From the NCBI GenBank assembly GCA_944325895.1, contig CALVCA010000006.1, positions 1-64,000 on the forward strand: DNA of 64,000 bases. Reading direction: 5' to 3'. The notes beneath the pieces were generated by a model, which saw nothing but the letters and a program-made list of their open reading frames with translations, was not told the DNA's origin and did no database searches. The stretch is from Candidatus Gastranaerophilales bacterium. GTDB taxonomy: Bacteria; Cyanobacteriota; Vampirovibrionia; Gastranaerophilales; Gastranaerophilaceae. Shown here one piece after another: positions 1-64,000 of the stretch. The translations under genes and the position numbers were made by a program. The number at the start of each line of letters is the position of its first letter. Position 1 is the stretch's first letter.

Positions 1-279
1 AAAAATCAAGATATATTTGAAACACACCCCTATTAGTTCAAAAAAATCAAATTCCTGCAATGTCTGTTCAATGATATAGAAAAAGAGTAAAAAGAGTATT
101 TATGGTACACATGGTTTGATTATTTCCTACCCCTAAAATCCGCTACACAAGCCGATTGCCCGAAATAATCGCACCATCTGTCATACGCAAAACACTCACT
201 TTATTACAATAAACACCTACTACTAAATAAAACCTAATACTAAAAAACAGGCAACTTAGCCGGCTTGTGTAATAAAAAA
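1..279. other. Intergenic stretch, no gene seen
   Basis: I see no convincing coding region in this left edge of the window. It contains a 10-bp inverted repeat (positions 145-154 and 261-270, ACACAAGCCG and its complement) spaced about 106 bp apart just downstream of the minus-strand tRNA. It could contribute to RNA folding or be chance. Confidence 0.4.
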
Positions 280-351
280 CTCCCCAGGCTGGACTCGAAC
301 CAGCAGCCTACCGGTTAACAGCCGGTTGCTCCGCCATTGAGCTACTGAGGA
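280..351 (-). tRNA. tRNA-Asn (anticodon GTT)
   Basis: The reverse complement folds into a complete cloverleaf. The 7-bp acceptor stem pairs positions 345-351 with 281-287 and includes one G-U pair. The anticodon stem ACCGG/CCGGT encloses the loop CTGTTAA with anticodon GTT (plus-strand 317-319), and the T arm has the usual GTTCGAGTC loop. The 3' CCA is not encoded and must be added after transcription. No other tRNA lies nearby. Confidence 0.95.
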
Positions 352-620
352 TTATCTATCATATTTTTATTATATGACAAAAATTTTTCTTGTAAAGTAC
401 TATTTTTTGAAATTTATATAGCAATTCCCGCTGATATGATTTAAAACCCGTCATCCTGTGGACTTTAGCCGAAAAATCTTTTTTGATACCTCTCTATGAC
501 ACTATTTTAAAAATTTTTCATTTAATCGGCTATATAAGCCACCATATTTTTTATTAGCAATTCAGACGATTTTATGTTATTATTTATTATGTAATAATTT
601 ATATTTAAGGGGGTATTTAT
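352..620. other. Intergenic region with a possible dispersed-repeat relic
   Basis: No gene is evident between the tRNA and the membrane protein gene. Positions 447-485 begin ACCCGTCATCCTG and contain CTTTAGCCGAA. Both strings resemble parts of the dispersed repeat seen at 46758-46863 and the segment just after it. An AT-rich stretch with TATTATG-like hexamers around 570-600 probably carries the promoter of the following gene. Confidence 0.35.
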
Positions 621-1352
621 ATGTCTAATCCTGTTTTTAATGAAAATGTTGTAGGCGAAACCCGTATTCTTGAGGGTGAACCGATGACCGTTAGCGGGGC
701 GGTTAATAAAACTTTTATTTTACTGGCATGCTTAATTTTAGCAGCAAGCTACACATGGTATTTAGCTTTTAACGGTTTTACCGATAAAGCAAGCCTATTA
801 ACGATTACAGGTGGTATAGGTGCTGTTATTTTGGCTTTTATTGTTATTTTTACAAGAAAAGCAATGCACGTTCTGACTCCTTTGTACGCAGTCGCAGAAG
901 GTTTTTGCTTAGGCGGAATTTCTGCTGTTTATGCTGCACAATATGCAGGCATTGTCATGCAGGCAGTATTAGCTACTTTCGCAGCATTAGCCGCTATGCT
1001 TGTGCTTTTTCGTATGAACATTATAAGATGCACTGATAAGTTCCGTGCAACTCTTTTAACTGCAACTTTATCCGTTGCTGCCATATATTTAATCCAAATT
1101 ATTGCAAGCTTTTTCAACAGAGGAATTCCGCAAATATTTACGGCCAGCCCTATCGGTATCGGATTTAGCGTAATTGTCGTTCTCATTGCTGCTTTTAATC
1201 TGATTATTGATTTTGATTTTATTGAACGCGGCTCTCAAGGACTTTTAGAAAAAAAATACGAATGGTACGGTGCTTTCGGTTTGATGATTTCTCTTGTTTG
1301 GCTGTATTTAGAAATCCTCAGACTGCTTGCAAAGCTTAACGACAGGCATTAA
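621..1352 (+). CDS. Bax inhibitor-1/YccA-like integral membrane protein
   Basis: This 243-residue protein has a polar N-terminus of about 28 residues followed by about seven closely spaced hydrophobic helices and a short polar tail. That is the arrangement of the bacterial BI-1/YccA family of inner-membrane proteins (ion leak or stress-linked in characterised members). The ATG at 621 is preceded by an AAGGGGG ribosome site. Its stop overlaps by 4 bp the stop of the convergent gene on the other strand. The family call rests on topology and overall resemblance; the physiological role here is unknown. Confidence 0.75.
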   Translation: MSNPVFNENVVGETRILEGEPMTVSGAVNKTFILLACLILAASYTWYLAFNGFTDKASLLTITGGIGAVILAFIVIFTRKAMHVLTPLYAVAEGFCLGGISAVYAAQYAGIVMQAVLATFAALAAMLVLFRMNIIRCTDKFRATLLTATLSVAAIYLIQIIASFFNRGIPQIFTASPIGIGFSVIVVLIAAFNLIIDFDFIERGSQGLLEKKYEWYGAFGLMISLVWLYLEILRLLAKLNDRH

Positions 1353-1942
1353 ACCATCAGTCGTAAGCCTTTTTCTTGATAATTAAGACAGTGTTGAATA
1401 TTTTCTTCCGGCAGATACATTTTTACAGGTATTTTAGTAGTGCCGATTGGGATTTCTCTGCCATTAAAAAAATGTCCAGGAGCAAATTCCGTTATGCCGC
1501 CTTTTTCTAACCATTCTTTACAAACACTGTTAACTTTATCTATGCAGGCTCTGAATCCTAATTTATAGTAAAATCCTACCGGATGCCCTCTTTCAGGGTC
1601 TATAAGTTCGGCAGATAAAACTACTCTTCCTTGCGTTTCAGGATTTTCCAAACTCTGTCTTACAATTCTTTTTATTTCTCTGGTGCCTGCTCCCTTTCCT
1701 GTTGAAATTAATTTATCTATATATACATGAGAATTTGAAGCATACGAAGATGTCGGAGCCTTTTGAAAAATTGACCAGCACGGATTTATATGTGTCATGC
1801 TGAATGCTTTGCCTAAATTAGGCATACTTTGAGGATTTATTTGCAAAACGGATTTATAATTTGTTCCTTTACATTTATTATAGGCACAAATATAATCCTT
1901 TGTTTTTTTAGCTAAATTTAAACCTATCCTGCAAGTTTTCAT
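1349..1942 (-). CDS. GNAT-like acetyltransferase-fold protein
   Basis: The 197-residue product contains a glycine-rich STGKGAG segment followed by an amphipathic helix (about residues 81-95), and further on PVGFYYKLGF (about 122-131). These match the acetyl-CoA-binding loop and the following strand-helix of the GNAT fold. The N-terminal 70 residues are unlike a standard GNAT and contain several Cys and Lys. No Shine-Dalgarno sequence precedes the ATG at 1942. A TATACA hexamer lies about 6 nt upstream, so the mRNA may be leaderless. Substrate unknown. Confidence 0.6.
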   Translation of the reverse strand: MKTCRIGLNLAKKTKDYICAYNKCKGTNYKSVLQINPQSMPNLGKAFSMTHINPCWSIFQKAPTSSYASNSHVYIDKLISTGKGAGTREIKRIVRQSLENPETQGRVVLSAELIDPERGHPVGFYYKLGFRACIDKVNSVCKEWLEKGGITEFAPGHFFNGREIPIGTTKIPVKMYLPEENIQHCLNYQEKGLRLMV

Positions 1943-1965
1943 ATATACTGTATAAAACTTGTAAT

Positions 1966-3102
1966 TTAAAAATTTGCTAACAAATCCAAAAGTATTTTAT
2001 GCAACTTTACATTATGAACCCGAAGATAATCAACATTTTGGATAACAGCCAGGACATTCAATGCCGTCGTAAATATATCTTTTACAAAATTATCTTCATC
2101 CGGCATATTTAATAAACTTTTTCTCGAAATACCCAGCATAACCGGACACCCGAGTCCGTAAAATTCCCTGATTCGTTTTATTATTTCAAAATTGTCTGCT
2201 CTTGTCTTGCCGAAACCTATACCCGGATCTATAATTATATTCTCATATTTTATACCATTTAAAACAGCTGAATTAATTTTATTTTTCAAGTCTAAATATA
2301 TTTCATCCGTTAAATTTTCATAAAAAGGATTATTCTGCATAATATCAGGTGTTCCTTTTGAATGCTGAATTATTACTTTTGCATTATATTTAGCAATAAT
2401 ATTTGGCATATTTTTATCGTAATCAAACCCCGAAACATCATTAATTATTTCTACCCCGAAATCCAAACATTTTTCTGCAACAACAGAACTCCTCGTATCA
2501 ATACTAATCGGGATTTTTATATTTTTTTTCTTTATATATTCCAAAACCGGCATTAATTTTTCCGATTGTTCCTCTGCTGAAACAGGCTCTGAATAAGGCT
2601 TTGTGGATTCAGCTCCTATATCAATTAAATCTGCACCTTCATCCAACAATTTATTTAAATGAAAAACAGCGTCATCAAAATTATAATACCCGTCAGAAAA
2701 AGAATTTTTAGTCAAATTTAATATCCCGACGATTTTTGGTTCGGAAGTTCTTTCTTTTGAAATAAAATCTTCAATCATTTGTGAAAGCTTTTTTAATCCG
2801 AAAGGCTGAGCTTGAAGCTTTTGTGCAATTTTTTTTAATTCGGAAACACTTCCGCCTAAAATACAATCACTTCTCTCACCTTCTCCCGTAATTGTATTTT
2901 TATTAGTTGCACAATCACTGCCGGAAGAAAGAGCTGTCTGTTTTAATATATTAGCCTGTGCCGGGGTCAGATTGTATATTTTAATATTTTTATAATCAAA
3001 TTTTTCAGATGCCTTATTTATATATGACTTATCAAACCCGATTTTTTCGAGTTCTTTTTTCATATCCGCATTAACAACTTCTTTTAAAACAAAATCGTGC
3101 AT
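1966..3102 (-). CDS. folP: Dihydropteroate synthase with N-terminal extension
   Basis: FolP condenses 6-hydroxymethyl-dihydropterin diphosphate with p-aminobenzoate in folate synthesis. The C-terminal ~265 residues are a complete TIM-barrel synthase: GILNLTKNSFSDG near residue 125 (pterin site), DIGAESTKP, ISIDTRS, IINDVSG, a GIGFGKT loop and a LGISRKS phosphate-site motif. The protein is 378 residues, about 100 longer than typical FolP. The extra N-terminal ~115 residues are lysine-rich and of unknown function. No ribosome site precedes the ATG. A -10-like TAAACT ends 6 nt upstream, which fits a leaderless transcript. Confidence 0.9.
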   Translation of the reverse strand: MHDFVLKEVVNADMKKELEKIGFDKSYINKASEKFDYKNIKIYNLTPAQANILKQTALSSGSDCATNKNTITGEGERSDCILGGSVSELKKIAQKLQAQPFGLKKLSQMIEDFISKERTSEPKIVGILNLTKNSFSDGYYNFDDAVFHLNKLLDEGADLIDIGAESTKPYSEPVSAEEQSEKLMPVLEYIKKKNIKIPISIDTRSSVVAEKCLDFGVEIINDVSGFDYDKNMPNIIAKYNAKVIIQHSKGTPDIMQNNPFYENLTDEIYLDLKNKINSAVLNGIKYENIIIDPGIGFGKTRADNFEIIKRIREFYGLGCPVMLGISRKSLLNMPDEDNFVKDIFTTALNVLAVIQNVDYLRVHNVKLHKILLDLLANF

Positions 3103-3108
3103 AACCGA

Positions 3109-3114
3109 AGTTTA
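3109..3114 (-). promoter_or_regulatory. -10 box of probable leaderless folP transcript
   Basis: On the minus strand TAAACT is followed by exactly 6 nt and then the ATG of folP at 3102, with no Shine-Dalgarno sequence. Transcription would start at or next to the A of the start codon. The hexamer is a weaker match than the other examples in this window. Confidence 0.4.
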
Positions 3115-3141
3115 GCACGATTTTATTATTTTAACAATATT

Positions 3142-3603
3142 CTATCTTTCAGCTAATTCAGCGAATGTTTTTCCCATTTCGCCAATACCGGACACAAATA
3201 CAAATAATGCACCCAACGCACCGACTGCTCCTGAAACTTTGGCAAATGCTTTGCTTTCAAATACCGGTTTTAAAAATTTACCTAATTTTGAATTTTTAGC
3301 AAATTTAATTATTCTTGTTTTGAAATTCTTCGCATTTACAAAGAAATTTTTACTGAGTTTTTTTGTTTGAGAACCGATATTTGCAGCTTTTTTACTCATT
3401 TCGGCAGTTTTTTTAATACTGTCTACTGTTTCGCCCGATAAAATAATCCAATCACGGCTGTTTTTAAAGCGTTTAAAAGCATTAATACTGTATTTGGCAC
3501 CGCCGACAGTTGCACCTGTTGCAACACCGACTTCTGTTGCCGACACACGGTTTTCTTTATCTTTACCTGCAAATGAAGTTGTTGAATTTACTGCTGAAAT
3601 CAT
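3142..3603 (-). CDS. Small unknown protein with C-terminal membrane segment
   Basis: I do not recognise this 153-residue protein. It is basic, with a Gly/Ala-rich stretch near residues 27-38 and one hydrophobic segment (VSGAVGALGALFVFVSG, about 122-138). The start at 3603 is preferred over an upstream in-frame codon at 3660 because AGAGG lies just before it and the upstream gene ends only 4 bp away, at 3608. The N-terminus (MISAVNSTTSFAGK) resembles those of other unknowns in the window that end a short polar leader with a Phe-containing motif. It is probably co-transcribed with the gene upstream. Confidence 0.7.
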   Translation of the reverse strand: MISAVNSTTSFAGKDKENRVSATEVGVATGATVGGAKYSINAFKRFKNSRDWIILSGETVDSIKKTAEMSKKAANIGSQTKKLSKNFFVNAKNFKTRIIKFAKNSKLGKFLKPVFESKAFAKVSGAVGALGALFVFVSGIGEMGKTFAELAER

Positions 3604-3607
3604 TTTA

Positions 3608-4180
3608 CTAACCTCTGTCTGATGTGACACCTTCCAATGCCGAAATACCGCCGGTGACACCGCCGCTCAATCCGAAAAAGTTTGTAACACCTTTTTCAAC
3701 GTCAGCTTTTGTTATATTGGAAAGTTTTCCGTAAAGTCTTGTTTTCTTAAATTTTTCACCGGCTTTTTCGCATATTTCAAGCAATTTATCGCTGAGTTTA
3801 TGTTTTGCCATAAACTCTTTTGTTTTTAAGCCCAAATTTTTTACTTTATCAGATACAATAACTGCTGCGTTATTTATTTTCTTAAATAAAGGTTTTTCAG
3901 ATAATTTACCTAAAAATTTAATAACTCCCTGAGAGCCGTATTTCATACTGACAAATCCAAGGCCTGCACCGATGCCGACAGAAACAATTTTCCCGAAAGT
4001 ACGTACTGTTTTTGGAACCTTAACATCATCAATTACGGCACTCAACTGATCCATATGGTCTTCCAAAGTAACACGGTCTTTTTTATACTGTGTTTCCGTA
4101 TAATTTACGGAGTTTGATACTTTTTCATTATCATTTGCCGTAAAACGAGGACTTAAATTTACAGATTGTACAGTTAACAT
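3608..4180 (-). CDS. Unknown basic protein with a Gly-rich membrane-like segment
   Basis: This 190-residue product is not assigned. It has a polar N-terminus (MLTVQSVNLSPRFTAND), an acidic/polar helix, a Gly-rich hydrophobic segment (VSVGIGAGLGFVSM, about 66-79), many lysines, and a Gly-rich end. AACAGGAGA precedes the ATG. It forms a two-gene unit with the downstream gene, 4 bp apart, and both share the layout of a polar leader, a lysine-rich body and a Gly-rich hydrophobic stretch. They may be distant paralogues or partners. Confidence 0.7.
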   Translation of the reverse strand: MLTVQSVNLSPRFTANDNEKVSNSVNYTETQYKKDRVTLEDHMDQLSAVIDDVKVPKTVRTFGKIVSVGIGAGLGFVSMKYGSQGVIKFLGKLSEKPLFKKINNAAVIVSDKVKNLGLKTKEFMAKHKLSDKLLEICEKAGEKFKKTRLYGKLSNITKADVEKGVTNFFGLSGGVTGGISALEGVTSDRG

Positions 4181-4266
4181 ATTTTCTCCTGTTCTACCAA
4201 TTTAATATCCGTAAAGCTTAATTTTTGCTATAAATAAAATATTTGTTTAACAAAAATTTACAAATA

Positions 4267-5229
4267 TCAATCTACAAACACATTATGACATATTGTATCG
4301 GATTTGTAAACCTGTTTAACACCTTGATATGAATTTCTCTTAATAAATTCTCTGTCAATTTTATTAAGGCAGTCGAATTTTGCACCGAGCCATTGAGGAG
4401 CGATCAAATTCTTTTTCAAGCCGTTTCCTGCAAGCCTGTGTATTGTGGTTTTAGGCGGTAAAAATTCCAAAAAATCGCAAACCGTCTTAACATATTCATC
4501 TTCACTCATAAAATTAATTTTGCCTGCGGCATACAAATCAGCCAGTTTCGTATTTTTCAAAGCACAGAGCATATGGATTTTAACACCGTCAACTTCCAGT
4601 TCCGCAAGTTTTTTAGCTGTTTCCATCATTTCTTCATGTGTTTCCCAAAGCCCTAAGATTACATGAACGCACACGTTTATGCCTCTTGATTTTGTTTTTT
4701 CATAAGCTTTTAAAAAGCAATCAAAATCGTGTCCTCTGTTAATTTTTTTTAAAGTTTTATCGTGGATTGACTGAAGCCCGTATTCAACCCAGGTGTAGTA
4801 ATCATCTTTAAAAGATGCTATTAAATCAAGCTTTTCATCATCAACACAATCAGGACGTGTACCTATTGAAAGCCCGACAACATCTTTATTTTTAAGTGCT
4901 GAATTATAAATTTTTTCCAATTCAAAAACCGGTTTATAGGTATTGGAATAAGCCTGAAAATAAGACATAAATTTTTCTGCTTTAAAACGCTGCGACAAAT
5001 TTTTAATACCTTCTTCAACCTGCTGTTCAATTGTTAAAATATTTGAATGAGCTTGAGAAAAACTTCCGCCTTCATCGCAAAAAATACAGCCGCCGGTAGA
5101 AATAGTACCGTCACGATTGGGGCATGAAAAACCGGCATCAATAGTTATTTTATAAACTTTGACGCCGAATTTATTCTTTAAATGGGCACTATATTGATTA
5201 TAGCGTTTATTGATTGTCATTGTTTTCAT
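4267..5229 (-). CDS. YhcC-type radical SAM protein (TIGR01212-like)
   Basis: The 320-residue protein carries the extended radical SAM cysteine motif of the YhcC family: SCPNRDG near residue 31, then GGCIFCDEGG, so the three cluster cysteines span a longer first gap than the usual CxxxCxxC. ISIGTRPDC-like and YGLQS segments of the SAM barrel follow (here SIGTRPDCVDD and EYGLQSIHD). The reaction of this family is not established to my knowledge. The start at 5229 lies inside the end of the upstream zinc-ribbon gene, which implies translational coupling; an ATG at 5220 is an alternative. Confidence 0.85.
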   Translation of the reverse strand: MKTMTINKRYNQYSAHLKNKFGVKVYKITIDAGFSCPNRDGTISTGGCIFCDEGGSFSQAHSNILTIEQQVEEGIKNLSQRFKAEKFMSYFQAYSNTYKPVFELEKIYNSALKNKDVVGLSIGTRPDCVDDEKLDLIASFKDDYYTWVEYGLQSIHDKTLKKINRGHDFDCFLKAYEKTKSRGINVCVHVILGLWETHEEMMETAKKLAELEVDGVKIHMLCALKNTKLADLYAAGKINFMSEDEYVKTVCDFLEFLPPKTTIHRLAGNGLKKNLIAPQWLGAKFDCLNKIDREFIKRNSYQGVKQVYKSDTICHNVFVD

Positions 5230-5377
5230 TCAAAATAGGATAAACATAATGTTCGCCGCAATTAGGGCATACAACTTCCTGCTGCTTACCTTCTTCCAAT
5301 TGAGCCACTTCAAATAATGTTTTACACCCTGATTGTACGCATCTTATTGCCCAGGTAGGTCTGATTAATCTTGCCAT
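5207..5377 (-). CDS. 56-residue zinc-ribbon protein
   Basis: A short minus-strand frame begins at ATG 5377 with a good ribosome site (GAGGAAAATTATT) and ends at TAA 5207. The product contains RCVQSGC near residue 12 and VCPNCG near residue 36, that is two cysteine pairs (C13, C18, C37, C40) able to bind one zinc. Its last 23 bp overlap the radical SAM gene in another frame, so the two are probably translated together. The function is unknown; small zinc ribbons often bind nucleic acid or act as adaptors. Confidence 0.75.
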   Translation of the reverse strand: MARLIRPTWAIRCVQSGCKTLFEVAQLEEGKQQEVVCPNCGEHYVYPILNENNDNQ

Positions 5378-5496
5378 AATAATTTTCCTCTCTTTTTATT
5401 ATTTTAACATTTATCATATATTTGTGCAAGTATTAAACACTCAACCGATATTAATTTATACAACAGTTGATAAAATTATTAAAAAAGGAGTTACAA

Positions 5497-5748
5497 ATGA
5501 AAAAATTTTTTATATTTTTATCAATATTCACCGTATTTTTTTTAGCAATAATTGACGCAACGAACCGAATGAATGAGCTTGATAATATAGCGATTAAAAC
5601 ACCGGCTCAAGTTGAGATTAAAAAAGATCTCATCAAAAACACAAGAGAATCAGAACGACCGCCCGTGAATAAAAAAGAGCCTGAAAACTCCGTACAAAAT
5701 ACCACATTCAATGAGAGAATGCAGCAGCAAAACAATCCTAAAAAGTAA
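5497..5748 (+). CDS. Small membrane-anchored or secreted unknown protein
   Basis: The 83-residue product starts MKKFFIFLSIFTVFFLAII, a typical signal peptide or membrane anchor, followed by a polar, charged tail rich in Lys, Glu, Asn and Gln with no predicted fold. The ATG at 5497 is chosen because AAAAAAGGAG lies 7 nt upstream; the frame is open 10 codons further. Its end overlaps the convergent gene by 11 bp. I do not recognise the family. Confidence 0.65.
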   Translation: MKKFFIFLSIFTVFFLAIIDATNRMNELDNIAIKTPAQVEIKKDLIKNTRESERPPVNKKEPENSVQNTTFNERMQQQNNPKK

Positions 5749-6526
5749 AAATTGTATCTGTATGGATTTCGCCATACTCGTCATCGTTAATAATTTTAGC
5801 CCCGCCATTATTTAATGGTCTGAAATCGGTTTTTTCCGTTTGCTGTTTAGGTATAACCGGCTTCAGAGTTTTTGGATAAAAGCGTGAGATTACTTGTTCT
5901 GCGATATTTTTTGCTAAAATTTGTTTAGAATACATTTTTAATTTTTCAAACTGAGAAAGAGCCTGCGAAGTATCCAGTGCCCAAAAACGCATCTCATTAT
6001 CACCGAGATTTTTTTTGTATTTTCCGCTCCACATAACAATATCATTAATATTATCAGTCAAGACAGCTCTTGTTTCCAAACTATATGAATTATAAGCTTC
6101 AAACGCACTTGAAACTTCCAAAACTTCCCAAACACTTCTTCGGTAGGCACCGGTGACGACATCAGAAGAAATCATTAGTATTGATTTTGCATCAAAAAAT
6201 TCCGCAAGCTGTTTTAAAGCGATAAAATCAACTGTATTTGTATTCTTATATTTTTTCAAAGCAACCATTGCCGAATTTTTAGCGGAAACATTTTGCGTTA
6301 ATTTTTTTCTCACATCATACAAATCATATGTCAAAATTTTACCGCTTTTGTTAAAATAATTAATTGTATCAACTGCTAAAATTTCAGACGGTTCTAAAAA
6401 ACAGTAATAATTTTCGCATACCGAAAACAGTTCAACCGGCAGCACCAAAACTTTAAAAGGTTCCGCACTGACACAGCTGCCTATAAGCAAAAACAACAAT
6501 ACAATAATTTTTTGTAACAATTTCAT
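5738..6526 (-). CDS. Secreted/periplasmic protein of unknown function
   Basis: The 262-residue product begins with a clear signal peptide (MKLLQKIIVLLFLLIGSCVSA, cleavage likely before EPFKV), so it is exported. The mature part is mixed alpha/beta in character, with VLVLPVELF at its start and two Cys in VCENYYCFL that could form a disulfide. A Pro-rich, disordered-looking tail ends the protein. The ATG at 6526 has no ribosome site but a perfect TATAAT ending 6 nt upstream, so a leaderless transcript is likely. I cannot assign a family. Confidence 0.7.
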   Translation of the reverse strand: MKLLQKIIVLLFLLIGSCVSAEPFKVLVLPVELFSVCENYYCFLEPSEILAVDTINYFNKSGKILTYDLYDVRKKLTQNVSAKNSAMVALKKYKNTNTVDFIALKQLAEFFDAKSILMISSDVVTGAYRRSVWEVLEVSSAFEAYNSYSLETRAVLTDNINDIVMWSGKYKKNLGDNEMRFWALDTSQALSQFEKLKMYSKQILAKNIAEQVISRFYPKTLKPVIPKQQTEKTDFRPLNNGGAKIINDDEYGEIHTDTIFTF

Positions 6527-6532
6527 AACAAA

Positions 6533-6538
6533 ATTATA
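6533..6538 (-). promoter_or_regulatory. -10 box of probable leaderless transcript
   Basis: TATAAT on the minus strand is followed by 6 nt (TTTGTT) and then the ATG at 6526. This places the expected transcription start on the start codon itself. Confidence 0.65.
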
Positions 6539-6607
6539 GCACAATCATCCGAGCAAAGGATTATATTTTTACATCAATATTATAAAATACTTGGTAAGGA
6601 GAATATT

Positions 6608-6991
6608 ATGGAATATGAAATTTTAATGGAAAAAGCACAGGAAGCATCAAAAAATGCTTATATTCCGTACTCAAAATTTCCGGTCGGAGCATGCGTTTTA
6701 ACGGAGAACGACAAAATCTATACCGGCTGTAATTTTGAAAATTCAAGCTTCGGCTTAACAATATGTGCCGAAAGAAACGCTATCGGATCGGCAATTGTTG
6801 ACGGCGAACGTAAAATAAAAGCAATAGCAGTTTTTTCTCCCAAAAAAGACATGTGCTATCCTTGCGGAGCATGCCGGCAGGTGCTTTATGAATTTCAATC
6901 AGAAAACGGTATTGATATTATTTTAAAAGACGGGGACAATCTTAAAATATTTAAAATAGAAGAACTTTTACCCGGCGGATTTAATTTATAA
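6608..6991 (+). CDS. cdd: Cytidine deaminase
   Basis: Cdd hydrolyses cytidine and deoxycytidine to uridine and deoxyuridine in pyrimidine salvage. The 127-residue protein has the homotetrameric-type zinc site: CAERNAI near residue 54 (Cys ligand plus catalytic Glu) and PCGACRQ near residue 87 (two Cys ligands). FENSSFG and YSKFPVGA at the N-terminus form the nucleoside pocket. Length is typical. AAGGAGAATATT precedes the ATG. The stop overlaps the start of the next gene as TAATG. Confidence 0.95.
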   Translation: MEYEILMEKAQEASKNAYIPYSKFPVGACVLTENDKIYTGCNFENSSFGLTICAERNAIGSAIVDGERKIKAIAVFSPKKDMCYPCGACRQVLYEFQSENGIDIILKDGDNLKIFKIEELLPGGFNL

Positions 6992-7197
6992 TGTATATTA
7001 TAGAATTTTTAATTAAAAAATTAAAAAAAAAGGAAACCGTAAGCGAAGAATTGGAGCAGGAAGAAACTGAATGCGACCACATATTTATGCCGATAGACAG
7101 CACCGGAGAAATTCTCTCCTGCAGAAACTGCGGCATGATTGTTAACCGTAAAGATTTAAAAGACATTAATTTTTTCAAGCATAATGATATTACTTAA
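6991..7197 (+). CDS. 68-residue zinc-ribbon-like protein
   Basis: The ATG at 6991 shares a base with the cdd stop (TAATG), which suggests translational reinitiation. The product has a basic amphipathic N-terminus (MYIIEFLIKKLKKK), an acidic segment, then ECDH and CRNCG, which could form a C-H-C-C zinc site. The 3' end overlaps the convergent HD-GYP gene by 8 bp. The pattern is plausible for a real small protein, but no family is recognised. Confidence 0.6.
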   Translation: MYIIEFLIKKLKKKETVSEELEQEETECDHIFMPIDSTGEILSCRNCGMIVNRKDLKDINFFKHNDIT

Positions 7198-8404
7198 CAA
7201 CCTGCTTTAAAGCTTCAATAACAACAGGATCCCATTTACTGTCATTCTGCATTATATCTATAGCCTGAGAAACCGGCATGGCTTGTCTGTATGGTCTGTC
7301 TGAAGTCATAGCACAGAATGCATCAGCCGCCGCAATAATCCTTGAGCCTAAAGGTATTGACTGACCTTTCAAACCTTCGGGAGTGCCTGAACCGTCATAG
7401 CGTTCCGTCTGATAAGTAACATAAGGGACAACTTCCGATAAGAAATTTATGTTCATCAAAAGGCTTACACCGGTTTTAATATGCTCTTGAATTTCTTTCA
7501 ATTCTTCTTTTGAAAGCTTGCCGCTTGTTGCAAAAATTCTTTCAGGCAATGTAATTTTACCTATATTTTGGAGCATGCCGGCATAATATATCAAATCAGT
7601 TGTCTTTTCATTAAGACCTAATTCCCTGCATATTAACCTTGCAAGATTTGCTGTATTTTCTGAATGCGACACTTTATATTGACCTTTTCTGTCAACAGCT
7701 TTTGCCATTTCCTGAACAAAATTCTGCTGGTAATCGCACAAATCACCGATTAAAGCGGTCAATTCCGCTCTGACATGCTGCAAATCAACCATATTAGCAT
7801 CTTTATCAGCAGTAAGGCTGTTTGTTTCATCTACCATTAACTGCATTTTTAACGAAGTTGCAAAAAGCTTTGCTATGCCAATAATTAATTTCAAATATTC
7901 TTTCTGCAAAATTTTATTATCAGAAGTTTTAACGGCAATTACGCCCAAAATTCCGGACACGGAACGCATAGGTGCATATGTTGTTTGGTCCTTAAATATA
8001 TAATCATGACCTTCAAAATCCACACAAAGTTCATGACCTGCATCGTTATTCGAAGATCCCGACAACATCATTCTGTTGTCTTTTAATAAATATATCCTGC
8101 ATTCTTTTGCGTCAACCATTTGTGCAATTGTTTTTGCAATAGATGTATAATTTGTATCCGTTACACTCAAAACACTAAGCGTCTTTTGGGATGAATATAT
8201 CGAAATAAGCTCTTTTAACTGATTTTTCAGTGCGGATTTTTTGTCTTTTGAACCTATTTTTTGTGCCAAATCTTTTGATATCAAATGTTCAGACATAAAA
8301 TCGCCTAAATTAAGGGCAAAAAACTCTTCCAAGGGATCACTGTCCATTAAGTATTCAGATTGGGCAAACAGTGAAACACCGTTGTTTACTTCTTCTTTCT
8401 TCAT
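7190..8404 (-). CDS. GAF + degenerate HD-GYP domain protein
   Basis: The 404-residue protein has a GAF-like region (about 70-190), a short helical linker, and a C-terminal HD-GYP domain (about 230-404), the c-di-GMP phosphodiesterase fold. The domain is recognisable from QNIGKITLPE, SGKLSKEE, EHIKTG (H308), RYDGSG and ADAFCAMTSDRPYR. The metal-binding HD pair is replaced by Q279-N280, the usual HHE is YQTE (Y331-Q332), and GYP is G-T-P (340-342). Hydrolysis is therefore unlikely, and the protein may sense or scaffold instead. AAGGA precedes the ATG. Confidence 0.85.
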   Translation of the reverse strand: MKKEEVNNGVSLFAQSEYLMDSDPLEEFFALNLGDFMSEHLISKDLAQKIGSKDKKSALKNQLKELISIYSSQKTLSVLSVTDTNYTSIAKTIAQMVDAKECRIYLLKDNRMMLSGSSNNDAGHELCVDFEGHDYIFKDQTTYAPMRSVSGILGVIAVKTSDNKILQKEYLKLIIGIAKLFATSLKMQLMVDETNSLTADKDANMVDLQHVRAELTALIGDLCDYQQNFVQEMAKAVDRKGQYKVSHSENTANLARLICRELGLNEKTTDLIYYAGMLQNIGKITLPERIFATSGKLSKEELKEIQEHIKTGVSLLMNINFLSEVVPYVTYQTERYDGSGTPEGLKGQSIPLGSRIIAAADAFCAMTSDRPYRQAMPVSQAIDIMQNDSKWDPVVIEALKQVVK

Positions 8405-8435
8405 TTATATATCCTTCTATACATGCTTTTATTTT

Positions 8436-8446
8436 TTTATACGGCA
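8436..8446 (-). promoter_or_regulatory. TGCCG-TATAAA promoter-like motif
   Basis: The minus strand reads TGCCGTATAAA about 32 nt upstream of the HD-GYP start. The same TGCCG prefix on a TATAAT hexamer occurs upstream of the genes starting at 25313 and 27536. No clear -35 hexamer is visible. A short hairpin (8492-8507, TCATAC-TTTA-GTATGA) lies further upstream. Confidence 0.4.
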
Positions 8447-8568
8447 CAAATCTATAAAAACTTTAATAATTTTTATAAAAATTTTAAAATCTCATACTTT
8501 AGTATGAAAAAAATTTTACCGGCATGCCTGATTTTTTATGATACAATTTTATATATAGGAGTAAAGCC

Positions 8569-8850
8569 ATGATAACAATAAAAGATGTAGAGCATGTTGC
8601 AAAACTTGCAAGGCTGGAATTGACGGAAGAAGAAAAAGAACTTTATACAAAACAATTAGGGGATGTATTAAAATACGTTGATCAAATGAATGAAGTTGAT
8701 ACAACAAATGTTGAACCTATGTCACATGCCGTTGATTTTTGTAACGTTATGAGAGAAGACAAAGTTTATTATGAACAAAGCAAAGAAGAATTAATGAAAA
8801 ACGCTCCGGAAGAAGAAAACGGATTTTTCAAAGTTCCGAAAATTAATTAA
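8569..8850 (+). CDS. gatC: Glutamyl-tRNA(Gln) amidotransferase subunit C
   Basis: GatC stabilises the GatCAB amidotransferase that converts Glu-tRNA(Gln), and often Asp-tRNA(Asn), to the amidated form. The 93-residue protein has the family start (IKDVEHVAKLARLELTEEE), the central DQMNEVDTTNVEPMSH segment and a C-terminal FFKVPKI. GatA and GatB are not in the window. TAGGAG precedes the ATG, and pyrG follows after 18 bp, so the two are probably co-transcribed. Confidence 0.92.
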   Translation: MITIKDVEHVAKLARLELTEEEKELYTKQLGDVLKYVDQMNEVDTTNVEPMSHAVDFCNVMREDKVYYEQSKEELMKNAPEEENGFFKVPKIN

Positions 8851-8868
8851 TATTTGTTGGGGTAAAGA

Positions 8869-10470
8869 ATGACAAAATATATTTTTATAACAGGCGGTGT
8901 AGTAAGCTCTTTAGGAAAAGGAATAATTGCCGCATCATTAGGGAAATTATTGCGTGCAAGAGGATTTTCAGTAATTAATCAAAAATTTGATCCGTATATA
9001 AACGTAGATCCCGGAACAATGAGTCCTTTTCAGCACGGAGAAGTATTTGTAACTGATGACGGAGCCGAAACAGATTTGGATTTAGGGCACTATGAACGTT
9101 TCACCGACACAAATTTAGGTAAATTTAATAATGTAACTTCCGGCAGTGTATACCAAAGAGTCATTGAAAAAGAAAGAAAAGGTGATTATTTAGGTGCAAC
9201 AGTTCAGGTAATCCCGCATATAACAAACGAAATAAAATCCCGCATAGCCGGAGCTACAAAACAATTTAACCCTGATTTTCAATTAATTGAAATCGGAGGT
9301 ACAATAGGTGACATAGAAAGTTTGCCTTTTATTGAAGCAATAAGACAATTCAAATCGGAAGCCGGAATAGGTAATGCAATTTCAGTTCATTGTACATTAC
9401 TGCCGTATTTGCCGACATCGGGAGAGTTAAAGACAAAACCTTCGCAGCACAGTGTAAGTGTTTTAAGAAGTTACGGCATACAGCCTGAGATACTGGTGTG
9501 CCGTACTACACGCTCAATCCCGAAAAATGAAAAAGAAAAACTCGCTCTGTTTTGTTCTGTAATGAAAGATGCGGTCGTTGAATGCAGAGATATGAAAAGT
9601 ATCTATGAAGTACCTTTGGCATTAGAAGAACAAAAAATGGCAGATGTAATTTTAAATATGCTTCAAGTCAAATCCCAAAAACCCGATTTAACGGGCTGGC
9701 AAAAACTTGTTGAAAAAATTAAAAACCCGAAAAAGACTATAAAAGTAGCGATTGCCGGAAAATACACAAAACTTTCGGATGCGTATATTTCCGTTGTTGA
9801 ATCATTAAAGCATGCCGGTTATGCAAATGACGCTTCAATAGAAATCAAATGGATAAATTCTGAAGAATGCGTTGATTTAAAACGCTGCAAAGAATTATTA
9901 AGCGATGTACACGCACTGGTTGTTCCCGGCGGTTTCGGAGTAAGAGGTATTGAAGGGAAATTAAATGCCATAAAATACGCAAGAGAAAATAACCTTCCGT
10001 TTTTGGGATTATGCCTGGGAATGCAGTGTGCGGTTATTGAATACGCAAGAAATGTTGCAGGTCTGAATGGAGCAAACTCTACTGAATTTGACGAAAATGC
10101 ACAGTACCCCGTTATTGATTTAATGCTTGAGCAAAAAAATGTCAAAGGCTACGGCGGGACAATGAGATTAGGTGCATATGACTGCATTTTAAAAAAAGGT
10201 TCAGTTGCACAAAAAGCATACGGAAAAGAGAAAATTTCAGAACGTCACAGACACAGATATGAAGTTAATAACGAATATTTAGAACAAATCGCAAAAGCCG
10301 GTTTGGTATTTTCCGGGATGTCGCCGGACGGAATGCTGGCAGAAGTTGTGGAATTACCAAAACTGGATTGGTTTGTTGCATCACAGTTTCATCCGGAATT
10401 TAAATCAAGACCGGAAAGACCGCATCCTTTATTCAAAGGTTTGATTGACGCAGCAGCAAAAAGGATATAA
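8869..10470 (+). CDS. pyrG: CTP synthase
   Basis: PyrG aminates UTP to CTP using glutamine and ATP. The N-terminal synthetase domain shows [13 protein letters not shown] (P-loop), [15 protein letters not shown] and [11 protein letters not shown]. The C-terminal class I glutamine amidotransferase domain has PGGFGVRG, the nucleophile elbow LGLCLGMQ with its Cys, and FHPEFKSRP with His and Glu. The 533-residue length is typical. GGGGT lies before the ATG, and the MFS gene follows after 2 bp. Confidence 0.97.
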
Positions 10471-10472
10471 AA

Positions 10473-11816
10473 TTGAAAAAATTTGGTACTGTACAATTTT
10501 TAAATTTTGCGTTGGGATTTTTCGGATTGCAGTTTGCATGGCAAATGAGAATAATCTTATCAGGGCCTGTCACGGAAAGTCTTGGGGCATCGCCTTTTTT
10601 ATACGGACTAATTTGGCTTGCCGGGCCTTTCACAGGCATGGTGGTTCAGCCTTTAATCGGAGCATTGAGCGACAGGACCGTATCACCTTTCGGCAGAAGG
10701 CGTCCTTATCTTTTAGGCGGAGCAATCATTGCAAGTATTGCTCTTTGGATTTTTCCTAACTCTCAAAATGTGGCTGTATTTTTGGAAAGTCATACCGGTA
10801 TAGAGTTCCCGATATGGGCAGGATTATTTGTAGCTGCAATTATGATTTGGATTATAGATGCATGCATTAATGTTGCTCAAGGTCCCTATAGAGCCTTAAT
10901 TCCTGACGTGGTGCCCCCCGAACAGCATTCTGTTGCAAATTCTTATATAAGTCTTGCTATCGGACTCGGTTCCGTTGTCGCAGCTGGTGCCGCACCGTTT
11001 TTAAACTGGGCATTCGGTTTTCAGATGTCTATTTTAGCTCAATTTATTATGGCAGCTTTGGCATTTTCTCTTAACATGCTTTGGACTTGTTTTTGGATTA
11101 AAGAACCGGGAATTAAATCTGAAAAAAATAAGACTAAAAAAGAAAATTTTTGGAATACTTTAAAAGAATTTTTTGCACTGTCGCCTGAAGTCGCAAAAAT
11201 TTGTGCAATGCAATTTTTCACATGGATTGGTACAATGTGCATGCTGATATTTTTTACTCAATACTCAGTGCATACGCTGTTTCACGTTCCTGATTTGACA
11301 AGTGTACAAGAAAGTGTCAAACTTTTATACGCTGATACTGTTGTTGAAGGAACAAATTTTTCGTCAATATGTTTTTCAATATTTAACTTAATTTGTTTTT
11401 TAGTAGCAATACCGGTTGGAATATTAGCCGAAAAATTCGGGAACAAAAAAGTTCATATCATCTCGCTTTTGAGCATGGTTTTGGCATATTTAGGTATGGC
11501 AATGACAAAAAATATAACATATGTTATATTTTTAATGGGATTTGCGGGAATAGGCTGGGCAAGCATATGTGCTTTACCATTTGCAATGCTGTCAAAATAC
11601 ATTAAAAAAGGTACGGAAGGGTCTGTTATGGGGATATTCAACATTTTTATAGCAGGACCGCAGGTATTTGTATGTACACTTGTTGCATGGTTTATTTCCA
11701 AATGTTCATTTGCGGCAAATGAAGGTCTTGTTAACTATCACTGGGAATATGCATTTTTAGTAGGTGCTGCATGCTTATTAACGGCTGCAGCCATTACATA
11801 TACAGTTAAAAAATAA
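10473..11816 (+). CDS. MFS transporter, SLC45/sucrose-symporter-like
   Basis: The 447-residue protein has about twelve hydrophobic helices and the MFS signature between helices 2 and 3 (LIGALSDRTVSPFGRRRPY). NVAQGPYRALIPD near residue 140 is the GPYRAL-type motif of the glycoside/sucrose proton-symporter branch (SLC45-like). The start is a TTG at 10473, 2 bp after the pyrG stop, with AAAAGGA upstream; there is no ATG nearby. The substrate is probably a sugar or nucleoside-like glycoside, which the sequence alone cannot decide. Confidence 0.8.
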   Translation: MKKFGTVQFLNFALGFFGLQFAWQMRIILSGPVTESLGASPFLYGLIWLAGPFTGMVVQPLIGALSDRTVSPFGRRRPYLLGGAIIASIALWIFPNSQNVAVFLESHTGIEFPIWAGLFVAAIMIWIIDACINVAQGPYRALIPDVVPPEQHSVANSYISLAIGLGSVVAAGAAPFLNWAFGFQMSILAQFIMAALAFSLNMLWTCFWIKEPGIKSEKNKTKKENFWNTLKEFFALSPEVAKICAMQFFTWIGTMCMLIFFTQYSVHTLFHVPDLTSVQESVKLLYADTVVEGTNFSSICFSIFNLICFLVAIPVGILAEKFGNKKVHIISLLSMVLAYLGMAMTKNITYVIFLMGFAGIGWASICALPFAMLSKYIKKGTEGSVMGIFNIFIAGPQVFVCTLVAWFISKCSFAANEGLVNYHWEYAFLVGAACLLTAAAITYTVKK

Positions 11817-11821
11817 AAATT

Positions 11822-12808
11822 TTATTTTAATATTGCATTTAAAATATCAGAAGCTGAAATCTTCAAGCAGTCCAAACTTTGACAAGAAGTTTGACGTTTT
11901 TCCCAAAGACATGGTTTGATGGGACAATTATCTCCGGCTTTTATGGCAGTAACTGACGGAGGGATAAGCTTTTCATCATCAGTAGGTCCGAAAATTGCAT
12001 ATGTTTTTACTCCAAGTGCAACCGCAACATGTAAAGGAGCTGAATCAGAGCATAAAAACATTTCAGCTTGAGCAATTAATTCAGCCAATTCACGCAAATT
12101 TTTTGTTTTACCGTACAAGTTTTCAAAATTATTTGTTTTAACTGTTTTCAAAATAGTTTGAATACATTCATCATCGTCAGGTCCGCCTGATAAAATTACT
12201 TTTTTCCCGCTTTGAACAAGTAAATCGATTACATCAGCCCAAACTTGAGCGGGAATTGTTTTTACAATTCCTTTTTGAATACTCATTTTGCTAACCCCGG
12301 GATGAATTAATACAGAATTTGGAATTTTTATTTGTTTATCCACATTAATTTGAGGAAGCTCCGTCACAATATCAGTCAACGGAGTTACAAGATCATGATA
12401 CATTTTTGCGGCATATTGATTTTTATTTAAATGAATAGCTCCAGTCAAAAGTATTCTGCTTAATTTTCCGCAGTCATATCCGATACGTGTTTTAATTCCT
12501 GTCAGCCATAAAATTACACTCATAAAAACACTTCCGCCCGAGGCTAATATGATATCAAATCCGCCTTTTTGAGCTTTTAAAATAAACTTTACAAGCTCAA
12601 GATACTTATTTTTAGTCTTAATATCAACAATAATCGTATTATCAATAACACCGGTTAAATCTTTTATTCCATTGCTCCTGCCTTCAAGAGCCAATGTTAT
12701 TTCGGCTGACGGAAACTCTTTTTTTAAAGAGATTAATGCCGGTAAAAATAAAATTTCATCACCAATTCCGCCAAAATTAACGGCAAGTATTTTATTAATT
12801 TTTTCCAT
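11822..12808 (-). CDS. Glycosyltransferase family 9 (heptosyltransferase-like)
   Basis: GT9 enzymes such as WaaC/WaaF add heptose to the LPS core. The 328-residue product starts KILAVNFGGIGDEILFLPAL, the N-terminal Rossmann domain of the family. The C-terminal domain has VLIHPGVS, VILSGGPDDDE and CSDSAPLHVAVALGVKTYAIFGPTD, the ADP-sugar site. An outer-membrane glycolipid role fits the Lpt genes further on. The frame is open another 71 codons upstream, but the ATG at 12808 has TATAAT ending 6 nt before it, so a leaderless mRNA starts there. Confidence 0.88.
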   Translation of the reverse strand: MEKINKILAVNFGGIGDEILFLPALISLKKEFPSAEITLALEGRSNGIKDLTGVIDNTIIVDIKTKNKYLELVKFILKAQKGGFDIILASGGSVFMSVILWLTGIKTRIGYDCGKLSRILLTGAIHLNKNQYAAKMYHDLVTPLTDIVTELPQINVDKQIKIPNSVLIHPGVSKMSIQKGIVKTIPAQVWADVIDLLVQSGKKVILSGGPDDDECIQTILKTVKTNNFENLYGKTKNLRELAELIAQAEMFLCSDSAPLHVAVALGVKTYAIFGPTDDEKLIPPSVTAIKAGDNCPIKPCLWEKRQTSCQSLDCLKISASDILNAILK

Positions 12809-12814
12809 AACTAA

Positions 12815-12842
12815 ATTATACAATAAAAATTTGTTGTATAAT
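12815..12842. promoter_or_regulatory. Overlapping divergent leaderless promoters
   Basis: Two perfect TATAAT boxes face outward: 12820-12815 on the minus strand and 12837-12842 on the plus strand. Each is followed by exactly 6 nt and an ATG (12808 minus, 12849 plus). Each -10 box lies where the other promoter's -35 would be, so polymerase can probably occupy only one at a time. Neither gene has a Shine-Dalgarno sequence. Confidence 0.75.
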
Positions 12843-12848
12843 AAATTT

Positions 12849-14384
12849 ATGGTAAACAAAGTCAAAACCGGAACAGTAATAGGATTAAACTCATACGAAG
12901 TATCAGTAGAAACAGACATACAAAACGGTTTGCCGTCATTTTCGGTTGTGGGATTACCTGATGCTGCAGTGAATGAAGCACGTGACAGGGTTAGATCTGC
13001 TGTCAAAAATTCGGGTTTCACATTTCCTTCAAAAAAAATTGTAATAAATTTGGCACCCGCTGACTTAAAAAAAACAGGAACAAGTTTTGATTTGCCGATA
13101 GCCGTCGGTATTGTTATAGAAGAAGGAGTTTTAGAAGCAGAATCAGTAAAAGACTATGCATTTTTGGGAGAATTATCATTAAACGGCGATTTAAGAGGGG
13201 TTAGAGGTGTTTTACCTGCAGTTATAGGATTAAAAGAAGCAGGTATAAAAAATGTTATTGTCCCTTTATGTAATGCAAAAGAAGCGGCCCTTGTGGATAA
13301 TATCAATATATACGGGGCAGACACGCTTTTTGATGTTGTTAATCATTTTACGGAAACTCCGCTTAAAAAATTTGACTCAAATATTGCGAATTATCTTACG
13401 GATTTTAATGAAAATTTTGAATATGATTTTAAGGATGTAAAAGGGCAGCAAAAAGCAAAGCGTGCCTTAGAAATAGCTGCTGCAGGAGGACATAATCTTT
13501 TAATGACAGGTTCACCCGGCTCAGGTAAAACCCTTATGGCAAAATGTTTTGCATCAATACTTCCGCCTTTGAATTTAAAAGAGGCATTAGAATTAACTAA
13601 AATTTACAGTGTTTGCGGACTCTTAACACCTGAAGAACCTCTAGTCAAGAAACGACCGTTTAGAATTGTACACCATACGGCATCAGCTAACGGTATTATC
13701 GGCGGAGGCAGCAACCCCATGCCGGGAGAAATTACTCTTGCACACAGAGGGGTTTTATTTTTAGATGAAATGGTTGAATTTCCGAGAAACGTTTTAGAAG
13801 TATTAAGGCAGCCGCTGGAAGACGGCGAAATTGTTATCTCACGTGCCAAACACTCCATAAAATATCCGGCGAAATTTATGCTTTTAGGAGCAATGAATCC
13901 TTGTCCGTGCGGTTATTTAGGAGATAAAGAAAAACAATGCACTTGTTCTGAATATATGATAAACAGATACCTTGCAAAACTTTCAGGGCCGCTTTTGGAC
14001 AGAATTGATTTACAAATTGATGTTCCAAGACTCACTGCTAATGAACTTTTATCCGCATCAACAGCACAGGAAAGCTCGCATGATATCAGAGACAGGGTTA
14101 TAAAAGCACGTAATATTCAGGCTGACAGATATAAAAATGAAAATATTTTTACTAATTCGGAATTAACTCCTGATTTAATCAAAAAATATTGTCAAATTGA
14201 TGAAAATTCACAGGAAATTTTTAAAGCTGCAATCGTAAAATATAGTCTTTCGGGAAGAAGATATGACCGAATTCTCAAAATTGCACGCACCATAGCTGAT
14301 TTGGACAATTCAAAGATTATCAAACAAAATCATCTTATGCAAGCCTTGCAATACAAAATGTTTGACAAAAACTCACTTGATTAA
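12849..14384 (+). CDS. comM: ComM/YifB-family AAA+ Mg-chelatase-like ATPase
   Basis: ComM is a hexameric helicase that promotes branch migration during natural transformation. The 511-residue protein has the N-terminal ribosomal-S5-like domain (SFSVVGLPDAAVNEARDRVRSA), Walker A GSPGSGKT near residue 221, Walker B LFLDEM, the GAMNPCPCGY zinc-like motif with further Cys at CTCSEY, and the C-terminal SGRRYDRILKIARTIADL segment. The start is ATG 12849, 6 nt after TATAAT and without a ribosome site; the frame is open upstream. Its 3' end overlaps the chromate-transporter gene by 12 bp. Confidence 0.93.
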   Translation: MVNKVKTGTVIGLNSYEVSVETDIQNGLPSFSVVGLPDAAVNEARDRVRSAVKNSGFTFPSKKIVINLAPADLKKTGTSFDLPIAVGIVIEEGVLEAESVKDYAFLGELSLNGDLRGVRGVLPAVIGLKEAGIKNVIVPLCNAKEAALVDNINIYGADTLFDVVNHFTETPLKKFDSNIANYLTDFNENFEYDFKDVKGQQKAKRALEIAAAGGHNLLMTGSPGSGKTLMAKCFASILPPLNLKEALELTKIYSVCGLLTPEEPLVKKRPFRIVHHTASANGIIGGGSNPMPGEITLAHRGVLFLDEMVEFPRNVLEVLRQPLEDGEIVISRAKHSIKYPAKFMLLGAMNPCPCGYLGDKEKQCTCSEYMINRYLAKLSGPLLDRIDLQIDVPRLTANELLSASTAQESSHDIRDRVIKARNIQADRYKNENIFTNSELTPDLIKKYCQIDENSQEIFKAAIVKYSLSGRRYDRILKIARTIADLDNSKIIKQNHLMQALQYKMFDKNSLD

Positions 14385-14903
14385 ATGTGCATAACCTGCC
14401 AAAAGTCCTGCAATAGCGGAAAATCCCAAATAAAAAAGCGGATCTCTTTTTTGTTTTGTACTTATAAAAAATAAAATTCCCAGTAAAATTATTCCTAAAA
14501 TATTTGCATTAGATATAAATAAATCAACACCAACTGCTGCTAAAAGCCCGCAGCCTGCAGGTTTTAAAGCATATATTGCAGCCTGGACATTTTTATTTGT
14601 TTTGAATTGCTCCAGTAATTTTGAAATAACTATTACTAAAATATATGAAGGCAAAATTATTGATGTGGTCGCAACAAGTGCACCTAAAATTCCTGACGTT
14701 GTAAAACCTGCAAATGTGGCAACGTTAACACCGACAGGTCCCGGAGTAATGGTTGATACAGCAATCATATCAGTTAATTGCTTTGCTGTGTACCATTTTT
14801 GAACTTCAGCTATATGAAATAAAAACGGCAATGTAGCATATCCGCCGCCATATGAAAACAATCCTATATGAAAAAACTGTAAAAATAATTCCCAATAAAT
14901 CAT
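14373..14903 (-). CDS. Chromate transporter, C-terminal-type half
   Basis: This 176-residue membrane protein is one half of a CHR-family transporter. It starts with the CHR motif FSYGGGYATLPFLFH, followed by TITPGPVGVNVATFAG and five to six hydrophobic helices. Short-chain CHR proteins work as pairs encoded by adjacent genes. Its start overlaps the stop of the upstream half by 4 bp (ATGA), so they are co-translated. The natural substrate may be sulfate or another oxyanion instead of chromate. Confidence 0.88.
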   Translation of the reverse strand: MIYWELFLQFFHIGLFSYGGGYATLPFLFHIAEVQKWYTAKQLTDMIAVSTITPGPVGVNVATFAGFTTSGILGALVATTSIILPSYILVIVISKLLEQFKTNKNVQAAIYALKPAGCGLLAAVGVDLFISNANILGIILLGILFFISTKQKRDPLFYLGFSAIAGLLAGYAHLIK

Positions 14904-15454
14904 TTTTTACACTCCGTAATTGGATGTTTTTTACGGTAAACAATTCCTGCAAGTATTGATGCAATAATAATTATTGCAGGTGAAACTTTAAAACAGGCAG
15001 ACAAAATAAATGCCGCAAAAAATATAACACAGGTAAATTTATCAACAACGCTTTTATTCCACATCTCTTTTGTTGCTAAATACAAAAGAATAATTACGCC
15101 TATACCGACACCCCAAAATATGCTTTGAATAAAACTCAAATGAACAATTTCTTCCAAAATTGAAGCAATGAGAACGATTGCCAAAAATGCCGGTGACACA
15201 ATTCCCAAAACCGCAGCCAAAGCCCCGATTTGACCTCTGAGTTTGTAGCCTACAAAAATAGACATATTAGCTGCAATAATTCCCGGAACAGACTGTCCCA
15301 GTGCGTAATACTCACATAATCCATCAGAATCAATCCATCCTTTCTTATCGACAAGTTCTGACTGCAAAAGAGGTAATATTACATACCCCCCGCCTAAAAG
15401 CAGCGTTCCTACCTTAAAAAATGTTTTAAAAATTGTATAAAATGATTTGTCCAT
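14900..15454 (-). CDS. Chromate transporter, N-terminal-type half
   Basis: The 184-residue partner half has the CHR motif LLGGGYVILPLLQSELV near residue 18, the following ALGQSVPGIIAANMSIFVGY segment split by helices, and about six membrane spans. It precedes the second half with a 4-bp overlap. No regulator of the ChrB type is adjacent. The start codon lacks a strong ribosome site; the gene lies 31 bp downstream of the SDR gene's coding end on the other side. Confidence 0.88.
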   Translation of the reverse strand: MDKSFYTIFKTFFKVGTLLLGGGYVILPLLQSELVDKKGWIDSDGLCEYYALGQSVPGIIAANMSIFVGYKLRGQIGALAAVLGIVSPAFLAIVLIASILEEIVHLSFIQSIFWGVGIGVIILLYLATKEMWNKSVVDKFTCVIFFAAFILSACFKVSPAIIIIASILAGIVYRKKHPITECKK

Positions 15455-15484
15455 AAAAATTATTTTTAACTCAGATAAATCTTA

Positions 15485-16183
15485 TTAAATTCCGACGCTC
15501 AAACCTGCACAAAGATTGATAGATTGACCTGTTATACCTTTTGCATCCTCAGAAATCAAATATCTGACAAGCTTCGCAATTTCTTCGGGCTGCACAAAAC
15601 GTCTTTGCGGAATAGTTTCCAAAATTTCATCTTTAAAAAATTCGGATAATTCAGCAGAATGCATACCCAATTCCGTATCAACCCAGCCGGGATTTATTGT
15701 ATTTACCGTAATATTATAAGAAGCAAGTTCCAGTGCCAATGCCCTTGTCAAACCAATAAACCCTGATTTTGTTGCAGAATATAAACTTGCATTAGCTTCT
15801 CCCATAATACCGGAAATTGAACCTATATTTATTATTCTGCCCCACTTTTTTTGTTTCATATTCTCACTTGCTTTGGCAATAAGCTTAACAGGAGCTATTA
15901 AATTAACGTTGAAAATTTCATGTATTTGTTCATCCGACATTTTATCAATCGCACCGTAAATATATTCACCGGCATTATTTATAAGTATATCGATTTTTTT
16001 GTCCTGAACATATCTTTCTAATGTTTCTACATCTTTTAACAAATCGCATACACAATAATTCTTATAAACTCTAAGTAACTCAACATTTCTGCCGGTTGCA
16101 TAAATATTACCGACTGATTTTAATTCCTCAGCAATTGCCTTTCCAATACCTTGAGTAGCACCCGTTACTAAAATATTAACCAT
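15485..16183 (-). CDS. Short-chain dehydrogenase/reductase, FabG-like
   Basis: The 232-residue protein has a classical SDR layout: VTGATQGIGKAIAEEL (NAD(P) site), DILINNAGEY, the catalytic Ser in NIGSISG, and YSATKSG with Tyr and Lys, then NTINPGWVDTEL and the C-terminal GQSINLCAG. It fits a 3-oxoacyl-ACP-reductase-like SDR, although many SDRs of this length act on other substrates. Its start overlaps the end of tcdA by 8 bp, so it belongs to the secG-tcdA-SDR unit. Confidence 0.85.
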   Translation of the reverse strand: MVNILVTGATQGIGKAIAEELKSVGNIYATGRNVELLRVYKNYCVCDLLKDVETLERYVQDKKIDILINNAGEYIYGAIDKMSDEQIHEIFNVNLIAPVKLIAKASENMKQKKWGRIINIGSISGIMGEANASLYSATKSGFIGLTRALALELASYNITVNTINPGWVDTELGMHSAELSEFFKDEILETIPQRRFVQPEEIAKLVRYLISEDAKGITGQSINLCAGLSVGI

Positions 16184-16919
16184 TTCTAAATTCCTCTATA
16201 ATATAGTATGCCATAAAAATCCCTGCAGTGCAAGCAACAAAAGGTGTTGATGAAGGTATTATTTTAGAAAATTCAATTTTTTCACCAAAACTTGTACAAA
16301 TTTCTTCTTTTTCCGATATTTTCTCTTTGGCAAATGGTTTTTCGCGGCTTGCGACAACCTGTATACCGCTTTCTATACCTAATTTTTTTAATTGATAGAT
16401 AACATTCGACACAAAAGGAGCATTTTTATTTTCAATATCTTTAATATCACAAATATATAATTGTGTAGGATTCATACGATTTCCGGCACCCATCGAACTT
16501 ATAACCGGTATACGATTTTCAATGCAGTACTGCAGCAGCGAAATTTTAGAACGCAAAGTATCAATTGCATCCGCAACAAAATCAGCTTTCGGGAATACGA
16601 GCTTTTCCGTATAAAAATCGCAAATCACATTTATTTTAACTTCAGGATTAATATCCTTTAAACGTTTTTCAAAAAGCTCAGTTTTTTTAATTCCGACAGT
16701 TGAATTCAGAGCAACAAGCTGACGGTTAATATTAGAATAAGACACCGTATCAAAATCAACTATGGTAATTTGTCCTATACCGGCTCTTACAAGCATTTCA
16801 GCACAATAGCCGCCTACACCGCCCAAACCGAATACGGCAACGTGTTTATTTCTTAAAAAACATTGAAAATCCTGTCCCCAAAACAACTCGTTTCGTGAAA
16901 AAATTTCGTCAGTTTCCAT
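16176..16919 (-). CDS. tcdA: tRNA threonylcarbamoyladenosine dehydratase (ThiF/HesA family)
   Basis: TcdA cyclises t6A37 in tRNA to ct6A using ATP. The 247-residue protein has the ubiquitin-E1-like nucleotide site GLGGVGGYCAEMLVRAGIG near residue 31, followed by DFDTVSYSNINRQ, and DAIDTLRSK for the adenylation site. ISSMGAGNRMNPT and the C-terminal membrane-like helix (ACTAGIFMAYYIIEEF) match TcdA better than MoeB or ThiF, which carry a CxxC zinc site absent here. It lies directly after secG. Confidence 0.85.
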   Translation of the reverse strand: METDEIFSRNELFWGQDFQCFLRNKHVAVFGLGGVGGYCAEMLVRAGIGQITIVDFDTVSYSNINRQLVALNSTVGIKKTELFEKRLKDINPEVKINVICDFYTEKLVFPKADFVADAIDTLRSKISLLQYCIENRIPVISSMGAGNRMNPTQLYICDIKDIENKNAPFVSNVIYQLKKLGIESGIQVVASREKPFAKEKISEKEEICTSFGEKIEFSKIIPSSTPFVACTAGIFMAYYIIEEFRNG

Positions 16920-17144
16920 CTATTTTACAATACCATACCCGAGAAGAAATGTGCAAACAATAAAGACACCGGCAACGATTGCCGTGAATTTATTCAGACC
17001 TTTTTCCGCACTTTTTTGTGATGTAAATATATGAGAAGCACCGCCAATTCCTGCTATTCCGTCACCTTTTGGCGAATGCAGTAAAATTAATATTATTAAA
17101 AACAGTGCTGATAAAATTTGAATTGCCCAAACAAATGTTAACAT
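16920..17144 (-). CDS. secG: Preprotein translocase subunit SecG
   Basis: SecG assists SecYE-SecA in export. The 74-residue protein has two hydrophobic helices (about 3-21 and 52-72) around a polar loop with LHSPKGDGIAGIGG, which matches the conserved SecG loop. Its ATG overlaps the stop of the NUDIX gene by 1 bp. SecA is encoded elsewhere in this window (43847-46474). Confidence 0.9.
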   Translation of the reverse strand: MLTFVWAIQILSALFLIILILLHSPKGDGIAGIGGASHIFTSQKSAEKGLNKFTAIVAGVFIVCTFLLGYGIVK

Positions 17145-17821
17145 TATTTTTTCTCCTTTTTAATAAAATGGGCACGTTTGGAATTCAATTTAATATTTTC
17201 AAACGTGTATAACCTGGCAGGTCTTTTTGAAGAAACTTTCGTATACTCGTTTAATTCAATAAGTCCTTCAGTACTTAAAGCTTTTTTCCTGAAATTACGC
17301 TTATCAAGTTTTTTATTCATTATTAACTCATAAACTTTTTGCATTTCAGTCAGTGTAAATTTTTCATTCAATAATTGATACGCAACCGGACAAAGTTCCA
17401 GTCTTTCACGTGTACGTTTAAGTGAATACTCTATAATTTCTCTATGGTCAAATGCCAAAGGCGGCAAATCGGAAACCTTATGCCAGCCGAGTTCAGGGGA
17501 TGTAATAATATTCAAATCTTCAGATCTTACCAATGCAAAATAAGCACATGTTATAACTCTTGCATTAGGGTGACGAAGCGGATCACCAAAAGTGTAAAGC
17601 TGCTCAAGATAAATATTGTCAACATTTGTACGTTCTTTTAATATCCTTAATGCAGCTTGATCCAAATTTTCAGATAATCTTACATATCCTCCGGGTATTG
17701 CCCATTTGTCTTTAAACGGTTCATTTGTACGTTTAACAAGCAAAACCTGAATGGCATTATTTTTCATAGTTAAAATAACTACGTCTACCGTTATCTCGTG
17801 TGTTTTTGTTTCATTAAACAT
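17144..17821 (-). CDS. NrtR-like NUDIX/winged-helix regulator
   Basis: The 225-residue protein has an N-terminal NUDIX domain (about 8-140; WAIPGGYVRLSENLD then RILKERTNV) and a C-terminal region that looks like a winged helix (about 150-215, with FTLTEMQKVYELIM and DKRNFRKKAL). That is the layout of NrtR, an ADP-ribose-responsive repressor of NAD genes. The NUDIX catalytic box is degenerate, with RILKER where REUXEE is expected, consistent with binding without hydrolysis. The ATG at 17821 has TATTAT ending 6 nt upstream and no ribosome site. Confidence 0.8.
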   Translation of the reverse strand: MFNETKTHEITVDVVILTMKNNAIQVLLVKRTNEPFKDKWAIPGGYVRLSENLDQAALRILKERTNVDNIYLEQLYTFGDPLRHPNARVITCAYFALVRSEDLNIITSPELGWHKVSDLPPLAFDHREIIEYSLKRTRERLELCPVAYQLLNEKFTLTEMQKVYELIMNKKLDKRNFRKKALSTEGLIELNEYTKVSSKRPARLYTFENIKLNSKRAHFIKKEKK

Positions 17822-17827
17822 ATCTCT

Positions 17828-17833
17828 ATAATA
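17828..17833 (-). promoter_or_regulatory. -10 box of probable leaderless transcript
   Basis: TATTAT on the minus strand, then AGAGAT (6 nt), then the ATG at 17821. It would drive the NUDIX-secG-tcdA-SDR unit. Confidence 0.55.
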
Positions 17834-17946
17834 TAATAAACAAAGTATTTTTCACCAATTTAAACAAAAAATACGTTAACATATATTAACAATTATGGCA
17901 ATTTTTGGATTATAAAATTTTTTAAATAAATACGGGGAAAATTAAA

Positions 17947-18921
17947 ATGTTTCATTATCCATTTATGATGAATAATTTTTTCATGCCGGCATTTATGCCA
18001 AGGTTTATGCCGATGTTTATGCCATCATTTATGCCAACGTTTATGCCGGCATTCATGCCGACGTTTATTCCGACAATATTTACGGGATTTATGCAGCCTT
18101 TCGTGCCGCAGCAATCAATATTTACATGTCAGCAAAATTCCGTTCCGGCAAATTCAACAAAGCGTGCAAGACGTAAGCAAAGAAAAAATGAACCTTTAGC
18201 AGAGGTAAAACAAAAAATTCAGGTTACTGAAACTTCATCTGCAGCACAAAAGCCGGAGAATAGAATTCAAACAACGAAAAAAGCTGAAAACACAACTAAT
18301 CAAACATCTCAAACGACTGTTGAAAAACCTGAAAATACGACATCCGTGGCACCACCGTCAAATACGACAAGTATTCAAACACAAACAAGCGAAACAGCAC
18401 CCGCTGAATCATCAAAAGTTACAACGGATAAAGTCAAAAAAAATCTCGGAAAAGAATTTTTAAAAGAAGTAAAAAAAGCTGCAAAAGAAATTAATTGCAA
18501 TTATAAAGATTTATTGGCACTTTTAAATTCGGAATCAAGTTTAAATCCGAAAGCAATAAACAATAGAACAAAAGCCGCAGGTCTGCTGCAATTTATGCCG
18601 TCAACAGCAAAAGATTTAGGCACATCAACGGAAGAAATACTGAACATGTCGGCAACAGAACAACTTGTGTATGTTGTAAAATACTTTAAAATACATAAAA
18701 AAATAGCCGGATTTAAGCCTAACGCAAGGCTTGATGCTGCGGATTTATACGCTTTAACATTTTTGCCGGGCAGAGCAAAACGTGAAATTCTAACGGACAG
18801 CAGCGAGAAATATTATAAACATAATAAAGGTTTGGATTTAGACCGTGACGGTAAAATTACAAAAACAGAACTTGCTGCGAGAATAAATCAAAAAAGAGTT
18901 AACGAATCCATTTTTTCATAA
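17947..18921 (+). CDS. Lytic transglycosylase with Phe-Met-Pro repeat head and EF-hand-like loop
   Basis: The 324-residue protein has three parts. Residues about 12-43 are eight four-residue repeats of the form F-M-P-x. A Gln/Thr/Pro-rich linker follows (about 60-155). Residues about 175-290 form a soluble lytic transglycosylase (SLT) domain with LLNSESSLNP (catalytic Glu) and AAGLLQFMPSTAKDLG. Near the end DLDRDGKITKTEL matches a calcium-binding EF-hand-type loop. There is no standard signal peptide; the Met/Phe/Pro head is the only candidate for targeting. It cleaves peptidoglycan glycan strands and sits directly upstream of minCDE. Confidence 0.8.
   Translation: MFHYPFMMNNFFMPAFMPRFMPMFMPSFMPTFMPAFMPTFIPTIFTGFMQPFVPQQSIFTCQQNSVPANSTKRARRKQRKNEPLAEVKQKIQVTETSSAAQKPENRIQTTKKAENTTNQTSQTTVEKPENTTSVAPPSNTTSIQTQTSETAPAESSKVTTDKVKKNLGKEFLKEVKKAAKEINCNYKDLLALLNSESSLNPKAINNRTKAAGLLQFMPSTAKDLGTSTEEILNMSATEQLVYVVKYFKIHKKIAGFKPNARLDAADLYALTFLPGRAKREILTDSSEKYYKHNKGLDLDRDGKITKTELAARINQKRVNESIFS
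17980..18075 (+). repeat. 12-bp in-frame tandem repeat coding F-M-P-x
   Basis: Eight consecutive 12-bp units of the form TTyATGCCnnnn encode Phe-Met-Pro-x; the last has Ile in place of Met. Copy-number change would stay in frame and lengthen or shorten the head of the transglycosylase. Confidence 0.9.
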
Positions 18922-18997
18922 ATATTTATTACAAATCTAAATATTTGATTGCAGGAAAAACCTGTTTCGTGTAATGTCATGTTTGGAAGGAATAAAG

Positions 18998-19819
18998 ATG
19001 GAAAAGGGATATATAGAAAACGGATTTATTGTTGACTTAAGCAACGCAAGAAAAACATCAGAAATAATATATGAATTATCAAGAATTTTAGACATTCCGG
19101 AAGCACAAAACAAACAAGTATGCCTAAAACTCGGAAACGTTGCCTTGACTCAAACTGAATTAACAAGCATAAAAGCTCTTGTGGAATCAATGGAGTCGCA
19201 AATAGAATTTATAAGCACAACATCTCAAGAAACAATAGAGTCAGCGAAAAATCTTGATATAGAAATATCAGAATTAGAAAACGTAGTCGAAGCCCCTGAT
19301 TTTGAAATGGAACAAAACATTAACCCTGAAGTAGAAACCGCTTTGGATAAAATATTCGGAGATAACGATTTTGAAGAAGAACCACAGGTCAAAGAAATTG
19401 AACAAATTTTTGATGAAACGGATGAGGATGATGAACAGACTTTAGAATTAAAAAAAGAAGCTGAAAAACTTCCGACATTGTACATCAAAAAAACAATCCG
19501 CTCCGGACAAAGCATAGCCTCTGACGGGAATTTGGTCATAATAGGTGACGTAAACCCCGGAGCAGAAGTTGCAGCAAAAGGTGACATAACCGTTTGGGGA
19601 ATTCTAGGCGGCATAGCACATGCCGGAAAAGAAGGTAATTCTCAAGCTAGAATACGTGCTTTAAAAATGAATGCCATTCAACTCAGAATAGCTGATATTT
19701 TTGCAAGAAAACCTGACGGTGTTAATACCCCGTTTGTACAAAAGACAAACGAATTTGTACCGGAAGAAGCAAAAACATACAAAAAAAATATTATTATAAA
19801 TAAATTATTGGAAAATTAG
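18998..19819 (+). CDS. minC: Septum site-determining protein MinC
   Basis: MinC inhibits FtsZ ring assembly away from midcell. The 273-residue protein has a divergent N-terminal FtsZ-interaction domain (about 1-95), an acidic linker (about 95-165), and the conserved C-terminal beta-helix domain that binds MinD: KKTIRSGQSIASDGNLVIIG, NPGAEVAAKGDI, VWGILGGIAHAG and ALKMNAIQLRIADI, each within 20 residues. The start is ATG 18998 because GGAAGGA lies just upstream; an earlier in-frame ATG at 18974 lacks one. minD follows after 16 bp. Confidence 0.92.
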   Translation: MEKGYIENGFIVDLSNARKTSEIIYELSRILDIPEAQNKQVCLKLGNVALTQTELTSIKALVESMESQIEFISTTSQETIESAKNLDIEISELENVVEAPDFEMEQNINPEVETALDKIFGDNDFEEEPQVKEIEQIFDETDEDDEQTLELKKEAEKLPTLYIKKTIRSGQSIASDGNLVIIGDVNPGAEVAAKGDITVWGILGGIAHAGKEGNSQARIRALKMNAIQLRIADIFARKPDGVNTPFVQKTNEFVPEEAKTYKKNIIINKLLEN

Positions 19820-19835
19820 CCAAAGGAGAAAATAT

Positions 19836-20651
19836 ATGAGCGGTAGAGTTATCGTAATTACCTCCGGTAAAGGCGGAGTCGGAAAAACGACAGCCAGTGC
19901 CAATATCGGAACAGCCCTCGCAAAAGCAGGAAATAAAGTAGTATTAATAGACACAGATTTGGGATTAAGAAATCTTGATTTGCTGTTAGGTTTAGAAAAC
20001 CGAATTGTATATACAATTGTGGATGTAGTTGAAGAACGCTGCAAACTAAAACAGGCACTTGTAAAAGACAAAAAAAATCCTAACCTCTGCCTTTTAGCTG
20101 CAGCTCAGACAAGAGATAAATCAGCCGTAACTCAAGAACAATTAAAAGATATTTGCGAAAAACTTAAAAAAGATTATGATTTTATATTAGTAGATTGTCC
20201 CGCCGGCATTGAACAAGGATTTCAAAACGCAATAGCCGGAGCTACTGAAGCCATCGTTGTTACAACTCCCGAAATGTCTGCAGTTCGTGATGCAGACAGA
20301 ATTATCGGGCTTTTGGAAGCCAAAGAAGAAATAGAATCTTACAGACTGCTTTTAAATCGTGTCCGTCCAAATCTTATTAAATCAAAAGACATGATGAGCG
20401 TTGAAGATGTTGTTGAAATACTTTCTGCGGATTTAATCGGGATAATTCCGGAAGATACAGGCATAATAACCTCAACAAATAAAGGCGAGCCTATTGTTAA
20501 TGATGAAAAATCTCTTGCAGGACGTGCTTATATGAATGTTGCAAGAAGAATAATGGGCGAAGATATTGACTTTATGAACCTTGAAGAAGAAACCAGCGTT
20601 GTCGCAAAAGTCAAAAAATTTTTCAAAGGTCTGATGGGTAAGGAGAAATAA
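19836..20651 (+). CDS. minD: Septum site-determining ATPase MinD
   Basis: MinD is a membrane-cycling ATPase that recruits MinC and is displaced by MinE. The 271-residue protein shows the deviant Walker A KGGVGKT near residue 11, LIDTDLGLRNLDLLLGLENR, VDCPAGIEQGF, and the C-terminal amphipathic membrane-targeting helix (VVAKVKKFFKGLMGK). AAAGGAGAAAATAT precedes the ATG. minE follows after 1 bp. Confidence 0.97.
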   Translation: MSGRVIVITSGKGGVGKTTASANIGTALAKAGNKVVLIDTDLGLRNLDLLLGLENRIVYTIVDVVEERCKLKQALVKDKKNPNLCLLAAAQTRDKSAVTQEQLKDICEKLKKDYDFILVDCPAGIEQGFQNAIAGATEAIVVTTPEMSAVRDADRIIGLLEAKEEIESYRLLLNRVRPNLIKSKDMMSVEDVVEILSADLIGIIPEDTGIITSTNKGEPIVNDEKSLAGRAYMNVARRIMGEDIDFMNLEEETSVVAKVKKFFKGLMGKEK

Positions 20652-20652
20652 G

Positions 20653-21225
20653 ATGAAAGATAATATTTTTGCAGAATTATATAATAAAATTCTAGGATTT
20701 TTCCGTCAAACGGAAGATGCGTCTAAAGATGTCGCCTGCAACAGACTGCGTGTTGTATTAATGCAGGACAGAACTAACTTAACCCCGCAGCTTTTGGAAA
20801 GAATGCGTAAAGAACTTGTTGAATTGCTTTCTAAATATTTGGAAATGGATAAAGAAGCACTTGAACTTAATCTTGATCAAGAAGGAGAGCAAATGGCTTT
20901 AATGCTTTCTATTCCGGTCATAAGAGCAAAAGACGAAGAAGAAATAGAAAAAGCTTTAGCTGAAACATCAGAAGAAAATTCAGAAGATATTGAAGAAAAT
21001 ACGGAAGAAACTTCAGGAGAAAATTCAGAAAATATTGAAGAAGAAAGCTCGGAAGATATCGAAGAAGACACTGAAGATGATACTGAACAAGATGCAGGTT
21101 CTAAAAAAGCTGATAAACAGAGTGCAAAACCGGTCAAAAAATTTCCAAACAAAGAAATCTGCGGAGATTGCCGGGAATGCGAATTATCAGATGATATTGA
21201 ATGCGAAAAGAAAAACGGAGTCTAA
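20653..21225 (+). CDS. minE: MinE with acidic, cysteine-containing C-terminal extension
   Basis: Residues about 10-85 match MinE: DVACNRLRVVLMQDRTNL is the MinD-binding segment and LLERMRKELVELLSKYLEMD starts the dimerisation domain. MinE is normally about 90 residues; this protein has 190. Residues about 95-155 are almost entirely Glu, Asp and Ser in near-repeats (EENSEDIEE), then a basic stretch, and finally C170, C173, C176 and C184 (ICGDCRECE and IEC), which could bind zinc or a cluster. The tail is in the same frame with uniform codon use, so a sequencing fusion is unlikely. Function of the tail is unknown. Confidence 0.88.
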   Translation: MKDNIFAELYNKILGFFRQTEDASKDVACNRLRVVLMQDRTNLTPQLLERMRKELVELLSKYLEMDKEALELNLDQEGEQMALMLSIPVIRAKDEEEIEKALAETSEENSEDIEENTEETSGENSENIEEESSEDIEEDTEDDTEQDAGSKKADKQSAKPVKKFPNKEICGDCRECELSDDIECEKKNGV

Positions 21226-21263
21226 AAATCCGGTTAATCTTGAAAATGATTTCCAATACAATA

Positions 21264-21290
21264 TGCGGCGGGATAAACATTCCCGCCGCA
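21264..21290 (+). terminator. Terminator-like hairpin after minE
   Basis: A 10-bp GC-rich stem (TGCGGCGGGA / TCCCGCCGCA) with a 7-nt loop lies 38 bp after the minE stop. The T tract is short (TTTAGT), so it may be a weak or factor-assisted terminator. Confidence 0.6.
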
Positions 21291-21313
21291 TTTAGTCTGT
21301 ACATTCACGTCTG

Positions 21314-21348
21314 ATATAATCAAAGGGATTGAATCCCTTTGATTATAT
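21314..21348. repeat. Perfect 15-bp inverted repeat
   Basis: Positions 14-28 and 34-48 past 21300 (ATATAATCAAAGGGA and its complement) form a perfect stem with loop TTGAA. It lies between the convergent minE and the gene ending at 21492. It may be a bidirectional transcription barrier or a protein-binding palindrome. Confidence 0.7.
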
Positions 21349-21491
21349 AAATCTGTGCAGCTTCATATCTCATTGAATATACTTTATTAATTATTCTCTA
21401 ATGTAACTTATAATTAAATGAATTTTTAGCTTGTTGCTCTAGGTACTTATTACGTATCTTATTATACTCTCGCAACGTATTATCAAGCAGT

Positions 21492-22019
21492 TCAGCCTTT
21501 TGTATCAAACAACTTCTTAATAGGCTCTTTCCATGGAAGAGGTTCTGCTTTTGGCATATCAGGCGACCCTGGGAAATAAGGCAGAGGTTCTGCTTTTGGC
21601 GGCATATCCGGTCCTATAATATTAGGCCCTAACGGTTTATCCTCCCATGGCTCATAAGGCAAGATTCTCTCTGCCGGCGGCTCATTATCCAATGGCTCAT
21701 AAGGCAAAATTCTCTTTGCTGGCGGCTCATTAGGCAAGACTCTCACTGCTGACGGCTCATTATCCAATGGCTCATTAGGCAAGGCTCTCACTGCTGACGG
21801 CTCATATTCAGGTGCCTGTTGAGTTTGTCGCTCAATCAACTCTTGCAAGTGTTTCAACAGTTCCTCTTGTGACACCTCCTTCACTAGTTTCCCAGTTTTT
21901 TGCCCGAGGAGTTTACCTATTTGAGCAGGATCCGCTTGTGGTTTCACTATAATAATCTTTTTCTCATCATTACTGCCCGGTTTTATTCCTGACACATCTT
22001 TGTTGAATTCTATTGACAT
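21492..22019 (-). CDS. Pro/Glu-rich repeat protein of unknown function
   Basis: The 175-residue protein has a charged N-terminal third (with SQEELLKHLQELIERQTQ as a likely helix) and then repeats of about 14-17 residues built on LPNEP/LPYEP and NEPSAVR or NEPPAER. The Pro-rich end (AEPLPYFPGSPDMPKAEPLP) looks disordered. It may be a linker or interaction protein; no family is recognised. The start at 22019 has AGAAAGGAGT upstream. It is 21 bp downstream of the gene ending at 22041 and probably shares its promoter. Confidence 0.65.
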   Translation of the reverse strand: MSIEFNKDVSGIKPGSNDEKKIIIVKPQADPAQIGKLLGQKTGKLVKEVSQEELLKHLQELIERQTQQAPEYEPSAVRALPNEPLDNEPSAVRVLPNEPPAKRILPYEPLDNEPPAERILPYEPWEDKPLGPNIIGPDMPPKAEPLPYFPGSPDMPKAEPLPWKEPIKKLFDTKG

Positions 22020-22040
22020 GATTACTCCTTTCTCTTAATA

Positions 22041-22322
22041 TCATGCAAATAAATATTTTACTGAATTTATCAATCCTATTACTGGATTTGTCAATCCTTT
22101 TATAAAAGTCATTACAGGCTTTTGGTCAATTTCTTTCAATGTGTTCAAATCTTCTTTCAACTCTTTTGAATTAAATGCATAATAACCCGCTGCCGTTAAT
22201 GGATTTAATTTTAATGCAGTTCTCAATGATTTCTCTATAACGTCATCTTGACTGGTTTTTAACTGCATTGTTTCTGTACGGTCTTTTGCCATGCCTGACA
22301 ATTTGCCAATTGTATTTGTCAT
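22041..22322 (-). CDS. 93-residue unknown protein behind a shared promoter module
   Basis: This small protein has a polar helical N-terminus with TETMQLKTSQDDVIEKSLR, a central LNPLTAAGYYAF segment and a hydrophobic C-terminus (VIGLINSVKYLFA). It is not recognised. AAAGGAGG precedes the ATG. Its interest comes from the upstream region, where the TTTAAA-17-TATAAT promoter with TATGG repeats is one of three copies in the window. It probably forms an operon with the Pro/Glu-rich repeat gene. Confidence 0.65.
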   Translation of the reverse strand: MTNTIGKLSGMAKDRTETMQLKTSQDDVIEKSLRTALKLNPLTAAGYYAFNSKELKEDLNTLKEIDQKPVMTFIKGLTNPVIGLINSVKYLFA

Positions 22323-22400
22323 CTCATATCCTCCTTTAAATTTTTATTATATTTTTATTAAAAATTTGCAGCTCAAATTATTGCTACAGCCATAGTTCGA

Positions 22401-22454
22401 CCATACCATACCATACCATACAGGCATTATAACTGAATTTCAGCCCTCTTTAAA
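22401..22454 (-). promoter_or_regulatory. Shared promoter module, copy 1 (four TATGG units)
   Basis: On the minus strand: TTTAAA (22454-22449), a 17-nt spacer, TATAAT (22431-22426), GCCTG, then four TATGG units (22420-22401) and TCGAA. The predicted transcript start falls at the beginning of the repeat, about 100 nt before the ATG at 22322. A single AATGTAAA box lies upstream of the -35. Confidence 0.75.
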
Positions 22455-22553
22455 ATTATCTTTACATTTCTTAATTATTGATATATAAATCATAATAGTG
22501 AAATTTAAAATCATAATTTAATGTTGAAGCATACTTAATCAACAAAAATTTCA

Positions 22554-23000
22554 CTACTGAGCATTCAATTCACGTCTTATATCTTCAACCGATACTCTTA
22601 CTATTGGTGAATTTTCATCTTTTTTCAAGACGCAGTTTTTTATACCTGATTGAACAATAAATCTTTTACACAAAATGCATATAAAATTATGCCCCCAAAT
22701 ATACATTGTAGCGTCTTTACATCTGTCTTGACCTGCCTGTATAATAGCATTTTGCTCCGCATGAATTGAACGGCAGGTTTCATATCTTGTACCGGACAGG
22801 ATATTATTTTCAATACGGTAGCATTTACCTCTTTCATAACACGATTCGACTTTAGAAGGAGTGCCGTTATAGCCGGTAGCTTTGATTTTTTTATCCTCGC
22901 CTACAATAACAGCCCCAACCTGTGCCCTCAAACAATTTGAACGGCTTGCACAAGTTTTTGCCAAATCCAAAAAATAATCATCCCACTCTTTTATTTCCAT
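22554..23000 (-). CDS. dCMP/cytidine deaminase family protein (ComEB-like)
   Basis: The 148-residue protein belongs to the zinc-dependent deoxycytidylate deaminase family, which makes dUMP for dTMP synthesis. It has the N-terminal WDDYFLDLAKTCASRSNC, VGAVIV and GYNGTPS motifs, the HAEQNAI zinc/catalytic motif near residue 84, and the second zinc motif CILC near residue 111. The residue before this pair is Ile where Pro is usual. It lies 7 bp after the single-domain PurH gene on the same strand, so the two are probably co-transcribed. Confidence 0.85.
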   Translation of the reverse strand: MEIKEWDDYFLDLAKTCASRSNCLRAQVGAVIVGEDKKIKATGYNGTPSKVESCYERGKCYRIENNILSGTRYETCRSIHAEQNAIIQAGQDRCKDATMYIWGHNFICILCKRFIVQSGIKNCVLKKDENSPIVRVSVEDIRRELNAQ

Positions 23001-23007
23001 AATGCCT

Positions 23008-23940
23008 CTAATATTTATGATTTCTTATGCCTGTCATAATCATTGATATATTATATCGATCAGCAAGCTCAATAATCTCTTTATCTTTATTTGAACCGCC
23101 GGGTTGTATAATTAATGAAATTCTTCCCTGAACAGCTGCATAAACGGCATCTTGAGAATAAATAATACCATCAGTAGCCAAAACAGCATTTTTTGAACCG
23201 TCACAGGCATAATGTAATGCTGATTCAATTGCTGATGCAGAATTTGTTTGGCTTTGGGAGATACCTATAGTTGCAAAATCTTTGGCAACTAATGCCGCAT
23301 CAGTGTGAGCATGCTTTACTACTTTCCATGCAAAAATTGCATCTTCTATTTGCTCTGTAGTCGGTTTTGTTTTTGTAACCACTTTGAATAAATCTTTATC
23401 CAAATCGCTGTCATTAGTATCCTGTATCAATACCCCGAAAGGTGTTATTTTAATTTCTTCCATACACATTTTTCTTATATCCCGTAATGGTGTATGAAGT
23501 TTTACCAATTTCAGACTCGGATTATCTTTCATTAATTCAATTGCTTTTGGGTGAAAATCCGGAGCTATCAGAACTTTAACACCCATGGAATTTATATGTT
23601 TTGCAGTTTCAAAATCAACCGGTTTTGAAAATCCTATAGTACCGTAAAATGCACTGACAGGATCACAATCAAACGCTTTATTATAAGCTTCTTCTATATG
23701 GCTTCCTAAAGCCACACCGCAGCAGGTTGTATGTTTCATAATAACAACTGCACTTACATCAAAAAACTCACTCAAAATCCTGGTTATTTCATGCAAATTG
23801 AGTATATTATCATAACTCAACTCTTTATCAAACAATACCTCATAATCAGCCATTTCTTCATAACTGTACAAGTTAGCTTTTTGATGCGGATTTTCGCCGT
23901 ATTTAAGCTCTTTTATCTTATCAAATCTAAATTCTTTCAT
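23008..23940 (-). CDS. Single-domain PurH-like (AICAR transformylase) protein
   Basis: PurH normally joins an IMP cyclohydrolase (MGS) domain to an AICAR transformylase in about 510 residues. This 310-residue protein has only the second part: ELKYGENPHQKANLY at its start, MKHTTCCGVALG (usual KHTNPCGVA), DPVSAFYGTIGF, VLIAPDFHPKA, VVKHAHTDA (catalytic Lys-His kept) and IIQPGGSNKDKE. The end reads TGIRNHKY where RHFxH is typical. It may be an active stand-alone transformylase or a divergent paralogue. The start is 23940; there is no ribosome site, and TAAAAT lies 8 nt upstream. Confidence 0.75.
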   Translation of the reverse strand: MKEFRFDKIKELKYGENPHQKANLYSYEEMADYEVLFDKELSYDNILNLHEITRILSEFFDVSAVVIMKHTTCCGVALGSHIEEAYNKAFDCDPVSAFYGTIGFSKPVDFETAKHINSMGVKVLIAPDFHPKAIELMKDNPSLKLVKLHTPLRDIRKMCMEEIKITPFGVLIQDTNDSDLDKDLFKVVTKTKPTTEQIEDAIFAWKVVKHAHTDAALVAKDFATIGISQSQTNSASAIESALHYACDGSKNAVLATDGIIYSQDAVYAAVQGRISLIIQPGGSNKDKEIIELADRYNISMIMTGIRNHKY

Positions 23941-24073
23941 ACTCGTAAATTTTAGCACAAAAAATTTATCTTATCAATTACATTTCATAATATTAAGCCA
24001 AAAAATGTCCTCTCTTGAATTATTTTTTTGTTTTAATTACAATAAACCTTGTCCAAGTATTAATGAGGGAAAA

Positions 24074-24721
24074 ATGGCTAACAGTAAAATAACGGAAGGC
24101 GTAGGCAGAAAAATTGTAGAAGCATTAAAAATGCAATCCGGTGTGGAAATCACAACTGATTCATTTGAAAATAATGTTCAAGATAATGTTCAAAATAATA
24201 TACAAGAAGATTTTCAAGACGATTTCTCAATACAGGAAGATTTTGAAGCTGCACAACCATCTGCACAACCCTCTGTTCAACCGACAATTCAATCAACTGT
24301 TCAACCGTCATTGCAGCCTGATATCCAAATCAGCGAACCTAATGATGAATTTGATGACAATATTTTTAATGAAGAAATTCATAAAATAAATATTCCAAAT
24401 GACATTGATGGATTTGAAATTCCTTCAAATGTTGCCGTTTTGAAACAACTTATATCAAAACTCCCGACAGGAGTTACAAAACAGACCGGTGCCTTAATTA
24501 TTAAACAGACAATGGAAGCTTTGGGAATTTCCATGAAAAGTGTTTTACAAGAAGCCCAGCAAGTTCAAGAGGGTTTGAACAATTCGGCAAGAGAATGCCA
24601 GGCATCCATTATGGAATACAAAAGACAAATAGGTATTTTGGAAAAGCAGGCACAAAAATACCAAAGACAATATGCCGCACTTAATGATATTATAAGCCTG
24701 TTTGTTCAAACTAATATTTAA
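24074..24721 (+). CDS. Unknown coiled-coil protein with Gln-rich repeat region
   Basis: The 215-residue product has a helical head (KITEGVGRKIVEALKMQSG), a low-complexity stretch of QDNVQNNIQ and QPS/QPT repeats (about 35-100), a conserved-looking core (NVAVLKQLISKLPTGVTKQ, TMEALGISMKSVLQEAQ) and a coiled-coil tail. The start is ATG 24074 with TGAGGG upstream; an earlier in-frame codon at 24005 has none. It converges on, and overlaps by 11 bp, the miniature ASQAR-like gene. No family is recognised. Confidence 0.65.
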   Translation: MANSKITEGVGRKIVEALKMQSGVEITTDSFENNVQDNVQNNIQEDFQDDFSIQEDFEAAQPSAQPSVQPTIQSTVQPSLQPDIQISEPNDEFDDNIFNEEIHKINIPNDIDGFEIPSNVAVLKQLISKLPTGVTKQTGALIIKQTMEALGISMKSVLQEAQQVQEGLNNSARECQASIMEYKRQIGILEKQAQKYQRQYAALNDIISLFVQTNI

Positions 24722-25034
24722 AGGCAATTTGAATATTTTTATCACGCATTGCACTACAGGACTCAATTTCAGTATTAACCATGTCTAATCGTGCCTTATA
24801 TTGGTTCATCTGCTGAACCAGCCGTTTTTCAAGCACTTGCAATTTTGCCTGTCTTTGCTGAAGTAATTTTAGGCGGGGTGAATCAGAATCCAAATTTACC
24901 CCTGCTTCCATCAAGTCACTTACTGATTGAGCAAGATTCATTTGGGATTGTGTAACAAGCTGGATTTTATATTCCAAATCCTGCCGCATTGCTACAAGCA
25001 TTGTCAATCTGATTGTTGAATTAATTAATCCCAT
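24711..25034 (-). CDS. Miniature ASQAR-type helical protein
   Basis: This 107-residue, almost wholly helical protein begins MGLINSTIRLTMLVAMRQDLEYKIQ and ends ARLDMVNTEIES...KNIQIAFKY. The start parallels MGLxASQARxLxxTARxxDxE of the four long proteins in this window, and the end parallels their LDTE...EKNIExxFKxF terminus. It appears to be the two helical ends joined without the variable centre. It lies 6 bp after the gene ending at 25041 and is co-directional with a full-length member at 26295-27536. Homology is inferred from pattern only. Confidence 0.65.
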   Translation of the reverse strand: MGLINSTIRLTMLVAMRQDLEYKIQLVTQSQMNLAQSVSDLMEAGVNLDSDSPRLKLLQQRQAKLQVLEKRLVQQMNQYKARLDMVNTEIESCSAMRDKNIQIAFKY

Positions 25035-25040
25035 TTTTAC

Positions 25041-25313
25041 CTACCTGGTTTCGTTTAAATTTTTTCCTTTTAAGAAATTGTGCTCATTGTTTTCTGCAAT
25101 AAGCTGTTCCATCTTGTGAAGCTGATGGCGGTGATAGTTCAACCTATACTGAGCCATTTTTAACTTCTTTTTCATTGTCAAAAAATCTTTTAATCCTTCT
25201 ACAATTGAATTAGTAATGGATTTTATCGGATTTTTTCTTATTAGGAAATTTTTTGAATATATCAAGAAATCTATTATTCTTTTTATATTCATCTCTAAAG
25301 TTTCTCGAAGCAT
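25041..25313 (-). CDS. 90-residue basic helical protein, unknown
   Basis: The protein is rich in Lys, Asn and Leu and probably helical, with RIIDFLIYSKNFLIRKN and a heptad-like MKKKLKMAQYRLNYHRHQLHKM segment. AAAGGAGTAAT precedes the ATG at 25313. It sits directly upstream of the miniature ASQAR gene, probably in one transcript from the TGCCG-TATAAT motif at 25437-25447. Function unknown. Confidence 0.6.
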   Translation of the reverse strand: MLRETLEMNIKRIIDFLIYSKNFLIRKNPIKSITNSIVEGLKDFLTMKKKLKMAQYRLNYHRHQLHKMEQLIAENNEHNFLKGKNLNETR

Positions 25314-25436
25314 ATTACTCCTTTACACTTTAGACCTACAAATATATAAAAACAGGTAAATAAAAATAATTTACTTTTTACAAAATTATTTGTAACATGT
25401 CTTAATAAATTGCAAATCTAAATATTTCACAATAAT

Positions 25437-25447
25437 ATTATACGGCA
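25437..25447 (-). promoter_or_regulatory. TGCCG-TATAAT promoter-like motif
   Basis: The minus strand reads TGCCGTATAAT about 125 nt upstream of the ATG at 25313, in a gene-free interval of 153 bp. It is the same string as at 27597-27607. No strong -35 is visible. Confidence 0.5.
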
Positions 25448-25466
25448 CAAAATAAAAAAACTTTAA

Positions 25467-26279
25467 TTATAAATTTTGGATAGCTTTGCTGTCGCTTTCA
25501 ATGGATTCTTTTAACATTTTTTTAACGACATCGCCTTGCGTATCAAGCATTTTGCAAACCGTTTCAATATTACGGACTTTATTAGACAAAATAGTATCGG
25601 CATTGGCAGTAATATTACCGCTTATATTCTGATAAGCAGCCAACGCAGCAGAAGTAGTACCCTGCATAAGGTTACCCATGACAAGTGCCGGAAGTCCGTA
25701 TTCACCCAAATAAGGAGCAACCGATTGCATAATGCCGCCCCAACCGGAAATACAGCTTGCAAGAGGAAGAACAATATTTCTTCCGAAACCAAACCCGCTT
25801 GCCCCGCCGACTCCGTATGCTGCGGCACTGGCGACATCAGCAAGCCCGCCAAGATTTGAGGCATAACCGGTGGCTGTTCCGTATTCAGACCCCCAGCCGC
25901 TTATTGTAGCAGCACCGCCTGTTGAATACCCGTTTAATCCCCAGCTTACAGGGGCTGCACCGCCCGGAAATCCTGAATATTCATACAAAGAATTTAATCC
26001 GTAAGCGGAACTGTTTGACATATTTGAAAAATAAGAAGTTCCCGGAATACTCATTGATTCCGATGCTCCGAAAACCGTTGCAAATGATGATGGGGCAAAC
26101 AAGCTTGCTAAATTATATAATAATCCGCCGGTTGCACCAAAGCCCGTTCCCAAACCGCTTCCTGAAACTGTTAAATCCCTTAATTTATCATATGTTTCAA
26201 AAAGCTGTGCCTTTGCATCGCCGCTTGCTGAGCTGAATCTGTTTGCTATTACCAAATAACTGTCGTTTTTATAAGACAT
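25467..26279 (-). CDS. Gly/Ser/Ala-rich protein with helical ends
   Basis: The 270-residue product has a helical N-terminus (about 1-33, SGDAKAQLFETYDKLRDL), a long Gly/Ser/Ala/Tyr-rich centre with hydrophobic patches (about 35-200) and a helical, charged C-terminus (IETVCKMLDTQGDVVKKML). This composition is typical of surface, secreted or self-assembling proteins, but no signal peptide is present. It is 15 bp downstream of a full-length ASQAR gene on the same strand. No family is recognised. Confidence 0.65.
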   Translation of the reverse strand: MSYKNDSYLVIANRFSSASGDAKAQLFETYDKLRDLTVSGSGLGTGFGATGGLLYNLASLFAPSSFATVFGASESMSIPGTSYFSNMSNSSAYGLNSLYEYSGFPGGAAPVSWGLNGYSTGGAATISGWGSEYGTATGYASNLGGLADVASAAAYGVGGASGFGFGRNIVLPLASCISGWGGIMQSVAPYLGEYGLPALVMGNLMQGTTSAALAAYQNISGNITANADTILSNKVRNIETVCKMLDTQGDVVKKMLKESIESDSKAIQNL

Positions 26280-26294
26280 ATTTTTTAACCTCTA

Positions 26295-27536
26295 TTATTC
26301 AAATGTTTTAAATGTAGATTCAATATTCTTTTCAATAACCTTTTGAACAGCTTCCATTTCAGTCTGCAAAGCCTGCTGCTCTGTATCAAGCTGTCTTAAA
26401 CGCAATTCAAGCGTTCTGTCTTGTTGTTGAATTTTTTCTGTTTTTGCGTTGATATCCGCTAAAGTTTTTTCATAAACCTGCATATCATAGTTATACTGAT
26501 TCATGGCATCATTATAAGCGTCTTCATCCGTGATTGTTTCTGTATTAAGCGGGAATGTTGCGGTTGAATTTTCATAACGAATGCTGTACGGACGACCTTT
26601 TTCATCAACATCGACAAAGGCTTTTTCTTGTTTTTCAATTCTTGTTTTAATATCTTCAGCATAATATTGTGCCAAAGGCGATTGATTTTCTGTCGGTTTT
26701 GTAGTATCGGGAGCACTTATAGCGGAAGATTCTAAATCTTCACGGCATGCAAAATAAGTTCTACCTTGATATTCCCAGGTATAAATTTCATCGGAGTTTG
26801 CAATATTTTGATCAGGGAATTGTTTACAAATTTCTTCATATGCTTCTTTTAATATCGGATCGGTTTCATCATATTCCGAAAGCTTACAATTGCCGACATA
26901 TGTAGGAGCTTGCGTATCTACATGATATTCTTTAGCTTCTCCTGCTTGTGCTATTGCATTATCCAAATCAGTTTTAGTCGTAAAATGCACTAAATCATTA
27001 TCATCTGTATAAGTATAAATATTTTCAGGAGTTTCGTCTGCTAATTCAGGATAATCTTTACAAATTCTTTCAAATATTTCACGCTGATCGGTATCTAAAG
27101 GATCGTAAACACTTGCAGTTGCACCGTTTACAGTATATTCATCATCTTGCTGCTCAACATTAGTTATATCGGACTGGACAGATTGATTGCCAAGAATTAC
27201 CTGAGGATTTGGCTTTGTTGTCTGAACCCCTGTAAATACATCGGCAAAATGATAATGCGATATCAAATAATTATATCCGTCGGGATCATTTTCTAAAGGA
27301 GTCATATCAGTAATAACTTCCGCATATGATCCGTCTTCATATGAATACTGAAGTGTTGTATAATCCTGAGTGCTTGGAGCAGTAGGTACTTCCAATGCTA
27401 AAAGTTCGTTAAAAGTATTTGCACTTTGGTTTGCTAATGCCGTACGTGCCTGATTTACCTGCTGTCCTTCGTATTCTACATTTGTCTTTCTCGCCGTCAA
27501 GCCTAAATACCTGGCTTGTGATGCTGCCATACCCAT
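26295..27536 (-). CDS. ASQAR-family protein, 413 residues
   Basis: This protein starts MGMAASQARYLGLTARKTNV, continues as a helix to about residue 50, has a variable, acidic centre (about 55-320), and ends with a long coiled coil finishing LDTEQQALQTE...VIEKNIESTFKTFE. The ends match the proteins at 34367-36190, 36444-38978 and 42140-43771; the centre does not. The centre holds two similar blocks (DYPELADETPENIYTY and QFPDQNIANSDEIYTW), an internal repeat. ATAGGAGG precedes the ATG. No signal peptide is seen. Conserved helical ends around a variable centre resemble axial or surface polymer proteins in architecture only. Confidence 0.75.
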   Translation of the reverse strand: MGMAASQARYLGLTARKTNVEYEGQQVNQARTALANQSANTFNELLALEVPTAPSTQDYTTLQYSYEDGSYAEVITDMTPLENDPDGYNYLISHYHFADVFTGVQTTKPNPQVILGNQSVQSDITNVEQQDDEYTVNGATASVYDPLDTDQREIFERICKDYPELADETPENIYTYTDDNDLVHFTTKTDLDNAIAQAGEAKEYHVDTQAPTYVGNCKLSEYDETDPILKEAYEEICKQFPDQNIANSDEIYTWEYQGRTYFACREDLESSAISAPDTTKPTENQSPLAQYYAEDIKTRIEKQEKAFVDVDEKGRPYSIRYENSTATFPLNTETITDEDAYNDAMNQYNYDMQVYEKTLADINAKTEKIQQQDRTLELRLRQLDTEQQALQTEMEAVQKVIEKNIESTFKTFE

Positions 27537-27596
27537 AGTAGCCTCCTATTTTTTATACTTATTTAATGATAACTTTTTAAAAGTCAACCTATAAAA

Positions 27597-27607
27597 ATTA
27601 TACGGCA
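27597..27607 (-). promoter_or_regulatory. TGCCG-TATAAT promoter-like motif
   Basis: The minus strand reads TGCCGTATAAT 61 nt upstream of the ASQAR-family ATG at 27536. The string is identical to the one at 25437-25447. Confidence 0.5.
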
Positions 27608-27680
27608 TATATTTTTATATCTGAATAAAATAAAAAAAATATCATACGATTATATTAGAAATTTTCAAACTTTTCATACA

Positions 27681-27709
27681 AAAAAATGAGCCTTTAAGGC
27701 TCATTTTTT
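27681..27709 (-). terminator. Rho-independent terminator of rpsA
   Basis: AATGAGCC-TTTA-GGCTCATT with a T tract on both strands forms a strong hairpin that includes the rpsA stop codon. Confidence 0.9.
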
Positions 27710-28811
27710 ATTCTTCTGATTTTTCTTCTGATTTTTCCAAAGGTTGTTCTTCGGGTTTTTCTTCAGATTTTTCTTTAGGCTTGTTTGCAGATAATGAAAT
27801 ACGTTTGTCAGCAGGATTAAATTTTAGAATATACGTATCAATCTTATCTCCAACCTGCAAAATTTTCTTCAAAGAATTTTGAATTTCATCAACTTCAGAA
27901 TGCGGCAAAAGTGCCTCTACACCAGGGAACACTTCAACAAATGCTCCGAAATGTTTTATTCTGGTAATAGTACCTTCAACCTTATCGCCTTCTTTAATAT
28001 GTTTTTCGGCTTCAAGCCACGGATCCGGCTCAAGATTTTTCAAACTCAATGATACACGCTGCTTGTCATGATCAACAGCAATAACTTCTACGTCTATAGT
28101 ATCTCCCACTTTTAAAATATCTGTCGGATGATCAATCCACCGCCAGGACAGCTGTGAAAGCGGTAAAAGTCCATCTATTCCGCCTATATCAATAAACGCA
28201 CCAAAATCGGTAATTCTTACAACATCGCCTTTTACAACCTGACCAGGTTCTATTTGTGAAAATACATTCTTTCTTGCTTCAACAGCACTGTCATCATATA
28301 CTTTTTTATTTGATAATATAAAGTTGTTCTGCTGATTATCCAGTGTTAATATCTTTAATTCTAACTTGCTGCCGGCTTCTAATTCAGTTTCTTTACTATG
28401 CAGCTGCGAAGTCGGGACAAAGCCTCTTACACCCGATATATCAACCAAAACGCCGCCTTTAACCACATTTACAACTGTGCCTAAAATAGTTTCATCAGCT
28501 TCTTTTGCCTTTTCCAATTCTTTCCATGCATAGGCAAAATCAACTTTCTTTTTAGATAATAAAAATTTACCGTCTTCGTCTTCATCTTTTATTATCAAGA
28601 ATTCATATTCTTTGCCTTTTTCAAATTTATCTTCCAATTTTTCTTCTTTTTCAACAGCCTCTTTTACCGGCACAACAGCGGTTGTTTTTGCACCTATATC
28701 TACCATCACACCCTGGCTGTCAAAACCACAGACAACACCTTTTACTAAATCACCTTTTTGAAATTTGTAATCATACTTTTTTAATAATTCTTCAAATTCA
28801 TTTGCTTCCAT
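27708..28811 (-). CDS. rpsA: 30S ribosomal protein S1 (four S1 domains)
   Basis: S1 binds mRNA for translation initiation. The 367-residue protein has four OB-fold S1 repeats at about 15-85, 100-170, 185-255 and 270-340, recognisable from GVVCGFDSQGVMVDIG, GTVVNVVKGGVLVDI, GDVVRITDFGAFIDIGGIDG and GTITRIKHFGAFVEVFPGVEA. It is shorter than the six-domain proteobacterial S1 and ends in a repetitive EEKPEEQP-type acidic tail. GGGGT precedes the ATG. The number of leaderless genes in this genome is relevant, since those do not need an S1-SD pathway. Confidence 0.93.
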   Translation of the reverse strand: MEANEFEELLKKYDYKFQKGDLVKGVVCGFDSQGVMVDIGAKTTAVVPVKEAVEKEEKLEDKFEKGKEYEFLIIKDEDEDGKFLLSKKKVDFAYAWKELEKAKEADETILGTVVNVVKGGVLVDISGVRGFVPTSQLHSKETELEAGSKLELKILTLDNQQNNFILSNKKVYDDSAVEARKNVFSQIEPGQVVKGDVVRITDFGAFIDIGGIDGLLPLSQLSWRWIDHPTDILKVGDTIDVEVIAVDHDKQRVSLSLKNLEPDPWLEAEKHIKEGDKVEGTITRIKHFGAFVEVFPGVEALLPHSEVDEIQNSLKKILQVGDKIDTYILKFNPADKRISLSANKPKEKSEEKPEEQPLEKSEEKSEE

Positions 28812-28975
28812 ATTTACCCCATTCTAATATCTATATAATGATTGTATCAAACGTTTGGCAATCTGTAAAGTTTTTTTAACGCTATTTAATATTTCTAAAC
28901 AAATTGCTTTTTTATTTTAAAAGGTAAAAATGAAACTTTTTGATATGTAAAAATTGATTTCGTAACAAAACTTTA

Positions 28976-31612
28976 TCAATCTTTTAAAGAGCAAATTAAA
29001 TCATCAATAGCTTTTTCTTGAATTTCAATTTCCGAAATTCTTGTTCTAGTCTGCTCAATCAATTCTTTTGGAGCATTTTGGACAAATTTTTCGTTATGAA
29101 TCCTTGCACACAAAGAATTTTTTTCAACAACTAATTTTTCAATTTTTTTCAATTGTCGTTTAATCTCTGCATCAAAATCAATCAAATTTTCCAAAGGCAC
29201 AATAATTTTAGAAGCTGAAACAACAGCTGCTGCTGATTTTTTAGGCATAACATCATTTTTAGAAGCATATGAAATATTTTCTACTTTTGCGAGTCTTTTT
29301 ATATAAGCTTCAATAGCTTCAAAAGTTGATTTTTCACAATCAACAGCTCTTATTTGGATGTCGCATTTTAAACCTGCCGGAATATTAAGACTTTGGCGAA
29401 TATTTCTGATAGATTTAATTGTTTCAAAAACCAATTCCATTTTTTTGGCATCATCAGAAAAATCCAATTGAGCCATGTATACAGGGAAATCTGCCTTCAT
29501 AACCGCTTTAAACTCTGATTTTTGAGGGATTAACTGCCAAACTTTTTCCGTTATATGCGGCATAATAGGATGTAAAAGTCTTAAAGCCATATCCAGCACA
29601 TAACGCAAAACTCTTTGAGTATTCAATTTTAATGCATCATCCTGCAATTGAATTTTTGCAAGTTCAACATACCAATCGCAGTATTTATTCCAGAAAAATT
29701 CATACATAATGTGGGCTGTTTCGCCTATTCTGTAATTTTTCATGTTTTCGTTAAACTCTTTTGCCGTATTATTTAATTCATTCAAAATCCACTTATCAGC
29801 AAGAGTAAGCTTAGCAAAATCAATCTTTTCATTATCTACACCGTCAAGATTCATAAGCACAAATCTTGAAGCATTCCAAATTTTATTTGCAAAATTTCTG
29901 CCGTATTCAAATCTTTCATCGCTTATTTTAATATCCTGACCGCCGTATGTACAAAGAGAAGTCATAGTAAATCTCAAGGCATCACAGCCGTATTTATCGA
30001 TAATTTGAACAGGGTCAATAGTATTGCCTTTAGATTTAGACATTTTTTGACCTTTTTCATCACGAATAAGTCCGTGGATATACACAGTTGAAAACGGTGC
30101 TTTTTTCGTAAATTCAAGCCCCATTGTAATCATTCTTGCGACCCAAAAGAAAATAATATCAAATCCGGTTACAAGAACACTGGTAGGATAAAACTTTTTA
30201 AAATCTTCAGAGTCAACATTAGGCCAGCCTAAAGTAGAAAACGGCCAAAGTGCAGATGAAAACCAAGTATCCAAAACATCGCTGTCTTGAGTATAATTAT
30301 CGGGATCAGGATTTTCTTTTGCAACAATCATCTCACCTGTTTGGTTATGATAATAAGCGGGAATTTGATGTCCCCACCACAATTGACGTGAAATACACCA
30401 GTCACGTATATTTTCCATCCAGCCCAAATAATTTTTTTCCCAGCGTTCGGGAACAAATTTAATTCTGCCGTCCTTTACTGCATTAATAGCTTCTTTTGCA
30501 AGCGGAGCCATTTTAACAAACCACTGTTCCGAAAGCAAGGGTTCGATAGTTGTGTTACAACGCTGGCATTTACCGACATTGTGTTCATGCTCTCTTGTTC
30601 TTAACAAGAAATTATTATAAGAAAGCATACCGATAATTTTTTCACGGGCTTCATATCTGTCGAGTCCGTGAAATTCCTGAGGCACTTCGCCGCAAGCTTT
30701 CATTTTACCTTCTTCGTCAATTACCCAAATCGGATTAAAACCGTGACGTTTTCCGACCTCGAAATCATTCGGGTCGTGAGCAGGTGTAATCTTGACAGCA
30801 CCGGTACCGAAATTCTTATCAACATATTCATCGGCAATAATCGGAATTTCTCTGCCTGATAGCGGAATTACAACTGTTTTACCGATAAGTTCGGAATATT
30901 TATGATCATCCGGATGAACCGCAATTGCGACATCGCCAAAAATAGTTTCAGGACGGGTTGTTGCAACAATAATAGCACCTGATTCACCTTTTAAAGGATA
31001 AGATATTTCCCATAAATGTCCCTGTTCTGTTTCGTATTCGGTTTCAACGTCAGAAATAGCACTTTTACACCTCGGGCACCAGTTTACAATATACGCACCT
31101 TTATAAATTAAACCCTTTTCATATAATTTTACAAAAACTTCTTTAACTGCATCTGAACAGCCTTTATCAAAAGTAAATCTTTCTCTTGTACGATCAAACG
31201 ATGCACCAAGACGTTTACACTGATCAAGAATTGCCGATTTATGTTTGTTTGCCCAATCCCAGGTTTCTTTTAGAAACTCTTCACGTCCCAAATCATAACG
31301 TGACAAACCTTTTTCTCTTAATTTTTTCTCAACGACGTTTTGAGTAGCGATACCGGCATGATCAGTCCCGGGAATCCATAGAGCTTCATAGCCGCTCATT
31401 CTGTGATAACGGATTAAAATGTCCTGCAGAGTTTCATCCAAAGCATGCCCCATATGAAGTACACCTGTAACATTTGGAGGGGGAATTACTATTGAATAAG
31501 GCGGCTTTTGGCTTTTTGCATCAGCCTTAAACATTTGATTTTCTTCCCAAAATTTGTAAATTTCTTCTTCGGTTGCTTTCGCATCATAAACTGTAGGTAA
31601 ATCTTTAATCAT
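28976..31612 (-). CDS. valS: Valine--tRNA ligase
   Basis: ValRS charges tRNA(Val). The 878-residue class I synthetase has the HIGH-type motif HMGHAL near residue 48, the CP1 editing domain with TTRPETIFGD, zinc-type CPRCK and CQRCN pairs, KMSKSKGN, an anticodon-binding domain and the C-terminal coiled-coil arm. The ATG at 31612 (AAAAGGA upstream) is preferred over a TTG two codons earlier. Confidence 0.97.
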   Translation of the reverse strand: MIKDLPTVYDAKATEEEIYKFWEENQMFKADAKSQKPPYSIVIPPPNVTGVLHMGHALDETLQDILIRYHRMSGYEALWIPGTDHAGIATQNVVEKKLREKGLSRYDLGREEFLKETWDWANKHKSAILDQCKRLGASFDRTRERFTFDKGCSDAVKEVFVKLYEKGLIYKGAYIVNWCPRCKSAISDVETEYETEQGHLWEISYPLKGESGAIIVATTRPETIFGDVAIAVHPDDHKYSELIGKTVVIPLSGREIPIIADEYVDKNFGTGAVKITPAHDPNDFEVGKRHGFNPIWVIDEEGKMKACGEVPQEFHGLDRYEAREKIIGMLSYNNFLLRTREHEHNVGKCQRCNTTIEPLLSEQWFVKMAPLAKEAINAVKDGRIKFVPERWEKNYLGWMENIRDWCISRQLWWGHQIPAYYHNQTGEMIVAKENPDPDNYTQDSDVLDTWFSSALWPFSTLGWPNVDSEDFKKFYPTSVLVTGFDIIFFWVARMITMGLEFTKKAPFSTVYIHGLIRDEKGQKMSKSKGNTIDPVQIIDKYGCDALRFTMTSLCTYGGQDIKISDERFEYGRNFANKIWNASRFVLMNLDGVDNEKIDFAKLTLADKWILNELNNTAKEFNENMKNYRIGETAHIMYEFFWNKYCDWYVELAKIQLQDDALKLNTQRVLRYVLDMALRLLHPIMPHITEKVWQLIPQKSEFKAVMKADFPVYMAQLDFSDDAKKMELVFETIKSIRNIRQSLNIPAGLKCDIQIRAVDCEKSTFEAIEAYIKRLAKVENISYASKNDVMPKKSAAAVVSASKIIVPLENLIDFDAEIKRQLKKIEKLVVEKNSLCARIHNEKFVQNAPKELIEQTRTRISEIEIQEKAIDDLICSLKD

Positions 31613-31713
31613 TATCAATATCCTTTTTTATTTAAAAAATAACACAAACATAAAAAAAGTTATAATATTGAATTATAAAAATAATTGTAGTAATATTAAA
31701 TAGTGGAGGGAAA

Positions 31714-32373
31714 ATGAAAAGAGAGTTTATATTTTTAGGACCGCCGGCCTGCGGTAAAGGTACACAAACAAGCACATTATCAGAATATTTAAATCTGCCG
31801 CACATTGACACAGGTTCTCTTTTAAGAGCAGAAATTAAAAACGAAACAGATGCAGGCAAAGAAGCAAAATCATATATAGATAAAGGTTTGCTGGTTCCGG
31901 TAGAACTTGTAACAAGAATAATTAAAAACAGATTATCAAAAGAAGATTGCAAAAACGGATACATTTTGGACGGTTTTCCAAGAAGCAGCGAGCAAGCTGA
32001 AGAACTCACAAAAATAAATGAAGAAATAGATAGAAATATTGAAACAAAATTTACTGCCGTATATTTTGATATAGACACAAATCTTCTTGTTGAAAGGATA
32101 GTAAACCGCCGTTCTTGTCCTGTTTGCGGAGAAATATATAATTTATTATCCAAACCGCCTAAAGTTGAAGGTCACTGCGATAAAGACGGAGCTGAACTTA
32201 CACAAAGAAAAGACGATACAAGAGAAGTTGCACAGTCAAGATTTGACACATACAACAAAGAAACCGCACCTTTGGTGGAATATTACACTAAAAAAGGTGT
32301 TTTAAAATCACTTGATGCAAACGGGACAATTGAAGAAGTTTGGGAAAGATTATTGAAGGTAATAAATGATTAA
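31714..32373 (+). CDS. adk: Adenylate kinase
   Basis: Adk interconverts 2 ADP with ATP and AMP. The 219-residue long-form enzyme has the P-loop GPPACGKGTQ, DGFPRSSEQAE, and a lid with CPVCGEIYN and HCDKDG, giving a C-C-C-D zinc-type lid rather than the non-metal one of enterobacteria. TGGAGGG precedes the ATG. The last 8 bp overlap map, as in many adk-map pairs, but no secY or infA accompanies them here. Confidence 0.96.
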   Translation: MKREFIFLGPPACGKGTQTSTLSEYLNLPHIDTGSLLRAEIKNETDAGKEAKSYIDKGLLVPVELVTRIIKNRLSKEDCKNGYILDGFPRSSEQAEELTKINEEIDRNIETKFTAVYFDIDTNLLVERIVNRRSCPVCGEIYNLLSKPPKVEGHCDKDGAELTQRKDDTREVAQSRFDTYNKETAPLVEYYTKKGVLKSLDANGTIEEVWERLLKVIND

Positions 32374-33121
32374 CAGGAAAAGCAGAGATGAAACCAAAAG
32401 GATGCGGCATGCAGGACATATTGTTGCACTTGTTCATCAAAAAATGAAAGAAGTAATAGAACCCGGGATTTCGACCCTTGAGCTTGACGATATTGCAATG
32501 AAAATAATAAAAGAAAATCGAGCAATACCGACATTTTTGGGTTATCAGGGATTTCCGGGGTCAATTTGCACCTCAATAAACGAAGAAGTAGTACACGGAA
32601 TACCTTCAAAAGACAGGATATTAAAAGAAGGTGACATAATCAGCATAGATGTCGGAGCGACCTACGGCGGAATGGTAGGTGACGGAGCCTGGACTTATCC
32701 TGTCGGGAAAATAACGGCAGAACTTCAAAAACTTTTAACAACTACGGAAGAAGCTTTATTTGCAGGAATTTCACAAATGAAAGAAGGCAATGTGCTTGAC
32801 GATGTATCAACGGCGATAGAACGTGTTGCAAATCGTGAAAAATACGGAATAGTAAGACAATACGGCGGTCACGGTGTAGGGCATGCAATGCATGAAGATC
32901 CGTTTTTGTTTAATTACAGCGTAGGTGACAAAACACTTTTAAAAACAGGCATGGCAATTGCTATTGAGCCTATGTTAAATTTAGGTGTTGACGAAGTAGT
33001 TGTAAATGAAGCTGACGGATGGACGGTAAGTACAGCTGATAAAAAGCCTTCGGCACACTTTGAACATTCCGTAATGGTAACAGACTCAGAGCCTCTTATA
33101 TTAACACAACTAATGCCATAG
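32366..33121 (+). CDS. map: Type I methionine aminopeptidase
   Basis: Map removes initiator Met. The 251-residue protein has the pita-bread metal ligands in order: ISIDVGATYGGMVGDGAWT (two Asp), GGHGVGHAMHEDP (His), AIEPML (Glu) and FEHSVMV (Glu context). Substrate-site TSINEEVVHGIP is present. It overlaps adk by 8 bp and precedes the unknown gene at 33131 by 9 bp. Confidence 0.96.
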   Translation: MINRKSRDETKRMRHAGHIVALVHQKMKEVIEPGISTLELDDIAMKIIKENRAIPTFLGYQGFPGSICTSINEEVVHGIPSKDRILKEGDIISIDVGATYGGMVGDGAWTYPVGKITAELQKLLTTTEEALFAGISQMKEGNVLDDVSTAIERVANREKYGIVRQYGGHGVGHAMHEDPFLFNYSVGDKTLLKTGMAIAIEPMLNLGVDEVVVNEADGWTVSTADKKPSAHFEHSVMVTDSEPLILTQLMP

Positions 33122-33130
33122 GAGAGGGAA

Positions 33131-33751
33131 ATGGATTATTATATAGGTGTATCATTATCATCAGGTTCAAGCATTGATACAGGCATTGCGATAATGGATG
33201 CGGACAGCAGGCTTATACTTGTTGATAAATACTATAAAATGAATGATATAATAATGTTTTTTGAAAATTATTCAGGTTTAAAAGAGTCACATATTTGTGT
33301 ATCCTTGCCGTGGGACAGAACAATGCTTGACGGGAAATGGCGGATTTTATCAAAACCGTACCAGCTTGTTGCAACAAACCCTAATATGCCTAACCGTGAT
33401 AATTGGACTCAAAGATATTCCGCAAGAGGCTCTGATTTTTTTAAAGAGCTGAGTGAAAAGGGCATTGATGTTAACAGATTTGAATTATATTTAACAAGGC
33501 AGAGCATGCATTTAAACTCATGTTACAAGGAACGTTCGCCTGCTGATTGTAAATTTTTACAGCAAATCTTAAAATACGAATACGGATTTGAGGATTTACC
33601 GGCGAATATGATGCCCATGTCGCAATTAGAAGCAATTATCGGTGCAATATTAGCTAAAGAAACAGTAAAAAATAATATTAAACGAATATCAGAATTTAAA
33701 GGTTTGAACGTTATAGATGTGCAGTCTGCAAAAGTTCTTCAACCAGTATAA
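33131..33751 (+). CDS. Unknown 206-residue protein downstream of map
   Basis: I cannot name the family with confidence. The start (YYIGVSLSSGSSIDTGIAIMD) followed by ICVSLPWDRTML looks like the first strands of an RNase-H-like fold, as in DUF429 proteins, although the usual first acidic residue is Ser here. Well-conserved-looking motifs follow: NWTQRYSARGSDF, RFELYLTRQSMH, ERSPADCKFLQ and MMPMSQLEAIIGA. GGAGAGGG precedes the ATG. It probably belongs to the adk-map transcript, and its end overlaps tmk by 41 bp on the opposite strand. Confidence 0.65.
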   Translation: MDYYIGVSLSSGSSIDTGIAIMDADSRLILVDKYYKMNDIIMFFENYSGLKESHICVSLPWDRTMLDGKWRILSKPYQLVATNPNMPNRDNWTQRYSARGSDFFKELSEKGIDVNRFELYLTRQSMHLNSCYKERSPADCKFLQQILKYEYGFEDLPANMMPMSQLEAIIGAILAKETVKNNIKRISEFKGLNVIDVQSAKVLQPV

Positions 33752-34331
33752 CTACATTTTTATGAATTTCTTCAATAGATTTTGAAGCGTCAATGATTTT
33801 AACTCTTTGAGGTTCATTTTTAGCTATTTCAAGATAACCTTGTCTGACTTTATTAAAAAAGTTAATACCTGCAGATTCCATCCTGTCTTTATGATTACCG
33901 ACACGAGCCATTGAAGTTTCCACATCTATATCAAACAAAAGCGTCAAATCGGGCTTTCTGCCGTTGACCGCAATATCGTTAAGCTTGCGGATACGATCTA
34001 AATCAATGCCCCTGCCGTAACCCTGATATGCAACCGTACTGTCTGTATGCCTGTCACAAAGCACAATTTTACCGGCTTGAACAGCAGGATTAACAACCAT
34101 ATCAATATGTTGAGCCCTGTCGGCTAAAAACAAAAAAGATTCCGCACGGTCGCTGACTTGTGCATCGTAATTCAAAAGAATTTCTCTGATTTTTTCACCC
34201 AAACCTTTTGCTCCGGGTTCACGGGTTTTTAAAACCTCATAGTCTTTTAAATATTGTGCCAATAACTCCAGCTGGGTTGTTTTACCGCAGCCGTCAGCAC
34301 CTTCAAATGTTATAAATAAACCTCTTTCCAT
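33711..34331 (-). CDS. tmk: Thymidylate kinase
   Basis: Tmk phosphorylates dTMP to dTDP. The 206-residue protein has the P-loop FEGADGCGKTTQ, LKTREPGA (the DR/TREPG motif), LFLADRAQH, CDRHTDSTVAYQGYGRG and a lid helix. The ATG at 34331 has TATAAT ending exactly 6 nt before it and no ribosome site, so its mRNA is probably leaderless. The ASQAR-family gene upstream ends 35 bp before it on the same strand. Confidence 0.96.
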   Translation of the reverse strand: MERGLFITFEGADGCGKTTQLELLAQYLKDYEVLKTREPGAKGLGEKIREILLNYDAQVSDRAESFLFLADRAQHIDMVVNPAVQAGKIVLCDRHTDSTVAYQGYGRGIDLDRIRKLNDIAVNGRKPDLTLLFDIDVETSMARVGNHKDRMESAGINFFNKVRQGYLEIAKNEPQRVKIIDASKSIEEIHKNVVILVEELLQTAHL

Positions 34332-34337
34332 AATCCG

Positions 34338-34343
34338 ATTATA
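34338..34343 (-). promoter_or_regulatory. -10 box of probable leaderless tmk transcript
   Basis: TATAAT on the minus strand, then CGGATT, then the ATG at 34331. It lies in the 35-bp gap after the upstream gene. Confidence 0.65.
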
Positions 34344-34366
34344 CTACGGGAATATTTATTAATCAA

Positions 34367-36190
34367 TTATGAAAAGGCTTTAAAAGAGCGTTCAACATTC
34401 TTTTCGATTACGCTTTTTATTGAATCATATTCGGTTTGAAGTGCATTGTGCTCGGTATCAAGTTTTTTAAGATCACTGTCGTATTTTTTGTCTTTAGCTT
34501 GAAGCTCGTTTAATTTTTGAGTATATTCAGCTTCGGCACGAGCTACTGCAACTTCGTCTTCAACTTCAACGATATCAGGGCAAGAACTGTATGTGGTTGA
34601 AGTCCATTTTGAAGTTTTAAGTCCTGTGCCTTCTTCACCTTGTTCAACGTATTTGACCTGTTCTAAGGTAACAACACCGTGTTCCAGTGCAAATTGCAGC
34701 CATTCTGAACTCGTGTAAAGATTATCTTCAAGGATTTTGTAATTATCACCGGCATCTTCCGATTTACGTTCACTTTCGCCGTTCATACGGTGCCAAAGAT
34801 TTGTGTACCATTCTGATCTTGCATCTTCTTCATCGGGAATTTTACTTGATGGCAGATTAGCTAAATCATCCAAATAATTTTGGTATAAAGCCAAACAATT
34901 TTGCCTCCACACATTGACAGCATCCCATTTGGTTTCCCATTCATCATGTCTTCTTTCAAAATCAGCCAACTCATCTAAATAATCCTGCAAAAATTTTTCG
35001 TTGAATTCTTGTTCACCGGCTTGCGTTAAACCTTCCAATTGCTGATAAAATCCTTCCCAAGCCTGCATCAATTCTTCAGGAGTTTTAACAGCAGCATTAT
35101 TTTTTGCAAAAGTTCCGTAAAATGCATGACTATTATCATTTACGCTTAAATAATTAATAACATCGCAATAAAGGTCTATCAAATACTGAATAACCTCTTG
35201 CACACATTCATATTTTAGTATATCTTCTTGTTTCAATCCGGCTAATAAATTTGTTGCTTCTACATCGCCGCTTCCTGCAAAGCCATAAAACAAACTATTA
35301 TTATACAATGTAGTTTTATCAGCAATAATAATAATACTTTGATCAGAATTAGATATCAAAAGACCATTTTGATTATTTTCAATTGCTTCTCCAAATCCGT
35401 TTGGTCCCCATATAAGATGACATAAATTGTGTTCCATATGCCAAATGCCGTTTGCATCATTACCGTTTACAGACGAATGACATGCAGAATTATTATAGGC
35501 TTGTGACAATGCAGCAAAATCAGGTAATGTAGGTTTACTAGGTCTATCAGTCGGTTCTGTCCCCGGGTTTTCGGGAATATTATTTAATTCGGTAATCAAA
35601 GTTCCGTATGATCCTGATTCGGAACCTTTCACCGGTATTTGACCAACCTGGCTTGCCCAGGATGCAAATTCAGACTCTGTCATATCGTCATTTGCTTTAT
35701 TCAGCCAATCCGTAATGACAAGCCCGCCAAAAGTAACAGTGGGTTTTTCTTCCGTTACGTTAAAATAATCCTCGTAATTAGTTCCGTATATACCTTCTAA
35801 ATTAGATGTGTAAAGCGGATTATCCGTTAAACTTACGCCGTATTTCAATACAAATTCGTTTAATGTATTGCTTTCTTCAAAATTCTTTGCATCTGTTCCG
35901 CTTATCAATAATTGTCCCTGCGTATTTACCAATCCGTACTGATTTTTTACATCCCCGTATTGATACATTACTGCGGCTGTTAATTCGCTCTGTACTGCAT
36001 TACCGTCTGTATTGTACTGCGTGTACATCAATTTGTTTGCATCCAATGCATTCATGTACTCTCTGCTTGCGTCCTGGGTTTTGTCAGCTAGACGCACTTT
36101 TGAATTCGCTATTTGCTGCGAATGCAATTCGTTATCCGATATTCGTGCTGTCAAACTAAGCAATCTTGCTTGTGATGCCGATAATCCCAT
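34367..36190 (-). CDS. ASQAR-family protein, left member of inverted pair
   Basis: The 607-residue protein starts MGLSASQARLLSLTARISDN. Its first 107 residues and last 123 are almost identical to those of the gene at 36444-38978, while the centre is unrelated. The centre is acidic and aromatic, with a Pro-rich PENPGTEPTDRPSKP segment, and the C-terminal third has coiled coil up to LDTEHNALQTE...VIEKNVERSFKAFS. No signal peptide is seen. GAAAGGAATAT precedes the ATG, and the shared TATGG promoter module lies about 80-124 nt upstream. Function unknown. Confidence 0.8.
   Translation of the reverse strand: MGLSASQARLLSLTARISDNELHSQQIANSKVRLADKTQDASREYMNALDANKLMYTQYNTDGNAVQSELTAAVMYQYGDVKNQYGLVNTQGQLLISGTDAKNFEESNTLNEFVLKYGVSLTDNPLYTSNLEGIYGTNYEDYFNVTEEKPTVTFGGLVITDWLNKANDDMTESEFASWASQVGQIPVKGSESGSYGTLITELNNIPENPGTEPTDRPSKPTLPDFAALSQAYNNSACHSSVNGNDANGIWHMEHNLCHLIWGPNGFGEAIENNQNGLLISNSDQSIIIIADKTTLYNNSLFYGFAGSGDVEATNLLAGLKQEDILKYECVQEVIQYLIDLYCDVINYLSVNDNSHAFYGTFAKNNAAVKTPEELMQAWEGFYQQLEGLTQAGEQEFNEKFLQDYLDELADFERRHDEWETKWDAVNVWRQNCLALYQNYLDDLANLPSSKIPDEEDARSEWYTNLWHRMNGESERKSEDAGDNYKILEDNLYTSSEWLQFALEHGVVTLEQVKYVEQGEEGTGLKTSKWTSTTYSSCPDIVEVEDEVAVARAEAEYTQKLNELQAKDKKYDSDLKKLDTEHNALQTEYDSIKSVIEKNVERSFKAFS
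34371..34741 (-). repeat. Outer inverted-repeat arm (3' end of left gene)
   Basis: These 371 bp match 38604-38974 in inverted orientation with two differences that I can see (one silent, one Ser/Ala). The arm codes for the C-terminal ~123 residues. Confidence 0.88.
35869..36178 (-). repeat. Inner inverted-repeat arm (5' end of left gene)
   Basis: These 310 bp match 36456-36765 in inverted orientation without a visible difference, synonymous positions included. Beyond 35869 the similarity stops abruptly. Confidence 0.9.
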
Positions 36191-36443
36191 ATATTCCTTT
36201 CCATATCACATGCGTATTCATGGAAACGGAATTTTTTCGGAAAGACTTTAGGGAAAAAAATACACTACGACCATACCATACAGGCATTATAACAGGGTTT
36301 CAACCCTTTTTAAAACATCTTTACAATTTGTTACATTAATACTATTTATTACAATTTCTTAATATTTACATATAAAAATTTAAAGACAACACTAAAAAAT
36401 ACCGTATAAGAAAATGTATCAATGCGGAAAGGAAAGAATTCAA
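36191..36443. other. Divergent intergenic region inside the inverted repeat
   Basis: This 253-bp gene-free stretch holds the minus-strand promoter module for the left gene and a weaker plus-strand candidate (TATAAG at 36405-36410, inside ATACCGTATAAG) for the right gene. Several GTTACA/TTACA boxes occupy 36321-36353. It is the only unique sequence between the two near-identical gene starts. Confidence 0.6.
36271..36338 (-). promoter_or_regulatory. Shared promoter module, copy 2 (two TATGG units)
   Basis: On the minus strand: AATGTAACAAATTGTAAA (36338-36321), TTTAAA (36314-36309), a 17-nt spacer, TATAAT (36291-36286), GCCTG, then only two TATGG units (36280-36271) and TCGTA. It drives the left gene (ATG 36190). 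The other two copies in the window have four units. Confidence 0.75.
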
Positions 36444-38978
36444 ATGGGATTGTCAGCATCACAAGCAAGATTGCTTAGTTTGACAGCACGAATATCGGAT
36501 AACGAATTGCATTCGCAGCAAATAGCGAATTCAAAAGTGCGTCTAGCTGACAAAACCCAGGACGCAAGCAGAGAGTACATGAATGCATTGGATGCAAACA
36601 AATTGATGTACACGCAGTACAATACAGACGGTAATGCAGTACAGAGCGAATTAACAGCCGCAGTAATGTATCAATACGGGGATGTAAAAAATCAGTACGG
36701 ATTGGTAAATACGCAGGGACAATTATTGATAAGCGGAACAGATGCAAAGAATTTTGAAGAAAGCAGCAATCTTTCTGAATTTTGTGCAAAATACGGAATA
36801 AGCACGGTAGTTAACCCAACATATACAGAAACATTACAAAATATTTACGGATCAAATTATGAAACAATAAACAATAATGACATAGATGAACTTGAAACCA
36901 TTAAAAATTTGATAAGCGGGAGCATTCAAAACATACAAAATGATTTGAATACAATTCCGGATTTATCAAATCCTGATGTATCACATAACACGACGCTAAA
37001 TGCAAACATCAGCAACATGGAAAATAATATAATAACAAATTTAGGCTCAGTTTTAAACATAACAAAAGATGATTTGGTAAACAAAACAGAGAAACTGGAC
37101 GGATTAGGAGCAGTCGGGAGTTATTTAAAGAATATCCATTACACCCCTGACACCTGGCCAACCGTCGGAGCTACAGACCCTGGTCCGCAGCCTCCGACAC
37201 CTACAGTAAAATATCCTACTTATCCAACAGAACCTCCTGTAATGGAAGAACCACAAAAGCCGAGTTCTATTGAACCGCAGCCGCCTGAATTTATTCCTCC
37301 AGATCCAGCGGACTACAGTGAAATATCCTACACTCAAACTGTTGGCGGCGGTATTACTGGCGGTTCAGTATCAAAAGATAGATATAATGAGATCTATGTA
37401 AGAGAAGACGGTCGAGGAATATTTGATGTTTTGAACCCTGATAATGATCTTAACCTGGATTGGTATTTAGAAATTTTAGCCCACCTTATCGTACCTCAAG
37501 ATGATATTGAAATTTTTGAAGGAGAAGCTGTCGGCGATCCTGATAATCGTATAATACTTATTGATATAGTACCTGATGAATATAAAAATAACAATTTAAC
37601 AACAACAACTGAGCAATCAATAGAATTAACATCAGAATTTTTAAATAACAGCAGCATTAATAATAGCGGAAAAATATGGGATTTTTGGTTTGGATATCTT
37701 GGAGATATTCAGGTTTACTGGGAAGCAGCATTGGAAATATTCAAAGAAGACAGTCTCCGAAGTAACGGTGCAATGGTTTCAACCGACCCGAGTGATTACA
37801 TAGCTCTTACTGAAGATTCTACTGAGGATGAAAAATTATTAAACAATTATAAATTCCATTCAAATGGTAATAAAACTCTTAAAACCTGGCATGAAAAAGC
37901 TAAAGATTTATATTATCTAGCTTTAAAGGTTTATAATGATGAGCAAAAAAGTTTTAACGACCAGGAATATACAGATGAAGAAAGAAATGCACTAACACAG
38001 CAAATAAACGAAGGAATTAAAGAATTACTTTATGAAGATGCTGAAGCAAAATCACAACTTCTGATTAGCGGTATAAAATTAAATGAAGAAGCATATCAAA
38101 ATGCTTTGACTAATGCATGGCAGGAATATGAAGCAAGCTCCGATTACCAAACATATCAACAAAATCATGACGACTGGGAACGAGAATGGGAGCAGTATGA
38201 AGAACACGATTACCCTCTTTGGGTGGCAAATCAGACAGCTTGGGCTCAATACTATAAAGATGTTGAACAGTATAAAATCGATTTGGCAAACTACAATTCT
38301 CAATGGGATAAATATAGAAACGAAACTATACCGAAATGGCAAGCTGAAAAAACAGCGTATGAACAAGCACTTGTTGTATATGAAGAAGATGTAGAAGCCT
38401 GGAAAAAAGATGTTGAAAGCTGGCTGAACAGTTTACAAAAAGCTTACTACGGAGTTTCGGGAATGATTGACTCTCTAAATAAAATAATTGACAAAGAAGT
38501 TCCGGATCCTGAAAATGCCATGTCAGAATGGTACACAAATCTTTGGCACCGTATGAACGGCGAAAGCACAACTAAATCCGAAGAAGGTAAATCAGGCAAA
38601 TACTACAAAATCCTTGAAGATAATCTTTACACGAGTGCAGAATGGCTGCAATTTGCACTGGAACACGGTGTTGTTACCTTAGAACAGGTCAAATACGTTG
38701 AACAAGGTGAAGAAGGCACAGGACTTAAAACTTCAAAATGGACTTCAACCACATACAGTTCTTGCCCTGATATCGTTGAAGTTGAAGACGAAGTTGCAGT
38801 AGCTCGTGCCGAAGCTGAATATACTCAAAAATTAAACGAGCTTCAAGCTAAAGACAAAAAATACGACAGTGATCTTAAAAAACTTGATACCGAGCACAAT
38901 GCACTTCAAACCGAATACGATTCAATAAAAAGCGTAATCGAAAAGAATGTTGAACGCTCTTTTAAAGCCTTTTCTTAA
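36444..38978 (+). CDS. ASQAR-family protein, right member of inverted pair
   Basis: The 844-residue protein shares its ends with the gene at 34367-36190. The centre is larger: an Asn-rich part (about 150-220), a Pro-rich segment (about 240-295, with repeated PQPP/PTYPTEPP types), then a Trp/Tyr/Glu-rich coiled region with recurring W-E-x-Y and Y-x-x-D-V units (about 560-670). The start at 36444 is chosen because GGAAAGGAAAG precedes it and it aligns with the left paralogue; the frame is open 10 codons upstream. No signal peptide is seen. Function unknown. Confidence 0.8.
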   Translation: MGLSASQARLLSLTARISDNELHSQQIANSKVRLADKTQDASREYMNALDANKLMYTQYNTDGNAVQSELTAAVMYQYGDVKNQYGLVNTQGQLLISGTDAKNFEESSNLSEFCAKYGISTVVNPTYTETLQNIYGSNYETINNNDIDELETIKNLISGSIQNIQNDLNTIPDLSNPDVSHNTTLNANISNMENNIITNLGSVLNITKDDLVNKTEKLDGLGAVGSYLKNIHYTPDTWPTVGATDPGPQPPTPTVKYPTYPTEPPVMEEPQKPSSIEPQPPEFIPPDPADYSEISYTQTVGGGITGGSVSKDRYNEIYVREDGRGIFDVLNPDNDLNLDWYLEILAHLIVPQDDIEIFEGEAVGDPDNRIILIDIVPDEYKNNNLTTTTEQSIELTSEFLNNSSINNSGKIWDFWFGYLGDIQVYWEAALEIFKEDSLRSNGAMVSTDPSDYIALTEDSTEDEKLLNNYKFHSNGNKTLKTWHEKAKDLYYLALKVYNDEQKSFNDQEYTDEERNALTQQINEGIKELLYEDAEAKSQLLISGIKLNEEAYQNALTNAWQEYEASSDYQTYQQNHDDWEREWEQYEEHDYPLWVANQTAWAQYYKDVEQYKIDLANYNSQWDKYRNETIPKWQAEKTAYEQALVVYEEDVEAWKKDVESWLNSLQKAYYGVSGMIDSLNKIIDKEVPDPENAMSEWYTNLWHRMNGESTTKSEEGKSGKYYKILEDNLYTSAEWLQFALEHGVVTLEQVKYVEQGEEGTGLKTSKWTSTTYSSCPDIVEVEDEVAVARAEAEYTQKLNELQAKDKKYDSDLKKLDTEHNALQTEYDSIKSVIEKNVERSFKAFS
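36456..36765 (+). repeat. Inner inverted-repeat arm (5' end of right gene)
   Basis: This is the partner of 35869-36178, 277 bp away, in inverted orientation. Including the first 12 coding bases the arms are 322 bp with two silent differences. Confidence 0.9.
38604..38974 (+). repeat. Outer inverted-repeat arm (3' end of right gene)
   Basis: This is the partner of 34371-34741. The two outer arms bracket both genes, so the locus is a nested double inverted repeat about 4.6 kb long. Confidence 0.88.
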
Positions 38979-38981
38979 ACT

Positions 38982-39116
38982 CTAAATAACAAAATACAAA
39001 AGGGCAAACATAGAGCAAAGAAAAAACGCACTCAGCAAAAACCATGTGTGCATAACGGGGTGCTGGTATTGCCAAATTTCTTTTATTGTTTCTGCAGCGT
39101 TTTCAATTGTTTGCAT
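38982..39116 (-). CDS. 44-residue single-span membrane protein
   Basis: A short frame starts at ATG 39116 with GGAG 7 nt upstream and ends at TAG 38982, 3 bp from the convergent ASQAR gene. The product has a polar head (MQTIENAAETIKEIWQYQH) and one hydrophobic segment (TWFLLSAFFLCSMFALLYFV). The good ribosome site and membrane-like composition support a real small protein. Function unknown. Confidence 0.6.
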   Translation of the reverse strand: MQTIENAAETIKEIWQYQHPVMHTWFLLSAFFLCSMFALLYFVI

Positions 39117-39204
39117 ATAAATTCTCCAATCTTTATATAACTATTTTCTACATAAATCAAAAAACAACATCACCTAATCGGTTGATTATTTCATGGTTTT
39201 CAGG

Positions 39205-39210
39205 TATTAT
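39205..39210 (+). promoter_or_regulatory. -10 box of probable leaderless transcript
   Basis: TATTAT, then TTTGGT (6 nt), then the ATG at 39217. No ribosome site is present. Confidence 0.55.
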
Positions 39211-39216
39211 TTTGGT

Positions 39217-40449
39217 ATGCATGATGTAGAATTATTAATGCCTGCAGGTAATTTGGAAAAACTTGAATACGCAATACGCTACGGAGCCGATGCGGTTTAT
39301 TTAGGGGTGGTGGATTTCAGCTTAAGAGCAATGCGGAAAGGCAAAATTATAACACTTGATAATTTAAAATCCGCCGTTGATTTAGCCCATAATCTTGGTG
39401 CAAAAGCGTATTTAACTTTAAACATTTTTGCATTTAATAATGATATTTTACTGCTTGAAAAATCAATTGACAGAATTAAAGAGTCAAAACCTGATGCTTT
39501 AATAGTTAGCGACTTCGGGATAATAAATTTAGTAAAAAAACACATGCCTGATGTACCGTTGCACATAAGTACACAAACAAACACATTAAATTACGAGAGC
39601 GTCAAGTTTTGGAGAGATTTCGGAGCAAGCAGAGTAATTTTGGCAAGAGAACTCGCAATAAAAGATATTGCCGCAATACGGCAAAAAGTTCCTGACATTG
39701 AACTTGAATGTTTTGTACACGGTTCGCAATGCGTTTCATTTTCGGGCAGATGTCTTTTGAGCGATTATTTTACAAACGGAGAAAGAAAAGCCAACCACGG
39801 CAACTGTTCACAGCCATGCAGGTGGAGCTATAAACTTGTAGAAAGCACCCGACCTGATGAATATTATGAAATCAATCAAGATGAAAAAGGTTCTCATATT
39901 CTGAGTCCGAAAGATTTGTGTTTGGTTGAACATTTAAAAGAACTCGCCGATGCAGGTGTGGATTCTTTTAAAGTTGAAGGCAGAACAAAAAGTTTATACT
40001 ATGTTTCGGCTGTTGCAAAAACATACAGAAATGCTATTGATGAACTTAAACAAAATCCCGATGCTGATATGCATAAATACTTTACAGAACTCTTAAAAGT
40101 AGGAAACAGAGGCTATACAACAGGCTTTGCACTTGGCGAAAACAAACCCGACAGCTACAGCTATGATATTTCAAAAGGGCTTGCGGGAGAGGATTTTTTG
40201 TTTGAATTTCACGGCAAAGAAAACGACAGCTATCTTGTTAAAATTAAAAATAAAATTCATCTGAATGATGAAGTTGAAATAATTTCGCCCAAAGAACAGT
40301 TCACAACAAAAATTACAGAAATCAAAGACAAAGACGGGCTGGAAAAATCTTTAGGAAATACAAACGATGAAGTGTATTTAAAATTTGAAAAAGCTCCGGC
40401 AGAATATAATTATGCACTTGCCCGGACAATAGGAGGAATATGTTCTTAA
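39217..40449 (+). CDS. Peptidase U32-family protein (tRNA/rRNA hydroxylation type)
   Basis: The 410-residue protein begins ELLMPAGNLEKLEYAIRYGADAVYLG and carries the U32 signature around residues 165-205: ECFVHGSQCVSFSGRCLLSD followed by GNCSQPCRW. These Cys residues bind the iron-sulfur cluster in relatives such as TrhP and RlhA, which hydroxylate RNA; others are reported as proteases. The choice between them is not possible here. The start at 39217 is 6 nt after TATTAT; the frame is open 8 codons upstream. It overlaps the YqeG-like gene by 10 bp. Confidence 0.88.
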   Translation: MHDVELLMPAGNLEKLEYAIRYGADAVYLGVVDFSLRAMRKGKIITLDNLKSAVDLAHNLGAKAYLTLNIFAFNNDILLLEKSIDRIKESKPDALIVSDFGIINLVKKHMPDVPLHISTQTNTLNYESVKFWRDFGASRVILARELAIKDIAAIRQKVPDIELECFVHGSQCVSFSGRCLLSDYFTNGERKANHGNCSQPCRWSYKLVESTRPDEYYEINQDEKGSHILSPKDLCLVEHLKELADAGVDSFKVEGRTKSLYYVSAVAKTYRNAIDELKQNPDADMHKYFTELLKVGNRGYTTGFALGENKPDSYSYDISKGLAGEDFLFEFHGKENDSYLVKIKNKIHLNDEVEIISPKEQFTTKITEIKDKDGLEKSLGNTNDEVYLKFEKAPAEYNYALARTIGGICS

Positions 40450-40919
40450 AACCGGATTATAACCTTAAAAGCATTTATGATATTGACCTTGAAAAATTAA
40501 AAAAATTAGGGATAAAAGCCCTGCTTTTTGATTTAGACAGCACAATTATGGCATCAAAATCAGGCTGCTATTCACAAAAAACTCTTGACTGGCTTAATAA
40601 AGTAAAAGAAGATTTCTTTGTTGCGGTAATTTCCAATAACAAAAATGAAAAATACATAGAACAGGTTAAAAAAATATCGGATTTTCCGCTTTTGTTTAAC
40701 GCAGGCAAACCCGACATTTCCAGTTCAAAAAAATTTTTACAAGGACACAACCTTTTAGCTTCACAATGTGCATTTGTCGGTGACAGACCTTTAACAGACA
40801 TACTTTGCGGTAAACTTTTAGGATGCACAACAATCCTTGTAGATTCTATTTCTGCAGAAAAAGAAACTAAACTCGTAAGATTTGTCAGAGCTGTTGAAAG
40901 GCTGAGCATTAAAAAATAA
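40440..40919 (+). CDS. YqeG-family HAD IIIA-type phosphatase
   Basis: The 159-residue protein has the HAD motifs LLFDLDSTIM (nucleophile Asp and second Asp), VISNNKNEKY (motif II) and FVGDRPLTDILCGKLLG (motif IV). Size and the N-terminal PDYNLKSIYDI match the YqeG/GEP4 group, whose members include phosphatidylglycerophosphatases. It overlaps the U32 gene by 10 bp, so the two are co-expressed. Confidence 0.85.
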   Translation: MFLKPDYNLKSIYDIDLEKLKKLGIKALLFDLDSTIMASKSGCYSQKTLDWLNKVKEDFFVAVISNNKNEKYIEQVKKISDFPLLFNAGKPDISSSKKFLQGHNLLASQCAFVGDRPLTDILCGKLLGCTTILVDSISAEKETKLVRFVRAVERLSIKK

Positions 40920-40976
40920 TTGTAAATTTTTTGTAACAAATAGGCGAAAACTTTTTTCAGGACTTTTACAAAAAAT

Positions 40977-41912
40977 ATGCAAGTGACAAATAATATAAAT
41001 AATTTAAGCAATAAAAATAACAAAAAAGCATCCCGGATAACTACAGCAGCGGGAGTCACCGGCGGTGTATTAACAAATTTATGTGTTAATAAATTCTATA
41101 ATAAAGCTATTACCCCTAAAATAATTAACGGTTTACAAATTCAACCTGATAAATCAATAGGCGATAAACTACAAGCAGCGTTAAAAAAATCAAAACTTAA
41201 AAATGTTGATATTGTTGATATTTCAAAATTGTCCGATGTAACAATTAAAAAAAACGGATTGATTGAAACAGTTTACACCGTAACCGACCAAATTTACGAC
41301 CATATTGTTGAAGCCCAAAAGAAAGTATTTGAAAAATTTATAAAACCTGACAAAATAGATAAATTAATAAATAGCCCCAATCTGCAAAGACAACTTACAG
41401 CTATGTCTGAAATGTTATACCAAAGTAAAAATGCTGCATTTTTACCTACCACAAATAAAATTTTAATAAATACCAAAAAAATCGGATACGCAGGTTTTCA
41501 CGAGATTGGTCATGCAATGAACAAAAATCTTTCAAAAATCGGAAAAATATTACAAAAAATGCGTATACCGGCATCAATACTCACAGCAATACTGCCTTTT
41601 ACCGCAATGTTAACCAAAAAAAATGATAACCCGACATCAAAATGGCAAAAAACAAAAAAATTCATAAAAGATAATGTAGGCAAACTCACAGTTTTAGCAT
41701 TTTCACCAATTGTAGCCGAAGAAATAATGGCATCAGTAAAAGGTCAAAAACTTGCTAAAATGTGCTGTTCTTCTAAGGCTTTGAAAGCAGTAACGAAATC
41801 TCATATTTTAAGTGCACTGTCTTATATTTCAGCAGCAATAACTTCAGGTGTTGCAGCTTTTGCCGGTAATAAAGTCCGTGACAAAATTGTCGATAAATTA
41901 TCTGCTAGATAA
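40977..41912 (+). CDS. Putative membrane-associated zinc metallopeptidase (HEIGH motif)
   Basis: I do not recognise the family, but the 311-residue protein contains GFHEIGHAMNK near residue 176, a textbook HExxH zinc motif, followed about 70 residues later by FSPIVAEEIMAS, whose Glu could be the third ligand of a gluzincin-type site. Hydrophobic segments flank these (about 23-38, 198-215, 285-300). The N-terminus (MQVTNNINNLSNKNNKK) is polar. No strong ribosome site is seen. It may process membrane or secreted proteins. Confidence 0.7.
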   Translation: MQVTNNINNLSNKNNKKASRITTAAGVTGGVLTNLCVNKFYNKAITPKIINGLQIQPDKSIGDKLQAALKKSKLKNVDIVDISKLSDVTIKKNGLIETVYTVTDQIYDHIVEAQKKVFEKFIKPDKIDKLINSPNLQRQLTAMSEMLYQSKNAAFLPTTNKILINTKKIGYAGFHEIGHAMNKNLSKIGKILQKMRIPASILTAILPFTAMLTKKNDNPTSKWQKTKKFIKDNVGKLTVLAFSPIVAEEIMASVKGQKLAKMCCSSKALKAVTKSHILSALSYISAAITSGVAAFAGNKVRDKIVDKLSAR

Positions 41913-41947
41913 ATTATTGTTATTTTCGACAGTTCAATCTAATCAAA

Positions 41948-41977
41948 AAAAAACAGGAAGTTAACCCCCTGTTAAGA
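41948..41977 (+). terminator. Weak hairpin after the metallopeptidase gene
   Basis: AACAGG and CCTGTT can pair as a 6-bp stem downstream of the stop at 41912. The T tract is poor, so this is only a tentative terminator. Confidence 0.3.
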
Positions 41978-42039
41978 TTTACACTAGCCGAAATATAAAT
42001 AGCATGTTTATTATACAATTTTTTTTATATGTTGGCAAA

Positions 42040-42070
42040 TTGTAACGAATTTTGTTAACATTTGTTACAA
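42040..42070. promoter_or_regulatory. TTGTAAC/GTTACAA palindrome upstream of an ASQAR gene
   Basis: TTGTAAC (42040-42046) and GTTACAA (42064-42070) form an inverted repeat centred on GTTAAC-like sequence, 70 nt before the ATG at 42140. The same half-site (TGTAAC/GTTACA) occurs upstream of the promoter modules at 36321-36338 and 49624-49641. It may bind a regulator. Confidence 0.45.
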
Positions 42071-42139
42071 AGCAAATCGTTATTTTTAAAGTTTTAGCTT
42101 AAAAATACCGTCATTCAACATGAATAAGAAAGGAAACTC

Positions 42140-43771
42140 ATGGGACTGGCGGCATCACAAGCAAGATTTTTAGCTATAACGGCACGAAAAGCCGATTGTG
42201 AATTCCGTTCTATGCAAATAGCACAGGACAAGCTTTCAGTTACCCGTAAATTAGCTGATGTAACGCAGCAATACCAAAACGCTATTAATCAGACAAAATT
42301 TGCCTGGGATTACGATTTAGATCAAGTTCCGGATTATGATTTATCATACGGATTGTTAATGCAGCCTACAACACTTAACAATTATAATCCTTATTTAATT
42401 ACAAACAGAACAGGGGCTGTTGTATTAAACAATAAATTAGCAAATGCAGCTACAGCAGCAATAAGTCGTGACGGTTCTCCAGCCCAAAGCTCTATGGCAG
42501 GATACAATAAATTTATAGACGCTTTATCCCGACACGGTGTTATAACAAGCAGTATGGCAACCAGCATTAAAGCTCTAGGCTCTGTTACAGATAAAAATGT
42601 TAATGAAAGTCAAGTCAACTACAACCCGAAAGCAGGTTACGGCTCTACGCCGCTTTCTAAAGACCCGGCACTTGCTACAAATATTATAGGATTGACTTAT
42701 AAGGCATCACAAAAAGAATATAAATTAGGTTTAGATTCAACAATCGGGGGAAATTATTCTGAAGACAGAACTTCCAATGACAAATTCCATCTCAGCGTAA
42801 ACGGAAGTTACGTTTCTTCTGGTGAGTTAGCTGATTTAACTCTTGGCGACTTGTTAGATAAAAATATAATATTAACTTATAGCGGTAAGGATGGTCAACA
42901 TGGAAGCGGACTTGATAAAAGTGGATTTATGACAGCGGTAAATGCTATTTTCACTAAAATAGATACATTTTTAACAGGTACAACAGAAATAAAAGGTTTA
43001 TTGGCTACATCCGATCCCCTCGTAAAAGAAGCTCTTGCTACAGCAAAACTTATGGTGCTAAATTCATATTTAAGTGAAAATAGCATTAAGATAATAAATA
43101 CAGATAAAAAAGATTCAAAAAATGCATCAAATGTTGCGGTAAATAATGCTTCAAGCAGCAACCTGATTGTTCAAGGACAATCAAAAGGTAACAAAAAATA
43201 TGATACAGTTGCAATAAGTTTATCTAATTTGTTATCATCATATCTGACATATTTTGATATGTGTTATACGGGTTTTGAGTCAAATTATTATGTAGGAACA
43301 GATGTTTCAAGTTCTTATTTTGTAACAGATGACCCTAATTACAACTATTTAATGACAAATAATGATGAGGCAAGCGAAAATTTGATTTATGCTGATTTTT
43401 ACATGCAGCTGTACAACAATATCTGCCACAACGGCTGGACAGAATGTGATGATATCGAGGATAATACATATTTACAAAATGCACTGAAAAACGGCACTTA
43501 TTTTATCACATCTTTAAACACAGACGGATATTTCTATCAAGGCAGATACAATGAAACAGACTGCATCGTGGAAGTCGAAGACAGCACAGCAATAGCGGAA
43601 GCCGAAGCTGAATTTAACGCTGAAAAAACAAAATTAACATATAGAGAAGAAAAACTCGATTTGGAAATGAAGAATTTAGACACCGAAATATCTTCACTAA
43701 CTACCGAATACGATTCCGTTAAAAACTTAATCAGCAAAAGTGTTGAAAAAGTGTTTACAATGTTTCAATAG
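42140..43771 (+). CDS. ASQAR-family protein, 543 residues
   Basis: The protein starts MGLAASQARFLAITARKADC and ends in a coiled coil finishing LDTEISSLTTEYDSVKNLI then KSVEKVFTMFQ, matching the other long members at both ends. Before the coil, DCIVEVEDSTAIAEAEAEF parallels PDIVEVEDEVAVARAEAEY of the inverted pair, so homology covers the last ~130 residues. The centre is Ser/Asn/Thr-rich and unrelated to the others. AAGAAAGGAAAC precedes the ATG. secA follows after 75 bp. Confidence 0.78.
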   Translation: MGLAASQARFLAITARKADCEFRSMQIAQDKLSVTRKLADVTQQYQNAINQTKFAWDYDLDQVPDYDLSYGLLMQPTTLNNYNPYLITNRTGAVVLNNKLANAATAAISRDGSPAQSSMAGYNKFIDALSRHGVITSSMATSIKALGSVTDKNVNESQVNYNPKAGYGSTPLSKDPALATNIIGLTYKASQKEYKLGLDSTIGGNYSEDRTSNDKFHLSVNGSYVSSGELADLTLGDLLDKNIILTYSGKDGQHGSGLDKSGFMTAVNAIFTKIDTFLTGTTEIKGLLATSDPLVKEALATAKLMVLNSYLSENSIKIINTDKKDSKNASNVAVNNASSSNLIVQGQSKGNKKYDTVAISLSNLLSSYLTYFDMCYTGFESNYYVGTDVSSSYFVTDDPNYNYLMTNNDEASENLIYADFYMQLYNNICHNGWTECDDIEDNTYLQNALKNGTYFITSLNTDGYFYQGRYNETDCIVEVEDSTAIAEAEAEFNAEKTKLTYREEKLDLEMKNLDTEISSLTTEYDSVKNLISKSVEKVFTMFQ

Positions 43772-43846
43772 TTTATAAGCAATTTTCCTTATTCCATTTA
43801 AATAAAGTTTATGCTAACATAAAAATATAGATATTGGAGAGGAAAA

Positions 43847-46474
43847 ATGTTAAATTGGTTAATAAAACTGTTAGGAGATCCTAACGATAAAAAAATTAAG
43901 CACATGATGGGTATTGTGGAGCACATAAATGCACTGGAACCGCAATTTGAAGCAATGACAGATGAAGAACTTCGTGCAAAAACAGACGAATTCAAGGCTA
44001 TTTTAGCAAAGCGTCCCGTATCGGATGATTTTAAAACAGACAGGAAACTTGAAAAAGAAGCTTTGGATAAAATTTTACCGGAGGCATTTGCAACAGTCAG
44101 AGAAGCAGGCAAAAGAGTTTTAAACATGCGTCATTTTGACGTGCAATTAATCGGCGGATATTTTTTGCATAACGGTCACATTGCAGAGATGAGAACAGGT
44201 GAAGGTAAAACTCTTGTTGCAACATTACCGGCATATTTAAATGCTCTAACCGGAAAGGGTGTCCATATTATAACCGTAAACGATTATTTGGCAAAACGTG
44301 ACAGCGAATGGATGGGAAAAATATACAAATTTTTAGGGCTTTCTGTCGGTGTAATTCTTTCAGGCGGACGCAATGCAGAAGATTTTGAAGCCAAAAAAGC
44401 TGCATACAACTGCGATATTACATACGGAACCAACAACGAATTCGGGTTTGATTATCTGCGTGACAATATGGCAGGCAGTCTTGAGATGCTTGTTCAAAGA
44501 CCTTATAACTATGCAATTATAGACGAAGTTGACAGTATTTTAATTGATGAAGCAAGAACTCCTCTTATCATAAGCGGAAGACTTGAAAAATCTGCAGAAA
44601 CATACAAATTAATGGCTAAAATCGCCCCGCAAATGGAAAAAGTCGTTGATTATGAAGTGGACGAAAAAAATAAAAATATTATTTTGACAGAAGAAGGTAT
44701 TGACCATGCTCAAGAATTAATCGGGGTAAAAGATCTCTTTGACATCAACACCCAGTATGCCCACCATCTTTTACAGGCATTAAAAGCAAAAGAACTTTTT
44801 GTAAAAGATACCGATTATGTAATAAAAGACGGTGAAGTAATGATTGTTGATGAATTTACCGGACGTTTAATGGAGGGCAGACGCTGGTCAGACGGATTAC
44901 ATCAGGCAATAGAAGCAAAAGAAGGTGTCCAAATTCAAGATGAAACCCAAACACTTGCAAGCATTACATTCCAAAATCTTTTCAGATTGTATCCGAAATT
45001 ATCAGGCATGACAGGTACTGCAATGACGGAAGAAGCAGAGTTCGGGAAAATTTATAACCTTGAAGTTACAACTATACCTACGAATAAGCCTGATATAAGA
45101 ATAAATTACCCTGATGTTATTTACAAAACAGAAAAACAAAAATATTTATCCGTAGTTGAAGATATAATTCAAATGCACGAACTTGGCAGACCTGTTTTGG
45201 TGGGGACAATAAGTATTGAAAAGTCTGAATATGTTTCGGCATTATTAAAAAAACGAGGGATAAAACACAATGTTTTGAATGCGAAACACCATGAAAAAGA
45301 AGCTTATATAATAGCACAGGCCGGCAGAGTCGGAGCGGTTACGATAGCGACAAACATGGCAGGACGTGGTACGGATATTTTATTAGGCGGTAATGCCGAA
45401 TACATGGCAAAAGAAGCTTTGGAAGGTATAAATCCTGAAAGTCCCGAATATGAAGCTGAAAAAGAAAAAGCTCTTGCAAAAGCACGTGCTTTAACAGAAG
45501 AAGAACATAAAAAAGTTGTTGCAGCGGGCGGTCTGCACGTAATCGGTACGGAACGCCACGAATCAAGACGTATTGATAACCAATTACGAGGTCGTGCCGC
45601 ACGTCAGGGCGATCCCGGTTCTACAAGATTTTTCTTATCTTTAGAAGATAACTTGATGAGGATTTTCGGAGGCGATAAAATTACGACTTTAATGAACATG
45701 CTGAATGTCGATGAAACAATGGCAATTGAATCTCCGCTTATTACAAGACAAATTCAATCAGCTCAAAAGAAAGTTGAAACTTATCACTTTGACATAAGAA
45801 AAAGTGTTTTGGAATATGACGATGTTATGAATATTCAACGTGAAAAATTCTATGCACAACGCCGCAGAGTGCTTGCAGGAAAAGATTTAAGCGAAGATAT
45901 CCAATTTATGATAGAAAGAGAAGTCGACCGAATCATAAGAAGCTATATATCACCCGAGCAACACGTTGAAGATTATATCTACGAAGATTTGCAGACAATG
46001 ATAAAAGAATTACATTCATATATCCCGCAATTATCTCATTTTCAGGTGTCAGACATCCAAAATATGAGATTTGAACCGATGTATGAAAAAATGAAAGATT
46101 TTGCACTGCAGGCATACAGAGATCACGAGGTGGAAATTATTGAATTTTACAATAATGTTTTGGCACAATACAGCCAAAATTACATCCCGCAAGAGCCGTT
46201 TACCAAAGAAAATGTTGTTCGTGATTTGGAAAAAGATATACTTTTACGGGTTGTAGACAACAAATGGATTGACCATTTACATAATATTGATATGCTGAGA
46301 GACGGCATAGGGTTAAGAGCATACGGACAAAAAGATCCGCTCATAGAATACAAACGTGAAGCATACGATTTGTTCAACAAAATGATGTACGAAATTCAAG
46401 GTGATACGGTTAAATACCTGTTCAGAACAAAATTTGGAGTACAAATTGTCGGCAGCCCTGATATAAATTCTTGA
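43847..46474 (+). CDS. secA: Preprotein translocase ATPase SecA
   Basis: SecA drives Sec export. The 875-residue protein has NBD1 with [17 protein letters not shown] (Walker A) and [17 protein letters not shown] (Walker B/DEAD-like), the preprotein-binding domain, NBD2 with [11 protein letters not shown] and [23 protein letters not shown], and the C-terminal scaffold ending GVQIVGSP. The cysteine-rich zinc tail found in many SecA proteins is missing, as in several lineages. GGAGAGG precedes the ATG. Confidence 0.97.
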
Positions 46475-46520
46475 CAAAAATTAAAAAATAATATTTAATT
46501 AAGAAAAAAGGAGTTAAGAG

Positions 46521-46740
46521 ATGAAAAATATTGAAATAAAAGCGGATAAGATAGTCGCCCCTCCCCTGAAATTAAAGTAGCTGAACGCTTTCCGGCATTT
46601 TTTAAGTTTATTGACTTCTTTCTTGTTCCAAACTATAATTCTAGTATTATGAATTATAAGAGGGTGAATTGGGTTGAAAAAATAAAGGGTAGATTTTTTA
46701 ATAAAGTTACTATGGCATTACACCAAAATAACTTTTTAAC
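46521..46740 (+). pseudogene. Probable remnant of a small gene broken by a frameshift
   Basis: A strong ribosome site (AAAAAAGGAGTT) precedes ATG 46521, but the frame ends after 19 codons at 46580. From 46565 the neighbouring frame is open and plausible (PEIKVAERFPAFFKFIDFF) and continues without a stop into the long frame of the pilin gene. One missing or two extra bases in the C-rich run at 46558-46566 would explain this. It may instead be a genuine short leader peptide. Confidence 0.4.
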
Positions 46741-46757
46741 GAACTTATTCCACACAA

Positions 46758-46863
46758 CCCGTCATTCTGAGCGGAGCAAAGAATCTCTTAATAAAATCTC
46801 TAAGCCGCACGATTGCATACCATTCAACACTGGTAAGATCCTGAAACAAGTTCAGGATGACAG
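46758..46863 (+). repeat. Dispersed HSERSKES...LKQVQDD-type repeat
   Basis: In one frame this segment reads RHSERSKES followed by LKQVQDD. This translation resembles a class of interspersed repeats found between genes in many bacteria. It contains the near-palindrome CCTGAAACAAGTTCAGG. Its base composition is more balanced than the AT-rich surroundings. A short partial match lies at 447-485. Confidence 0.6.
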
Positions 46864-46942
46864 TGCTACGTACGCAAACACATTGGGTTTGCCTTCTATA
46901 CGTCATCGTGAGGCTTTAGCCGAAGGTGCTACGCACGTAGGT

Positions 46943-47743
46943 ATGTTTGACAAAAATCGTCGTGCTGCCTTCACGTTAGCTGAGGTTCTAATCACCCTCG
47001 GGATTATCGGGGTTGTCGCCGCTTTGACTATCCCTGCATTAATTATGAATTATCAGGAAAAACAAACTATAACAAAACTGCAAAAATCATATGCTGCATT
47101 AAAAAATGCCTTTGATTTGGCAAAAGTTGAACACGGTGACTATGATACGTGGTCCTGGAATCAATTGCCAACGACCGACGGTCAAAGAACTCAATATTTT
47201 TGGGAAACTTATATTTTCCCTCACTTAAAAATTACAAAAACATGTTTTCCCGTAACAACTGAATGCGTTGCGGAAGGTATAACAAGAATTAACGGAAATG
47301 CTGAATCAGTCATCACTTCAACTCACGGAGCATTTGTAATGGCTGACGGTACAACTGTATTTACCTGGGCTGGTGCTGACACTTTTTACCCGCATATATG
47401 GGTCTATGTTGACATAAACGGCAAAGCAAAACCGAACGTAATAGGCAAAGACATATTCACTATGTACTTTTCCCCCGGCAATCCCGGTAACAAAATCGGT
47501 ACAGTCGATGATGACAACAATTTTATTGATGCAGGTAAAGTTAACAAACAAGAATACGGCTTAACTTTTTATGGCGAAGCAGACGGAGTTACTGTAGACG
47601 AACTGATGAGCCCTGATTTAGTCATACAAACAGATACAGGAGTAAACAGCAAACCCGGCTGCTCTACTAAAGGTACAGGCTATACCTGCGGAGCCGCAAT
47701 AAAATTAAACGGATGGAAATTCCCTGAAAATTACCCTAAATAA
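46943..47743 (+). CDS. Type IV pilin-like/pseudopilin protein
   Basis: The 266-residue product from ATG 46943 begins MFDKNRRAAFTLAEVLITLG and continues GIIGVVAALTIPALI, a prepilin signal with cleavage expected before FTLAEV (Glu5 present) and a hydrophobic helix. The rest is a globular domain with Cys pairs (CFPVTTEC and CSTKGTGYTC) and aromatic residues, as in minor pilins or pseudopilins. The frame is open back to 46649 through a dispersed repeat. The ATG at 46943 gives a normal short leader, although its ribosome site is weak. The first ~40 codons are richer in GC than the remainder. Confidence 0.72.
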   Translation: MFDKNRRAAFTLAEVLITLGIIGVVAALTIPALIMNYQEKQTITKLQKSYAALKNAFDLAKVEHGDYDTWSWNQLPTTDGQRTQYFWETYIFPHLKITKTCFPVTTECVAEGITRINGNAESVITSTHGAFVMADGTTVFTWAGADTFYPHIWVYVDINGKAKPNVIGKDIFTMYFSPGNPGNKIGTVDDDNNFIDAGKVNKQEYGLTFYGEADGVTVDELMSPDLVIQTDTGVNSKPGCSTKGTGYTCGAAIKLNGWKFPENYPK

Positions 47744-47850
47744 AGAGCTTTAAATATTTGTAAATAAATCTTAACAATTTTCCTTCAAAAAAGGCAATTT
47801 TTTCTGAGTTATATACTTTATATATACAAGAAGAGATTGAGGAGCTTTAA

Positions 47851-48138
47851 ATGATAGAAACAGCAACAAATACACACAATGAAACTGCAGGCAACGGTCA
47901 ATTCGGTGCATTAACCCGCAGAAGAAAAAATAATAAAAGAAAAAACGGCGAATTTTCGATTGAAGATTACTGTTATTTAGATAAAGCAGACAGAAGAATG
48001 CGTTTTAACAATTCAAAAGACCCGATTTATTATGTGTTTGACTGTATTGAAAACAGACCGATAAAAACACTTGCAAAAGAATTTGTTAAAGATTCATTCT
48101 TTGAAATAGCACATTTCGTAACAAAAGTTGTTGGATAA
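47851..48138 (+). CDS. 95-residue unknown protein
   Basis: The product has a polar N-terminus, a basic patch (TRRRKNNKRKNG, about 22-33) and a mixed C-terminal part (FSIEDYCYLDKADRRM, YYVFDCIENRPIKTL). It is not recognised; the basic patch suggests nucleic-acid or membrane contact. TTGAGGAGC precedes the ATG, and a terminator follows directly. Confidence 0.6.
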   Translation: MIETATNTHNETAGNGQFGALTRRRKNNKRKNGEFSIEDYCYLDKADRRMRFNNSKDPIYYVFDCIENRPIKTLAKEFVKDSFFEIAHFVTKVVG

Positions 48139-48151
48139 ATAGGAAAATAGG

Positions 48152-48180
48152 AAAAAAAGCGACCTTCGGGTCGTTTTTTT
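48152..48180 (+). terminator. Rho-independent terminator
   Basis: The stem ACGACC-type GCGACC/GGTCGT with a TTCG tetraloop is followed by eight T residues, directly after the unknown gene ending at 48138. Confidence 0.9.
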
Positions 48181-48221
48181 TATTGCATTTGTGATAAAAT
48201 AAAAAAAACAGGAGGAAAGTT

Positions 48222-49058
48222 ATGTTAAAAGGACCGTTTTTAGATAGAAATTGGATAGGACAAAATCCTGATTACAAAACATCAGAAATTATACTGCTGG
48301 GACTGCCTTTTGACGGTACAGTATCATACAGACCAGGATCACGCTTTGCACCCGAACAGATAAGGCTTGCAAGCTGGGGGATGGAAGATTATTCTCCTGA
48401 ATTTGATAAACACCTGCAAGACGTAAACTTTCACGATGCGGGGGATTTGGAATTCCCTTTAGGAAATACCTATAAATCACTTGATATTATAGAAGAAAAT
48501 GTTAAAGATATTTATAACGACGGCAAAAGAGTCTTTGGAATAGGCGGAGAACATTTGGTAACATTACCTGAAATAAAAGCTTTGGCAAAATTCTTTACCA
48601 ATTTAGCTGTTGTACATTTTGATGCACATACTGACTTACGTGAAGAATATTTGGGAGAAGAAATGTCACATTCTGCCGTAATACGACACATTTCAAAAAT
48701 TATAGGTGCAGAGAATATTAAACAAATAGGCATAAGATCAGGGATGAAAGAAGAATTTGAATTTATGAAACAACATAATACGCTAATTCACGAATTTCAT
48801 GAGCTTGATGTTTTAAAAAACAAAAAAATATTTATAACTGTTGATTTGGATGTATTGGATCCGTCCGTAATGCCGGGTACAGGCACTCCCGAAAGCGGCG
48901 GAATGCAATTTAGAGAACTTATCGGCTGGTTTAAGTATCTCAAAAATTTTGATATTATCGGAGCCGATGTTGTCGAACTGGCACCGGATTACGATTCATC
49001 GGGTGTGTCTACAGCCGTTGCAGCTAAAGTTATAAGAGAACTTTTGATGATAATGTAA
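48222..49058 (+). CDS. speB: Agmatinase / ureohydrolase family
   Basis: SpeB hydrolyses agmatine to putrescine and urea. The 278-residue protein has the three manganese-site motifs: GGEHLVTLPE (His), VVHFDAHTDLREEY (Asp-His-Asp) and TVDLDVLDPSVMPGTGTPE (Asp-Asp). Length and SYRPGSRFAPEQIR fit agmatinase better than arginase or formiminoglutamase, but substrate is inferred. CAGGAGG precedes the ATG, and a bidirectional terminator follows the stop. Confidence 0.9.
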   Translation: MLKGPFLDRNWIGQNPDYKTSEIILLGLPFDGTVSYRPGSRFAPEQIRLASWGMEDYSPEFDKHLQDVNFHDAGDLEFPLGNTYKSLDIIEENVKDIYNDGKRVFGIGGEHLVTLPEIKALAKFFTNLAVVHFDAHTDLREEYLGEEMSHSAVIRHISKIIGAENIKQIGIRSGMKEEFEFMKQHNTLIHEFHELDVLKNKKIFITVDLDVLDPSVMPGTGTPESGGMQFRELIGWFKYLKNFDIIGADVVELAPDYDSSGVSTAVAAKVIRELLMIM

Positions 49059-49090
49059 AAAATCGACCGGTTTTAGCCGGTCGATTTTTT
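49057..49090. terminator. Bidirectional rho-independent terminator
   Basis: ATCGACCGG-TTTTAG-CCGGTCGAT with A and T tracts on either side sits between convergent speB and the unknown gene ending at 49112. Confidence 0.92.
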
Positions 49091-49111
49091 AGGATATTCT
49101 TATTAAACTTT

Positions 49112-49483
49112 TTATGATTTTTTGCCCTTATAAGCGTCAACTATATTTGCAATCCATAATGCGGTACTTGCTAAACCCAAAGCAGCCATACCCCACATCT
49201 TGCCTTTAGGTAACTTTGACAAATATTTTCCGACATCAAATTGAGCACCTGCAGCACTTGCTGCTTTACTCGCATTAAAAATATCTTTAGATAGACTACC
49301 TACAAGTGCATGACTTCCAAGTCCTGCAGCAATACTTGCACCCATATAACCCGCACCTTCTTTATTTCTGCCGTCCAAAAATTGTCCCAGTCCGGGGATA
49401 AAAACTGATGCCCATGCTTTTCCTGCTCCGCCTGTTTTCTTTTGGGGTTGAACAGGTGTATAACCTACTGCTTCTACTGTCAT
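49112..49483 (-). CDS. Small Gly/Ala-rich membrane protein behind a shared promoter module
   Basis: The 123-residue product begins MTVEAVGYTPVQPQKKTGG and has a segment SVFIPGLGQFLDGRNKEGAG that resembles the PGLGQxYxGxxxxG motif of small TM2-like membrane proteins. Hydrophobic helices follow (about 46-60 and 97-112). The ATG at 49483 has AGAAAGGAG upstream and is preferred over 49543. It is transcribed from the third copy of the TATGG promoter module. Function unknown. Confidence 0.68.
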   Translation of the reverse strand: MTVEAVGYTPVQPQKKTGGAGKAWASVFIPGLGQFLDGRNKEGAGYMGASIAAGLGSHALVGSLSKDIFNASKAASAAGAQFDVGKYLSKLPKGKMWGMAALGLASTALWIANIVDAYKGKKS

Positions 49484-49563
49484 GAAATTCTCCTTTCTTA
49501 ACTTTATACCTACATGTTCATTAAAACAAAAACAGGAAATCATTTGCTACAAGCACACTTCGA

Positions 49564-49641
49564 CCATACCATACCATACCATACAGGCATTATAACTGCA
49601 TTTCAGCCATTTTTAAATTCATTTTTACATTTCGTTACATT
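49564..49641 (-). promoter_or_regulatory. Shared promoter module, copy 3 (four TATGG units)
   Basis: On the minus strand: AATGTAACGAAATGTAAA (49641-49624), TTTAAA (49617-49612), a 17-nt spacer, TATAAT (49594-49589), GCCTG, then four TATGG units (49583-49564) and TCGAA. The expected transcript starts about 100 nt before the ATG at 49483. Confidence 0.75.
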
Positions 49642-49699
49642 TGATGTATAAGTCAGAGATTTTCGTATAAAAAAGCTTTATGCTATAATTTTATGGTGA

Positions 49700-52068
<2,369 letters not shown>

Positions 52069-52076
52069 GAGGTTTT

Positions 52077-52784
52077 ATGAAAAAGATTTTGATAGCTTTG
52101 TGTTGTTTGTTATTTTCGACAGCTGTTTTTGCCGAAACAGGCTATATAACGTCAACAGCATCAGCAAATAAAGAAATATCTCCCGATACTGTTGAAATAT
52201 CAATTGCAGTTGTAACTTATGACAACAAATCAATGCAGAAAGCAACTTTAGAAAACAAAGAACTCTCCGACAAATTATACACCGCAATGCAAAGCATGAT
52301 TAATCCTAACAACGGTGATTATGTAAAAACAACTGATTTCAGTGCTCAACCAATATATACTTATTCAAGCAATAAAAGAAATTTTGACAAATACGAAGTA
52401 TCAAACAGGATTATTGTTCATACAAAATCCATCGATAAAGCAGGCGATATCATTGACAAAGCAATACTTTTAGGGGCAACAAATATCGATAATCTAAACT
52501 TTACACTTTCATCATACGAAAAAGAATGTGATGCACTTTTAACATCAGCAACCCAAAAAACACGTGCAAGAGCAGATATTTTAGCAAAAGCAGCAGGAAC
52601 AACCGTTACGGGTGTCAAATCAATATCAGCGAACTGCAGCACTTCAAGTGTTACACCGAGAATAATGTATAACATGATGGCAAAAAGTGCAGTAGCAGAT
52701 TCAGAAGCTGCAGGAAGTACTCCGATATCTACCGGACTTGTTAGATTATACGTAAATGTTAATGCAAATTACTTTGTAAAATAA
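52077..52784 (+). CDS. SIMPL-domain (DUF541/YggE-like) exported protein
   Basis: The 235-residue protein has a signal peptide (MKKILIALCCLLFSTAVFA) and a SIMPL domain: GYITSTASANKEISPDTVEI, DYVKTTDFSAQPIYTYSSN, YEVSNRIIVHTKSIDKAGDI and TRARADILAKAAG. YggE-type proteins are periplasmic and linked to stress; their biochemical role is unclear. TAGGAGG precedes the ATG. Its end lies 2 bp from the convergent phosphodiester glycosidase gene. Confidence 0.85.
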   Translation: MKKILIALCCLLFSTAVFAETGYITSTASANKEISPDTVEISIAVVTYDNKSMQKATLENKELSDKLYTAMQSMINPNNGDYVKTTDFSAQPIYTYSSNKRNFDKYEVSNRIIVHTKSIDKAGDIIDKAILLGATNIDNLNFTLSSYEKECDALLTSATQKTRARADILAKAAGTTVTGVKSISANCSTSSVTPRIMYNMMAKSAVADSEAAGSTPISTGLVRLYVNVNANYFVK

Positions 52785-52786
52785 AA

Positions 52787-53581
52787 TTACTTGGTGATTA
52801 TCATAAATGATTTTAAAAGCCTTCCGCTGCCATCATTTGAGGTGACATCTATACTGTTTTTATAGTTTAACGATGTTGAGCTGCCGCCGTCAAAAGTCAT
52901 GGCACGCTCAAATCCAAGCTGCTTACATAAATCCCGAACTTCATATATATCCATTGGATTTTCATTTGTAATAATTAATATATGAGCATCACCGTCTTTT
53001 ATTCCCATAACGGTACGGGCAGTCTTTTGTAATACAGATGCCGACTCTCTTATAATATTCCCGTCTTTATCTTTCACTATAAAAAGTTCTTCCTCTAACC
53101 TCAACTCCGGCAAAATCATAGGTCCGCCCTGTGCGGAAGTTATTATATTACAACCGAAATCTACGCTGTTTTTATGCGGAACTATTTGATAAGAATACTT
53201 ATTATTGCACTCTACAACCCGAAATTCCGTTCTGTTTAAAATTTTGTTTAAATTTTTGTTTAATATAGGATTTTTTAAAAGATTTTCATTCAAAATCGGA
53301 TCCACTGAAGTATTTCTGTCCGTTACAACATAAGATATTGTTTTGCCGTTTTCCGGATCAAAATATCCTGCATTTATAGTTAAAACCGACCTTGTCTGTT
53401 TATGAACTTCCTTATTTGTCATCAGGCTGTCACTTGCCACAAAATTAATCCGTTTTTTTATTTTATTACCCGACAAAATAATATGATATATCCCGTTATT
53501 GTATTCAATTTCAATTGACGGTTTTGCATAAACAACATTTACTGATAACATTAAAAAAGCAATTAATAATATTTTTTTCAT
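52787..53581 (-). CDS. Exported phosphodiester glycosidase-family protein (NAGPA/DUF2233)
   Basis: The 264-residue protein has a signal peptide (MKKILLIAFLMLSVNVVYA) and the family motifs TINAGYFDPENG, SAQGGPMI, RTVMGIKDGDAHILI and MTFDGGSSTSLNY. Relatives cleave GlcNAc-phosphodiester bonds or peptidoglycan-linked sugars. The ATG at 53581 overlaps the lptF/G stop as TGATG, so it is translated with the Lpt genes and probably acts on an envelope glycan. Confidence 0.85.
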   Translation of the reverse strand: MKKILLIAFLMLSVNVVYAKPSIEIEYNNGIYHIILSGNKIKKRINFVASDSLMTNKEVHKQTRSVLTINAGYFDPENGKTISYVVTDRNTSVDPILNENLLKNPILNKNLNKILNRTEFRVVECNNKYSYQIVPHKNSVDFGCNIITSAQGGPMILPELRLEEELFIVKDKDGNIIRESASVLQKTARTVMGIKDGDAHILIITNENPMDIYEVRDLCKQLGFERAMTFDGGSSTSLNYKNSIDVTSNDGSGRLLKSFMIITK

Positions 53582-54687
53582 CACAAATCCTTTGATTTAT
53601 AAAATGCAATAATAGCAGCTAAAAAAGCCATCGGCGGAAATGCTGCCGTAACAACAGGCGGCAAAACACCTTTTTCTGCCAACAGATCAAAAAACGGCAG
53701 AGTAATATAATAAACGAATATACATCCTATTGCAATAGTAAATCCTATAAGCCGTTGTTCTCTCGGTTTACTGAACCCTAAAAGACAACCCATTATTGCC
53801 AGCAATATACAAACAAAAGGATGCAAAAATCTTTGAAGATATTTATTGAGCATATATCTGTATTCTTCATCCATTCCCTCTTTTTTCAATAATTTTATAT
53901 AATTATGCAGGTCTTTATTATTAATCTCTCGTTCTTTTTTTGTAGAATAAGCCATTAATGTATAAGCATTCTTAGCCGAATCCGAATCTAAAACTGACAT
54001 TTGTTTAAACTTGCCTATATTAGTAAAAATGCCGTCAGATGAAATTTTGTATTGAACTATATCATTCAAAACCCATCTGTCATCTTCAATATGTCCGGTT
54101 TTTGCATAAAATATATTGGATAATTGATGAACATCAGAATAAACTTCACTTGAAAAATCCAAAACGATTACATTATAAAGGTTCTTTACTCTAGATTTGG
54201 AAACAATAACCGCTTGCGTAGGATGTCCGCTTTTATCTTTTTGAGTATAAATAAACTGAGTTGATTGTGCATAACCTTTAATTTTTGCCATTTTATCAGC
54301 AGCAAAAGGAATTAATCTATCACCGGTTAAATAACAAAGATAAGTAACCAAAAGACTTAATACTATTACAGGAGCAATAATACGTTTAAACGAAAGCCCT
54401 ACCGCCCTAAAAATAGTCAATTCAGAGTCTTTGCTCAATTTATCAAACGTAAAAAGCGTACCTAATAACAAACCTACCGGAAAAGCTTTGCCTAAAATTT
54501 TAGGCAGTTCGTAAAACAAAATCAATATTGCCGTTTTTACTCCGAATTCACCGGCTAAAGTCTTTTTAATAGTGTTTAAAAGCATTTCAGGAGCAATCCA
54601 CACAATGGTAAAAAGAAGTATAGCAACAAATGTCGCCATCAATACCTGCATAAAAATATATCTGTCATATATTGTAGGTATTTTCAT
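53581..54687 (-). CDS. LptF/LptG-family LPS export permease
   Basis: The 368-residue protein has the YjgP/YjgQ layout: IYDRYIFMQVLMATFVAIL at the N-terminus, three N-terminal membrane helices, a periplasmic beta-jellyroll-like domain (about 115-255), and three C-terminal helices with FLHPFVCILLAIMGCLLGF. Only one permease gene is present; it may act as a homodimer or pair with a second gene outside the window. It overlaps lptB by 1 bp. Confidence 0.9.
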   Translation of the reverse strand: MKIPTIYDRYIFMQVLMATFVAILLFTIVWIAPEMLLNTIKKTLAGEFGVKTAILILFYELPKILGKAFPVGLLLGTLFTFDKLSKDSELTIFRAVGLSFKRIIAPVIVLSLLVTYLCYLTGDRLIPFAADKMAKIKGYAQSTQFIYTQKDKSGHPTQAVIVSKSRVKNLYNVIVLDFSSEVYSDVHQLSNIFYAKTGHIEDDRWVLNDIVQYKISSDGIFTNIGKFKQMSVLDSDSAKNAYTLMAYSTKKEREINNKDLHNYIKLLKKEGMDEEYRYMLNKYLQRFLHPFVCILLAIMGCLLGFSKPREQRLIGFTIAIGCIFVYYITLPFFDLLAEKGVLPPVVTAAFPPMAFLAAIIAFYKSKDL

Positions 54688-55412
54688 TACAGTGCAAAAT
54701 CCTTTCCTAAATAAAATTCTTTTGCAACAGGATCAACCGCAACATCCTCACTTTTACCCTGAATTTTAATTTGTCCGTCAAATATAACATATGCCCTGTC
54801 CGTAATTGACAAAGTCGCTTTAGGATTGTGATCAGTTATAAGCACCCCTAAACCTTTGCCTTCAGAAATTTTTCTTATGTTATCCTTAATTTCACCGATT
54901 GCAATCGGGTCAATGCCCGCAAACGGTTCATCCAAAAGCATAAAATCAGGGCTGGCAGCTAAAGCTCTTGCAATTTCCACCCTGCGTCGTTCGCCTCCTG
55001 ATAGCGAAACCGCTGCATATGAACGAAGCCTTAAAATCCCAAACTCTGTTAAAAGTTCTTCTAATTTACGTTTTTTTTCATCTTCCGTTAATTTTTCGTT
55101 CATTTGCAAAACTAATTTTATATTATCTTCAACACTTAGTTTTCTAAAAATAGATGCTTCCTGAGGCAAGTATCCTATACCTGCTTTTGCACGTATGTTC
55201 ATCGGCCAGGTTGAAATATCTTCTCTGTCCAAATATATATGACCGCTGTTTGGCTTTATTAATCCGACTATCATATAAAATGTCGTTGTCTTACCCGCTC
55301 CGTTCGGACCCAAAAGACAAACTACCTCTCCTTTATTTACCTCAAATGACACGTCATTTACAACACTTCTGTCACCATATATTTTTATCAGATTCTTTGC
55401 CTCTATTTTCAT
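54687..55412 (-). CDS. lptB: LPS export ABC transporter ATPase LptB
   Basis: LptB powers extraction of LPS from the inner membrane. The 241-residue ATPase has GPNGAGKTTTFYMIVGL (Walker A), LPQEASIFRKLSVEDN (Q-loop), LSGGERRRVEIARAL (signature), FMLLDEPFAGIDPIAI (Walker B) and ITDHNPKATLSI (H-loop), all typical of LptB. AAGGA lies close to the ATG. It is the first gene of the lptB-lptF/G-glycosidase unit, evidence for an outer membrane with LPS-like glycolipid. Confidence 0.95.
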   Translation of the reverse strand: MKIEAKNLIKIYGDRSVVNDVSFEVNKGEVVCLLGPNGAGKTTTFYMIVGLIKPNSGHIYLDREDISTWPMNIRAKAGIGYLPQEASIFRKLSVEDNIKLVLQMNEKLTEDEKKRKLEELLTEFGILRLRSYAAVSLSGGERRRVEIARALAASPDFMLLDEPFAGIDPIAIGEIKDNIRKISEGKGLGVLITDHNPKATLSITDRAYVIFDGQIKIQGKSEDVAVDPVAKEFYLGKDFAL

Positions 55413-55656
55413 TCCTTATCCCCTTTATTTTATATTTTAATGTAAAAACTTTTTTATTGCAATTTCGGGATTTTTCAAACTTAATAACCTTTATGTTTAT
55501 AAAAACATTAACAAATGTAAAAATAACCAATATATATGTTATATATACAATAACATGTGGCATAGGAAAAATATAACCATTTTCTTTATTTTCTCCTACA
55601 CACTAACCTTTTACCAAATATGAGTTCGGCCGTTTTATAAACGGCTGTTTTTATTA
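55413..55656. other. Intergenic region with a hairpin
   Basis: No gene is seen between trpS and lptB. Positions 55628-55652 form a hairpin (GGCCGTTT/AAACGGCT) with a T run on the plus strand only, so it is a poor terminator for the minus-strand trpS. The rest is AT-rich and probably includes the lptB promoter. Confidence 0.4.
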
Positions 55657-56652
55657 TTAATACATACCTATAATATTTCTTACTTCGTGTAAGATTTTTT
55701 TAGCTTCTCTACTGGTTTTTTCAGAGCCTGAACGAATAATATCCTCAACTTCAGACAAATGAGCTTCGTAATATTTTCTTTTTTCTCTTATATCTTTTAA
55801 AGAATTATTTACGAATTCAGCCAATTGTCTTTTACAATCCGCACAACCTCTTTCGCCTTTTTCGCACTCTGACTTAACTTTTTGAATTTGACTGTCGTCT
55901 GCAAAAACCTGCCAGTATTTAAATGCTACTTCACAGTTATCGGGATGACCTAAATCATCACGTCTTATACGGCTTCTGTCAGTAATAGCCGACATAATTT
56001 TCTTCGCCGTAATTTCGGCGGTGTCAGCAAGCTTTATATCATTATTATAAGATTTACTCATTTTATTACCGTCAAGACCGCATACTAAAGGACAATTGTT
56101 AAGCAAAGGCTTAGGTTCTTTAAAAAAGTCGGTTTTATAAATATTATTAAAACGTCTGACAATATCACGAGTAATTTCAATATGAGCAATCTGATCAACA
56201 CCTACAGGGATAGCCTCCGCATTCAACATCATAATATCGGCACTCATCAAAACGGGATATCCCATAAGTCCGTAGCTTATTTGAGAATTATTTGCCTCTT
56301 TTGTCCTCAAAATACGAGCCATGTCTTTTAAAGTAGGATCACGTTCAACCCAATTTTGCGGAGTAATCATACTCAAATAAACATTTAATTCCGCAATTTC
56401 AGGAATAAGGGATTGGACATAAATTGTTGATTTATCAGGATTAATACCTGAAGCAAGCCAGTCAATTACAACATCCAATACATCCTGACGCAAATTTTTT
56501 GTATCGTCATATTTAGTTGTAAGAGCATGCCAATCTGCAACAAAAAAATAGCATTCGTTAGAATTTTGAAGTTCAACCCAATTTTTAATTACTCCCAAAT
56601 AATGACCTAAATGTAATCTTCCGGTAGATCTCATTCCTGAAACAATACGCAT
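55657..56652 (-). CDS. trpS: Tryptophan--tRNA ligase
   Basis: TrpRS charges tRNA(Trp). The 331-residue class I synthetase shows SGMRSTGRLHLGHYLG (HIGH motif), VDQIAHIEITRDI and KMSKSYNN. A Cys-rich CEKGERGCADCKRQ segment near residue 275 could bind a metal, as in some TrpRS. The ATG at 56652 has the strong ribosome site CAGGAGGT; the frame is open 9 codons further upstream. Confidence 0.95.
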   Translation of the reverse strand: MRIVSGMRSTGRLHLGHYLGVIKNWVELQNSNECYFFVADWHALTTKYDDTKNLRQDVLDVVIDWLASGINPDKSTIYVQSLIPEIAELNVYLSMITPQNWVERDPTLKDMARILRTKEANNSQISYGLMGYPVLMSADIMMLNAEAIPVGVDQIAHIEITRDIVRRFNNIYKTDFFKEPKPLLNNCPLVCGLDGNKMSKSYNNDIKLADTAEITAKKIMSAITDRSRIRRDDLGHPDNCEVAFKYWQVFADDSQIQKVKSECEKGERGCADCKRQLAEFVNNSLKDIREKRKYYEAHLSEVEDIIRSGSEKTSREAKKILHEVRNIIGMY

Positions 56653-56908
56653 AATACCTCCTGAAATATAATAACACAAATATAAATATCATTTAAACAG
56701 AGGATAAAATTTAGAAAAAAAAGGTTTATTCTGATGATAACCGGACTTTTACAAATTGTAAACAAAAAGGCATGGACGGCATGCCCCAAATTTAAAACAT
56801 TAAGAAATGTAACTAAAAATTAAGAGATATTAATTAAGGCTGAAATCATGTCAAAATCATGGTTTCGGGAATAAATAAAAGGGGGTGAAATCGAGAAAAA
56901 CAAAATAG
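56653..56908. other. Intergenic region upstream of yggS
   Basis: No gene is seen. It contains two short hairpins: GGCATG...CATGCC around 56769-56785 and GAAATCATG...CATGGTTTC around 56842-56867. They may lie in an untranslated RNA or be regulatory; nothing more can be said from the sequence. Confidence 0.35.
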
Positions 56909-56937
56909 TTGTCCACCTAAAAAGGTTAGAGTACAAT
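56909..56937 (+). promoter_or_regulatory. Promoter of the yggS-sepF unit
   Basis: TTGTCC (56909-56914), a 17-nt spacer and TACAAT (56932-56937) form a sigma-70-type promoter about 50 nt before the yggS start. Confidence 0.6.
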
Positions 56938-56986
56938 TAATATGTAGTCTGCTTTTACAGGCGGATTTCTTGTAGAGGTGAAGATA

Positions 56987-57649
56987 GTGTACGAGAGAAT
57001 AAAACAGAATCTTTTACGGATACAAGAAGAAATTGCACCTTATAGACCAAATATCATTGCAGTTACAAAGTATTTTGACGAAAATTCCATAATAGCAGCG
57101 TACAAAGCGGGGTTAAGGGATTTTGCGGAATCAAGAGTAATTGAGGCATCTGAAAAAATCAACAGATTACCAAAAGAGATAAAAGAAAATTCAACTTTTC
57201 ATTTTATAGGGCACTTACAGACCAATAAAGTAAAAAAAGCAATTGAAATTTTTGATTATATACACTCGGTAGACACGGTGAAACTGGCGGAAAAAATTTC
57301 TGAAGAAGCCGGTAAAATCGGTAAGACACAAAAGATTTTAATTCAGATAAACAATGCCGGAGAAACACAAAAATTCGGATTTTCAAAAGAGGCAGTATTC
57401 AGTGAATTCGGTAACATAATCAAATTAAAGAATACAGAAGTTATCGGAGTAATGAATATGGCACCTTTAGGAGCCGGAGAAAAAGAGTTAACAAGACTTT
57501 TTTCTGAAATAAGAGAAATCAGGGATAATCTTGAAAAGGAATTTAACTGCAAGTTGCACGAAATATCTATGGGTATGAGTCAAGATTATAAAATAGCAGC
57601 CCGGGAGGGTTCAACAATGCTAAGAATTGGTAGAAAATTGTTTAAATAA
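56987..57649 (+). CDS. yggS: YggS-type pyridoxal-phosphate homeostasis protein
   Basis: The 220-residue protein has the alanine-racemase-like barrel of YggS/PLPBP: NIIAVTKYFDENSII carries the PLP-binding Lys, then HFIGHLQTNKVKKA, SVDTVKLAEKI, QINNAGETQKFGF, GVMNMAPLG and MGMSQDYKIAAREGSTMLRIG. The usual GENYVQE is AESRVIE. The start is taken as GTG 56987, 8 nt after GAGG; a GTG at 56978 lies inside that ribosome site. sepF follows after 16 bp, the order also seen in cyanobacteria and Gram-positives. Confidence 0.9.
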   Translation: MYERIKQNLLRIQEEIAPYRPNIIAVTKYFDENSIIAAYKAGLRDFAESRVIEASEKINRLPKEIKENSTFHFIGHLQTNKVKKAIEIFDYIHSVDTVKLAEKISEEAGKIGKTQKILIQINNAGETQKFGFSKEAVFSEFGNIIKLKNTEVIGVMNMAPLGAGEKELTRLFSEIREIRDNLEKEFNCKLHEISMGMSQDYKIAAREGSTMLRIGRKLFK

Positions 57650-57665
57650 ACGGAGGAATAAAACG

Positions 57666-58160
57666 GTGGCAGTAGTAACAGACAAAATTAAATCAGTAGT
57701 AGACTTTTTGGTAAAAGGATTTGAACCAAAAGAAACGATATTTGACGAAATGGCAGAAGAGATGGGTGATGAATATGAAGTGCAGGATAATTTAGCGATA
57801 GATCCGAAATATTCATATCAGTCAAACTCGGTTAATGACTTAAAAGTAGTTAACCACCCGAATTTCAGAGGTTATGAAGTAATAGTTATGGAGCCTCGTT
57901 CATTTGACGATGCAGCAAATATAGTTCAATATTTAAAAGACAGAAAGACCATTGTTTTAAATCTTCATTTATTAGATAAAGAACAATCACAAAGGACAAT
58001 TGATTTTGTATGCGGAGCAGCCCACGCACTTAACGGCAAACCGCAAAAAGTAGGGGATTTGGTATTTGTATTCACACCGAGTAACGTAACTTTGTCTGTT
58101 GAATTGAATGCAAACCAAAATAAATTTAATGATTCATTGTGGAGAGCTCCTTTACAGTAA
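57666..58160 (+). CDS. sepF: Cell division protein SepF
   Basis: SepF polymerises on the membrane and anchors FtsZ. The 164-residue protein has an amphipathic N-terminus (VVTDKIKSVVDFLVKGF), a linker, and the SepF domain: VMEPRSFDDAANIVQYLKD, VLNLHLLDKEQSQRTIDFV, CGAAHALNGKPQKVGDLVF and FTPSNVTLS. The start is GTG 57666 with CGGAGG upstream. It acts with FtsZ encoded about 1 kb downstream and with the Min system. Confidence 0.93.
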   Translation: MAVVTDKIKSVVDFLVKGFEPKETIFDEMAEEMGDEYEVQDNLAIDPKYSYQSNSVNDLKVVNHPNFRGYEVIVMEPRSFDDAANIVQYLKDRKTIVLNLHLLDKEQSQRTIDFVCGAAHALNGKPQKVGDLVFVFTPSNVTLSVELNANQNKFNDSLWRAPLQ

Positions 58161-58198
58161 TCCGCAATTGATATCAGTGGGTATGAGAAGAGATAGTT

Positions 58199-58225
58199 GG
58201 GGGACATTGTTCCCCTTTTCTTTTT
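58199..58225 (+). terminator. Rho-independent terminator after sepF
   Basis: GGGGGA-CATTG-TTCCCC followed by TTTTCTTTTT ends the yggS-sepF transcript, immediately before the nadK -10 box. Confidence 0.85.
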
Positions 58226-58229
58226 ATGG

Positions 58230-58235
58230 TATAAA
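58230..58235 (+). promoter_or_regulatory. -10 box of probable leaderless nadK transcript
   Basis: TATAAA, then 6 nt, then the ATG at 58242, with no ribosome site. The promoter overlaps the T tract region of the preceding terminator. Confidence 0.55.
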
Positions 58236-58241
58236 AATTTT

Positions 58242-59039
58242 ATGAAAAAATTCGGTATTTGCTATAACAAAACAATAGATAATTCCGTTAAAGTAATGAA
58301 GGAATTAGAAGAGGAACTCAAAAAAAACAACGTACAGACGGAAATTCTTGACATAGACGAATTAAAATCGGGATATGATTTTATATTTGTAATCGGCGGA
58401 GACGGAACAATATTAAAGGCAGCGAGATTTTATGCGAAAACATCGACACCGATATTCGGAATAAATTTAGGCAGGCTTGGATTTTTATCGCAATCATCAA
58501 AAGAAGAAATAAAAATTTCGGTTGAAAAAATACTTACCGGTGAATATCGTATTGAAAAAAGGAGTATGCTGCAAAGCGGAGAAAAAATAGCACTGAACGA
58601 TTTTGTTGTAAAGGGCACAACAACCGGGAGGACATCAAGATTTTCCTTAAAAATAAACAATAAACTTGTCTGTGACTATTTAGCCGACGGAATAATAGTA
58701 ACAACACCAACAGGATCTACTGCATACGGGCTTTCGGCAGGCGGACCTGTCATATCACCGAAATTAAATGCATTTGTAATAGTCCCAATATGTCCGCATA
58801 CATTAACTGCAAGACCAATTGTAATTCCTGACGATGAAATTATTACAATATGTTCTGATAAAGATTTGACAAACTATGTAGCATCAACGGACGGACAGGA
58901 ATTTTATGAATTTGTAAAAGAAATTGAAATAAAAAAATCAGCCTATACAGCAAAACTTGCTCTGCTTGATGAAGGCGAATTTTATTCAATTTTAAGGAAT
59001 AAGCTGCACTGGGGAACATCTCCTGCCTGTATCAAATAA
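58242..59039 (+). CDS. nadK: NAD kinase
   Basis: NadK makes NADP from NAD. The 265-residue protein has FVIGGDGTILKAARFY (GGDG motif), INLGRLGFLSQ, LNDFVVKG, and DGIIVTTPTGSTAYGLSAGGP (split by the usual Ser-Thr motif), with DGQEFYEF at the end. The ATG at 58242 follows TATAAA by 6 nt; an upstream in-frame codon at 58197 falls within the terminator. Confidence 0.95.
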   Translation: MKKFGICYNKTIDNSVKVMKELEEELKKNNVQTEILDIDELKSGYDFIFVIGGDGTILKAARFYAKTSTPIFGINLGRLGFLSQSSKEEIKISVEKILTGEYRIEKRSMLQSGEKIALNDFVVKGTTTGRTSRFSLKINNKLVCDYLADGIIVTTPTGSTAYGLSAGGPVISPKLNAFVIVPICPHTLTARPIVIPDDEIITICSDKDLTNYVASTDGQEFYEFVKEIEIKKSAYTAKLALLDEGEFYSILRNKLHWGTSPACIK

Positions 59040-59137
59040 AATTTTTAAAAAATTTTATTAACTTTTGTTCATAATTGGCATGGAAATTATTGTACTTTTT
59101 TTCTATTTAAAATAGTATGTTATTATATTATTATCAA

Positions 59138-59153
59138 ACCCACCTAAATGGGT
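59138..59153 (+). promoter_or_regulatory. Hairpin in the ftsZ leader
   Basis: ACCCA-CCTAAA-TGGGT lies 45 nt upstream of the ftsZ start, after an AT-rich TATTATATTATTAT stretch that probably holds the -10 box. It could be an operator or a stabilising 5' hairpin. Confidence 0.35.
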
Positions 59154-59197
59154 AATAACCTAAAAGTAATATTACAAACATATAAGAGGTAAAAATA

Positions 59198-60349
59198 GTG
59201 GAAAATTTCGTATCAGATATCTTTGCAAAAAAAGATGACACAGCCGGCTTAAACAGGTCGCCAATCAACCCAACAAATATAAAAGTAGTCGGTGTAGGCG
59301 GAGGCGGAGGTAATGCCGTTAACCGAATGATTAAGGCAGGACTTTCTAATGTAGAATTTTGGCTTATGAATACCGATTTACAGGTATTGGAATACGGTCA
59401 AACAAAAAATAAAATACAATTAGGTAAAGCCTCAACAAACGGTTTAGGAGCAGGCGGAGATCCGTCGATTGGTGAAAAAGCCGCAGAAGAAGCTCAACAG
59501 GAAATAACAAACGCTCTTGAAGGTGCTGATATGGTATTTATAACAGCAGGTATGGGCGGCGGAACAGGTACCGGTGCAGCTCCTGTTGTTGCTAAAATTG
59601 CAAAAGAACTCGGAATTTTAACAATTGCTGTTGTAACAAAACCTTTCTCCTGGGAAGGAAAGAAAAGACAAAATCAGGCTGTTCAAGGTTTAGAAAAACT
59701 AAGAGAAGCAGTTGATGCAGTTATTGTAATTCCTAACGACAAATTATTACAGGTAGTAGACAGACAAGTTTCATTAACAGAATCTTTCATAATAGTTGAT
59801 GAAGTTCTGTTAAGAGGTGTACAGGGTATTTCAGATATCATTACCGTTCCCGGACTTATCAACGTTGACTTTGCAGATGTTAAAAACGTTATGCAAGCTT
59901 CAGGATCAGCTCTTATGGGTATCGGTCGTGGTCAGGGTGAAGGCAGAGCTATTAAAGCTGCTGAAATCGCTATTAATTCTCAATTACTTGAAACATCAAT
60001 CAACGGTGCATCCGGTGTAATTGTTAATATTACAGGCGGTCCTGATATGACACTTCACGAAATTACAGATGCTGCAAATATTATTCATGACGCTGTTCTT
60101 GATGATGCAACTGTTATTATCGGTACTGCGGTTAACGAAAATATTCAAGGAGAAATCCAGGTTACTGTTATTGCAACAGGTTTTGAATTAAAAAATCAGC
60201 CTATTGAAGAAAAAACTGAAACAAGACAGTTAAACGCTGCTGATTTCTTTGCAAGTTCAGGTTCTTTCAATCAACCAAGAAGAACATCCATTCCGGAAGT
60301 ATCTCCGAGCTTCACAAACATTGAAATTCCTGACTTTTTGAAAAAATAA
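59198..60349 (+). CDS. ftsZ: Cell division protein FtsZ
   Basis: FtsZ is the tubulin-like GTPase of the division ring. The 383-residue protein has [16 protein letters not shown], the tubulin signature [13 protein letters not shown], a T7 loop with [10 protein letters not shown], a short linker and the C-terminal peptide EIPDFLKK that binds SepF, MinC or other partners. The start is GTG 59198 with AAGAGGT upstream. A terminator follows, so it is probably monocistronic. Confidence 0.97.
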
Positions 60350-60373
60350 TTGTTATTGTATGAAAAAGATAAT

Positions 60374-60399
60374 GGGATGATTATTCATCCCTTTTTTTT
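60374..60399 (+). terminator. Rho-independent terminator of ftsZ
   Basis: GGGATGA-TTA-TTCATCCC followed by eight T residues, 25 bp after the ftsZ stop. Confidence 0.92.
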
Positions 60400-60567
60400 G
60401 TTGTTAAGAATTGTAAAGCTAAACTTTAATAATTGAAACACACAATATACACTAATTCCGGCATAAGTATTCCAAAAATTACGTTTTAAATTGAGCAATA
60501 AATTAGACGCAAAATTGTTTATAAAAATATAGGGGATAAAATTTAAATAAATTTCAAGGAGGACATT

Positions 60568-61941
60568 ATGGGGATTAATGGGATTAGTTTTAGTGCGGAA
60601 GAATCACCACTGCACAATGTGAAGAAATTAAAGAAGAAACAAAAGAAAGCTTACAGAAATGTGCAACGACAAATGATTAATAATGATCGTGAACCGCTAA
60701 CTTGGGAAAAATACAGACGTAACAACGGCATGGAACCGTTAAACAAACCGCAGTCAGGAGTAGTTGAAGCAGACAAAATTGCCGAAGAAATTAAAAGACA
60801 AAACGCTTTAGAAGCCCAAAAAGCACAACACAGACAAAACATTGCAGATTTACAAGGCAAAAAATCAGGTGTTGTTGTAGCAGATGAAATTGCTGAGAAA
60901 AAAGCTCAACACAAACAAAACATTGCGGATTTAAAGGGTAAAAAATCAGGTGTCGTCGTAGCAGATGAGCTTGCGGCTCAAAATAAAGCTGCAAAACCAA
61001 AGACTTGGGCTAACTATTACCAAGAACACGGATTAAAAGCTCCCGAACCACAAAAATCAGGTGTCGTCGTAGCAGATGAGCTTGCGGCTCAAAATAAAGC
61101 TGCAAAACCAAAGACTTGGGCTAACTATTACCAAGAACACGGATTAAAAGCTCCCGAACCACAAAAATCAGGTGTCGTTGTGGCAGATGAGATTGCTGAA
61201 GGAGCCAAAAGTCAAAATCCTTTGGAAGCACAAAAAGCACAACACAGACAAAATATTGCGGATTTAAAGGGTAAAAAATCAGGCGTTGTTGTAGCAGATA
61301 AGATAGCCGAAGGAGCAAAAAGTCAAAATCCTTTGGAAGCACAAAAAGCACAACTCAGACAAAATATTGCAGATTTAAAAGGCAAAAGATCAGGTGTCGT
61401 TGTGGCAGATGATATTGCCGGCGGAATAAAAAGACATAATGCAATGATAGGTAAAAAAGGCGGCAATAAGATTTTCAAATCAATGAAAGGCAAAAAAGGC
61501 AAAGCAGCATTGGCGGCACTAGGTGTTGGATTAATAGGTGGAGTAATTGCATACTTTAATCAAAAAGATAAAACTCCAACCGTAGAAGCTACTCCGGCAA
61601 TACCTGTTGAACAAAATCCAAAACCGGCAGATTCCACTGGAATACAGCAGCCTGCAATAGAAAATCCGGCAGCAGTACCTCCGGCAGCAGTACCTCCGGC
61701 AGCAGTACCTCCGGCAGAAGAACCTGCGACAGAATATATCGTCAAAAAAGGTGATTGCGTTTGGAATATTGCAAAACAGCATTTAAAAGATTTACATAAA
61801 TCAGATCCGAACTACAAACCTACGGATAAAGAAATATTAGAACATACCAAAGAACTAATGAAGTTGAATAATTTAAAATATGAAGCAGACGGGTACGTAG
61901 TTATAATCCATCCGGAAGACAGATTGAAATTAACAGCATAA
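60568..61941 (+). CDS. Repeat-rich membrane protein with C-terminal LysM
   Basis: The 457-residue protein has a short polar leader (MGINGISFSAEESP), then repeats built on KSGVVVADEIAE with KAQHRQNIADLKGK or KTWANYYQEHGLKAPEPQ between them (about 55-295), one membrane helix (LAALGVGLIGGVIAYF, about 312-327), a Pro-rich linker with AVPPA units, and a LysM-type domain (EYIVKKGDCVWNIAKQH ... YVVIIHPEDRL). The topology suggests a cytoplasmic repeat region anchored to the inner membrane with LysM reaching peptidoglycan. CAAGGAGG precedes the ATG. Function unknown. Confidence 0.8.
   Translation: MGINGISFSAEESPLHNVKKLKKKQKKAYRNVQRQMINNDREPLTWEKYRRNNGMEPLNKPQSGVVEADKIAEEIKRQNALEAQKAQHRQNIADLQGKKSGVVVADEIAEKKAQHKQNIADLKGKKSGVVVADELAAQNKAAKPKTWANYYQEHGLKAPEPQKSGVVVADELAAQNKAAKPKTWANYYQEHGLKAPEPQKSGVVVADEIAEGAKSQNPLEAQKAQHRQNIADLKGKKSGVVVADKIAEGAKSQNPLEAQKAQLRQNIADLKGKRSGVVVADDIAGGIKRHNAMIGKKGGNKIFKSMKGKKGKAALAALGVGLIGGVIAYFNQKDKTPTVEATPAIPVEQNPKPADSTGIQQPAIENPAAVPPAAVPPAAVPPAEEPATEYIVKKGDCVWNIAKQHLKDLHKSDPNYKPTDKEILEHTKELMKLNNLKYEADGYVVIIHPEDRLKLTA
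60943..61164 (+). repeat. Two identical tandem 111-bp units
   Basis: Positions 60943-61053 and 61054-61164 appear base-for-base identical and code for 37 residues beginning KSGVVVADELAAQ. A third, partial unit follows from 61165. The identity points to a recent duplication. Confidence 0.9.
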
Positions 61942-61971
61942 AAAAAAGACCGCATAAGCGGTCTTTTTTTT
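61941..61971. terminator. Bidirectional rho-independent terminator
   Basis: AAGACCGC-ATAA-GCGGTCTT with A and T tracts lies between the convergent LysM and aldolase genes. Confidence 0.93.
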
Positions 61972-61978
61972 ATGATAA

Positions 61979-62932
61979 TTAGTCTTGAGCGTGTCCTGCT
62001 GTACCCAAAACGTCACGCATTTTGTGCATAACAAGTTCTTTAACGGCAGTTCTGCCAGGACCCATATATTCACGTGGATCAAATTTATCAGGATGTTCCA
62101 TAAAGAATTCTCTGATAGTAGAAGTCATAGCCAATCTCAAGTCAGTATCGATATTGATTTTAGCAACACCGTGTTTAGAAGCATATGCAAGCATATCTTC
62201 AGGAACACCTTGAGCATCAGGCAAGTTGCCGCCGTACTTGTTGCATTTAGCAACCAAATCAGCAGGAACTGATGATGATCCGTGAAGAACTAACGGATAA
62301 TCATAACCAACAACAGCGTTTACAGCTTTTTTAATTTCTGCTAATCTTTCAAAATCAAGTTTAGCTTCGCCTTTAAATTTATAAGCACCGTGAGAAGTAC
62401 CTATAGCAACGGCTAATGAATCACAGCCTGTTTCTTTAACAAATCTTGCAGCTTCTTCAGGATCAGTATATGTTGAATCTTTAGCATGAACTTTAACATC
62501 ATCTTCAACACCGGCTAATTTACCGAGTTCAGCTTCAACTGAAACACCTTTAGCATGAGCATAATCAACAACTTGTTTTGTTAATTTAATATTTTCTTCC
62601 AACGGGAATCTTGAACCGTCAATCATAACAGATGAAAAACCGCCGTCAATACAAGCTTTACAAATTTCAAAATCTGCACCGTGATCCAAGTGCAATGCTA
62701 TAGGAACTGTTGTTGTAGCTAAAGCAGCTTCAACAAGTTTGATTAAATATGTTTGATTAGCGTATTTTCTTGCACCTGCAGAAACCTGTAAAATAATAGG
62801 TGATTGAGTTTCTTCTGCAGCTTCAGCTATACCTTGCAAAATTTCCATGTTGTTAACATTGTAAGCACCGATAGCGTATCCGCCGGCTAATGCTTTTTTG
62901 AACATTTCTTCTGTTCCGACTAATTTTCTCAT
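61979..62932 (-). CDS. fba: Class II fructose-bisphosphate aldolase
   Basis: Fba interconverts fructose 1,6-bisphosphate with DHAP and glyceraldehyde 3-phosphate. The 317-residue protein has HLDHGADFEICKACIDGGF (zinc His and catalytic Asp), SVEAELGKLAGVED (Glu), AVAIGTSHGAYKF (zinc His), LHGSSSVP and KINIDTDLRLAMT. The ATG at 62932 has AAGGAGAAC just upstream. Confidence 0.96.
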   Translation of the reverse strand: MRKLVGTEEMFKKALAGGYAIGAYNVNNMEILQGIAEAAEETQSPIILQVSAGARKYANQTYLIKLVEAALATTTVPIALHLDHGADFEICKACIDGGFSSVMIDGSRFPLEENIKLTKQVVDYAHAKGVSVEAELGKLAGVEDDVKVHAKDSTYTDPEEAARFVKETGCDSLAVAIGTSHGAYKFKGEAKLDFERLAEIKKAVNAVVGYDYPLVLHGSSSVPADLVAKCNKYGGNLPDAQGVPEDMLAYASKHGVAKINIDTDLRLAMTSTIREFFMEHPDKFDPREYMGPGRTAVKELVMHKMRDVLGTAGHAQD

Positions 62933-63040
62933 TTTAGTTCTCCTTCTTTGTCACACACAACAAGTGTATTACAAACATTTATGGATTACAAGTAAATATT
63001 ATTTTTAAATATTAAGAAATATTAAAAATCTACACAACTC

Positions 63041-63069
63041 TTTACAAACCTGAAAAATATTGCTATAAT
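63041..63069 (+). promoter_or_regulatory. Promoter of the gene at the right edge
   Basis: TTTACA (63041-63046), a 17-nt spacer and TATAAT (63064-63069) form a good sigma-70-type promoter, giving a leader of about 95 nt. That leader contains a 15-codon open frame (63109-63156) without a good ribosome site. Confidence 0.65.
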
Positions 63070-63170
63070 GGGCACAAAAGGTTAATGAATTAAGAAGATA
63101 AAATATTAATGGTAGCAAAAAAGGTTTTTAGAAGTTTTCTCATGGAAAAGTACTAAAACAAGGAGTTATT

Positions 63171-64000
63171 ATGTCTATTCACGCAATATCGAGTGTTACA
63201 AACAAGAGTTATTCAAACATAAATTTTGAAAAACGCAAAGAAAAACCGGTAAAAAATCAAAATGTTACAAGTCCGATGAAAGCGGTTCCGCTTGCGGCAT
63301 TAATAGCAATGAGTCCTTTGACAACGAACAATGCAGCAAATATTATGAAAGCTGAAAATAAAACAAATACAGTTGAACTTGCTCAAGCTCCGGAAGAACA
63401 TATTATACTTATGTACGGAGATGCATTCACCTCCGCAAACGGAACAAAAGTTACTGTAATGGCACTGAATACAAAAGGCGGTTCCGACAGCTATGATAAA
63501 ATTCTGTTAAAAACAGAAAATTATACATTTGAAGCCAAGGAGCTTCTATTACGTAACGCTTATTTATGGTCTTCAAACAAAGTAAAAGAAGGTCCTTTAA
63601 AATTTAAAGAGGTTATTGCCGAAACAGAAATTGACGGCAAAAAAGAAAGATATAGTTTTGTAGATCCGACTATTGTAAATTATGTAGAAGCCCTTGTTGC
63701 ACAGCCTACTAATAAAAGTAATATAAAAAATATGCGTCAAGCTGATTTAAATTTAGTAGTGGCAAATTCTAAAGGTGATTTGCTAGGTCTTACTGATGAA
63801 AACTTGAAATTTTATTTTGAAAAATTTCCCATAAAACGCTCTACCCAGGGGTCGCTTTTTGATAACTTTTTTGACGAGATATATGTTGGACCATTCCATC
63901 AAAAACGTCTTTGGGAACAACAAGTGCAAGGGTCTCATGGCAATTATACATTAAGATTTTATGATGACGACGGAAACTTTGATAACGCTGAAAATATAGT
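63171..64000 (+). CDS. Unknown protein, truncated by the window edge
   Basis: ATG 63171 has AAGGAGTTATT upstream, and the frame stays open for 276 codons to the end of the window. The polar leader (MSIHAISSVTNKSYSNINFEKRK) resembles those of other unknowns here. A moderately hydrophobic segment (VPLAALIAMSPLTTNNAA, about 41-58) could be a signal or anchor. The rest is mixed alpha/beta with EHIILMYGDAF and LRFYDDDGNFDNAE. Function unknown. Confidence 0.75.
   Translation, partial: MSIHAISSVTNKSYSNINFEKRKEKPVKNQNVTSPMKAVPLAALIAMSPLTTNNAANIMKAENKTNTVELAQAPEEHIILMYGDAFTSANGTKVTVMALNTKGGSDSYDKILLKTENYTFEAKELLLRNAYLWSSNKVKEGPLKFKEVIAETEIDGKKERYSFVDPTIVNYVEALVAQPTNKSNIKNMRQADLNLVVANSKGDLLGLTDENLKFYFEKFPIKRSTQGSLFDNFFDEIYVGPFHQKRLWEQQVQGSHGNYTLRFYDDDGNFDNAENI

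Follow-up and report, generated by a model that had tools for sequence, protein, structure and literature searches.

An opposed gene pair with shared ends

The window, a 64,000-nt stretch of DNA, is part of a 109-kb contig (C6) of a gut Gastranaerophilales genome (1.69 Mb, 99.8% complete; hereafter G000). Two genes face away from each other: gene A on the minus strand (34367–36190; 607 codons, 607 aa), with a center of the alpha class, and gene B on the plus strand (36444–38978; 844 codons, 844 aa; frame open from 36414), with a 559-aa center of the gamma class. Their 5′ ends form inner arms (A, 35869–36178, minus; B, 36456–36765, plus) that are identical over 310 bp, and these boundaries, given in a preliminary description of the DNA, proved exact on sequence comparison. 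The two copies mismatch at gene nt 9 and 12, are identical through nt 13–322 and diverge from nt 323. The 3′ ends form outer arms, previously described as ~371 bp with two differences, which is confirmed for 34371–34741 and 38604–38974; with the last codon included, the arms span 34367–34741 (minus) and 38604–38978 (plus) and differ three times in 375 bp, at positions 4, 61 and 342 counted inward from the stop codon, before diverging at 376. A weaker extension of 88 bp (34755–34842, minus; partner 38497–38584; 83% identity) lies further inward. The variable centers (A, 34843–35868, minus; B, 36766–38496, plus) are unrelated, as had been claimed, apart from short stretches; that of A shares 40–50% amino-acid identity with other species. 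Past both stop codons the sequences are likewise unrelated. Recombination between the inner arms would invert a 277-bp segment (36179–36455), comprising the 253-bp intergenic region and 12 bp of each gene. Homologous genes that point away from a shared control segment and nearly match at their 5′ ends, the arrangement of a RecA-type promoter-inversion locus, are thus present.

Counted from search matches, the genome holds nine members of this protein family, four of them inside the window: A, B, a paralogue at 42140–43771 (plus) with the same sigma28-like motif as A and B (42087–42111), and a shorter conserved paralogue of 413 aa at 26295–27536 (minus) without the motif. Several members occur in each of the 16 genomes of the genus (16/16), and the residues invariant across the family lie within the N-terminal ~115 and C-terminal ~150 residues. 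A locus-specific oddity was ruled out by the same architecture in dispersed copies and in several other genera, with borders near nt 500 in the latter.

Homogenization of the ends across related species

The search for relatives covered 15 species of the genus, one genome per species, the close relatives being MAGs of Candidatus Gastranaerophilales. A divergent pair is found in four species (G000 and the relatives G005, G006 and G011); in the remaining relatives the gene is solitary and in most cases sits between genes for a lytic transglycosylase (SLT) and an M20-type peptidase. Pairs in relatives are flanked by SLT and M20 peptidase genes and that of G000 by tmk and a U32 peptidase gene, and no family gene stands beside tmk in the relatives. 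Two contigs of G003, both beginning at codon 31 of the arm, have near-identical 5′ and 3′ ends and different centers, as would be expected of an unresolved pair.

None of the 37 fourfold-degenerate sites in the 5′ arm differs between A and B (0/37), whereas this species differs from relatives at 11/25 and 13/28; the identity of the arms is therefore not ordinary conservation, and chance is excluded. In each of the four pair-bearing species, the two copies resemble each other at one end or both much more closely than they resemble their counterparts in other species: identity within the pair, given for the first and last 210 nt, is 99/99% (G000), 97/93% (G005), 94/97% (G006) and 81/97% (G011), against ~70–87% between species. 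The G000 copies are sisters in the 5′ tree and the 3′ tree alike (100/99 or better); those of G006 are sisters at 100/100 in the 3′ tree and weakly, at 90/75, in the 5′ tree. Ends in G005 and G011 are mosaics, with homogenized tracts of ~215 bp, and G011 shows divergence between its 5′ arms. Fourfold sites and end trees together rule out ancient conserved ends without homogenization; with the within-pair identities, they bear out the earlier proposal that the arms are being homogenized.

A dedicated recombinase could in principle invert the segment at short sites inside the arms, site-specific recombinase switches of a comparable kind being common in bacteria. We regard this as highly improbable: the homology is 310 bp long and not confined to short sites, the tracts of conversion differ between species, and a Pfam scan of the ~40 ORFs in the window recognized no recombinase, in line with the original remark that the window holds no such gene.

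The homogenized, near-identical arms also account for the breaks at these genes in assemblies of the order. Many MAG contigs end or begin inside family genes (L057–L103, L135, L136, L192, L193), and in G014 contigs C8 and C11 are both interrupted at one and the same base of an arm.

Exchange of the centers as cassettes

The alpha class of centers comprises gene A of G000 (G000_A) and the A genes of eight other species; the beta class, G005_B, G011_B, G010 and G012; and the third, gamma class, G006_B and, distantly, gene B of G000 (G000_B), whose best relative is this second gene of the G006 pair (E 4e-10). Over ~900 bp (nt ~350 to ~1250) the centers of G005_B and G011_B show ~99% identity, against ~80% for their own ends and flanks, the signature of a recent between-species transfer delimited by the conserved/variable junctions. 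G010 and G014, which share 98% identity over 8.8 kb, provide a same-locus comparison: the match continues at 96% across the upstream gene and the promoter as far as gene nt ~183, beyond which the centers are unrelated (beta in G010, alpha in G014); in the final ~216 bp the two genes again match, at 87%. Comparing the centers in related genomes had been suggested as a check, and both cases represent the cassette exchange that it sought; judged from these alignments, centers are traded as cassettes between genes and species. Between the same two genomes (G010, L050; G014, L045), a ~6-kb block running from the M20 peptidase gene to a 288-aa gene (11850–18350) is inverted, beginning just behind the family gene.

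Within G000, the dispersed copies C4:52374 and C6:100799 are 97% identical over 557 bp and have different middles. Such conversion, where no promoter can flip, favors the main rival reading: duplication, gene conversion and center replacement without any regulatory switching, inversion being a rare evolutionary event without function. We consider this account doubtful, on grounds that concern the control segment and are given below.

A phage origin of the cassettes was also considered and set aside, a single IMG/VR contig with a 65-residue relative being too little basis. That contig (L189) encodes a relative of the family N-terminus and may be either prophage or host DNA.

Promoter-like elements of the control segment

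Each gene is preceded by a sigma28-like motif, TAAAG-N16-CCGT (A, 36226–36250, minus; B, 36381–36405, plus), located inside the stretch that an inner-arm inversion would turn round. The motif TAAAG-N15/16-CCGT(A), or a close variant, lies upstream of nearly every family copy in the genus and resembles the flagellar sigma28 consensus. The genome encodes a FliA-type sigma factor (FliA_WhiG match above its cut-off at C5:61537); together with the predicted promoters of A, B and most paralogues, this matches what is expected of sigma28-dependent late flagellar genes.

An additional element, E, points toward gene A (36276–36314, minus). It consists of a sigma70-like TTTAAA-N17-TATAAT whose spacer contains GGGTTGAAACCC, with TATGG repeats behind it at ~36266–36281; the upstream region of gene B is of the S type, with the sigma28-like motif. 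E is found on one side only of each divergent pair, and dispersed copies are also of E (C4:52374) or S type (C6:100799). Its general form, a TTTAAA-like hexamer, 17 nt with GGGnTGAAACCC, TA(T/C)AAT and then TATGG repeats, gave 26 matches in 11/16 genomes of the genus, compared with 0 matches for a reversed control pattern. Because E is recurrent in the genus and its matches lie mostly 80–130 nt upstream of small genes, we read it as a sigma70-like regulon promoter of the genus.

The preliminary description had proposed that an inner-arm flip could make an ON/OFF choice between the two genes. Simple ON/OFF control by one promoter is not supported in that form by the sequence, a conserved sigma28-like motif being present on both sides and the extra sigma70-like promoter on one. 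With this arrangement a flip would exchange regulatory slots, and the expected outcome, predicted from the motifs, is a swap of expression slots. Two features argue against conversion without switching: the arms flank exactly this asymmetric control segment, and E- and S-type upstream regions recur in other copies, so that inversion would change the upstream signals of both genes.

Several observations concern these elements beyond the gene pair. The conserved promoter-like arrangement TGTAACnAAATGTAAA..TTTAAA..GGGCTGAAACCC..TATAATGCCTGTATGG precedes small genes lacking an assigned function at 26 sites in the genus, those in G000 being C6:22416–22446 (in the window), C6:36276, C4:33171, C26:18782 and C2:63969. 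Several of the small genes have N-termini like MNVNPVSFSG or MAINSVNNYV, and the genes may constitute an undescribed regulon. The pentanucleotide tandem repeats directly after the −10 box (TATGG, TATGT, TAGGA) vary in copy number between species and occur at the same place in L038, L040, L043, L049, L122 and L193; their copy number could modulate transcription.

Orientation of the intergenic segment

When all pairs were oriented with the alpha-class gene on the left, the intergenic region of G000 aligned with those of G005, G006 and G011 on the minus strand (69–81% identity; E 1e-52, 7e-33 and 1e-49), and the latter three aligned plus-to-plus among themselves. The upstream region of the alpha gene is of the S type in the eight other genomes examined and carries E in G000 alone. 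The segment of G000 is oppositely oriented to those of three relatives, which in terms of these alignments is the product of either one inner-arm inversion or an exchange of both centers; a swap of both centers would look identical to an inversion. The G000 pair occupies a different chromosomal place from those of the relatives, so the flip cannot be anchored on the outer flanks. The inner-arm inversion proposed earlier gains from the inverted segment, its ON/OFF component being the part that lacks support. The single orientation of the three other pairs fits rare rather than frequent flipping, and with the diverged 5′ arms of G011 it lends weight to conversion without switching.

Two orientations of the segment relative to the centers are seen between species, one of them represented by a single, possibly mis-oriented assembly (G000). 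The perfect 310-bp arms exceed short-read length, and the orientation in the G000 assembly could be the assembler's choice, a short-read assembler being unable to phase a 277-bp loop between such inverted repeats. Many MAG contigs of the order end in these genes, and the two G003 contigs begin at the same arm codon, as an artefact of this kind would predict. We nevertheless judge an artefact unlikely, as the 109-kb contig passes through the locus; a contig running through such a repeat locus usually needs spanning pairs or long reads. The homogenized ends and the cassette exchange are in any case independent of orientation.

Predicted structure and flagellar-type export context

Neither A nor B has a Pfam or NCBIfam match above cut-off, PHROGs matches are weak, and the family profile has no sequence match in the PDB. 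The predicted structure of A (pLDDT 90) contains a long N-terminal helix (residues 2–49) and a long C-terminal helix (residues 546–606); the model of B has similar, confident ends and a poorly predicted center. Long terminal helices around a variable middle, a flagellin trait, are thus present in both models, with coiled-coil matches that are unspecific. A fold search with A returned generic coiled coils only, including flagellin and FlgL, at Z ~7–8, not above unrelated coiled coils, and did not identify the fold. By sequence family the proteins are not flagellins: A and B lack Pfam matches above cut-off, and PF00669 (Flagellin_N) has no match in the genome.

FliP is encoded at C6:102779, beside the family paralogue C6:100799, and the adjoining ORFs were read as FliO-, FliQ- and FliR-like from length, order and hydrophobicity, without a family search. 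Contig C43 carries FlgB-, FlgC- and FlgG/FlgF-like genes, the first two recognized by the Flg_bb_rod profile and the latter two by our own reading. Incomplete sets of flagellar genes, lacking a filament, have been noted in some gut Melainabacteria (PMC3787301, PMC4040986). We surveyed 60 genomes of the order, the same set in the searches for the variable-center family (MGLSASQAR proteins; E ≤ 1e-20), FliP and flagellin. In the taxonomic family of G000, MGLSASQAR proteins and FliP are each present in 38/38 genomes and flagellin in 0/38; in the other families, MGLSASQAR proteins occur in 0/22 genomes at E ≤ 1e-20, flagellin in 21/22 and FliP, often of two kinds, in 22/22. One 87% complete genome has neither MGLSASQAR proteins nor flagellin. 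The two are mutually exclusive across the 60 genomes, with FliP in 60/60; the pattern follows one split between families and hence represents one evolutionary contrast, not 60 independent ones. In two genomes that belong to a different genus of the family (G016 and G033), the family gene did not lie within ~10 kb of FliP; nor, in flagellated families, did it lie near their second FliP. Flagellated families often have two FliP types (about 262–277 and 222–244 bits), of which the MGLSASQAR-bearing family keeps only the second.

From this genomic context, the A and B proteins probably leave the cell via the flagellar-type export apparatus. The original label of surface-type proteins can be sharpened accordingly to candidate substrates of a flagellar-type export system, their location being predicted. 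More tentatively, one gut Gastranaerophilales family may have lost flagellin, kept the exporter and come to use multi-copy, variable-center exported proteins instead, perhaps filament-forming, with expression slots swapped by recombinase-free inversion. The setting is a common, little-studied gut lineage with a flagellar exporter and without the filament protein, and the locus offers a concrete candidate for what the leftover exporter secretes. Flagellin-style antigenic diversity, with fixed ends and traded middles, seems to have arisen here in proteins not recognizable as flagellins.

Proposed mechanism and relation to known systems

We favor, with moderate confidence, the reading of A and B as a gene pair for variable-center exported proteins whose ends are recombination sites and whose expression slots are exchanged by inner-arm inversion. 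The shared ends would serve as sites of homologous recombination, presumably of the host RecA type. A crossover between the inner arms would invert the asymmetric 277-bp control segment and, if both promoters work, make the two centers trade slots: the E slot offers a sigma70-like regulon promoter in addition to a sigma28-like motif, the S slot a sigma28-like motif alone. Either pair of arms would stay alike through gene conversion, new centers would enter through arm crossovers with paralogous or incoming DNA, and selection may favor the resulting diversity. This candidate switch is testable in existing metagenome reads.

The closest known systems are the Campylobacter fetus sap locus and the C1-V-C2 variation of flagellin. 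By analogy the locus would work like both; it is not filed as flagellin because of the sequence-family result above. In C. fetus, a promoter inverts between opposed sapA genes via their conserved 5′ ends by RecA-dependent recombination. The sap (S-layer) locus consists of homologous genes with conserved ends (PMC3887049), a feature shared by the genes described here. Unlike sap, the present locus has a loop of just ~277 bp and a sigma28-like motif for each gene; its 3′ ends are homogenized as well, its proteins match no known family, and its switching is a prediction. Flagellin H-antigen variation involves conserved C1/C2 ends and a variable center (PMC7018530); the present family resembles it in its conserved terminal helices, its unrelated, discrete center classes and the movement of cassettes between species by recombination ending in conserved parts. 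It differs in lacking a Flagellin_N match in the genome and a PDB sequence match, in having centers of 300–560 aa, and in the two copies facing across a shared control region.

Salmonella Hin/fljBA has an invertible promoter that decides which flagellar antigen is made, Hin being a site-specific invertase encoded in the segment. The present locus likewise has a promoter segment between repeats as a candidate invertible switch, but its repeats are formed by coding ends, and the window yielded no recognizable recombinase. At the vmp expression site of relapsing-fever Borrelia, gene conversion replaces the variable part, guided by blocks of homology that lie upstream and downstream (PMC4534519). 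Homology blocks on both sides of a variable part would act similarly here, whereas vmp relies on silent archives and one expression site and both copies here are intact genes with upstream signals. Separately, L120 contains a repetitive ~200-aa open frame close to the end of the contig and, before a pilin-like gene, a RHSERSGATHVDTL-type repeat that is read through (8505–9116 and 5114–5400), both possibly repeat elements.
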